Shown here in pieces: positions 1 to 29,433 of a stretch of 29,433 nucleotides of DNA (position 1 is the first letter of the stretch; the number at the start of each line of letters is the position of its first letter). The notes below the pieces were generated by a model. The model saw nothing but the letters and a program-made list of their open reading frames with translations, ran no database searches and was not told the DNA's origin. Location of the stretch: positions 1 to 29,433 of IMG/VR virus record IMGVR_UViG_3300024282_000011; one strand, 5' to 3'. Source of the stretch: a virus. The translations under genes and the position numbers were made by a program.

Positions 1-1383
1 TTTCTTTTCACCATCTGCGCCCATAATTTGAATAACACGGGCTGAATCATAAATTTTAGGAATTAAGTCAATAATAGCTCGGCCTGTGTAGCGTATTGCT
101 CTTGATACGTTGTCAAAGTATGCAAAATTAGCTGTATCCCCTTTTCGTTGTTGTGCTAAAATCGCACGGCCTGACTTCTCGTTATCTTGTTCGCCCAAAC
201 TCGCTGAATAAATACCTGTTGTGCTTTTCATTTCATCAACGCACATCAAAGCCGCTTCATTCGCGCCCTTGTCCATGATTCCTGCATTTAAACGTTGAGG
301 CATGGTTGCGGTAGGGTCGGGATTATAAACAAGATAAGGCAAGTTTTCTGTCAAAGACTGTTGCCAAAACTTCTCTAAGCCCTGAATTTGTGTAGCAGAT
401 ACAAGAACAGGTGCTTTAGGTGCTAGTGCTTTTTGTTCAGTGTCAACAGTACGCCAGTAATTATACATACGCTGTGCATCTTTAGAAAAACGCACCAAAC
501 CGCGTAGCATTCGCTTACCATCAACTAAATCTTCTTTACCGTTTACACCAACAATCGGTAAATATTGCCCTGCCCAATCACTTTCCTCTAGTGGCTCATT
601 AGCTCCCGAACAAATACACATCTTCACTTTTGGAATATATGTCTTTCTTTGGTCAACAATGCGAATAAAAACAGGTGGCTTTTCTAACGTGGTTTGATAA
701 TTACCATCTTCGTCTTGCACTAGATAAAGCGTGGCTTCTTCATCTTCTTTGTACCAAAATTCAGCAATGACCACACAGTCATCTTGACCAAGCCATTCAG
801 CATCAAAGTCTTTAAAATCCGACACCTCAGCTTTAGGCCAACGCTTTTTATATTCATCTTTTGGTATTTGTGACAGGTAAGCCACATGACGAGCGTCCGA
901 ATAATCGGGCTGTTGTGCGTTTTTATCAAAATACACGTTTAGAGGGTTTACAATACGCTCAATTAAAATGATCTGATTGAATGTGTCGTGAGATTCATAG
1001 TCAGTCTTAATACGCCACGCACCAAAGCCAAAGGTGGCGGTATGTTCAATAGCTGTATCATAAGCAAAATCAGCGTTAGACTCGTTTTGGATAGCACGAA
1101 TTAAACCATCATAGATATTTGCGATATCAACGTCACCATCCTCAGCAGGATGGACCTTGATACTAGGCCGATTTTGACGCGCATCACCGACAACTTGATC
1201 AATAAAAGCAGGGAGTCGATTAATTGTCTGAATAGGCCGCCCCTCAGCTTGACGCTTTTTAGCAATATTATCAGGCCACTGTTCACCAGCCGCGAACTTC
1301 TGATCGTCTAGCATTTCGCGTCTGTTCTCACTTACCGCTTGCTTGTCAGTCTCGATAAGCTTCTTAATTTCTTCAAATTTCAT
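1..1383 (-). CDS. P22-like portal protein (3' end cut by window edge)
   Basis: Reading leftward from the ATG at 1383 gives 461 uninterrupted codons with no stop before the edge, so the C-terminus is missing. The N-terminus (MKFEEIKKLIETDKQAV) is followed by AGEQWP and INRLPAFIDQVVGDARQNRP, a signature of P22-like portals in which the dodecameric ring forms the DNA channel and terminase dock. Further support is its place directly after TerL: the TerL stop and this ATG are 2 nt apart. What I see is family-level similarity recalled from memory; the missing C-terminal barrel cannot be judged. Confidence 0.9.
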   Translation of the reverse strand, partial: MKFEEIKKLIETDKQAVSENRREMLDDQKFAAGEQWPDNIAKKRQAEGRPIQTINRLPAFIDQVVGDARQNRPSIKVHPAEDGDVDIANIYDGLIRAIQNESNADFAYDTAIEHTATFGFGAWRIKTDYESHDTFNQIILIERIVNPLNVYFDKNAQQPDYSDARHVAYLSQIPKDEYKKRWPKAEVSDFKDFDAEWLGQDDCVVIAEFWYKEDEEATLYLVQDEDGNYQTTLEKPPVFIRIVDQRKTYIPKVKMCICSGANEPLEESDWAGQYLPIVGVNGKEDLVDGKRMLRGLVRFSKDAQRMYNYWRTVDTEQKALAPKAPVLVSATQIQGLEKFWQQSLTENLPYLVYNPDPTATMPQRLNAGIMDKGANEAALMCVDEMKSTTGIYSASLGEQDNEKSGRAILAQQRKGDTANFAYFDNVSRAIRYTGRAIIDLIPKIYDSARVIQIMGADGEKK

Positions 1384-1385
1384 GG

Positions 1386-3587
1386 TTAACCCATCCAACT
1401 ATTAGAGCCGTAAAGTTTTGGTGTGTACGGCTTAATTGCAACAGTTTCTTTAAACGCAACAGCCATATACCTAAACGCATCACAGCCATGACTTGACCAA
1501 TCGTGAGCTGGCGTATTTCGTCTATTGCCGTTTTTGTCGTGTTCATAATGATAATACTCTAATGCTTTTATTCCCTCTTTGCACTTATTTTCATCAATCC
1601 ACACATTAGGCATAGCCATACGAACCGCATTAATACCGTTATCTAATCCGATTTGTGGCACAATCTGAACTTTTAGGCCGTAACCCTCAACAATCTCTTT
1701 TATTGTCTTACCTGTCGCCAAATTAGCGTGATTGCCGTCATGTGGCAAATAATGACGCTCATAAACATAAGACCTTTTTTGAATCTCTCTGACGTAAAAA
1801 TCGACCGCTTTTCTGTTATCTTCAATGTAATCAATAACGCGATATTGCATTGCTACCATTTGCACAAACCATATCGCTGTTGAGTCACCAAAGCCTAAGT
1901 CCCAAAACGTATATACTGGCTTGCTTGATTCATAAGGTACAACAGTAATCCTGCCCTGTTCGCGCATTTGTCGCATCTCATCACGATAGACCGCACCCTC
2001 CAAGACTTTGAGACAGTGACCTTCCCACACCCACAAATACTTATCATAATCACGCGCTTTTAAGTCATCTTTTTCGCTTATTAATTCACTGGATATGTAT
2101 TTATTATCTGACCAATTTAATTTAAGAATGTGACTGTTTTCAGGTGGTTTAGCAACAAAACGTTGATACGTCGGGTCATCTTCAAAGCGAGGATTAAAAC
2201 TAATCCAAATCTCAGAGCCTGACTTTCTGATAGTTGGTATTAATGTATCCCATGAAACATCACTAATCGCCTCAGCTTCCTCAGCCCAACAAACATCTAT
2301 ACCTTCCATAGATTTTATTTTAGTGATGTTGTGCTTTATGCCCTCAAAGATAAATTCAGTGCCGTTTATTCTGCTAAAAATAGTCGTGTTTTGTATCTCG
2401 TAAAAAGACTGTAATCCTAATTGCTCAATTTGTTGTGATAGTAATTTATGCACTGACTCAGCGATTGAGTTTTGAACCTCACGAACACATAAAACGCGCA
2501 ACGGCTTCTGAGTGCCAATGATTAACAAAGCCCTAGCAATAGCCCAAGATTTACCTGAATTATGATTTATGACCCCCTCAGCAATGTAGTTGTTAAAAAA
2601 CGGTACAAATAAATCATAAAACTCACAAACCCCGAAAGGCTTTATTTCCACTATTGCTTTTGTTATACTTAGGCTGTGCTTACAAACAACATGGGAACTA
2701 TATGAACTATCGCCAAAATCGAGCCGAACAATGTCAAAAACTTTTTGAAGGCTTTCAGATAAACACAAAAGGTTGTCGAGACGTACCATTACTAATGCGA
2801 GTCCTTGAGCTTGCAACTCAAGGCTATTTCTCGCATGAGATAGCTGAAGTAGTTGGGAAGACACCAAAGTCAATTCAGAAATTATATCGCCGCTATAACT
2901 TTCCTGTGCTTCATAATTTCGCGCCACCATTAAGAGAAGATAGGATAAACTGGCAAGGTGGGATGAAAGTTGTAAAAGGTTATTCTTATCTTCGCACCCC
3001 TGAACACCCTCACGCATCAAAACATGGCGGCTATGTTGCTGTGCATAGATTAGTTGTCGAGAAACATCTAGGACGGTTTTTACATCCGAATGAGGTTGTC
3101 CACCATATTGATGATAACCCTCAAAATAACACCATAGAAAACCTGAAAGTATTCTCAAGTAATGGCGAACATCTTCGAGTAACTCTGACAGGCAAGCGTC
3201 ATAACATATCTGCTGAGGGGAGGGAGGCAATTCGCTTGGCGGTAGTGGAATCAAATCGCCGACGCGCAAAGAAGAACAATCAGCCCAACCATTAACAGTT
3301 AAAAACTTGTGTTTCGCCGTTGTTCTTATTTGACTACCATCACTAAAAACAACGGTATAGAGCATCTCAGGGTTGTAAATAACAGGCTTTCCTGCATATG
3401 TTTTTACAACCTTTTTCCCATCAAAAGCAAAAATCTCACCACCTTTAAAGTCTGATACTTTTATTTTGCCATTGGGCGTTTCTAGCAATGTATCGCCATG
3501 AATACAACCACGCCCACCAAATAACACTTTGTAGCGGCATGGCTTAAATAAAAACCTTAGTTTAGGGTTGAACTTCGCTATCGTCAT
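1386..3587 (-). CDS. terL: Terminase large subunit precursor containing an intein
   Basis: This is the packaging ATPase and nuclease. I use the ATG at 3587 (MTIAKFNPKLRF) rather than a TTG three codons upstream; a weak AAGG lies 9 nt before it. The first 27 residues end in KVLFGGRG and the mature sequence resumes with SGKSWAIARALL, so the Walker A loop GGRG-SGKS is split by a 316-residue intein. Downstream are the Walker B-like VCWAEEAE and a nuclease domain with FWDLGFGDSTA, LPHDGNHAN and HDWSSHGCDAFRY. The precursor is 733 aa; without the intein it is 417 aa, a normal size for a Terminase_3/PBSX-type TerL. It overlaps the small-subunit gene by 26 nt. Without splicing the ATPase should be inactive. 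Confidence 0.95.
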   Translation of the reverse strand: MTIAKFNPKLRFLFKPCRYKVLFGGRGCIHGDTLLETPNGKIKVSDFKGGEIFAFDGKKVVKTYAGKPVIYNPEMLYTVVFSDGSQIRTTAKHKFLTVNGWADCSSLRVGDLIPLPPSELPPSPQQICYDACLSELLEDVRHYLRILSGFLWCYFEGYHQYGGQPHSDVKTVLDVSRQLIYAQQHSRHVLMREGVQGCEDKNNLLQLSSHLASLSYLLLMVARNYEAQESYSGDIISELTLVSSQLLQLSHARNSLELQAQGLALVMVRLDNLLCLSESLQKVFDIVRLDFGDSSYSSHVVCKHSLSITKAIVEIKPFGVCEFYDLFVPFFNNYIAEGVINHNSGKSWAIARALLIIGTQKPLRVLCVREVQNSIAESVHKLLSQQIEQLGLQSFYEIQNTTIFSRINGTEFIFEGIKHNITKIKSMEGIDVCWAEEAEAISDVSWDTLIPTIRKSGSEIWISFNPRFEDDPTYQRFVAKPPENSHILKLNWSDNKYISSELISEKDDLKARDYDKYLWVWEGHCLKVLEGAVYRDEMRQMREQGRITVVPYESSKPVYTFWDLGFGDSTAIWFVQMVAMQYRVIDYIEDNRKAVDFYVREIQKRSYVYERHYLPHDGNHANLATGKTIKEIVEGYGLKVQIVPQIGLDNGINAVRMAMPNVWIDENKCKEGIKALEYYHYEHDKNGNRRNTPAHDWSSHGCDAFRYMAVAFKETVAIKPYTPKLYGSNSWMG
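2661..2669 (+). promoter_or_regulatory. Extended -10 promoter for the antisense HNH gene
   Basis: TGTTATACT fits TGnTATAAT with one mismatch and lies about 33 nt before the ATG at 2702. No clear -35 is seen, as is usual for extended -10 promoters. It is embedded in the TerL intein coding sequence just before block F. Predicted from sequence only. Confidence 0.5.
2702..3295 (+). CDS. HNH homing endonuclease encoded antisense to the TerL intein
   Basis: A 197-aa protein lying wholly inside the intein coding segment but on the opposite strand. An earlier in-frame ATG at 2654 exists; I prefer 2702 because GGGA sits 5 nt before it and the promoter-like element is at 2661. The N-terminal half has a helix-turn-helix-like stretch (SHEIAEVVGKTPKSIQKLYRRY). 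The C-terminal half is a clear HNH_3-type nuclease: VHRLVVEKHLGR, then VVHHIDDN and NTIENLKVF supply the H, HH and N positions. Such enzymes cut an allele lacking the intein and so spread it. Here the gene occupies the position of the usual in-frame endonuclease domain, yet is separately expressed in antisense. Confidence 0.88.
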   Translation: MNYRQNRAEQCQKLFEGFQINTKGCRDVPLLMRVLELATQGYFSHEIAEVVGKTPKSIQKLYRRYNFPVLHNFAPPLREDRINWQGGMKVVKGYSYLRTPEHPHASKHGGYVAVHRLVVEKHLGRFLHPNEVVHHIDDNPQNNTIENLKVFSSNGEHLRVTLTGKRHNISAEGREAIRLAVVESNRRRAKKNNQPNH

Positions 3588-3969
3588 CAAATTCAACCTT
3601 GATTGTAATAGCCTGCTGAATCGGTTGACCGTCTTTACCTGTTAATTCTTGTTGAACTTTATCAGTCCACCCAAATCTATTTTTCATATTAAAAATCCAT
3701 GTTGTCGCGTTGCCCTCAGCTTGACCCGATGCCATTTTGCGACCTTGTTTCTCCCACCACACTTGCGAGTGTAACAGGCATTCGTCAACATAATCAGAAA
3801 AATCTGGATTGTCTTTTTTTAACGTAGTCCACGACGTTTGAGTTAAACCTATTGCCGCCACCATCTCAAAAATAGAGCCACCATCTTTGCCAACATCTAG
3901 CAATATTTCGCGCCAATTGTCGGGTAGTTTGTCAATAGTTGTACGCGGCCTGCCGACTGGGTTTAACAT
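3562..3969 (-). CDS. terS: Terminase small subunit
   Basis: A 135-aa protein starting MLNPVGRPRTTIDKLPDNW. The ATG at 3969 is preceded by a strong GAGGAGGTG ribosome site, which decides the start. An N-terminal HTH-like region (ILLDVGKDGGSIFEMVAAIGLTQTSWTTLKKDNP) fits DNA recognition at the packaging site. The C-terminal half includes the GNATTWIFNMKNRFGW motif common in phage small terminases, and an acidic tail. It overlaps terL, which follows it. TerS binds the pac or cos region and loads TerL. Confidence 0.9.
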   Translation of the reverse strand: MLNPVGRPRTTIDKLPDNWREILLDVGKDGGSIFEMVAAIGLTQTSWTTLKKDNPDFSDYVDECLLHSQVWWEKQGRKMASGQAEGNATTWIFNMKNRFGWTDKVQQELTGKDGQPIQQAITIKVEFDDDSEVQP

Positions 3970-3970
3970 C

Positions 3971-4294
3971 TTACACCTCCTCACCGATGGTTATATTAAT
4001 AGATGTTGTTCCGCTTGCTGTCACAAAACCAATATTTCTAAATCCAAACATTGCCGAGCGTGTATTAATATACTCAACAGAGTTTGGCGGCAAATAAATA
4101 TCGTTTGTTGTTGCTGTTACAGCGACATCATCAATCGCATAATAAAGACCAATATTACCAACATTTGCAATACGAATAGTATCATTTAAGACCCCCAAGT
4201 CTTTTAATGAATAATTCGCGCTTGTTGTTGAAACCGATTGAGTTGTACCAACTGTTCTATTATTTGCATCAACCGCTAAAATAAATTTACTCAT
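3971..4294 (-). CDS. Virion-associated protein, unknown (107 aa)
   Basis: Starts MSKFILAVDANNRTVGTT and is rich in Thr, Asn, Val and Ile in alternating patterns, suggesting a small beta-sandwich protein. It begins in an ATGA overlap with the upstream 162-aa gene and stops 1 nt before the terS start codon, so it belongs to the packaging/structural operon. I do not recognise the family; a decoration or fibre-associated role is only a guess from composition and context. Confidence 0.7.
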   Translation of the reverse strand: MSKFILAVDANNRTVGTTQSVSTTSANYSLKDLGVLNDTIRIANVGNIGLYYAIDDVAVTATTNDIYLPPNSVEYINTRSAMFGFRNIGFVTASGTTSINITIGEEV

Positions 4295-4779
4295 AAAATA
4301 ACCTTTACTGTTGCCGCTTCGTATGATACCGACTCTAAAGCTAAAGCAGCTCCAGCGTTTAATTGACCAGTGAAAACTAGTGTTGTTGAAACAGACGTAT
4401 CTATTGCTGAGGTATTTACAGCAGCAGAGCTACCAGTATATCCCCCGTTAACTGTATTTTGTAAAAATAATTGCGAGTTAAAATCTCTATTATAAATTAT
4501 TGTTTTTTGCTGTTGGTGCTGTGAAGTGGTTTGCCCTGCCTGAAAAACAATTGCGCCACCAATTCCACCGAGCCTAATTCTAAAAGTCTTAGTATTCGCG
4601 CTAGATGTCCACGAGAATAGCGTGTCAATATCAATAACACTACCCAATTTAAGCGCGGGCAAAGTTACTGATTTTAAAATAGTCTCGCTAGTGTTCGCGC
4701 CAGTACCAGTCAATGTCGACCGTGTTGCATCATTTGAAACAACACGAACATCACTTACAAAACCACCAAAACCGCCCAT
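4291..4779 (-). CDS. Virion-associated beta-rich protein, unknown (162 aa)
   Basis: Starts MGGFGGFVSDVRVVSND with a GGTGA ribosome site close upstream. The sequence is Thr/Ser/Gly/Val-rich with repeated short beta-strand patterns (FRIRLGGIGGAIVFQAG, TLVFTGQLNAGAALALESV) and no membrane segment. Its style resembles the protein at the right edge of the window, and head-fibre or decoration proteins in general. It is translationally coupled to the 107-aa gene after it. Function not established. Confidence 0.65.
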   Translation of the reverse strand: MGGFGGFVSDVRVVSNDATRSTLTGTGANTSETILKSVTLPALKLGSVIDIDTLFSWTSSANTKTFRIRLGGIGGAIVFQAGQTTSQHQQQKTIIYNRDFNSQLFLQNTVNGGYTGSSAAVNTSAIDTSVSTTLVFTGQLNAGAALALESVSYEAATVKVIL

Positions 4780-4783
4780 ATCA

Positions 4784-4876
4784 TCACCAATTAACCAAAG
4801 CCCAAATTAACAAAAACGGAAAACTAACCATCGCAACGATAGTATAAATTACAAAATAGTTTGGGTCACTTTTCAT
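4784..4876 (-). CDS. 30-aa single-span membrane peptide
   Basis: The peptide begins MKSDPNYFVIYTIVAMV, continues as one hydrophobic helix and ends ALVNW. The start overlaps the holin stop as ATGA, which points to coupled translation. Position just after the holin suggests a lysis role (holin accessory or antiholin), but nothing in the sequence proves it. Too short for routine gene finders, so easily missed. Confidence 0.55.
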   Translation of the reverse strand: MKSDPNYFVIYTIVAMVSFPFLLIWALVNW

Positions 4877-5196
4877 TTTTTTGACTCATTAATAAATCGT
4901 TTTAGTTTGTCGCTTAGCGTCTCAATACCAATAAAACCAATTGTTATACACGTTAAAAAAGCGTAATCAAATGCTTTAATCTCGCTAATTTTTAGAAACG
5001 TTACATAGAAATCAACAGCGACAGGTAACAAAACTCTACTGATGATCGCAAATAAAAAAGCTTCTGCTAGGACTGTGTACCATCGTTTCCCCCCATAATA
5101 CATTGACCTAAGACAGACTATGCCAAATGTCACAAACGGAACAGCAATATAATTAAACGACTCTGAAATTGCTGTGCTAAGCTCATAAAATTTCAT
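4873..5196 (-). CDS. Lambda S-type holin
   Basis: A 107-aa protein starting MKFYELSTAISESF at 5196; the reading frame continues upstream only with a TTG. It resembles lambda S in layout: about three membrane segments, the motif LRSMYYGGKRW matching the S-family R-x-x-Y-x-GG, and a C-terminal GFIGIETLSDKLKRF matching GxIG..S..KRF. Holins form inner-membrane holes that release or activate the endolysin (here the M15 peptidase at 6300). The start is coupled to a 37-aa gene upstream and the stop to a 30-aa gene downstream. Confidence 0.82.
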   Translation of the reverse strand: MKFYELSTAISESFNYIAVPFVTFGIVCLRSMYYGGKRWYTVLAEAFLFAIISRVLLPVAVDFYVTFLKISEIKAFDYAFLTCITIGFIGIETLSDKLKRFINESKK

Positions 5197-5306
5197 ATCC
5201 CGCACTCTTTTGGGTGTTCTTTGCAATATTGTTTTATTGAGTCAGGCATATTCACTGGTTTTGGGAAAATAGCCATAACTAAAAACAAAACAAAAGTTTT
5301 AGTCAT
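5193..5306 (-). CDS. 37-aa small protein with hydrophobic N-terminus
   Basis: Begins MTKTFVLFLVMAIFPKPV and ends KEHPKECGI. AAGGAAAT lies directly before the ATG. The start overlaps the end of the gene upstream and the TGA overlaps the holin ATG. The first 15 residues are hydrophobic like a signal or anchor, followed by a short polar tail with two Cys. There is no clear lipobox, so I do not call it an Rz1-type spanin, although its location would suit a lysis accessory. Confidence 0.55.
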   Translation of the reverse strand: MTKTFVLFLVMAIFPKPVNMPDSIKQYCKEHPKECGI

Positions 5307-5463
5307 TATTTCCTTTCTCTTTTAGAAACACTGCCGTAACACCTGTGACAATTTGAGCCATGCCCGTCGCATAATCTTTTGTCATCACCGAAGCAATACC
5401 AGTAAAAATCAACCCAATTCCACCGATAGACGAAGGCTCTTTTAATCGTTTTAGTAAATACAT
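5299..5463 (-). CDS. 54-aa holin-like membrane protein
   Basis: I choose the ATG at 5463 (MYLLKRLKEPSSIGGIG) because GGGGTG lies 5 nt upstream; the frame is open further to 5550 but without a ribosome site. The LKEPSSxGG start followed by two short hydrophobic stretches is a frequent pattern of small phage membrane proteins next to lysis genes. It is followed by coupled genes for the 37-aa protein and the holin. Confidence 0.65.
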   Translation of the reverse strand: MYLLKRLKEPSSIGGIGLIFTGIASVMTKDYATGMAQIVTGVTAVFLKEKGNND

Positions 5464-5546
5464 AACACACCCCAAATTTAGGCTATGTCTAACAATATAG
5501 TCAGTTTCAAAGATATGGTCAAATTTTGATTTATTATTGTGCATTA

Positions 5547-6128
5547 TCAATCGCCAATTTCGACAGTATAATTAATTAATGCTTGGTATGCTTTTGGATC
5601 AAGGTTTGCTTTGTGTTTTTCAGCTAATTCTTTTAAATAGTCTTCTTTAGCTGTTTTATAAGCCAAAAAAGCTTCTTCTTCGGTACTGAACAATCCTAAA
5701 AAGTTAAGTTTGCCATGCTTTCTAAGCAGAGATTGAAATTTCCCTTTTGTTTTATGAAAGCATACTCCAATGCAGCACTTGCCTCTTGATGCGTCGCATT
5801 TTTTTAAAGCCCCGTTGATTTCTCGTGGTAAAAATACACAAGTTGCTTCAGAATATAATTTGTTATTTTTAAATAACAAATCTTTATCAGTCTCCCAGCC
5901 AAGTTCAAAACCTTTTTGTTTTTTGCACCAATCTTCAAAATATGAACGGCTTTTAAAGTTTTCACAAACTTCACAATAACGGTAAGTAGGGAATTTTTCA
6001 TGTAGTTTTTTATTGTAACATCTTGCCAACATACCCTGCCATAAACTGTATAATCTTGTGTGCTTTCCGTTTTCTGTTATATCTGTTCCAGTATCATTTC
6101 TACCAATACCACGCACTAACCTACTCAT
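5547..6128 (-). CDS. AP2/HNH-like homing endonuclease homologue, copy 1 (193 aa)
   Basis: Start at 6128 (MSRLVRGIGRNDTG); an upstream in-frame codon gives no better site. The N-terminal half has a Cys-containing zone (WQGMLARCYNKK, CEVCENFKSRSYFEDWC) and ends in TCVFLPREING. The C-terminal half (IGVCFHKTKGKFQSLLRKH, FLGLFSTEEEAFLAYKTAKEDY) fits an AP2-type DNA-binding domain. It is paralogous to the gene at 21381, which has exactly the same length. It sits as a lone insertion among lysis genes, just after a terminated small RNA. Likely a free-standing mobile endonuclease; catalytic residues are not certain. Confidence 0.75.
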   Translation of the reverse strand: MSRLVRGIGRNDTGTDITENGKHTRLYSLWQGMLARCYNKKLHEKFPTYRYCEVCENFKSRSYFEDWCKKQKGFELGWETDKDLLFKNNKLYSEATCVFLPREINGALKKCDASRGKCCIGVCFHKTKGKFQSLLRKHGKLNFLGLFSTEEEAFLAYKTAKEDYLKELAEKHKANLDPKAYQALINYTVEIGD

Positions 6129-6147
6129 TTTCTTAATCTCTAAAAAC

Positions 6148-6266
6148 AAAAAAGCCAACTTGTCTAAATCGGGTGACAGAGCGTAAACAGTAAACGCAAC
6201 CGATAGAACAAATTAGCTTTTTTGTACTGTTTAAATAATTGCTTGATTGCTGTCACACTAGCAAGC
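6148..6266 (-). ncRNA. Structured small RNA, copy A
   Basis: A TGTTATAAT extended -10 (6273-6281, minus strand) starts a transcript of about 119 nt. P1 is TTGCTTG/CAAGCAA. P2 pairs an AAAAAAGC strand with the final GCTTTTTT and doubles as terminator. P3 is ATCGG/CCGAT (6204-6200 with 6172-6168). P4 is GCGT/ACGC. The P1 loop GTGACAG (6256-6250) is complementary to CTGTCAC (6179-6173) between P4 and P3, giving a pseudoknot. The RNA at 8208 has the same order of elements with different but matching bases. No ORF is conserved. Function unknown. Confidence 0.72.
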
Positions 6267-6272
6267 AAAGTT

Positions 6273-6281
6273 ATTATAACA
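6273..6281 (-). promoter_or_regulatory. Extended -10 promoter of small RNA A
   Basis: TGTTATAAT is a perfect TGnTATAAT on the minus strand, directly downstream of the endolysin stop codon. Distance from the -10 to P1 of the RNA is 5 nt, the same as in copy B. Confidence 0.65.
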
Positions 6282-6299
6282 CAAAAACAATCTTTTAGC

Positions 6300-6719
6300 T
6301 TAGCGTTTTAACTGAAAGTGCATACCATCAGGTTTAGTCCACAATCCCCCCCAGTCAAAACCGGCATCCGTAAAACATTTTACCAAACCCGCGCTTAATG
6401 TTGGTTTTTTGCCTAATGCGTTCCAAGCTGCGTTAATATCAATAGCCACTCCCCAACTATGCAAAGACATACTATCCCTTGTCCCTCGCTTGTTGCGTAT
6501 ATTGAAGCAGCCGTCCCAAGTTTTTATTTCTTTGACGTGACCCGTTGCGATTAGGTTTTTAAACGCTTTGGTTAATGGCTCGATCATGTCTTTGTTGCAG
6601 TAAATGCGCTTAGGGATAACGCCTATTTCTAGCTCTTTTGGAACATCCCACAAAATCATATTTTTTTCATCAACTGGCGCACCATATCTTCTATAGCAAT
6701 CACTCGTTGTTAATAACAT
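6300..6719 (-). CDS. M15-family endolysin (L-Ala-D-Glu/D-Ala-D-Ala type peptidase)
   Basis: A 139-aa protein with the metallopeptidase signature of the Peptidase_M15_4/VanY-like fold. His87 and Asp94 in SLHSWGVAIDIN and His134 in DGMHFQ are the expected zinc ligands. FDWGG.W before the last His is typical of phage endolysins that cut peptidoglycan stem peptides. There is no signal peptide, so release depends on the holin at 4873-5196. The start overlaps the stop of the 72-aa gene upstream. Confidence 0.9.
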   Translation of the reverse strand: MLLTTSDCYRRYGAPVDEKNMILWDVPKELEIGVIPKRIYCNKDMIEPLTKAFKNLIATGHVKEIKTWDGCFNIRNKRGTRDSMSLHSWGVAIDINAAWNALGKKPTLSAGLVKCFTDAGFDWGGLWTKPDGMHFQLKR

Positions 6720-6937
6720 TATATTCCCCTTAGCAGACTTAATACTTCATTTTCTATCTGATTTTGCATTGATTTATTAAACCACGCTTTTTTATATAAC
6801 TCATCAATTAAAAGTATTAATTCTTGAGTGTTTTTAACCGTCTTTAAACATCGGGTTAATAATACATGACCCGTTAACAAGCTAGTAAAAATCGCATTAC
6901 CGCCGATTATATCTAAAATAACACCCTCGCTAGCCAT
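6719..6937 (-). CDS. Unknown small protein (72 aa)
   Basis: I use the ATG at 6937 (MASEGVILDIIGGNA); the longer frame upstream is hydrophobic AT-rich leader and crosses the promoter at 6970. The C-terminal half looks helical (NTQELILLIDELYKKAW). First gene after the leftward promoter, overlapping the endolysin start. No family recognised. Confidence 0.6.
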   Translation of the reverse strand: MASEGVILDIIGGNAIFTSLLTGHVLLTRCLKTVKNTQELILLIDELYKKAWFNKSMQNQIENEVLSLLRGI

Positions 6938-6969
6938 TTTCTTATACTCATTTTTTAGGATATATAAAA

Positions 6970-6997
6970 TATATAGCACAAAATTAAAATAAATCAA
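6970..6997 (-). promoter_or_regulatory. Leftward sigma70 promoter for lysis and packaging genes
   Basis: On the minus strand TTGATT (6997-6992), a 16-nt spacer and TGC-TATATA (-10 at 6975-6970, with extended TG). It lies immediately after a terminator and before the 72-aa gene, endolysin, holin and terminase genes, so it probably starts the late leftward transcript. Confidence 0.6.
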
Positions 6998-7020
6998 AAA
7001 TTGCCCTCATAACAAGGGCT
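6996..7020 (-). terminator. Intrinsic terminator of the leftward replication operon
   Basis: Hairpin GCCCT/AGGGC (7003-7007 with 7015-7019) with a T-run on both sides (TTTTT in the leftward reading, TTTTTATTTTTT in the rightward), so it may work in both directions. The 85-aa gene ends inside it. Confidence 0.65.
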
Positions 7021-7264
7021 TTTTATTTTTTCCAAAAAATTTATTATCATCTTTGTTGTAATTAATCTTGATGTTCGGATAATGATTATCTCGAATAATC
7101 TCAACATTGCACTCTTTGAGAATTTCCAAAGCAGCTTGAACAACTGGCTCATGCTCTTTGTCCTCAATCTCAATCTGCAAGCCACTAGCACGATGTCTGC
7201 ACCGACTCTCTAAATCCGTGATCGCCTGCCAAATTGCATATTGCTCAATTGCGTTATGTGTCAT
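7007..7264 (-). CDS. Unknown protein (85 aa)
   Basis: Starts MTHNAIEQYAIWQAITDLES; GAGGTGAGAG precedes the ATG. It has charged helical stretches (LQIEIEDKEHEPVVQAALEIL) and a Lys/Asn-rich tail. The start overlaps the end of the 55-aa gene and the stop lies in the terminator hairpin, making it the last gene of the replication operon. Not recognised. Confidence 0.7.
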   Translation of the reverse strand: MTHNAIEQYAIWQAITDLESRCRHRASGLQIEIEDKEHEPVVQAALEILKECNVEIIRDNHYPNIKINYNKDDNKFFGKNKKPLL

Positions 7265-7421
7265 CTCTCACCTCGCTTAATGCTTTTTTGTGTTTATCAA
7301 TAACATCTAACACATGATTTAAAAAATCGTTTGTTTTGTGAAATTCCTCATCAGTCTGTAACTGAGATAATGTATTGATTTTATCAATACATTGTTCTAA
7401 CACATCAATTAACTCTTTCAT
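7254..7421 (-). CDS. Unknown helical protein (55 aa)
   Basis: Starts MKELIDVLEQCIDKINTLSQ with AGGGG about 8 nt before the ATG. Nearly all residues fall into amphipathic helices, as in small coiled-coil phage proteins. It overlaps the next gene by 11 nt. No family recognised. Confidence 0.6.
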   Translation of the reverse strand: MKELIDVLEQCIDKINTLSQLQTDEEFHKTNDFLNHVLDVIDKHKKALSEVRDDT

Positions 7422-7423
7422 AA

Positions 7424-7606
7424 TTAAACCCCTAACAACTGTTTTTTAACAATAGTTTCAAACTCTTTACGCCACCAGTTTTTTGTTTTGTAATGTTTGA
7501 TAACCGACTTTATCCGACCTCTAACAACTTTTCGCCCGATCTCGCTTTTCATAATGCCATCGATATATACCATAACAGTCGATCGACCAATAACAACACC
7601 AATCAT
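7424..7606 (-). CDS. Unknown basic protein (60 aa)
   Basis: Starts MIGVVIGRSTVMVYIDG and turns strongly basic (GRKVVRGRIKSVIKHYKTKNWW). The ATG overlaps the stop of the 75-aa gene as ATGA. The charge suggests nucleic-acid contact, but no motif is recognised. Confidence 0.6.
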   Translation of the reverse strand: MIGVVIGRSTVMVYIDGIMKSEIGRKVVRGRIKSVIKHYKTKNWWRKEFETIVKKQLLGV

Positions 7607-7830
7607 TTATCGCCATCCTCTGTCTGCATCTCTAAATATCGTAACAGGCTAGCAATCGCTTCTTGTACGTCTTGTTTTTGATCTTTTACACCTCGTTGAC
7701 CTGCACACAACAGTTTTTTAATCGCGTGTTGCAAACATGGATTAGTTACATCAAAAAGAACTAATACCCGATAAACATCAATCCACTTTAAATGCTCAAC
7801 AGGTTTTTGATAGTGTTTGAAACTGTTCAC
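7603..7830 (-). CDS. Conserved phage protein (75 aa), GTG start
   Basis: Starts MNSFKHYQKPVEHLKWIDVY from a GTG at 7830, chosen because AGAGG lies 5 nt upstream. HAIKKLLCAGQRGVKD followed by DVQEAIASLLRYLE resembles the helical pattern of DUF3310-like phage proteins, with a conserved GxRGxKD and a helix of alternating charge. It overlaps the HTH gene upstream by 35 nt. Function unknown. Confidence 0.65.
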   Translation of the reverse strand: MNSFKHYQKPVEHLKWIDVYRVLVLFDVTNPCLQHAIKKLLCAGQRGVKDQKQDVQEAIASLLRYLEMQTEDGDK

Positions 7831-8101
7831 CTTTTCCTCTCCAGTTTATGCCTAATTTCTTGATTCTATATTGCAACGCTGTTTTACTAATACCCAAAAA
7901 ATAAGCACTTCGTCTTATTGTCATCCCCATCTTTTCACAATCAACAATCTGCTGATCTGTCGCTTTTTGTTGGTTATTTGGTGGGGTTACAAGTGCGTCT
8001 ATTTTGTCCCATCCCGCACGCTCACGATAACGCAATGTGCCTAAATCAATACCGTTTCGCATTGCTAGCTGCCGTCTTGATTTTGGGTCTATCGGCCTCA
8101 T
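7796..8101 (-). CDS. HTH DNA-binding protein, paralogue 1 (101 aa)
   Basis: Starts MRPIDPKSRRQLAMRNGID. RYRERAGWDKIDALVTPP is a short GW..x.AL.TPP module, followed by a helix-turn-helix (MTIRRSAYFLGISKTALQYRIKKLGINWRGK). The protein at 11510 carries the same HTH (SIGKSAYILGVTTQTL..) ending in WRG and the same kind of short module, so the two are paralogues. The start is coupled by ATGA to a 27-aa membrane peptide upstream. Likely a DNA-binding accessory of the replication region. Confidence 0.7.
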   Translation of the reverse strand: MRPIDPKSRRQLAMRNGIDLGTLRYRERAGWDKIDALVTPPNNQQKATDQQIVDCEKMGMTIRRSAYFLGISKTALQYRIKKLGINWRGKGEQFQTLSKTC

Positions 8102-8181
8102 AACGACATCACCATTTCAATGAACAACGCAACACCTATAACAAAAATTACAAATATTGCAGAAAATGCGATTAATTCCAT
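8098..8181 (-). CDS. 27-aa single-span membrane peptide
   Basis: Begins MELIAFSAIFVIFVIGVAL and is one hydrophobic helix ending EMVMSL. GAGGTTG lies upstream and the TGA overlaps the next ATG (ATGA). It begins shortly after the terminator of small RNA B. May mainly couple translation of the HTH gene; possibly a functional microprotein. Confidence 0.5.
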   Translation of the reverse strand: MELIAFSAIFVIFVIGVALFIEMVMSL

Positions 8182-8207
8182 TTAACAACCTCAAAACCTC
8201 AGAAAAT

Positions 8208-8323
8208 AAAAAAGCCAACTTGTTTTGTCAGGTGGTAAAGAGAAACAACAACTCTACTGACATACAAACTGGCTTTTTTATGTTGTTTGCTTTTTGCTTG
8301 CTTTGTTACCACACTACACAAGC
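8208..8323 (-). ncRNA. Structured small RNA, copy B
   Basis: Paralogue of the RNA at 6148-6266. An extended -10 (TGGTATTAT) starts about 116 nt. P1 is TTGCTTG/CAAGCAA with the same TAGTGTG loop start. P2 is AAAAAAGCC/GGCTTTTTT, with the last 16 nt (ACAAGTTGGCTTTTTT) identical to copy A. P3 is TGTCAG/CTGACA (8262-8257 with 8231-8226). P4 is AGAG/CTCT. The P1 loop GTGGTAA (8312-8306) matches TTACCAC (8238-8232), the same topology as GTGACAG/CTGTCAC in copy A. Compensatory differences in P3, P4 and the pseudoknot support the fold. Confidence 0.72.
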
Positions 8324-8329
8324 AATGCA

Positions 8330-8338
8330 ATAATACCA
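8330..8338 (-). promoter_or_regulatory. Extended -10 promoter of small RNA B
   Basis: TGGTATTAT on the minus strand matches TGnTATAAT with one mismatch and is placed 5 nt before P1, exactly as in copy A. Confidence 0.6.
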
Positions 8339-8376
8339 CACTCACCAAAATCATTAATAAATAAAACTTATAAGCC

Positions 8377-8541
8377 TTATCTGTTTTTTTGATGATATTC
8401 GCGCAACTGCTGTTTTAAAGCATCGACCTTTTCTTGCCCGTGAATTTTTGCATGACGTTCTAAAAATCTAAGCATTTCGCTCTTTTCTAAGCTCAACACA
8501 TATCTATAAAAACATTCTTGCTTATGTTTAATATCAAACAT
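8377..8541 (-). CDS. Unknown charged helical protein (54 aa)
   Basis: Starts MFDIKHKQECFYRYVLSLEK and ends REYHQKNR. Strongly charged, probably all helical. The ribosome site is poor at this ATG (GAGG is 13 nt away); an upstream non-ATG start is possible because the frame stays open for another 15 codons. It follows the VRR-NUC-like gene in the same direction. Not recognised. Confidence 0.5.
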   Translation of the reverse strand: MFDIKHKQECFYRYVLSLEKSEMLRFLERHAKIHGQEKVDALKQQLREYHQKNR

Positions 8542-8606
8542 CAACGCTATGGCCTCTATTTTGCGTTTTAAGGTAGGGTAAACGTGTTTTTAGTACAAAG
8601 GTACTG

Positions 8607-8951
8607 CTAAACAATTAATCTGCCTAAAATTGCATTATTTGCAAACTCTGTGGCTTGATCTACATTGTAAATAACTGTAACCTGCCCCCTCCATTCGCTG
8701 TGCCATTTTTCTTGATCGCAAGTTAATTTCCTTTTTGCACCATCTTTGACCTCAATCAGCCAGTTTTTGCCGTGTTTTCCAATTAGTAAATCAGGGACAC
8801 CGTGCCCGACTGTATGCAATGTTTGAACACTAAAACCAAACTCTTTAAAACACTCGACTATTTCGCTTTGATTAGCATCTACTCTTGCTGCTCTCATACC
8901 ACACTCACAAAAAGGGCTACCCGAAGATAGCCAAGCCTCACCACATATCAT
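8607..8951 (-). CDS. VRR-NUC-like PD-(D/E)XK nuclease (114 aa)
   Basis: VPDLLIGKHGKNWLIEVKDG is the VRR-NUC/Holliday-junction-resolvase-like active site: Asp of PDLL, then Glu-Val-Lys. DANQSEIVECFKEFGF before it is the usual N-terminal helix. The first 20 residues contain several Cys (MICGEAWL, CECG) that may bind metal or may be upstream of the true start; I keep the ATG at 8951 because it overlaps the previous stop. In replication modules this fold processes branched DNA. Confidence 0.82.
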   Translation of the reverse strand: MICGEAWLSSGSPFCECGMRAARVDANQSEIVECFKEFGFSVQTLHTVGHGVPDLLIGKHGKNWLIEVKDGAKRKLTCDQEKWHSEWRGQVTVIYNVDQATEFANNAILGRLIV

Positions 8952-9127
8952 TTTAATAACGCCAAAAACTGTTTTTTAACATCATCAGTAAACCAGTTTT
9001 TACGAGACAAATGATCTAACCAAAAATCAATACCTTGTTTTTTGATCTCACTAACAGTCAAATCATAAAAACAAAGCCCACGATCTAAAAACTCAATCGC
9101 ATTATCAATAAACTCAACAGTAATCAT
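8948..9127 (-). CDS. Unknown small protein (59 aa)
   Basis: The ATG at 9127 (MITVEFIDNAIEFLDRG) overlaps the dnaB stop as ATGA, and GGGGGAAA sits 8 nt before it, so I prefer it to the ATG five codons upstream. Contains FWLDHLSRKNWFTDDVKKQF. Lies between helicase and nuclease; not recognised. Confidence 0.65.
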   Translation of the reverse strand: MITVEFIDNAIEFLDRGLCFYDLTVSEIKKQGIDFWLDHLSRKNWFTDDVKKQFLALLK

Positions 9128-10464
9128 AATGTTTTCCCCCATTGATTATTCAACTCATAAAATCTAAACGTAGAACCATCGAACCCGACTAATGATGTTC
9201 CTGTTTTCCCGTTACGGCTTTTTGTGACAATGATCTCAGCCTTGCCTTGCCACTCAACATCTTTTTCATCATATTTTTCTTGACGGTGAACCATGATAAT
9301 CATGTCAGCATCTTGAGCAATCGCACCTGATTCCCTTAAATCACCGTTTGTTGGCTTGCGTTTTTGTGTTTCTACAGTCTTGGTCAACTGCGACAAAACG
9401 ATAAACGGCATATTAAATTCCATTGCCATGCGTTTAATTTCGCGGCTAATAATCGTTAGCTCCTCGTTACGATTACCGCACTTTTTATCACATTCCATAA
9501 GTTGAATATAATCAACCATGGCCATCTGTATGCCGCCATATTCACGGCTAAGGCGTTTTAATACTGATCTTATGCCGCTTGGTGTCATTGGGCTTTTAGA
9601 GACTATTTTTAATAGTGGGTTGCTTAATTTGCCATGCGCCGTGGCCATTTTGTCAGTGTTTGGCTTTTGCGCTGTTCCTCGTTTGATCTCCGAGTAATTA
9701 ACTAGTGATTCTGTTGACCACATACGTCTAAAAATATCTTTAGCGGGCATTTCCATACTAAAAATAATGACAGGTAATTGAGTTTGTTTAAGCGCGTTTT
9801 GTACAAGGTTAACAGCGAATGTGGTCTTACCCATGCTTGGAGGTGCTGCAATTACAACAACTTCACCGCGCTGCAATCCGTCTGTCTGCTCGTCAATAGT
9901 GGGTATGCCTGTCGATATTCCTTGTATGCCTCCGCCTGATTCAGCAGCATCAAAAAACTCTTTTAGTGCGTTTTGGCCTAATACCTTACCGTCTAAAACT
10001 TCAATATCATCTAAGCCTAGTATTGTTGCCTCACTAAAAATTGAATCGGCTTCTGATATTAATTCTTCAAGTGGCTTTCCGTTATGGTTATCAATCAAAT
10101 CATTGATTTTTTCAGCAGCTTGTTTCAAGGTTCGCAAAACTGAAAATTCTTTTATTCTTTTTGCGTAGGCAGTAACATTTACACCAGTTGTTGCATAGCC
10201 ATTTGTGGCAATCCAAATCATATAATCATCGCCGCCAACCTGATTATACAATCCTGTATGTTTTAAATGGTCTGCTAAGGCCATTAAATCAAAAGCCCTG
10301 TGCATTGACACTAAGTCTTGTATCGCTTTCCAAATAATTCTATGGCGTGGGTAAAAAAAATCACTAAAAGTTAAAATCTCTGAAACATCATCATATTGAT
10401 TAGGAAAATCTGTAACGCTTCTAATGATTGTTTGCTCGATTGTTGTTGTATCTAAATTACTCAT
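9124..10464 (-). CDS. dnaB: Replicative DNA helicase, DnaB family
   Basis: A 446-aa hexameric helicase. The start MSNLDTTTIEQTIIRS at 10464 has AGGAGG 8 nt upstream. The N-terminal DnaB domain spans about 1-115. The RecA-like domain has Walker A APPSMGKTT, Walker B MVDYIQLM, the VLSQLTKTVE segment and the sensor region NGDLRESGAIAQDADMIIMV. It would be loaded by the DnaT/O-like protein encoded just upstream, whose stop it overlaps. Being phage-encoded, it makes replication less dependent on host DnaB. Confidence 0.95.
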   Translation of the reverse strand: MSNLDTTTIEQTIIRSVTDFPNQYDDVSEILTFSDFFYPRHRIIWKAIQDLVSMHRAFDLMALADHLKHTGLYNQVGGDDYMIWIATNGYATTGVNVTAYAKRIKEFSVLRTLKQAAEKINDLIDNHNGKPLEELISEADSIFSEATILGLDDIEVLDGKVLGQNALKEFFDAAESGGGIQGISTGIPTIDEQTDGLQRGEVVVIAAPPSMGKTTFAVNLVQNALKQTQLPVIIFSMEMPAKDIFRRMWSTESLVNYSEIKRGTAQKPNTDKMATAHGKLSNPLLKIVSKSPMTPSGIRSVLKRLSREYGGIQMAMVDYIQLMECDKKCGNRNEELTIISREIKRMAMEFNMPFIVLSQLTKTVETQKRKPTNGDLRESGAIAQDADMIIMVHRQEKYDEKDVEWQGKAEIIVTKSRNGKTGTSLVGFDGSTFRFYELNNQWGKTL

Positions 10465-11341
10465 TTGCAAAACCTCCTAGCAATGATTTCATTTTTTCCA
10501 ATTCTTCGGATGGTGTTTTGCGTTTTTGCTCCTCAGTCAACGGCACAAATAATTTATATGCAGGGTCGCTATATTGCGGTTGTGTCTGCTGTTGTTCTGG
10601 TTGATAAATATGCGGATTAGGTTTTTTCTCAAAAGTCGGGTTATCAGCCCATTTTTTTAGGTACGTTGCCAAAAACTTACACCACTTAGATTCTGGGTGT
10701 TTTTGGTTATTAGCACGAGCTTCGCCAATAAATTTTTTTAGAATATCAGGTGTAAGTTTTTTAGGGTCAACACCATAATTCATGCAATAACCTAAAAATT
10801 CTTGTTGGTTAGGTTGCCAGTCAAAAGGCATGACAAAGTTTTTAGGTTCACTGGTGAGATTGTCGATAATGGCTTGATCGTTTTTTTCAGCCTCGCGCGT
10901 ATTTGTTTGTTTGTTATTATTAATTACATTACATTCCTTTAGACTCCCTTCCATTACGGGGTCTACTGGTAGGCGATCAGTCGGCGAATGGTCGGCGAAT
11001 GGTTTAATATTGCTCTCAGAATATGCAGGGTGTTTGTAGTTTGGCTTCTCTATTTTTTGGTGATGCCATCCTAAAACGTGCCAGTAATTCTTATTATTAA
11101 CAACATATTGCGTGATTAATTCGTTTTTTATTAGCTCATCAACCATCAGGCCAATTTGATCTATAGAAATATCATCACTAGGAAATATTTGCATTTTTAA
11201 TTGCTTTAGACTTGCAACGTGATTTCCACCGTCGTCGCAAAAATTCCATAAGCCGATGAATAGTAGGCGAGTGGTCGGCGAACATTCGGCGACTTGTTCG
11301 GATGTCCAAAACTCAGGTTTAACCGTGCGGATTCGTGCCAT
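10457..11341 (-). CDS. Replication initiator/helicase loader-like protein (294 aa)
   Basis: Starts MARIRTVKPEFWTSEQVAECSPTTRLLFIGLW, the well-known N-terminus of phage O-like replication proteins with a winged-helix fold. The region around PFDWQPNQQEFLGYCMNYGV to WCKFLATYLKKWADN resembles the DnaT DNA-binding domain. The linker between is poorly conserved and the C-terminus Gln/Pro-rich. It precedes dnaB, so initiator plus loader is the probable role. Its 5' leader is a strongly structured RNA in which the Shine-Dalgarno region (AGGT) can be paired. Confidence 0.85.
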   Translation of the reverse strand: MARIRTVKPEFWTSEQVAECSPTTRLLFIGLWNFCDDGGNHVASLKQLKMQIFPSDDISIDQIGLMVDELIKNELITQYVVNNKNYWHVLGWHHQKIEKPNYKHPAYSESNIKPFADHSPTDRLPVDPVMEGSLKECNVINNNKQTNTREAEKNDQAIIDNLTSEPKNFVMPFDWQPNQQEFLGYCMNYGVDPKKLTPDILKKFIGEARANNQKHPESKWCKFLATYLKKWADNPTFEKKPNPHIYQPEQQQTQPQYSDPAYKLFVPLTEEQKRKTPSEELEKMKSLLGGFANE

Positions 11342-11454
11342 TTTTTGATACCTGTATAACTACCTGTTTGAAGAATTAGCCGCCCACGTGCCCACAGGTA
11401 AAAGGCTTGCTTCGGGTAGCTACTCCCGAAGTGTTTGGCGGCTTGGTTATTATA
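11342..11454 (-). promoter_or_regulatory. Structured leader and promoter of the replication gene
   Basis: TGATATAAT (11457-11449) is a perfect extended -10. The leader then folds into P1 AGCCGCC/GGCGGCT (11443-11437 with 11384-11378) and P2 CTTCGGG/CCCGAAG (11431-11425 with 11416-11410). A third loop holds TACCTGT (11400-11394). TACCTGT is complementary to two identical ACAGGTA copies, one at 11367-11361 and one at 11355-11349 that includes the ribosome site of the ATG at 11341. This looks like a translational switch. I could not match it to a known riboswitch class. Confidence 0.65.
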
Positions 11455-11509
11455 TCATTTAATCCTACAAACAACAGTACATTTTAAATAACCGCACTTA
11501 TTTTCTTGG

Positions 11510-11899
11510 TTAATAACTCAAAGCTTCTTCAACAGTCATACATTTACGCGACATTCTCGCTAGTATTGTTCCGACGTTCCGCCCTGCTTGCTCAATCTTA
11601 TAAGTTGGGCAATTTACATCTTTAAAACCTTTTGTTTTAATTGGTTGACGACCTCGCCATTCAATATTGTGACGTTTTATAAATTGGCATAATGTTTGAG
11701 TTGTAACACCTAAAATATAAGCCGATTTACCAATGCTTAATCCCTCTTTTTCGATCTCTAATACCTTAGCTATGGTCAGCTTACGGACGCACATTAAAGG
11801 CGTGTTTCTTGCTTCTTCGTCAGACATTCCGCGACGTTTACGCATTAAAATAGTGTTTGAACTTAACTTTTTAGTTTGATTTTTTTCCAAGTTTGTCAT
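11510..11899 (-). CDS. HTH DNA-binding protein, paralogue 2 (130 aa)
   Basis: Start ATG at 11899 (MTNLEKNQTKKLSSN). RKRRGMSDEEARNTP near the N-terminus and RMSRKCMTVEEALSY at the C-terminus are two copies of a short RG.S.EEA module. Between them is an HTH (GLSIGKSAYILGVTTQTLCQFIKRH) ending in IEWRG, shared with the protein at 7796. Probably a site-specific DNA-binding protein of the early leftward operon; it may be related to the DNA-binding halves of phage homing endonucleases. Confidence 0.68.
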   Translation of the reverse strand: MTNLEKNQTKKLSSNTILMRKRRGMSDEEARNTPLMCVRKLTIAKVLEIEKEGLSIGKSAYILGVTTQTLCQFIKRHNIEWRGRQPIKTKGFKDVNCPTYKIEQAGRNVGTILARMSRKCMTVEEALSY

Positions 11900-11937
11900 A
11901 GTATTAAATCTCTCGTTGTTGTGTTGAGTCCGCAAAG

Positions 11938-11966
11938 AAGCCTAGCGTAAAAACTGGGCTTTTTTG
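11938..11966 (+). terminator. Possible rho-independent terminator
   Basis: AAGCCTAG/CTGGGCTT (8 pairs, one G-T) with an 8-nt loop and a T-run on the plus-strand side. No plus-strand gene ends here, so it might stop antisense transcription, or act weakly leftward between the 22-aa and HTH genes. Confidence 0.35.
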
Positions 11967-11969
11967 TTT

Positions 11970-12038
11970 TTACTTCAAACCACCACAAAAATAATAAGCG
12001 AACAATGCACCTAAAAGAATAAATAAAATAATACTCAT
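11970..12038 (-). CDS. 22-aa membrane peptide
   Basis: Begins MSIILFILLGALFAYYF, a single hydrophobic helix ending GGLK. The ATG overlaps the Cro-like gene's TGA (ATGA). Very short, but the same arrangement (tiny hydrophobic gene coupled to a regulator or HTH gene) occurs at 8098-8181. Confidence 0.4.
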   Translation of the reverse strand: MSIILFILLGALFAYYFCGGLK

Positions 12039-12220
12039 ACCAAATCCACCACTTTTACAGATAAACCGTTTTTATTAGCCATTTTCACAAATTCAATTCT
12101 TTTGTTTGCTGGGACTTTGTTTTTTAGATTCCAACTGTGGACGTTTCTGTATTTTTCGTTTAGCAAGTCTGCTACTACTCGACATCCGCCTAATTTCTCT
12201 ATCACTTCACTTGTTTGCAT
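12035..12220 (-). CDS. Cro-like transcriptional regulator (61 aa)
   Basis: Start MQTSEVIEKLGGCRVVADLL at 12220, with CTGGAG upstream; the open frame further 5' is AT-rich leader. Residues about 9-40 form a Cro/CII-type HTH (GGCRVVADLLNEKYRNVHSWNLKNKVP), and the protein has the size of lambdoid Cro. It is the first gene of the leftward operon and faces the five 11-bp repeats and the rightward promoter, a position where Cro would repress early transcription. Confidence 0.72.
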   Translation of the reverse strand: MQTSEVIEKLGGCRVVADLLNEKYRNVHSWNLKNKVPANKRIEFVKMANKNGLSVKVVDLV

Positions 12221-12278
12221 TTTTCTATCTCCAGTTAAGATGTGGTGAGCATATATAAAAAAAATTAAAAATACAATC

Positions 12279-12333
12279 ATTTTTTATCTATTTTTTATCT
12301 ATTTTTTATCTATTTTTTATCTATTTTTTATCT
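12279..12333. repeat. Five perfect tandem 11-bp repeats (ATTTTTTATCT)
   Basis: Units at 12279, 12290, 12301, 12312 and 12323. The 11-bp period is close to one helical turn, so the T-tracts lie on one face and should bend the DNA. The block lies between the Cro-like gene and the rightward -35 element and could be an operator array, an unwinding element of an origin, or both. Confidence 0.9.
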
Positions 12334-12361
12334 TGACTATCACAAAAAACAAGACTAATAT
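12333..12361 (+). promoter_or_regulatory. Rightward early promoter
   Basis: TTGACT (12333-12338), 17-nt spacer, TAATAT (12356-12361). The -35 begins at the last base of the repeat block. A second candidate, TTGACA at 12388-12393 with TATAGT 15 nt later, is weaker. It should drive the recombination genes and the cassette array. Confidence 0.65.
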
Positions 12362-12420
12362 TCACTCATGCAGTAAGCGACGAGCTATTGACAAGCTGTT
12401 TAACAATTTATAGTTTTTAA

Positions 12421-12516
12421 TCCTGCGCCTAGTTTGTTGGCAAACTTAGTAGAAGCAAGTAACATTCAGAACGTGCGAAAGTTGGTCTAGTAGCGAGATT
12501 GTGAGCAACGGCAGGA
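12421..12516 (+). promoter_or_regulatory. Structured 5' leader of the rightward operon
   Basis: TCCTGC (12421) pairs with GCAGGA (12511-12516) to close a domain of about 96 nt containing the hairpin AGTTTG/CAAACT. No ORF of note lies inside. The gap 12221-12571 otherwise holds only promoters and repeats. It could be an antitermination or control leader; no match to a named element is claimed. Confidence 0.4.
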
Positions 12517-12571
12517 CAAAAACTTATAAGCATTTATTAAGTGTTTATAATTTTTTGAGGAGTAAACAACA

Positions 12572-12766
12572 ATGAGCATGATTACAGTATTTGAATATAA
12601 AAATTTAAGTGTTCACATTCATAAAGAGGACGGCATTGTTAACGTAATACGTCCTGACTTTAGCGACATTCTAGACAACATTATTGAGCTTGGTTTTTAT
12701 GACCAGTTTGAGCGTGACGTCTTAGAAGCCAAACAAAAACATGATACTTTAAGTTATGGTGATTGA
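12572..12766 (+). CDS. Unknown early protein (64 aa)
   Basis: Starts MSMITVFEYKNLSVHIHKED with TTGAGGAG upstream. Acidic, mixed alpha/beta pattern. First gene of the rightward operon, upstream of the recombination genes. Not recognised. Confidence 0.7.
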   Translation: MSMITVFEYKNLSVHIHKEDGIVNVIRPDFSDILDNIIELGFYDQFERDVLEAKQKHDTLSYGD

Positions 12767-12767
12767 T

Positions 12768-12956
12768 ATGGACGTTTTCTTGCTAGGTATAGCTTCAATC
12801 TTAATTATCACGCTCTTTCAAGTTACTGATGAGCGTAAACGCAATAAACTCGCTATTGTGAGTCTTAATCGTCGTATTGATAGCTTATTTTTAGAATTAC
12901 AAGCTGCTGAAAAAGCAGCTCAAATGATTGCGAGTTATCAAGATGAATGTCATTAA
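12768..12956 (+). CDS. Membrane-anchored coiled-coil protein (62 aa)
   Basis: Start at 12768 (MDVFLLGIASILIITLFQV) with GGTGA upstream. One N-terminal membrane segment is followed by a charged helix (SLNRRIDSLFLELQAAEKAAQ), likely a short coiled coil in the cytoplasm. Lies between two small early genes. Function unknown. Confidence 0.6.
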   Translation: MDVFLLGIASILIITLFQVTDERKRNKLAIVSLNRRIDSLFLELQAAEKAAQMIASYQDECH

Positions 12957-13119
12957 AAACCGCACAAATAAGCGTTACACGGTCACACATCAAGGGCAAA
13001 TTAACGGTGTTGAATACTGTTTTTTCGCTCAATCATCAAGTTTAGAAAAGGCAATGGGCGAAGTGCTAACGCGCTTTGCTCAATTCAAAAAACAAGTTAA
13101 GGTGTTTGAAAATGATTAA
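12943..13119 (+). CDS. Unknown early protein (58 aa)
   Basis: Starts MNVIKNRTNKRYTVTHQGQI inside the end of the previous gene. A beta-rich beginning is followed by a helix (LEKAMGEVLTRFAQF). It overlaps the ERF gene start, so the two are translated together. Not recognised. Confidence 0.55.
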   Translation: MNVIKNRTNKRYTVTHQGQINGVEYCFFAQSSSLEKAMGEVLTRFAQFKKQVKVFEND

Positions 13120-13669
13120 ATCCGAATCTATTGCAGCATTAAGCATGGCACTAGCTAAGGCTCAAGGTGAGCTAGAAAACGCGAACAAAAACGCGAACAA
13201 TCCACATTTTAAGAGCCGCTATGCCGACTTAGCGGAGCTACTTAACACTGTGCGCCCTGTTTTATCTAAGCATGGCCTAGCGGTTATTCAAATGCCTAGC
13301 TTTGACAGTGGTGTAGCAAGTGTAGAAACACTTTTAACACATAGTAGCGGCGAATATGTGTGTAGTACCTGTTCTGCCCCAGTCACAAAACAGGACGCAC
13401 AAGGCGTGGGCAGTGCAATCACTTATCTCCGTCGCTATTCTTTAGCCGCGTTTTGCGGTATCGCGCAAGAAGATGATGATGCAAATTCCAGTGTCGGCCA
13501 TAAACCACCATCACCACCACAGGCCAAGCAACAAGCTAAACCTGAGATTAATTCTGATCGTTTAGCAAAGGCGATTGAAAAAATCAAATCTGGCGAAGTA
13601 ACAAAAGAATACGTTTTAAATAACTTCACCTTAACCGATGCCCAACACGCGGCAATTAACGAGGCTTAA
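13112..13669 (+). CDS. erf: ERF-family single-strand annealing protein
   Basis: A 185-aa protein starting MIKSESIAALSMALAKAQGE. HFKSRYADLAELLNTVRPVLSKHGLAVIQ and GVGSAITYLRRYSLAAFCGI are the classical ERF signatures. A short linker and an acidic C-terminal helix follow. ERF proteins anneal complementary strands in phage recombination and circularisation of terminally redundant genomes. It pairs with the exonuclease gene directly downstream, and with SSB at 21978. The start ATG overlaps the previous stop. Confidence 0.93.
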   Translation: MIKSESIAALSMALAKAQGELENANKNANNPHFKSRYADLAELLNTVRPVLSKHGLAVIQMPSFDSGVASVETLLTHSSGEYVCSTCSAPVTKQDAQGVGSAITYLRRYSLAAFCGIAQEDDDANSSVGHKPPSPPQAKQQAKPEINSDRLAKAIEKIKSGEVTKEYVLNNFTLTDAQHAAINEA

Positions 13670-13670
13670 A

Positions 13671-14303
13671 ATGTTAAAAATACGTTGCAGCCAGTTAAAA
13701 CTGGCTATGGTGGACGCAAAAAAAGCAGGCGAATTGTCCGAGTCGGCTAAAAAGCTGATTCAAGATGAAGTCCGAGCTGAGTATTTTGGTGTTCGTGAAC
13801 AAATTAGCAGTAAGTATCTGAAAAAAGGTATTGAGTGTGAGCAACAATCCATTGATCTGCTCAATGAATTAGAGTTTAGACTCGCCAAGCCGTACGTTAA
13901 AAACACTGAACGACGCGCTAATGACTGGATAACTGGGGAGTGTGATATTTACGACCCCGAAGCGCGATTAGTTCGCGACATTAAAACATCGTGGAGTATG
14001 TACACATTTCCTTTGTTCGACACTGAGTGTAAGGACTATGAATGGCAAATGCGCGGATATATGTGGTTGTGGGATTGCGACACTGCTAGCGTAGATTATT
14101 GTCTTGTTGACACACCTGAGCATTTGATCGGTTATGAGCAGCGAGATATTCATATTGTGAGCAATTTGAATTTGCCAGTTGATAAACGTGTTAAAAGTTT
14201 TGTTTTTGAGCGTGATCTCGAAAAAGAGGAGTGTATTAAGATTAGAGTTGAGCAGCTTAATGAGTATTACATTAAGCTAAGACAGAACCTGGTTTGTATC
14301 TAA
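13671..14303 (+). CDS. PD-(D/E)XK exonuclease (YqaJ/RecE-like) of the recombination module
   Basis: A 210-aa protein starting MLKIRCSQLKLAMVDAKKAG one nucleotide after the ERF stop. GIECEQQSIDLLNELE, then ITGECDIYD and RLVRDIKTSW give the Glu/Asp...Asp-Ile-Lys active site, followed by YEWQMRGYMWLWD (the Gln motif), the typical order in phage YqaJ-like exonucleases. With ERF it forms an exonuclease plus annealing pair. It is the last conserved phage gene before the cassette array. Confidence 0.85.
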   Translation: MLKIRCSQLKLAMVDAKKAGELSESAKKLIQDEVRAEYFGVREQISSKYLKKGIECEQQSIDLLNELEFRLAKPYVKNTERRANDWITGECDIYDPEARLVRDIKTSWSMYTFPLFDTECKDYEWQMRGYMWLWDCDTASVDYCLVDTPEHLIGYEQRDIHIVSNLNLPVDKRVKSFVFERDLEKEECIKIRVEQLNEYYIKLRQNLVCI

Positions 14304-14320
14304 AAGTAATGAGGTGATTT

Positions 14321-14347
14321 ATGGCGAAATTTAAGGACGACAAATAA
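14321..14347 (+). pseudogene. Eight-codon remnant of a phage gene at the array border
   Basis: GAGGTGATTT followed by ATG gives only MAKFKDDK before TAA, 2 nt before the first attC. A good ribosome site with a useless ORF suggests a gene whose body was cut off by the first cassette junction. Confidence 0.4.
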
Positions 14348-14349
14348 AC

Positions 14350-14437
14350 ATCTAACAAATAATTAACTGGCACAACCTAACAAACTCAGACTTTAGATGC
14401 TGCATGGGGTTGTGTCCAGTTGAATTTGTAGTTAGAT
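14350..14437 (+). other. attC 1
   Basis: ATCTAAC ... GTTAGAT. Inner arms AACTGGCACAACC and GGTTGTGTCCAGTT pair with one extra T. Nearly identical to attC 13 and 14. Its preceding cassette is missing: only the eight-codon remnant lies upstream. Confidence 0.85.
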
Positions 14438-14472
14438 GTGTGGTGGTTTAACGATAGAGCGCGGAGAAAGTT

Positions 14473-14685
14473 ATGACAAAACAAGAAACTATTAACAAAG
14501 AAATAGAAAAAGCAAATAGGCGATTAGATAGACTCAACGATAAACTAAAAGCGTTAAGAGATAAGCATTCTGAAAATGAATCAAATCTAACATATTGGGC
14601 AGGATGGGATATGGGATATCTTATTAGTGCAGTTTCAGCTCTTGAAGATAAGATAGATTTTCTCATAGACCTGAATAACATCTAA
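14473..14685 (+). CDS. Cassette gene: coiled-coil protein (70 aa)
   Basis: MTKQETINKEIEKANRRLDR begins a long charged coiled coil (about 4-40), followed by a more hydrophobic helix (YWAGWDMGYLISAVSALEDKI). Own ribosome site (GGAGAAAG). The stop codon TAA is the middle of the next ATCTAAC box. Unknown function; size and charge fit a small phage regulator or inhibitor, but this is a guess. Confidence 0.7.
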   Translation: MTKQETINKEIEKANRRLDRLNDKLKALRDKHSENESNLTYWAGWDMGYLISAVSALEDKIDFLIDLNNI

Positions 14686-14766
14686 CTAAAAGTTAAACCG
14701 TAACGCCTAACAATTCAAGGCTTGCGTAACCGATTGGGGCGCTATCTGTTTGAACGCAAGTTAGAT
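14680..14766 (+). other. attC 2
   Basis: ATCTAAC ... GTTAGAT, with arms around CCGTAACGCC and GGGGCGCTATCTG. Almost the same sequence as attC 8 (17228). Confidence 0.85.
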
Positions 14767-14784
14767 TTTATAAGAGAGTAAAAT

Positions 14785-15063
14785 ATGTCTGCATATCAAA
14801 AAGTAACAGAATACTACTTTGAAGTAAATCGGGAGTTAATTTCGATTACTTATTTTAGTGAATGCACTATTGAATTAGAAGAAGTGCTAAAAAATGGTCA
14901 AGGAGATACACACATGAAAGGGACGATGTATAAAAACAAAGATAATGGATTATGGGAATGGGAAAACGGCACAAGCAATACAATGTTCTCGAAATATCAC
15001 GGTCAAGATTTAGAGGATGCTATTCTTGATTATATTCAAAAAAACGGATTGCCGCAGGAATAA
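14785..15063 (+). CDS. Cassette gene: unknown protein (92 aa)
   Basis: Starts MSAYQKVTEYYFEVNRELIS, with AAGAGAG before the ATG. Acidic and mixed alpha/beta, with the aromatic stretch DNGLWEWENGTSN. The stop is 1 nt before a half attC. Not recognised. Confidence 0.7.
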   Translation: MSAYQKVTEYYFEVNRELISITYFSECTIELEEVLKNGQGDTHMKGTMYKNKDNGLWEWENGTSNTMFSKYHGQDLEDAILDYIQKNGLPQE

Positions 15064-15536
15064 AATCTAACAACTGCATTAAGCCGTGCAGCTCTCAGTT
15101 TTGCAGCAAAGAAAACGCGCATAGACTCCTTTGAAATCAATGCTGTACTACCTTGCGATTCATCCAAATCACCACGAGCATCTAACCATGGGCTTTCTCT
15201 ATGAGTCATAGTGCTTAATGCAGCACCATCATACCTACCATACGCACTTACAATATCTGTGATAAAACCTAATAAGGAGGCATCTGACTCAGCTACATCT
15301 TCACTTATTTGCCGCCATTTATAATCTCTATATTTATTATACAAGTCAGATATAACGGGCCCATGTTGCCAAGCTTGAAAATCCTCAGAGAATAACTCAA
15401 CACCTTCGGATAAAGAGTATCCCTGAATGTAATAACACAGTTTTTGCAATTTCATTGGAGATGGACTTTCATCAAATAGCGCACGATAAACATTAATGAT
15501 AGTAGTTTGTACTTTATCTAGTTCTTGTGAAATCAC
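15036..15536 (-). CDS. Panacea/SocA-like protein (DUF4065) in a reversed cassette
   Basis: The only leftward gene of the array. I start at the GTG at 15536 (MISQELDKVQTTIINVYRAL), preceded by AGGTGAT; a TTG at 15551 is an alternative. MKLQKLCYYIQGYSLSEG and FQAWQHGPVISDLYNKYRDY are the hallmark of Panacea domains, known as antitoxins and from SocA and GepA. The last 20 or so residues (LRAARLNAVVRFYSC..) are read through a half attC and into the neighbouring gene, so the natural C-terminus may be lost. No partner toxin gene is adjacent. It has its own promoter, as usual for toxin-antitoxin cassettes. Confidence 0.8.
   Translation of the reverse strand: MISQELDKVQTTIINVYRALFDESPSPMKLQKLCYYIQGYSLSEGVELFSEDFQAWQHGPVISDLYNKYRDYKWRQISEDVAESDASLLGFITDIVSAYGRYDGAALSTMTHRESPWLDARGDLDESQGSTALISKESMRVFFAAKLRAARLNAVVRFYSCGNPFF
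15065..15090 (+). other. attC 3, left half only
   Basis: ATCTAACAACTGCATTAAGC is a normal left end and matches the GTTAGAT that opens its cassette, but no matching right arm or core follows. The right half was lost or replaced when the reversed gene arrived. Confidence 0.55.
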
Positions 15537-15622
15537 ACGATCACCTATCAACTCATTGAAATTTAATTATTAATCAGTCACACTTAATGCAATACCGAAA
15601 CATCATGTGATGCTTTGTGCCG

Positions 15623-15650
15623 ATTATAACTTACGCTTCGATGTTCGCAA
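15623..15650 (-). promoter_or_regulatory. Promoter of the Panacea gene
   Basis: TTGCGA (15650-15645), 16-nt spacer, TATAAT (15628-15623) on the minus strand, about 87 nt before the GTG. Strong match; the remaining gap 15552-15710 shows nothing else. Confidence 0.65.
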
Positions 15651-15710
15651 TCATGATTCCCGATAAATAAAGTTATTTTTCATTACCAAGCGACATATAT
15701 TGACGCTTAT

Positions 15711-15804
15711 ACCTAACAACAGCAATAAAAGGCGATGCCCCACTCTTTTTTAATGTTTAAGCAACCAAGCGTGGGGCAGTATCCGCTTGATTGCAGAGTT
15801 AGAC
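15711..15804 (+). other. attC 4
   Basis: ACCTAAC ... GTTAGAC. Arms GATGCCCCAC and GTGGGGCAGTATC pair. Closely related to attC 17. Confidence 0.83.
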
Positions 15805-15822
15805 ATAATATGAGGTTTTATT

Positions 15823-16032
15823 ATGAGTAAAATATGTATAAATCAACTTTGCGAAAATCACCAAGAAATGCCTAGCGCATTAAATCCTGATGAAAGGGTT
15901 GTTCGCATAGCAATAAACAACTCATTGGAAGTTAAGGATATTTACCGACATTTGTACATAAATCTTAAAAATGGTAATGAGTTTTATTTTTGCGGAGTTT
16001 GTCATCACGCAATAGAAATGTCTCGTTTGTGA
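15823..16032 (+). CDS. Cassette gene: putative zinc-binding protein (69 aa)
   Basis: MSKICINQLCENHQEMPSAL has Cys5 and Cys10, and FYFCGVCHHAIEM near the end has a C-x2-C-H-H group, so a small zinc ribbon is plausible. The start region (ATTATGAGTAAAAT) resembles that of the next gene, also MSKICI; the two share a cassette without an attC between them. Function unknown. Confidence 0.65.
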   Translation: MSKICINQLCENHQEMPSALNPDERVVRIAINNSLEVKDIYRHLYINLKNGNEFYFCGVCHHAIEMSRL

Positions 16033-16051
16033 TGAAAATTGAGAGTATTTT

Positions 16052-16234
16052 ATGAGTAAAATTTGCATTGTTAGTGGCCAAATTGATAGTTGTGGTGATT
16101 TTATTGGTATGTGTGCATATTCAAAAGCTAATAGCGGATGTGGGTTACCCGAAAAAGAGGGATGTAGCTACCAAAAAACGGAAAATGAATATGAAAAACA
16201 TGATACACAAACAAAAAACCTAACAACAGGTTAA
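16052..16234 (+). CDS. Cassette gene: Cys-rich protein (60 aa)
   Basis: MSKICIVSGQIDSCGDFIGM with further Cys in MCAYSKANSGCGLPEKEGC: six Cys in total. Its last residues (NLTTG) and stop are coded inside attC 5. Shares its first six residues with the preceding gene, so possibly a partial duplication. Function unknown. Confidence 0.6.
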   Translation: MSKICIVSGQIDSCGDFIGMCAYSKANSGCGLPEKEGCSYQKTENEYEKHDTQTKNLTTG

Positions 16235-16337
16235 GCGGTGCTACCCGCAAGACTTCAAACATTAACACAGGAATACATACATGAGCAATAACGAAAGCAA
16301 GTGCGGGGTAGTATCCGACTTTAACCGAGAGTTAGGC
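16218..16337 (+). other. attC 5
   Basis: ACCTAAC ... GTTAGGC. Arms AAGCGGTGCTACCCGCA and GCGGGGTAGTATCCG pair. A start codon lies in the loop (see gene 16281). Confidence 0.8.
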
Positions 16338-16574
16338 ATGATTAGCGATAAACTTGTATGGAATAACTGGAAAGAAGGCAGAAAAGTGCCTGATGATGTC
16401 CCCGTTGATGAGTTGTTACTTATTGACTTAGGTGATGGTTGCAATCGGAGATATAAAACTGCCCAATTTTTTATGACTGCAAATAAAGAAAAATTTGGGT
16501 GTGTTGGTGATGTTTTTTGGTTTGATGCAAAACCAATTCGTTGGGCTTCTATTCAACATTTGGTTGATGCCTAA
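16281..16574 (+). CDS. Cassette gene starting inside attC 5 (97 aa)
   Basis: The ATG at 16281 has AGGA upstream and lies in the attC loop; the first 19 residues (MSNNESKCGVVSDFNRELG) are attC-encoded. The rest (MISDKLVWNNWKEGRKVPDD ... PIRWASIQHLVDA) could start at the ATG at 16338 but without a ribosome site. The GDVFWFDAKPIRWASI ending resembles DUF551-like phage proteins; this is a weak resemblance. The stop is the TAA of GCCTAAC. Confidence 0.65.
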   Translation: MSNNESKCGVVSDFNRELGMISDKLVWNNWKEGRKVPDDVPVDELLLIDLGDGCNRRYKTAQFFMTANKEKFGCVGDVFWFDAKPIRWASIQHLVDA

Positions 16575-16687
16575 CTACCACACTTAAGGCGTAAACACCC
16601 ACAACAAACTAAACAACAACTAACCCACTTTAAGCAAATGCACGATAATTGGCTGGGTGTTTATCGCGCTTGAAGTTGGAGTTAGAT
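16569..16687 (+). other. attC 6
   Basis: GCCTAAC ... GTTAGAT; arms CTTAAGGCGTAAACACCC and GGGTGTTTATCGCGCTTGA. The opening core of this cassette (GTTAGGC) is the exact complement of its closing box. Confidence 0.83.
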
Positions 16688-16702
16688 TTTACAGGTGTTG
16701 AA

Positions 16703-16933
16703 ATGACAAAACGTTTTTATGAAGTAAAAGTACAAGCAACAAAAGTAATGGTTATTGAGGTTGATGATAACGGTGATGAAGCTTCACAAATGGCAGCAGA
16801 AGATTATGCTTTTACCCATGCTTTTGGTTGTATTGATGTTGATGATGTTGAGGTCATAGATAGCGAACATCTAAAAACAGATAAAGAAGTTGAGCAATCA
16901 AAACGATTTTGCAATGAGTTTGTAAAAATCTAA
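16703..16933 (+). CDS. Cassette gene: acidic protein (76 aa)
   Basis: Start at 16703 (MTKRFYEVKVQATKVMVIEV) with AGGTG upstream; the frame is also open back through attC 6. The beta-strand start and acidic helix (GDEASQMAAEDYAF) are like the small phage proteins of the 'YEV.ikA.....veA.deeeA' type. Stop is the TAA of ATCTAAC. Unknown function. Confidence 0.68.
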   Translation: MTKRFYEVKVQATKVMVIEVDDNGDEASQMAAEDYAFTHAFGCIDVDDVEVIDSEHLKTDKEVEQSKRFCNEFVKI

Positions 16934-17015
16934 CTATTTATTAACAGGCAACGCATAAGCTGTAAAACATTGCGTAATTGGCTGGCGCGTTGTCCTGTTG
17001 AATTTTGAGTTAGAC
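16928..17015 (+). other. attC 7
   Basis: ATCTAAC ... GTTAGAC; arms AACAGGCAACGC and GCGTTGTCCTGTT with one extra T. Confidence 0.85.
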
Positions 17016-17044
17016 ACTTTTAACGATGAATGAGGATAAAGAAA

Positions 17045-17233
17045 ATGGCACAAGACTATTATCAAGGCAATGGCGTAATGATGAATTACGGCCATACTTA
17101 CGACATGAAACGTGAAGAACTGATAACTGTTTTAGATAAGCACGTTGCAATAGTTGCGCGACTTAGCAATGAAAATGACGAACTTAAAGAGCAGATTTTA
17201 AAATTAAAGTACCCCGAAACAATGGGTGTCTAA
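17045..17233 (+). CDS. Cassette gene: unknown protein (62 aa)
   Basis: I choose the ATG at 17045 (MAQDYYQGNGVMMNYGHTYD), 9 nt after GAGG. The C-terminal half is a helix (VAIVARLSNENDELKEQIL) suited to coiled-coil dimerisation. Stop is the TAA of GTCTAAC. The leader AACGATGAATGAGGATA resembles those of other cassettes. Confidence 0.65.
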   Translation: MAQDYYQGNGVMMNYGHTYDMKREELITVLDKHVAIVARLSNENDELKEQILKLKYPETMGV

Positions 17234-17316
17234 CAAAAAGTTAAACCGTAACGCCTACAACAATTCAAGGCTTGCGTAACCGATTGGGGCGTTATCGGTT
17301 TGAACGCAAGTTAGAT
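17228..17316 (+). other. attC 8
   Basis: GTCTAAC ... GTTAGAT, nearly identical to attC 2 except for the outer box, which matches its own cassette. Confidence 0.85.
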
Positions 17317-17332
17317 ACGCGGAGTATTTGCG

Positions 17333-17617
17333 ATGAATAATGAATGCCAAACATGGACTCAGGGTAGATTTATAGACTCAAATCAATATAGACATTGGTC
17401 TAAGGAACAAAAAGAAAAAGCCAACAATGATGAAAAAAAATTAGTCAGACCAAACCCAAGAGAAAGTGCAATTTGTATGTGCAATGAGCCAAACCAAGCG
17501 GCTTGGATAGCACAAAGATTAAACTTAGCATCAAGATTGGAAGAGCTAACGTATGATTTTGCTACTGGCAAAATAGATGGCGAAGATATCAAAACTTTTG
17601 TAAAACGATACTTATAA
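17333..17617 (+). CDS. Cassette gene: phage-type protein (94 aa)
   Basis: MNNECQTWTQGRFIDSNQYR is followed by CNEPNQAAWIAQRLNLASRLEE and TYDFATGKIDGEDIKTFV. The 'N.P..A.WIA.RLN.A..LE' pattern recalls small phage proteins of unknown function. Soluble, with a helical C-terminal half. Stop is 2 nt before attC 9. Confidence 0.65.
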   Translation: MNNECQTWTQGRFIDSNQYRHWSKEQKEKANNDEKKLVRPNPRESAICMCNEPNQAAWIAQRLNLASRLEELTYDFATGKIDGEDIKTFVKRYL

Positions 17618-17619
17618 GT

Positions 17620-17740
17620 ATCTAACAACAGCATTAATAGGCGCAAGCCCACAATTTACGATTAGCGAGAGGTTACTATGACAGAAGATAATACACAAGC
17701 ATTGGCTGGGGCTGCGTCCGAGTTAAATGCGGAGTTAGAT
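17620..17740 (+). other. attC 9
   Basis: ATCTAAC ... GTTAGAT; arms GCATTAATAGGCGCAAGCCC and GGGCTGCGTCCGAGTTAAATGC. A twin of attC 11. Contains a ribosome site and start codon for the gene at 17678. Confidence 0.85.
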
Positions 17741-17959
17741 GTTGTTGATAAGGCCGTTTTAGTTGAAGTTTACCCAACAAAAATATGGGTAGATAGCGGA
17801 TTTGATGGCGTAAAAAGAATAATGATGCAACATCAAGGGTGTGACGCTTTTGAATTTGTGGCTATCAAATACGACTATAGATACACATCAAATTCTATGC
17901 AGCACGCACTTGTTAAGAATATTTTAAGTTTTTTGGGTGTTGAAGATAACAACATCTAA
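17678..17959 (+). CDS. Cassette gene with attC-encoded N-terminus (93 aa)
   Basis: GAGAGGTTACT precedes the ATG, and both lie inside attC 9. The first 21 residues (MTEDNTQALAGAASELNAEL..) are the translated right arm. The body (PTKIWVDSGFDGVKRIMMQHQG, CDAFEFVAIKYDYRYTSNS) seems to be a compact alpha/beta protein of a phage-like type I cannot name. Stop is the TAA of ATCTAAC. Confidence 0.68.
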   Translation: MTEDNTQALAGAASELNAELDVVDKAVLVEVYPTKIWVDSGFDGVKRIMMQHQGCDAFEFVAIKYDYRYTSNSMQHALVKNILSFLGVEDNNI

Positions 17960-18050
17960 CTAGACGCATAACGCGCAAGTACCCACAAAGATATTTTAAT
18001 TTGCATTGTAAGCGATTGGGTACTTGTCGCTGTTGATGCAGGAGTTAGGC
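17954..18050 (+). other. attC 10
   Basis: ATCTAAC ... GTTAGGC; arms GCATAACGCGCAAGTACCCA and TGGGTACTTGTCGCTGTTGA. Confidence 0.84.
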
Positions 18051-18079
18051 ATCTTTTTAAGATAAACGAGGAATAACTT

Positions 18080-18370
18080 ATGGCTACTGTAAACGGTAAT
18101 ACGTTGATTTTAGTTGACCATAGATTTGAGGCTTTATGCCAAGAAATTTACGGTGCAGATATTTCATTAGCTAAAAATATTTATAATGACGGCTCTTGGA
18201 CTTATCAATGCTTAGCCGTCATAAACGCTTGGGAGATGTGGTGCAAATCAAGAGAATGCGCTTTTATTGATGCAGATAGATACATAAAGCATGTAAAAGA
18301 CGCAAGTAAAAATTCTATGTTCAGAGCTGGCGCAGCTTGTTCAGCGAATGAGTTAAAACGCTTACATTGA
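18080..18370 (+). CDS. Cassette gene: unknown protein (96 aa)
   Basis: Starts MATVNGNTLILVDHRFEALC, with CGAGGAA upstream. AVINAWEMWCKSRECAF recalls the 'aWeaWqA' segment of many small phage proteins. Three Cys cluster in the second half. Stop is 1 nt before attC 11. Confidence 0.66.
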   Translation: MATVNGNTLILVDHRFEALCQEIYGADISLAKNIYNDGSWTYQCLAVINAWEMWCKSRECAFIDADRYIKHVKDASKNSMFRAGAACSANELKRLH

Positions 18371-18371
18371 T

Positions 18372-18495
18372 GCCTAACAACAGCATTAACAGGCGCAAGC
18401 CCACAACAATTTACGATTAACGAGAGGTTACTATGACAGATAAAAACGAGCAAGCATTGGCTGGGGTTGCGTCCGAGTTAAATGCGGAGTTAGAC
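18372..18495 (+). other. attC 11
   Basis: GCCTAAC ... GTTAGAC; same arms and embedded start as attC 9. Confidence 0.85.
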
Positions 18496-18654
18496 ATTAA
18501 CAAAAAGATGCAAAGACTGCTTTATCAACTAACAAAAGATGCAGCTAGAAATAGTTTTAGCGAATACTTGGAATTATTAGGTATTACCAAAGACGAATAC
18601 GAACAAATAAAAAACATTTTGAAAGAAAAGTTAAATGTTGATTTATATGTTTAA
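18433..18654 (+). CDS. Cassette gene with attC-encoded N-terminus (73 aa)
   Basis: MTDKNEQALAGVASELNAEL is coded by attC 11 and repeats the N-terminus of the 17678 protein, though the bodies are unrelated. The body (KMQRLLYQLTKDAARNSFSE ... GITKDEYEQIKNILKEKL) is helical and may be a small DNA- or protein-binding module. Shares a cassette with the next gene. Confidence 0.65.
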   Translation: MTDKNEQALAGVASELNAELDINKKMQRLLYQLTKDAARNSFSEYLELLGITKDEYEQIKNILKEKLNVDLYV

Positions 18655-18687
18655 TACTGTTGTCGATGATGATTTTAGAGGTTAATT

Positions 18688-18864
18688 ATGATTATTGGTG
18701 GTAAATATAAATTCAAATGCTCGCCAGAGATTTTGATTTATGTAGGAAAAAACTGGAGCGGTAATGGTTATTGGCATCAATTTGAAAAAACAGATGCTAG
18801 AGGCAAGGTATGGTGTGAACTTCTTGATTCTGACTTAACAATGATTGAAGAAGTTAATGCCTAA
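18688..18864 (+). CDS. Cassette gene: unknown protein (58 aa)
   Basis: MIIGGKYKFKCSPEILIYVG, then KNWSGNGYWHQFEKTDARGK and WCELLDSDLTMIEEV. TTAGAGG precedes the ATG. Beta-rich; the 'NWSGNGYWHQF' pattern resembles proteins in phages and cassettes, from memory. Stop is the TAA of GCCTAAC. Confidence 0.62.
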   Translation: MIIGGKYKFKCSPEILIYVGKNWSGNGYWHQFEKTDARGKVWCELLDSDLTMIEEVNA

Positions 18865-18978
18865 CTATTGAACTAAACCGTAAAACCCCTAGTTTTTAGC
18901 TGTTTACCGTAGCTTTTATACTGAAAAATATTAAAAAATGGCGTTTGGGGTTTTATCGGTTTGAGTGAGGAGTTAGAT
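18859..18978 (+). other. attC 12
   Basis: GCCTAAC ... GTTAGAT; arms AACTAAACCGTAAAACCCC and GGGGTTTTATCGGTTTGAGT. The opening core of its cassette is GTTAGAC, so outer boxes do not match (two-gene cassette). Confidence 0.82.
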
Positions 18979-19026
18979 GTGTGAATGCTTGACGATGAAT
19001 TTTTAACGATGAACGAGGATATAAAC

Positions 19027-19224
19027 ATGGGCTTATTTGCAGAAATTAAGGTTTTTGACTTACCAACAGAAACCGCTAAAAAGATATTGAAAGACTATAT
19101 TGAGCAAGACACTGGTAAAAAAGTTAAGGAGATTAACTTTAGTGTTGGAAATAGAACAGTGGGTTACTGTGCTAATGAACATAACGAAGTATATCTGAGC
19201 GGTATTAAGGTTGTGTTTGAGTAA
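19027..19224 (+). CDS. Cassette gene: unknown protein (65 aa)
   Basis: I choose 19027 (MGLFAEIKVFDLPTETAKKI) with GAGGA 7 nt upstream. Compact alpha/beta; TAKKILKDYIEQDTGKKVKE is a charged helix and CANEHNEVYLSGIKVVF two strands. Not recognised. Confidence 0.62.
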   Translation: MGLFAEIKVFDLPTETAKKILKDYIEQDTGKKVKEINFSVGNRTVGYCANEHNEVYLSGIKVVFE

Positions 19225-19234
19225 CCCAATAAAC

Positions 19235-19322
19235 ATCTAACAAATAATTAACTGGCACAACCCAACAAAATCAGACCTTAGATGCTGCATGGGGTTGTGT
19301 CCAGTTGAATTGGTAGTTAGAT
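19235..19322 (+). other. attC 13
   Basis: ATCTAAC ... GTTAGAT, with the AACTGGCACAACC family of arms (as attC 1 and 14). Confidence 0.85.
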
Positions 19323-19385
19323 ACGCAAGATTTTAACGATGAATTTATAGGTTTGAAGCACCTTTGACGCTTCGGAGTATTGATT

Positions 19386-19583
19386 ATGTTACCACACCAA
19401 CAACGTGTAATTGATGAGAAAACTGAACTGTTTGATAAAATTGAAAAACTAGAGGCTTTTATCAAAACAAACCCTATTTTTGGGCAAATGGAATTACAAG
19501 ACCAACAATTATTGGAGGAACAATTAAAACACATGAACGCATACTGGAATGTGTTGCGGCAGCGTGTTGAGAGCTTTGTGTAG
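19386..19583 (+). CDS. Cassette gene: conserved small phage protein (65 aa)
   Basis: MLPHQQRVIDEKTELFDKIE, then KLEAFIKTNPIFGQ and NAYWNVLRQRVESF. The 'PHQQRV..EK.EL..K..KL..FI...M..Y..VL..R...F' pattern is a widespread phage family of unknown function (as I recall, the crAss001_48-related type), predicted helical. CGGAG lies 8 nt before the ATG. A phage gene carried as a cassette is notable. Confidence 0.72.
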   Translation: MLPHQQRVIDEKTELFDKIEKLEAFIKTNPIFGQMELQDQQLLEEQLKHMNAYWNVLRQRVESFV

Positions 19584-19586
19584 AGT

Positions 19587-19674
19587 ATCTAACAAATAAT
19601 TAACTGGCACAACCTAACAATATCAAACCTTAGACGATGTATGAGGTTGTGTCCAGTTGAATTTGTAGTTATGC
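19587..19674 (+). other. attC 14
   Basis: ATCTAAC ... GTTATGC; arms as attC 1. Its core GTTATGC departs from GTTRRRY, but the next box is GCATAAC, the exact complement. Confidence 0.82.
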
Positions 19675-19699
19675 GGTTTTAATTTAATGAGAGGGTTTT

Positions 19700-19936
19700 A
19701 TGATAGTAAGAAGTTTTTGCGAGTCAGATGGGCTAGGTACTTCTAGTAGAGCTGCTAAAGTAGCCATTATTTCTGCTTTATTAACGGAAGAAAATGCCAT
19801 TGCCACAGATAAGACTATAGAAATTAAACGAGTGAAATGTTGGGACTTTAAAGACTTAGTTCAAGATAATATTTTTGGTTTTAATCCCGACAAATTAAAG
19901 AAAAGTAGAGGTAAAGGCAAGATTAAACAGTGGTAA
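19700..19936 (+). CDS. Cassette gene: unknown protein (78 aa)
   Basis: MIVRSFCESDGLGTSSRAAK, then VAIISALLTEENAIATDKTI and a basic tail (KLKKSRGKGKIKQW). GAGAGGG upstream. The basic C-terminus suggests binding to nucleic acid; no motif recognised. Stop 1 nt before attC 15. Confidence 0.65.
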   Translation: MIVRSFCESDGLGTSSRAAKVAIISALLTEENAIATDKTIEIKRVKCWDFKDLVQDNIFGFNPDKLKKSRGKGKIKQW

Positions 19937-19937
19937 C

Positions 19938-20025
19938 GCATAACGACTGAACTAAGCGGTGTTGCAAAACCATAATACACGGCGTAGCTGCATGGGGCAA
20001 CATCCGCTTTAGTGATTAGTTAGAT
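19938..20025 (+). other. attC 15
   Basis: GCATAAC ... GTTAGAT; arms AACTAAGCGGTGTTGC and GCAACATCCGCTTTAGT. Confidence 0.83.
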
Positions 20026-20054
20026 GTGTTGACTATTAACGATGAAGTGCGGAG

Positions 20055-20369
20055 GTGGTTATGAGTGAAAAAGAGCAAGTTTTAGAAGATTTGTGCATGT
20101 ATGCAGCACATGGAACAAGATACGAAGATATGGAAAAGGCATATAACGCAGGGATTGAAGCGGAAAGAAAATCAAATAATGTTTGGCAATCTATGGACAC
20201 AGCACCAAAAGACAAACAAATACTGGTATGGGACAAACTAAATGAATGTTTTTATACAGTACACTGGAATAAAAACAAAAACCTTTGGTTTGTTGGTGTT
20301 TTTGAGTATATAAGTGATGAAAGCCGTTTGTTATGGCAAGCGTTACCTGACAAACCAAGTAACATCTAA
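20055..20369 (+). CDS. Cassette gene: DUF551-like phage protein (104 aa)
   Basis: The frame begins with a GTG at 20055; an ATG at 20061 (MSEKEQVLEDLCMYAAHG) after GGAGGTGGTT may be the better start. MDTAPKDKQILVWDKLN and NLWFVGVFEY ... LLWQALPDKP fit the 'tAPKDg..il.w' family of small phage proteins. Stop is the TAA of ATCTAAC. Function unknown. Confidence 0.7.
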   Translation: MVMSEKEQVLEDLCMYAAHGTRYEDMEKAYNAGIEAERKSNNVWQSMDTAPKDKQILVWDKLNECFYTVHWNKNKNLWFVGVFEYISDESRLLWQALPDKPSNI

Positions 20370-20458
20370 CAATAGCAATAAGGGGACGCACCCTTTATTA
20401 AACTTAAATTAACGTAGCAATCGGCTAGAGTGCGTTCCGCTTGATTGCTGAGTTATAC
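20364..20458 (+). other. attC 16
   Basis: ATCTAAC ... GTTATAC; arms GGGGACGCACCC and AGTGCGTTCCGCTTGATTGC. Confidence 0.8.
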
Positions 20459-20474
20459 CGTACAGGTGATAGCG

Positions 20475-20819
20475 ATGAATATTAGCATGAGAAATGGCAG
20501 CATAAACATTAATGGCAATGTTTATAAAGGGAACAATGTGCAAATTAGCAACGGCAAGGTTGTTGTTGACGGCATTGAACAGAGCCAAGTTTTAGAACAC
20601 AAAATCACGGTAAACGTGGTTGGTGACGTTGAAAGCATTGAAGCGGGTAGTGGCGATGTTGTTGTAAGCGGCAGTGTTGGAAGCCTACGCACAGGTAGCG
20701 GCGATGTAAAATGCGGAAGCGTTAACGGAAATGTGCAAACTGGAAGTGGCGACATTGACTGTGGAAACATAGCAGGAAGCGTAAGAACAGGTAGCGGAGA
20801 TATTAGCCACCGCGCATAG
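20475..20819 (+). CDS. Cassette gene: GSGD-repeat protein (114 aa)
   Basis: MNISMRNGSININGNVYKGN, then four repeats of the kind [T/A]GSGD[V/I] at about 17-residue spacing (EAGSGDVVVSGSV, TGSGDVKCGSV, TGSGDIDCGNI, TGSGDISHRA). Such repeats form a beta-solenoid, as in bactofilin-like or DUF4097-like proteins. GGTGA precedes the ATG at 20475. Possibly a scaffold or self-assembling protein; function unknown. Confidence 0.7.
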   Translation: MNISMRNGSININGNVYKGNNVQISNGKVVVDGIEQSQVLEHKITVNVVGDVESIEAGSGDVVVSGSVGSLRTGSGDVKCGSVNGNVQTGSGDIDCGNIAGSVRTGSGDISHRA

Positions 20820-20820
20820 G

Positions 20821-20912
20821 TTATAACAACAGCAATAAGAGGCGCGCCCCACTCTTTTTAGTACCAAAGCAACCAAGTGCGGGGCAGCGTCCGCTTGATT
20901 GCGTAGTTAGAC
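20821..20912 (+). other. attC 17
   Basis: TTATAAC ... GTTAGAC; arms GGCGCGCCCCACTC and GTGCGGGGCAGCGTCC. The box TTATAAC is one base off the complement of its opening core GTTATAC. Confidence 0.78.
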
Positions 20913-20932
20913 ACTGGAATAGCGAGGAATTT

Positions 20933-21190
20933 ATGCCAGAAGTAAAAACACACCCGATACAACTACCGTATCGGCGGGTTGCAGGTGCTTGTATGCCAAC
21001 GTCAGTAACAATGATGGCTTATGAGGTTTATTGTCACGTTTATGCGCCACAAGAGGCTTTAATAACAGGCGGCTGTCGTGGCGGATTTAGTGTTGGTGAG
21101 TTAATAGCATTTCTTTACGCCCGTAATTTTACTAAAGCTGAGTGGGATATGCGCGTTCAAGAAGTTTTTAAAAACATGAAAATGGAATAG
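20933..21190 (+). CDS. Last cassette gene: unknown protein (85 aa)
   Basis: MPEVKTHPIQLPYRRVAGAC with several Cys, then LITGGCRGGFSVGELIAFLY and a charged helical end. GAGGAA is upstream. Stop lies 1 nt before GTCTAAC, the only remaining part of its attC. Not recognised. Confidence 0.66.
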   Translation: MPEVKTHPIQLPYRRVAGACMPTSVTMMAYEVYCHVYAPQEALITGGCRGGFSVGELIAFLYARNFTKAEWDMRVQEVFKNMKME

Positions 21191-21191
21191 T

Positions 21192-21198
21192 GTCTAAC
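21192..21198 (+). other. attC 18, outer box only
   Basis: GTCTAAC is the exact complement of the GTTAGAC that opens this cassette, but no arms follow; an unrelated hairpin starts 16 nt later. Marks the right border of the array. Confidence 0.55.
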
Positions 21199-21214
21199 TA
21201 CTATTATATATCCG

Positions 21215-21240
21215 AAGTGACGTATTATTTTACGTCACTT
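21215..21240 (+). terminator. Terminator-like hairpin at the right end of the array
   Basis: A perfect 10-bp stem AAGTGACGTA/TACGTCACTT with a 6-nt loop. The following sequence is ATTTAAAAC, so the T-tract is weak. Probably ends the cassette transcript. Confidence 0.5.
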
Positions 21241-21284
21241 ATTTAAAACAAAAATACAAAATTATTTTAAAATTTTGCTTATTT

Positions 21285-21293
21285 TGATATAAT
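21285..21293 (+). promoter_or_regulatory. Extended -10 promoter for endonuclease and SSB genes
   Basis: TGATATAAT is a perfect match. Downstream, GCAGC at 21301 can pair with GCTGC before the ATG, and AGCAGG with CCTGTGCT, so the leader may be structured. The rest of the gap 21199-21380 shows nothing more. Confidence 0.6.
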
Positions 21294-21380
21294 TGATAAT
21301 GCAGCTAGTCGGCGGACGAAAGCAGGAGTCATTAACCTGTGCTGCACCATCCACATAATGCCCTAATGAGGAATCAAAAA

Positions 21381-21962
21381 ATGTCAAAATTAGTCTATGG
21401 CGTAGGCCATAACGACACAAACACACCTGCAAGAATAAACGGAAAGCTCACTAAGCAATATATTCTGTGGCAGGGTATGCTATCAAGATGTTACAGTCGA
21501 AAAACTCAAAAAAGGCAAAATACCTATATTGGATGTTATGTAAGTGAAAACTTTAAAAGTAGAGCTTATTTTGAGGAGTGGTGTAGAAATCAACAGGGCT
21601 TTAATTTAGGGTGGAATCTTGATAAAGACTTGTTATTTAAACACAATAAATTATATTCAGAGTCGACTTGCGTTTTCTTACCAAAAGAAATTAATTTAGC
21701 ATTAACAAAAAGACAAAATGATAGAGGCTTGCATCCTATTGGTGTTTATCTAAACAAGCCAACTGGGATGTTTATATCATCCATCTCCAAAAAAAACAAA
21801 CGAATATATTTGGGTTTGTTCAACAATGAAAAAGAAGCTTTTTTAGCCTACAAAACAGCTAAAGAAGATTATCTAAAAGAACTAGCTAATCTATACGCCC
21901 ATATATTAGATAAACGCGCGCACAATGCACTTATTAACTATATTGTCGAAATTAACGATTAA
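21381..21962 (+). CDS. AP2/HNH-like homing endonuclease homologue, copy 2 (193 aa)
   Basis: Start at 21381 (MSKLVYGVGHNDTNTPARIN) with TGAGGA 9 nt upstream. Same length and domain order as the gene at 5547: WQGMLSRCYSRKTQ, FKSRAYFEEWC, LDKDLLFKHNKLYSESTCVF, then the AP2-like IYLGLFNNEKEAFLAYKTAK and a matching end (NALINYIVEIND). It lies between the cassette array and SSB, so both copies sit at junctions of functional blocks. Likely a mobile free-standing endonuclease. Confidence 0.76.
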   Translation: MSKLVYGVGHNDTNTPARINGKLTKQYILWQGMLSRCYSRKTQKRQNTYIGCYVSENFKSRAYFEEWCRNQQGFNLGWNLDKDLLFKHNKLYSESTCVFLPKEINLALTKRQNDRGLHPIGVYLNKPTGMFISSISKKNKRIYLGLFNNEKEAFLAYKTAKEDYLKELANLYAHILDKRAHNALINYIVEIND

Positions 21963-21977
21963 TAAAACGAGGTAAAT

Positions 21978-22346
21978 ATGTTTGTAAAATTAGTACGTCT
22001 CAGCCGTGATGCTGAGTTAAAAAATGTTAATGGCAAGTCGCTATTGAATGTAAATGTAGTTTATGATGTCGGTTATGGCGACAATAAAAAAGGCCAATTT
22101 CTTGATCTTGCAATGTTTGGTAACCAAGCTGAAAAGCTTGCACCGCATTTGACGAAAGGCAAGCAAATTGTTATCCGTGCCGATGATATTAATATTCATG
22201 AACATAACGGAAAAGCATACTTAAAAGGCACGTTATTAAGCCTTGAGTTTGTCGCACAAGCTAAAACTCAAGACGCGCACAATGAAGCAAAAAGCAACGG
22301 ATATCAGCGTCAAAATAATGATTTAGACGACGAACTGCCGTTTTAA
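21978..22346 (+). CDS. ssb: Single-stranded DNA-binding protein
   Basis: A 122-aa OB-fold protein starting MFVKLVRLSRDAELKNVNGK. The central part (FLDLAMFGNQAEKLAPHLTKGK, IHEHNGKAYLKGTLLSLEFV) follows the SSB core, and the C-terminus DDELPF is the acidic tip that binds partner proteins. CGAGG precedes the ATG. It serves replication and the ERF/exonuclease pathway. Confidence 0.9.
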   Translation: MFVKLVRLSRDAELKNVNGKSLLNVNVVYDVGYGDNKKGQFLDLAMFGNQAEKLAPHLTKGKQIVIRADDINIHEHNGKAYLKGTLLSLEFVAQAKTQDAHNEAKSNGYQRQNNDLDDELPF

Positions 22347-22352
22347 TCTATC

Positions 22353-22368
22353 GCGCCCGAAAGGGCGC
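22353..22368. terminator. Bidirectional terminator between ssb and tailspike
   Basis: GCGCCC-GAAA-GGGCGC stem-loop between two convergent genes; ATTATT follows on the rightward side. Short and GC-rich with a stable GAAA loop. Confidence 0.65.
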
Positions 22369-22372
22369 ATTA

Positions 22373-24235
22373 TTAAACAATAGTCCCTGCTGCATCGCGC
22401 CAATTTGTACCATCCGACCAAATTGGCTTACTCAATGTTGTATCAAAAAACTGACTACCAATGCCCACCGCCCCTGCGCTTGGTCTGCTAGCTGTTGTGT
22501 TTCGTCCAGTTCTTAAACAATCGTCTGTGGCCACTTCTAAAACATTTGCATTAACCCTCAGTAGAGCAACATCCTCAGCACTTCCGCCACCTGCCCCCCA
22601 TCTAATGATTCCGTTTAAATCAATACTAAATTTAGGGTTAGCATCGCTCCCTGTGTAACAACGCATAACTTTGTCGTTGGCTGACTTTCTAACATCATAA
22701 AAACCACTATCACCAATCATAAAACCATTTATATTTTTTATGTGGAGTTTTGTTGTGTCGTTTGTAACTGCTGTGACGTAACTGCCCGACTTATAATTAT
22801 CGCCAAACCAAACCTTGTTAATCCCTCCAACCGTTTCGATTAAATATTTTGGCTTTTGACCAAAATCCCAATGCGTATTTGACTCAATCACCGCGCTACT
22901 ATTCCCAATCACGATGTTAGAATAAGTGTTTACAGCTGCCAAGCCGTTATTGCCAAACTGATTACTTGTAAAAATATAATGAGCTGACGCGATCGAGACC
23001 GCACATTCAATGCCGTGATGATATGCTGAATTAATTTGACACGAAGAAATGGTTAACGCGTTTACCGCTGTCCCAACATAGATATTAGACTTACTGCTAC
23101 CATATAACGCATTTTGGCCGCTGTAGTAGAAATCACACAATACAAAATCATTAGACGCGCCAAAATCTGTGTATAAATTTGCGCCGCCTGAAAGGCCAAA
23201 CTCACTAAAATTACAATACCAGTCCGAGCCAAACAAAACAAAACCCGCGTTATCGCAATCTAGTATTAGAGTGTTTAGCAGTCGTCCGCCATTTCTATTT
23301 TTATTGCAATAAATTCCACTAGCAGCAGACTGCCTAATAATACAATCATTTAAAAATATAGCATTCGCCCCGACATAAGCCCCGCTTTGCTCATCGAGAG
23401 AAATGCAATTAGCAGTTGCCCCGACAGTTTGAGCTGATTTATTGCCGTGAAAATCAATACAATCTGCATACAAGACACCGCTTGTTGTAACATTTATTAA
23501 GTTGTCGTTTGTTGCTGACTTTAACAATAAACGCGGGAATACGTTTGCCCCTGATTTTGTGCCTTTTGTTCCTTTAAAAAAAACTTTTTTGTTAATTGTG
23601 ATTTTACCTGTAACATATATGCCCGCATCGAAAACAACGCTTGATGTTGATTGAGCGATACAATTAGCGATTGCATTTGTATCATCAGTTAAACCATCCC
23701 CTTTTGCCCCAAATTGTCTTGGGTTCAACGTAAGTGTATTTAATGCAATCCATCGACCCGTCCCTGTCACCGATGTTGGTTTAATGACAGTTCCACCGTT
23801 ATCTGTCGCACCGCTTGCGGAGTCCCAATAAAAAGTATTTCCGCCACCATCCCCCGCAACGTAATAGCCTAGCGTGGCGACAGCGTTGCTATTTGCGCTC
23901 GTGCCTGTCAACAATCGCAAATCAGCGATAGTTGCAGCTTTTTGAACAATATCAACCCGGCTTGATCTAATGTTATCAACGTCTTTTTGAGTGACATTAT
24001 TAGCGTCTTTTAAAATAAAACGATAACTAACCGCATCATCAAGATAGATATTAGCTCTACCATCAGCGTCCAAAATAATTGGGTTTGTATTTGTTGCGCC
24101 TGAGTCGTTAGAGTAGGTGACAGCAGGTGTTGTTGTTCCTGCTAAATAAGTGTAAATTTTGCCGCCAGTCAAAGGCGCATTGTTGCCAGTTTTGAAAAAA
24201 CGAGCATCAAACCAAGTAGAAAGAGAGACTGACAT
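22373..24235 (-). CDS. Tailspike with pectate-lyase-like beta-helix
   Basis: A 620-aa protein. An N-terminal adaptor (about 1-95, MSVSLSTWFDARFFKTGNNA ... LTGGKIYTYLAGTTTPAVTY) is common to phage tailspikes. Then LTLNPRQFGAKGDGLTDDTNAI is the start of the pectate-lyase/Pfam Pectate_lyase_3-like helix (about 170-480). A C-terminal domain with RPSAGAVGIGSQFFDTTLSKP is found at the end of many fibres. Likely binds and cleaves a surface polysaccharide of the host. Its start overlaps the end of the preceding ejection gene by 1 nt. Confidence 0.88.
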   Translation of the reverse strand: MSVSLSTWFDARFFKTGNNAPLTGGKIYTYLAGTTTPAVTYSNDSGATNTNPIILDADGRANIYLDDAVSYRFILKDANNVTQKDVDNIRSSRVDIVQKAATIADLRLLTGTSANSNAVATLGYYVAGDGGGNTFYWDSASGATDNGGTVIKPTSVTGTGRWIALNTLTLNPRQFGAKGDGLTDDTNAIANCIAQSTSSVVFDAGIYVTGKITINKKVFFKGTKGTKSGANVFPRLLLKSATNDNLINVTTSGVLYADCIDFHGNKSAQTVGATANCISLDEQSGAYVGANAIFLNDCIIRQSAASGIYCNKNRNGGRLLNTLILDCDNAGFVLFGSDWYCNFSEFGLSGGANLYTDFGASNDFVLCDFYYSGQNALYGSSKSNIYVGTAVNALTISSCQINSAYHHGIECAVSIASAHYIFTSNQFGNNGLAAVNTYSNIVIGNSSAVIESNTHWDFGQKPKYLIETVGGINKVWFGDNYKSGSYVTAVTNDTTKLHIKNINGFMIGDSGFYDVRKSANDKVMRCYTGSDANPKFSIDLNGIIRWGAGGGSAEDVALLRVNANVLEVATDDCLRTGRNTTASRPSAGAVGIGSQFFDTTLSKPIWSDGTNWRDAAGTIV

Positions 24236-26244
24236 TATTGTAACCCCTGTAAAATTCCGCCAAAAGTTGCACCATATCTAACTGCATTTTGTGCGCGTTG
24301 TTTTTGTAGCTCTGACGCTATTTTGCTTAAATCTCTTAAAGTTTGCGGATTTTCAGATAATAGCAAATTGCCAATTTGTGTTCGTGTTGATTCAGGAACA
24401 ACAAGTTTTTTACCAATGTTTTTAGCAGCATTTAAAAAACCCGTAGCACTGCCACCACTTACAGACTGAGCCATACTTGCAACATCGGAGGCCGCGTCTA
24501 AGCCTAAGTCCTCCATTCCTGCCAGTCTTTGGGCGGTTTGTGAGCCTTTGCCGATTTCGTAAAACTTCCTTAACTTAAACTCAGCATTAACAGGAGAGGC
24601 GAATTTTCGATAATCTTTACCTAAGGCTGTTTTTAATTTTTCAGCAATCGCGGGATTTTGATACGCATTCATGATTGCGGTTCGTCCACCCTTGTCACCT
24701 ACTTTGTCTTTAATTGCCTGAAAAACACCTAGCATAAAAGCGTCTTTTTCGCCTTTTGTTAATGTTGCCAACTCATCTCGTAAATCCATAGCGTCCATTT
24801 TTAACGAGTCTCTACCCAAAATAACCGCATCTTGTAACTGTTTTGGAGATGAATATGTCTCATTTGCCAACTTATAAACAGATTCGCCGCTTTGTGTTTT
24901 TGGCGATAACTCGTTAATCTTGGCAATTAAATCTTTACGAAGATTACCCACACTTCGGCTAAAACCACGCTCGCCTGATTGTTTTAAACTAGACTCCATG
25001 TCATACAAAGTCTGTTTTAAAATATCAAGTTTTTCAAGCTTAACATTCTGCCCGCCTGACAAAACATCATCAAGACTATTTGTTTTGTCACCAGACACTG
25101 TTGCTCTTAAATTTGATTGATTAAAAAACGGTTTTGCGCGTTCTAATAAACCTCTTAAATCATCATCAACATTGACAGAAACACCTTTCAATTGATCGTA
25201 ATATGGCTTTGCGTCCGCTTGGGCTTTTGCATCAAACGCGCTTACAGTTTTATTAAAATCAGGCCGACCCTTGCCGATTGCCTCCTCGGCATAACCTAGC
25301 ATTCGTTGAGCCTCTTTGGCCATTAATTGCTGTTGTTTTCTCTCAACTTTGTTACTAACAGAACCAGTCATTGTTGCGGTTGTATCAAGCAATTTTCTTG
25401 CTTCTTTGCCCCCTGATATGGCCACAGGTGAGCCTTTTGGCATTTTTTCAGCACGTCTGGCGTAATACTCTAATGGGTTTGTTGTAGCGTCATCGTACAA
25501 TGTTACGCCTGCCGCATTTTGACCGCGTGGCACACCTTGAGTAAAAATATTGGCTTGACCCTCAGCATCACGCAAAAAAGCTTCAGCAACTTTACGTTTA
25601 GCAAATTCGCTTGCTGATTTATCGCTTACTCGTTGTGCAATGTTAGAGCCAACCGCACCAATACCCATGCCAACAGGGGTTAGCAAGCCACCCAATCCGC
25701 CACTAATTGCAGCGTTGGCCGAAGCATCTTTCAAAACACCAATAGGCGTATCAGATTCGCTTTGACCAAATCCGCTTAATCCACCGTAAACCGCGCCACC
25801 TTTTGCCGCGTTTAAGGACTGATTACCTACCTTTGATAATGTTGATGCTGTTGTCGATAATGTTTTAGCCTTTGGCATAGGTAAAAGCATTGCAGTAGGC
25901 ATGGACGTAGCAATGCTACTTAATGTAGCAGTAACAGGATAATCTTGTTGATATTGTTTCTGCATACCCCTGACAATATCTCGGTTGTATCGGTAGTTCT
26001 CAGCAATATCGTTGCCAGTTAAAGCCGCCCCTAATCCACCTAACGCCCCGTAAGCCTCATCACCAAGACTAAACATTAAACCCTCTGTAATCGCGTTTAC
26101 TCCACCTTGTAGCGGACTTGGTAACTCACGGCCAATTTGTTCGGCTGTTTTTGGCTTGTTCTTTGGTGGCTCAATAATAAACTGAACATCATTGTTTTGT
26201 TGTGCAATTGGCTTTTTGCTTGGTTGTTCGATAATGTACTCCAT
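24235..26244 (-). CDS. Ejection / DNA-injection protein (669 aa)
   Basis: Start at 26244 (MEYIIEQPSKKPIAQQNNDV) with GGAGGT 6 nt upstream, preferred to a GTG 8 codons earlier. The N-terminal third is rich in Gly/Ala with LQGGVNAITEGLMFSLGDEAY and GGLGGLLTPVGMGIGAVGSNI, as in internal virion proteins that form a channel. The rest is long charged helices. It lies between the 472-aa ejection-type gene and the tailspike, as in P22-like phages. The exact counterpart (gp16 or gp20) is not certain. Confidence 0.75.
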   Translation of the reverse strand: MEYIIEQPSKKPIAQQNNDVQFIIEPPKNKPKTAEQIGRELPSPLQGGVNAITEGLMFSLGDEAYGALGGLGAALTGNDIAENYRYNRDIVRGMQKQYQQDYPVTATLSSIATSMPTAMLLPMPKAKTLSTTASTLSKVGNQSLNAAKGGAVYGGLSGFGQSESDTPIGVLKDASANAAISGGLGGLLTPVGMGIGAVGSNIAQRVSDKSASEFAKRKVAEAFLRDAEGQANIFTQGVPRGQNAAGVTLYDDATTNPLEYYARRAEKMPKGSPVAISGGKEARKLLDTTATMTGSVSNKVERKQQQLMAKEAQRMLGYAEEAIGKGRPDFNKTVSAFDAKAQADAKPYYDQLKGVSVNVDDDLRGLLERAKPFFNQSNLRATVSGDKTNSLDDVLSGGQNVKLEKLDILKQTLYDMESSLKQSGERGFSRSVGNLRKDLIAKINELSPKTQSGESVYKLANETYSSPKQLQDAVILGRDSLKMDAMDLRDELATLTKGEKDAFMLGVFQAIKDKVGDKGGRTAIMNAYQNPAIAEKLKTALGKDYRKFASPVNAEFKLRKFYEIGKGSQTAQRLAGMEDLGLDAASDVASMAQSVSGGSATGFLNAAKNIGKKLVVPESTRTQIGNLLLSENPQTLRDLSKIASELQKQRAQNAVRYGATFGGILQGLQ

Positions 26245-27662
26245 TATTGACCTCCCCACGGAATCCACTTAGAACCATTAAACATTGCTATTGGCTTGCC
26301 TGTTTTTGGGTCTTTAGCAATAGAATTTTTTTCAATGTTGGTTGTTGGTAGCTTTGATAAGTCAGGAACATTCCGTCTTGATGTTACAATATCTTCGGCT
26401 TTTTGGTATGCTTTACCAGAGGCAAGCCCCATCTCATCCATTGCCGCGCTTCTTAGTTGTCGTTTTTGCTCTATTACCTCTTTAGTGTCACCAACGACAG
26501 GAAAGTAGTTTTTATATTCTTGTTCGGCTTCATCTACGCCAATAGCTGCGCCTGACTCTTTCCTTAATTTTGCACGAATCCAAGCCAACGCAGCGTTTTT
26601 ATATTGTTGTTGTTCGGGCGTTTGAGACGAACGCTCCAAAACATCCCCGACGATAGGAATATTAGCCGCCATTGTTGTTTTCAGGTTTGGTTTACCCTTT
26701 TCCTCATATTTTGCAAGTAAATCTTCTGCATCTTTCATACGGACATAAAAACCCGCCGCATTTGATTCCTCGCCGCTTGGTGTTTGCACTGCTTTTGCAG
26801 GGGTTGCGGGCTTTCCATTTATCATAATAGGTTTTGTTTGTCCTGTGTCCAAATCCACTAAATAAGTGCCCGTTGCATCTGTTACTTGTTGAATTCTTGG
26901 TTGTGTTTGGTTTGGCGCATCCAAACTCTTAACCCCCAATACAACAGGTTTACCGTTTGCGTCATAACCATAAACAGTCTCTTGTCTGCCATTTGGCACT
27001 GTCCAAGTGATAGGTGCTTTAGTCTCTTTCGGCGGTTCATAAATTCCGCTACCAAGCCATTTAACTTCACCTTTTCTATTTGTGATATAACTATCAGGCT
27101 TGCCAGTATTTGGGTTTATTCCTTTTGTTGGGTTAGTCCCCCACTCTGTATCGCTTGCTGTTTTTGCTTGCTGTATCGCACTACTAAACTTAATAAACGA
27201 ATCAACATCACCCACTTGCAAGGCGTTCTTTGCGGATACGTTTAAAATATCCATATAATCAGGCGTAACGCCTTGAACCGCAGGACTTACCAATTCTTTT
27301 CTTGTGTCAAAATTACCTTTTAAAATATTTTCACCAAATAAATCAGGAGCGGGCAAGTTTTGGCCACGCTCTGACGCTAAAACACCTGTCATTCCTTGCG
27401 GCATTTGACCAGTTGGCATTGTTTGCACAAAATCTGTTTTGTATTGTGCGGGTGTTCCTTGTTGCATTTTTAGCAACTCTGATGCAATACCTTGTCGCAT
27501 TTGCTTTTGACGTAAACGCGCTTCTTTTTCTTCATTAAACTGTTCACGCAAGCGATCAAGCTCAAGCCGTTTTGCTTGGTAGTCTTGCATTCTGTCAAAA
27601 CCGCGCCCGAAGTCGCGCTCTTGAATACCTAGTGCAATACTTGGATTAATTGCAAAAGCCAT
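26244..27662 (-). CDS. Ejection-type internal virion protein (472 aa)
   Basis: Starts MAFAINPSIALGIQERDFGR with a coiled-coil stretch (about 25-65, rich in Arg/Glu/Gln). The middle is Pro/Gly-rich. The region AALAWIRAKLRKESGAAIGV to EYKNYFPVVGD is characteristic of phage DNA-transfer proteins. Cleaved or ejected with the DNA in relatives. Shares one nucleotide with the next gene's start. Confidence 0.75.
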   Translation of the reverse strand: MAFAINPSIALGIQERDFGRGFDRMQDYQAKRLELDRLREQFNEEKEARLRQKQMRQGIASELLKMQQGTPAQYKTDFVQTMPTGQMPQGMTGVLASERGQNLPAPDLFGENILKGNFDTRKELVSPAVQGVTPDYMDILNVSAKNALQVGDVDSFIKFSSAIQQAKTASDTEWGTNPTKGINPNTGKPDSYITNRKGEVKWLGSGIYEPPKETKAPITWTVPNGRQETVYGYDANGKPVVLGVKSLDAPNQTQPRIQQVTDATGTYLVDLDTGQTKPIMINGKPATPAKAVQTPSGEESNAAGFYVRMKDAEDLLAKYEEKGKPNLKTTMAANIPIVGDVLERSSQTPEQQQYKNAALAWIRAKLRKESGAAIGVDEAEQEYKNYFPVVGDTKEVIEQKRQLRSAAMDEMGLASGKAYQKAEDIVTSRRNVPDLSKLPTTNIEKNSIAKDPKTGKPIAMFNGSKWIPWGGQ

Positions 27663-27671
27663 GTTAACCCC

Positions 27672-28397
27672 TTAGAAGCCTTTAGGCTTTAAAATAGAAG
27701 CCAATCTAAACGCATTATCGGTCATTTGTTGAATGCCGCCACCGATAGCATTGGCCTTGCCAATATATCCGCTAGCCCTTGCATTCGCGCCTTGTCCGAT
27801 ATTGTTTTGAAGCTGAGATGACAGTGAACCTAGTGTGTTGGCCGCATTTGCTGAATAATTAGACCCCATGCCGCCCAATGATTGCGCTGCTTGCTGTCCG
27901 CCCTGCGATAAAGACGCCAAACGGTTGTAATAATTGGCATATTCTTGGGCTGCTCTGTCGTATTCTTTGTCGTATTGTTGACTCGCCAAGCCTTGACCAT
28001 ATTCGTTTAAAGCTTTTAATTGTGCGCCACTGTAGCCCATTCCGCGAGCCGCTGCGCTACGGTCTAAAGCTTGCATACCTTGCTTTTGTAAGAATTGATA
28101 CTGTGGATTGTTAGTGCTAAATTGACCACCACCTAAGCCGCGACCTTTTAAATACGACTGAAAGTTATCACCGTTTAATGTTAAGTGCCCTAATTGCTTA
28201 ATTGCTTGTTGACCCTCACCCAAATAAGGTGCTTGGTCTCTTTGTTGTTGTTCCCAAATTTGACGCATAAGCTCAAGTTGCTTATCGGTTGACTCTTTAG
28301 CTACTTGACTAGCCTGTCCTGCTGCTTCTTCTTGCGCTTTAGCTGCTTTTTTTGAGGCGTTATAATTTAAGCCTGCACTTAGTATCTCTAAACCCAT
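27672..28397 (-). CDS. DNA transfer protein, p32-like (241 aa)
   Basis: Start at 28397 (MGLEILSAGLNYNASKKAAK) with GGGGG upstream. Gln/Ala/Gly-rich, mostly helical. APYLGEGQQAIKQLGHLT, YQFLQKQGMQALDRSAAARG and LASQQYDKEYDRAAQEYANYY are strong marks of the p32/gp7-like ejection family. It lies first in the ejection block, after the GNAT-like gene. Expected in the virion and delivered into the cell envelope with the DNA. Confidence 0.86.
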   Translation of the reverse strand: MGLEILSAGLNYNASKKAAKAQEEAAGQASQVAKESTDKQLELMRQIWEQQQRDQAPYLGEGQQAIKQLGHLTLNGDNFQSYLKGRGLGGGQFSTNNPQYQFLQKQGMQALDRSAAARGMGYSGAQLKALNEYGQGLASQQYDKEYDRAAQEYANYYNRLASLSQGGQQAAQSLGGMGSNYSANAANTLGSLSSQLQNNIGQGANARASGYIGKANAIGGGIQQMTDNAFRLASILKPKGF

Positions 28398-28398
28398 T

Positions 28399-28764
28399 TT
28401 AACCCCCAAGCCGATATATAACTACATTGGCATATTCATCATAAACCCTAAAGCCGCATCGTTCAACAAATTCGCGGCCTATTTCATTGCCTTTGATTAT
28501 ACCCGTAAACAATTCGCCATATTGTGCTAATTTATCTACAAATATCATCTTATAAAGCCGTTTTGTTAGCCAACGCTTTTCAAACTTTGGCAAGACACAA
28601 ACATGGACATGATTGCCATTTAAAAATATAGCCCCTGCCACTTCACCACCAACATTAATCGGGATTAATTCCCAATGTTTCATTAACTCGCTGAACATCT
28701 CAAATGTAACAAACGTATCAAAACGATCTTTGCAAGAGAGATATGCAGCGAATAAATGCGACAT
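28399..28764 (-). CDS. GNAT-fold acetyltransferase-like protein (121 aa)
   Basis: Starts MSHLFAAYLSCKDRFDTFVT. A beta-rich core (GGEVAGAIFLNGNHVHVCVLP) and a C-terminal part with GNEIGREFVERCGFRVYDEY fit a small GNAT fold, a family often found between tail and ejection genes of podoviruses. The acetyl-CoA P-loop is not clearly recognisable. The ATG overlaps the stop of the gene at 28764. Confidence 0.68.
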   Translation of the reverse strand: MSHLFAAYLSCKDRFDTFVTFEMFSELMKHWELIPINVGGEVAGAIFLNGNHVHVCVLPKFEKRWLTKRLYKMIFVDKLAQYGELFTGIIKGNEIGREFVERCGFRVYDEYANVVIYRLGG

Positions 28765-29433
28765 TAAATATCCTCATTCCAGTTAATCGCGACGACATGG
28801 TTAGCAGCCGCACCCGAAATCGAAGCCGCGCTACAGGTTAATGTTTCATTGGGTGATAAGAAAATATCAAAGCCTGTCAAATCAACAAACGCATTGCCAT
28901 TTGCACCGATTGTTGTATTAAATTGAACGTTACCACCTGTAATTGTTGTACCTGCAACATCAAAGGCCGCAATGCTATTTGTAGCGTCAATGTTTGTATA
29001 GCTTGGCGCACCGCCTAACGTTGTGTTTTTAATTAACTTAAATACCACTGGCACACCAGCGGCTGTTGAGACACTAAGCGACCTTACGCGCAATTGCGCT
29101 TGATTCGTTACACCATTAATCGTGCTATTGTTGCGAATCGTAATAACATTTGTTTCAGTTGTTGCGATTGATTTAAAATTATTTTGTCCATACGTTGAGC
29201 CGATACGCTCACGCAAGCCAACAATAAACATACCGACAGAACCGCTACGCACCACAATATTTGTATTGTTTGTTGTGTTAGTTGCTTGTATGCCAAAAGT
29301 CATTGTAGGGTTAATAGATTGAGTTTGACTTGTTAATGAGTTAGCCAAGCGGTAATCGTGAAAATTAACCCAATGGCCAGTAATTGGACTAAGCACAGAA
29401 AAAACCGCGCCTCTAGCCCCCAAATAGCCAACA
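28764..29433 (-). CDS. Virion protein, 5' end outside window (at least 222 aa)
   Basis: The frame stays open to the right edge with no start seen (partial N-terminus VGYLGARGAVFSVLSP). Thr/Asn/Ser-rich with many short beta strands (GMFIVGLRERIGSTYGQ, FDIFLSPNETLTCSAASIS), ending in NHVVAINWNEDI. The composition suggests a head or tail fibre or decoration protein, like the one at 4291. The true family is not recognised. Confidence 0.65.
   Translation of the reverse strand, partial: VGYLGARGAVFSVLSPITGHWVNFHDYRLANSLTSQTQSINPTMTFGIQATNTTNNTNIVVRSGSVGMFIVGLRERIGSTYGQNNFKSIATTETNVITIRNNSTINGVTNQAQLRVRSLSVSTAAGVPVVFKLIKNTTLGGAPSYTNIDATNSIAAFDVAGTTITGGNVQFNTTIGANGNAFVDLTGFDIFLSPNETLTCSAASISGAAANHVVAINWNEDI

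What the first reader, a model, noticed from the sequence alone, without database searches (positions are those of the whole stretch)
14350..21198. Integron cassette array in a phage early operon
Sixteen complete attC-like sites and two half sites separate about 18 small genes between the recombination module and SSB. Outer boxes of opening and closing sites are exact complements in 13 of 16 cassettes, which is strong evidence that each was an excisable circle. No integrase is present, so the phage would rely on a host integron integrase to gain or lose cassettes. The array follows the early promoter, so captured genes are expressed at once. Cassette arrays inside phage genomes are, as far as I know, rare.
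Basis: partly seen in the sequence, partly recalled or inferred. Interest (0 to 1): 0.93.

Follow-up and report, generated by a model that had tools for sequence, protein, structure and literature searches.

The report
Backwards integron cassettes in a phage
This bacterial virus carries a row of about 18 small genes separated by the same recombination sites that bacteria use to swap antibiotic-resistance cassettes, but with the genes facing the opposite way to bacterial cassettes, and the same reversal turns up in many unrelated phages, which suggests that phages keep their own pool of swappable genes.

Summary
Window 14350-21198 contains 16 complete attC sites and two half sites. A covariance model built only from bacterial integron attC sites finds all 16 and nothing else in the window. 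Opening and closing boxes are exact complements in 13 of 16 cassettes (shuffled mean 4.9). No tyrosine recombinase is present. In the closest relatives found, exonuclease and SSB are adjacent: the ~7 kb array is an insertion.

The extrahelical bases that orient IntI put the attC top strand on minus, while genes are on plus; each stem belongs to the gene downstream of it. The same inversion dominates attC arrays in other viral contigs (three or more sites: 18 inverted, 2 canonical), while bacterial arrays are canonical (genes 68 vs 9). Three natural exchange junctions break at the box this polarity predicts.

attC clusters in phages were already reported (Qi et al. 2023, PMC9892861); I found no report of the inversion. 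Best reading: integron-type cassettes moved in trans by host IntI, forming a phage pool opposite to bacterial cassettes. Enzyme, host and reason for inversion are inferred.

The parts
13076..13669 (+). ERF single-strand annealing protein (left flank)
   Evidence: Pfam ERF 1.4e-27
13638..14303 (+). exonuclease (left flank)
   Evidence: phrog_5715 5.4e-66
14350..14437 (-). attC site 1; strand given is the attC top strand by extrahelical bases
   Evidence: R2 E 2.1e-7; EHB T-N6-G on + strand
14473..14685 (+). cassette gene, 70 aa, unknown
   Evidence: ORF with RBS; stop codon inside next left box
14680..14766 (-). attC site 2
   Evidence: R2 E 1.4e-5
14785..15063 (+). cassette gene, 92 aa, unknown
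15065..15093 (-). half site: box ATCTAAC plus one arm; the SocA frame reads straight through it
   Evidence: opening and closing boxes of the cassette match
15036..15551 (-). SocA/Panacea-domain gene, the only cassette gene in canonical orientation relative to attC; its 3' end is fused to a broken attC
   Evidence: Pfam SocA_Panacea 1.4e-16; phrog_1281 1e-35
15711..15804 (-). attC site 3
   Evidence: R2 E 5.7e-6
15823..16032 (+). cassette gene, 69 aa (first of two in one cassette)
16052..16234 (+). cassette gene, 60 aa (second in the same cassette; boxes do not match, probable fusion)
16218..16337 (-). attC site 4
   Evidence: R2 E 8e-4; R1 E 2.5e-11
16281..16574 (+). cassette gene, 97 aa; start codon and RBS lie inside attC site 4
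16569..16687 (-). attC site 5
   Evidence: R2 E 1.7e-5
16703..16933 (+). cassette gene, 76 aa
16928..17015 (-). attC site 6
   Evidence: R2 E 1.3e-7
17045..17233 (+). cassette gene, 62 aa
17228..17316 (-). attC site 7
   Evidence: R2 E 2.3e-7
17333..17617 (+). cassette gene, 94 aa
17620..17740 (-). attC site 8
   Evidence: R2 E 2.7e-8
17678..17959 (+). cassette gene, 93 aa; starts inside attC site 8, so the attC arm is translated
17954..18050 (-). attC site 9
   Evidence: R2 E 1.4e-4
18080..18370 (+). cassette gene, 96 aa
18372..18495 (-). attC site 10
   Evidence: R2 E 3.8e-8
18433..18654 (+). cassette gene, 73 aa; starts inside attC site 10; shares only its attC-encoded N-terminus with 17678-17959
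18688..18864 (+). cassette gene, 58 aa, phage family (second ORF of a probable fused cassette)
   Evidence: phrog_30689 4.6e-15; 66% identical to a Shewanella phage 1/41 protein
18859..18978 (-). attC site 11
   Evidence: R2 E 4.6e-10
19027..19224 (+). cassette gene, 65 aa
   Evidence: phrog_20484 6e-4
19235..19322 (-). attC site 12
   Evidence: R2 E 4.7e-7
19386..19583 (+). cassette gene, 65 aa, phage family
   Evidence: phrog_774 1.1e-18; Pfam crAss001_48 3.3e-19; homolog in L003
19587..19674 (-). attC site 13 (right box GTTATGC)
   Evidence: R2 E 3.1e-6
19700..19936 (+). cassette gene, 78 aa; its closing box GCATAAC matches the unusual opening box GTTATGC
19938..20025 (-). attC site 14
   Evidence: R2 E 4.3e-10
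20061..20369 (+). cassette gene, 102 aa
20364..20458 (-). attC site 15
   Evidence: R2 E 1.2e-7
20475..20819 (+). cassette gene, 114 aa, phage family
   Evidence: phrog_3163 1.1e-33
20821..20912 (-). attC site 16
   Evidence: R2 E 5.1e-9
20933..21190 (+). last cassette gene, 85 aa
21192..21198 (-). terminal half site GTCTAAC, matching the opening box GTTAGAC at 20906; end of the array
21339..21962 (+). HNH/AP2 endonuclease (right flank)
   Evidence: phrog_953 5.7e-73
21978..22346 (+). SSB (right flank)
   Evidence: Pfam SSB 2.1e-5, just below its cut-off

Best explanation
The array is an integron-type cassette array (CALIN) inserted between exonuclease and SSB in a tailed phage. Each mobile unit, read on the coding strand, is [C - attC stem - GTTRRRY - gene - RYYYAA], so the attC stem belongs to the gene that follows it. 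The genes run opposite to the attC top strand, the reverse of bacterial cassettes. I infer that a host integron integrase supplied in trans recombines the folded plus (coding) strand at the left box of each site, so that the phage gains, loses and reshuffles small accessory phage genes without an integrase of its own. The inverted polarity makes the coding strand the recombinogenic one. If transcription and replication run the same way, that strand is the lagging-strand template, the configuration that raised excision when the Vibrio cholerae integron was inverted. Shown: sites, polarity, box pairing, breakpoints in other phages, cassette structure. Inferred: the enzyme, ongoing activity, the strand-exposure reason.
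For: Independent bacterial attC model R2 hits all 16 sites on the minus strand only. EHBs on the plus strand: T first in 16/16, G second in 12/16, spacing 6 in 11 and 7 in 5, against the T-N6-G preferred by IntI1 (PMC3053210). Box complementarity 13/16. Orientation control: R100 aadA1 and bacterial arrays 68 same / 9 opposite; viral contigs 13/124; window 0/18. With R2, viral contigs with three or more sites: 18 inverted / 2 canonical. Where genes change strand, sites change strand too (L085, L094, L102). Deposited annotation of MW202573 gives the same inversion. Three exchange junctions begin at the left box and run through the stem into the downstream leader or gene. Window ORFs 16281, 17678 and 18433 start inside the attC upstream of them. 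Inverted-array contigs carry phage genes. IntI1 recombines phage attC sites in the laboratory (PMC9892861). Inverting the V. cholerae integron raises excision (PMC11023631).
Against: No recombination of these sites was observed, and the host is unknown. Agitococcus lubricus (Moraxellaceae) has very similar attC sites and a complete IntI, but no phage-host link was shown. No window cassette was found in another array, so gain and loss was not seen in this phage itself. TJE1, a known phage CALIN, is canonical. The lagging-strand argument assumes a replication direction that was not determined.
Confidence: 0.8

Rival explanations
1. A piece of a host chromosomal integron (ordinary cassettes) was picked up by the phage and is now a passive relic.
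For: Stems nearly identical to Agitococcus lubricus attC sites; one gene, SocA, is in canonical orientation; phages that took up host integron segments are known (PMC9892861).
Against: All 18 other genes are opposite to bacterial cassettes; at least four belong to phage families and two have homologs in cassette-free phages; stems are heterogeneous; the same inversion occurs in many unrelated phages.
Confidence: 0.07
2. The hairpins are RNA elements (processing sites, insulators, weak terminators) between genes of an early operon and only resemble attC.
For: They sit between co-oriented genes and form hairpins.
Against: Boxes pair exactly across the gene (13/16) more than within the site (4/16); EHB geometry and boxes match bacterial attC; exchange junctions lie at the box; orientation is strand-specific; no Rfam family matches.
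Confidence: 0.05
3. The array is reshuffled by the phage's own ERF/exonuclease annealing system using the repeated stems as homology, without any integron integrase.
For: The array lies beside ERF, exonuclease and SSB; phage annealing proteins tolerate short homologies (general knowledge); no integrase in the contig.
Against: Homologous exchange would break inside the shared stems, whereas three junctions break at the outer box with no upstream homology; box complementarity needs a site-specific cut; stems in the window are mostly too different.
Confidence: 0.08

Closest known systems
Phage CALINs and phage integrons of Qi et al. 2023 (PMC9892861): TJE1, P12002L, PH101, MW202573
   Same: attC clusters without IntI in phage genomes; five of six tested phage attC sites recombine with attI1 through IntI1.
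   Different: TJE1 has three attC sites; here 16. TJE1 is canonical; MW202573 is inverted like the window and PH101 possibly so (weak). I saw no mention of inversion in the main text; supplements were not read.
Sedentary chromosomal integrons and CALINs of bacteria (Agitococcus, Rhodanobacter, Dyella, Vibrio)
   Same: Same R/L boxes, extrahelical bases, box complementarity, one small gene per cassette.
   Different: Gene orientation opposite; no intI in the contig; cargo includes phage families; array sits in a phage replication/recombination region.
Experimentally inverted V. cholerae superintegron (PMC11023631)
   Same: Recombinogenic attC strand placed on the lagging-strand template, if the phage array is co-directional with replication.
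   Different: There the whole array was turned in a chromosome; here each gene is opposite to its own attC.
Class 1 integron cassette aadA1 in R100
   Same: attC architecture, found by the window-built model at E 8.7e-8.
   Different: Gene precedes its attC, in top-strand sense.

Membership tests
attC recombination site | Outer boxes RYYYAAC and GTTRRRY flanking two pairing inner arms | tested here: met
   a few boxes depart by one base
attC recombination site | Two extrahelical bases on one arm, about six bases apart | tested here: met
   T-N6/7-(G,A,T) in 16/16
attC recombination site | Recognised by IntI, bottom strand preferred | not testable with these tools
   IntI1 acts on other phage attC sites (PMC9892861)
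Gene cassette | Opening and closing boxes complementary, as from a circle | tested here: met
   13/16, shuffled mean 4.9; other viral arrays 58/84 vs 29.3 shuffled
Canonical gene cassette | Gene in attC top-strand sense, attC at its 3' side | tested here: not met
   window 0 same / 18 opposite; only SocA is canonical
CALIN (attC cluster without integrase) | At least two attC sites within a few kb, no intI | tested here: met
   16 sites; no TIGR02249 or PF00589
Complete integron | intI gene with attI | tested here: not met
   No intI in the contig; the contig is linear and may be incomplete

The most novel reading that the evidence does not exclude
Phages of many lineages share a cassette pool of their own, kept apart from the bacterial pool by inverted gene polarity: host IntI moves the cassettes, but exchange between the pools silences genes in either direction, and the inversion makes the coding strand the recombinogenic one, tuned for fast reshuffling during infection.
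Probability: 0.5. Interest if true: 0.93.

Novelty: new variant of a known kind. Interest (0 to 1): 0.84.

Why it matters
Integrons are known as the bacterial system that assembles resistance arrays. A class of cassettes with reversed genes, recurrent in phages that lack the integrase, would mean that phages exploit host integron integrases to exchange their own accessory genes, and that orientation separates two cassette pools. It bears directly on open questions: where cassettes and attC sites come from, how phages acquire small accessory genes, and why attC strand orientation matters. All are testable with the existing attC x attI assay. It also gives a reason why cassettes need not flow freely between phage and bacterial integrons.

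Tried and rejected
Rfam scan: no family. DNA relatives in the annotated phage collection: none at megablast level; short weak matches only in distant mode. Host search with DnaB in the family of Agitococcus found only dnaB genes at 33-39% identity, probably chromosomal. A strict hand-written attC finder caught 9 of 16 sites and was replaced by covariance models. A longest-ORF orientation count gave a muddier picture in high-GC contigs (48 same / 88 opposite), replaced by a composition-plus-RBS caller and checked against deposited annotation. The L104/L106 indel was considered as a cassette event and rejected: the breakpoints are not at boxes. A tyrosine recombinase beside the L052 array looked like an integron integrase but is not IntI by TIGR02249. 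Stem-flank identity over all pairs was too noisy; only three pairs with clear flank homology were informative. Early promoter: not above chance. Literature searches found no report of inverted phage cassettes in this library, which lacks preprints and most subscription papers.
Full report
OBSERVATION. The window is the whole of one IMG/VR contig, 29,433 bases, linear, with phage genes: a terminase with intein, DnaB, ERF, SSB, exonuclease and HNH endonuclease. Between exonuclease and the HNH/SSB genes lie 16 attC-like sites and two half sites. The boxes that open and close each cassette are exact complements in 13 of 16 cassettes; shuffling gives a mean of 4.9 and never 13 in 100,000 trials. 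Unusual boxes pair correctly: GTTATGC opens and GCATAAC closes the cassette at 19668-19944. Two of the three mismatched cassettes contain two ORFs, as expected from loss of an internal site; the third differs by one base.

INDEPENDENT MODEL. To avoid circularity I built a covariance model, R2, from 26 attC sites of bacterial genomes and plasmid R100; the three source genomes tested encode a full-length IntI, one with a stop codon inside. R2 finds all 16 window sites (E 4e-10 to 8e-4), all on the minus strand, and nothing else in the window. Conversely, the window-built model R1 finds the class 1 aadA1 attC of R100 at E 8.7e-8 and long arrays in Agitococcus, Rhodanobacter and Dyella. Related or similar phages L147-L151 and L003 give no R2 hit, which supports specificity.

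POLARITY. In aadA1 of R100 the gene precedes its attC and the extrahelical bases C and A lie on the 5' arm of the top strand. In the window these bases lie on the other arm: read on the plus strand, the 3' arm carries T-N6-G or close variants (first base T in 16 of 16, second G in 12, spacing six in 11 and seven in 5). T-N6-G is an arrangement IntI1 excises well (PMC3053210). So the attC top strand is minus and the recombinogenic bottom strand is plus, the coding strand. The genes are therefore opposite to those of normal cassettes.

Two features of the window agree. Three ORFs (16281, 17678, 18433) start, with ribosome-binding sites, inside the attC site upstream of them, so the stem is part of the downstream gene's unit. 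And 17678 and 18433 share an attC-encoded N-terminus but not the rest of the protein. The one gene in canonical orientation is the SocA/Panacea gene at 15036-15551. It runs into a broken attC at its 3' end, as a captured normal cassette with a deletion would, but SocA relatives also occur in phages, so its origin is open.

GENERALITY. Three DNA patterns based on attC arms, which are blind to gene strand, found further viral contigs. R2 gives 171 sites in 62 loci searched. Counting flanking genes: bacterial arrays 68 in attC sense and 9 opposite; viral contigs 13 and 124; window 0 and 18. With R2 sites and near-duplicate contigs set aside as far as noticed, viral contigs with at least three sites are 18 inverted and 2 canonical, 124 genes against 12; a sign test on 18 of 20 gives about 0.0004 two-sided (my arithmetic; some contigs may be related). 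In L085, L094 and L102 the sites change strand where the genes change strand. The inverted contigs carry genes of unlike phages: primase-helicase and DNA polymerase, RecE-type recombination, DnaC loader, glucosyltransferase, tail, endolysin. MW202573, a phage CALIN in the list of Qi et al., is inverted by its deposited annotation; TJE1 is canonical.

BREAKPOINTS. Three natural pairs show where cassettes join (L111/L050, two sites of L134, L099/L117). Identity begins at the left box and continues through stem and right box into the downstream leader or gene, while the upstream genes are unrelated. This is the cut predicted for IntI by the observed polarity (R' box of the minus strand) and not the one predicted for a canonical plus-strand array. 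Box complementarity also holds in the other viral arrays (58 of 84 exact; 29.3 after shuffling within arrays) as in bacterial ones (30 of 47; 12.4).

INSERTION SITE AND CARGO. In the closest sequenced relative by terminase, MW202462 (50% identity), exonuclease and SSB overlap by 17 bases, and in MW202710 they are adjacent: the array site is empty there. At least four cassette proteins match phage families, and two have relatives in phages without cassettes. Most have no match.

MECHANISM. Most likely a host integron integrase acts in trans, as IntI1 does on other phage attC sites (PMC9892861). The contig has no tyrosine recombinase. Why inverted? In V. cholerae, placing the bottom strand on the lagging-strand template sharply raises excision (PMC11023631). 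For genes transcribed with the fork, inversion puts the bottom strand on the coding strand and hence the lagging template. GC skew turns positive over the array, which fits but does not prove a direction, since skew also follows gene strand. A second consequence is separation: bacterial cassettes entering such an array, or phage cassettes entering attI, would be antisense. These points are inference.

NOVELTY AND LIMITS. attC clusters in phages are known (PMC9892861). I found no report of systematic inversion in the library, which holds no preprints, and supplements were not read.

Noticed in passing
window 2654-3295 (+) within 1386-3596 (-): An HNH endonuclease ORF (Pfam HNH_3 2.7e-11, phrog_10730 2.8e-25) lies antisense, wholly inside the intein region of the terminase (about 2561-3371). 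An intein that carries an endonuclease gene on the opposite strand would be unusual.
   Followed up: partly
window 5547-6158 and 21339-21962: Two similar-looking proteins, the second an HNH/AP2 endonuclease that sits directly between the array end and SSB.
   Followed up: partly
window 14446, 17018, 19001, 19331, 20034: A leader motif close to TTAACGATGAA lies shortly after the right box of five cassettes.
   Followed up: no
L050 and L052: Two near-identical phage contigs with what looks like a reverse transcriptase and repeated variable stretches (a diversity-generating retroelement?) beside an inverted attC array whose last part differs between them.
   Followed up: partly
L076 1393-2709 (-): A phage-type tyrosine integrase lies directly after the end of the L052 array; not an IntI by TIGR02249.
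   Followed up: partly
L061, L071, L078: Agitococcus lubricus (Moraxellaceae) has a complete IntI and many attC sites, some with stems nearly identical to window sites 1, 12 and 13; possible host group.
   Followed up: partly
L087, L132: The two viral contigs with three or more sites in canonical orientation; may be true integrons or misassigned host sequence.
   Followed up: no
window 15623-15650 (-): The best-scoring promoter-like match on the minus strand lies just upstream of the SocA gene, though such matches are no more frequent than chance over the region.
   Followed up: no
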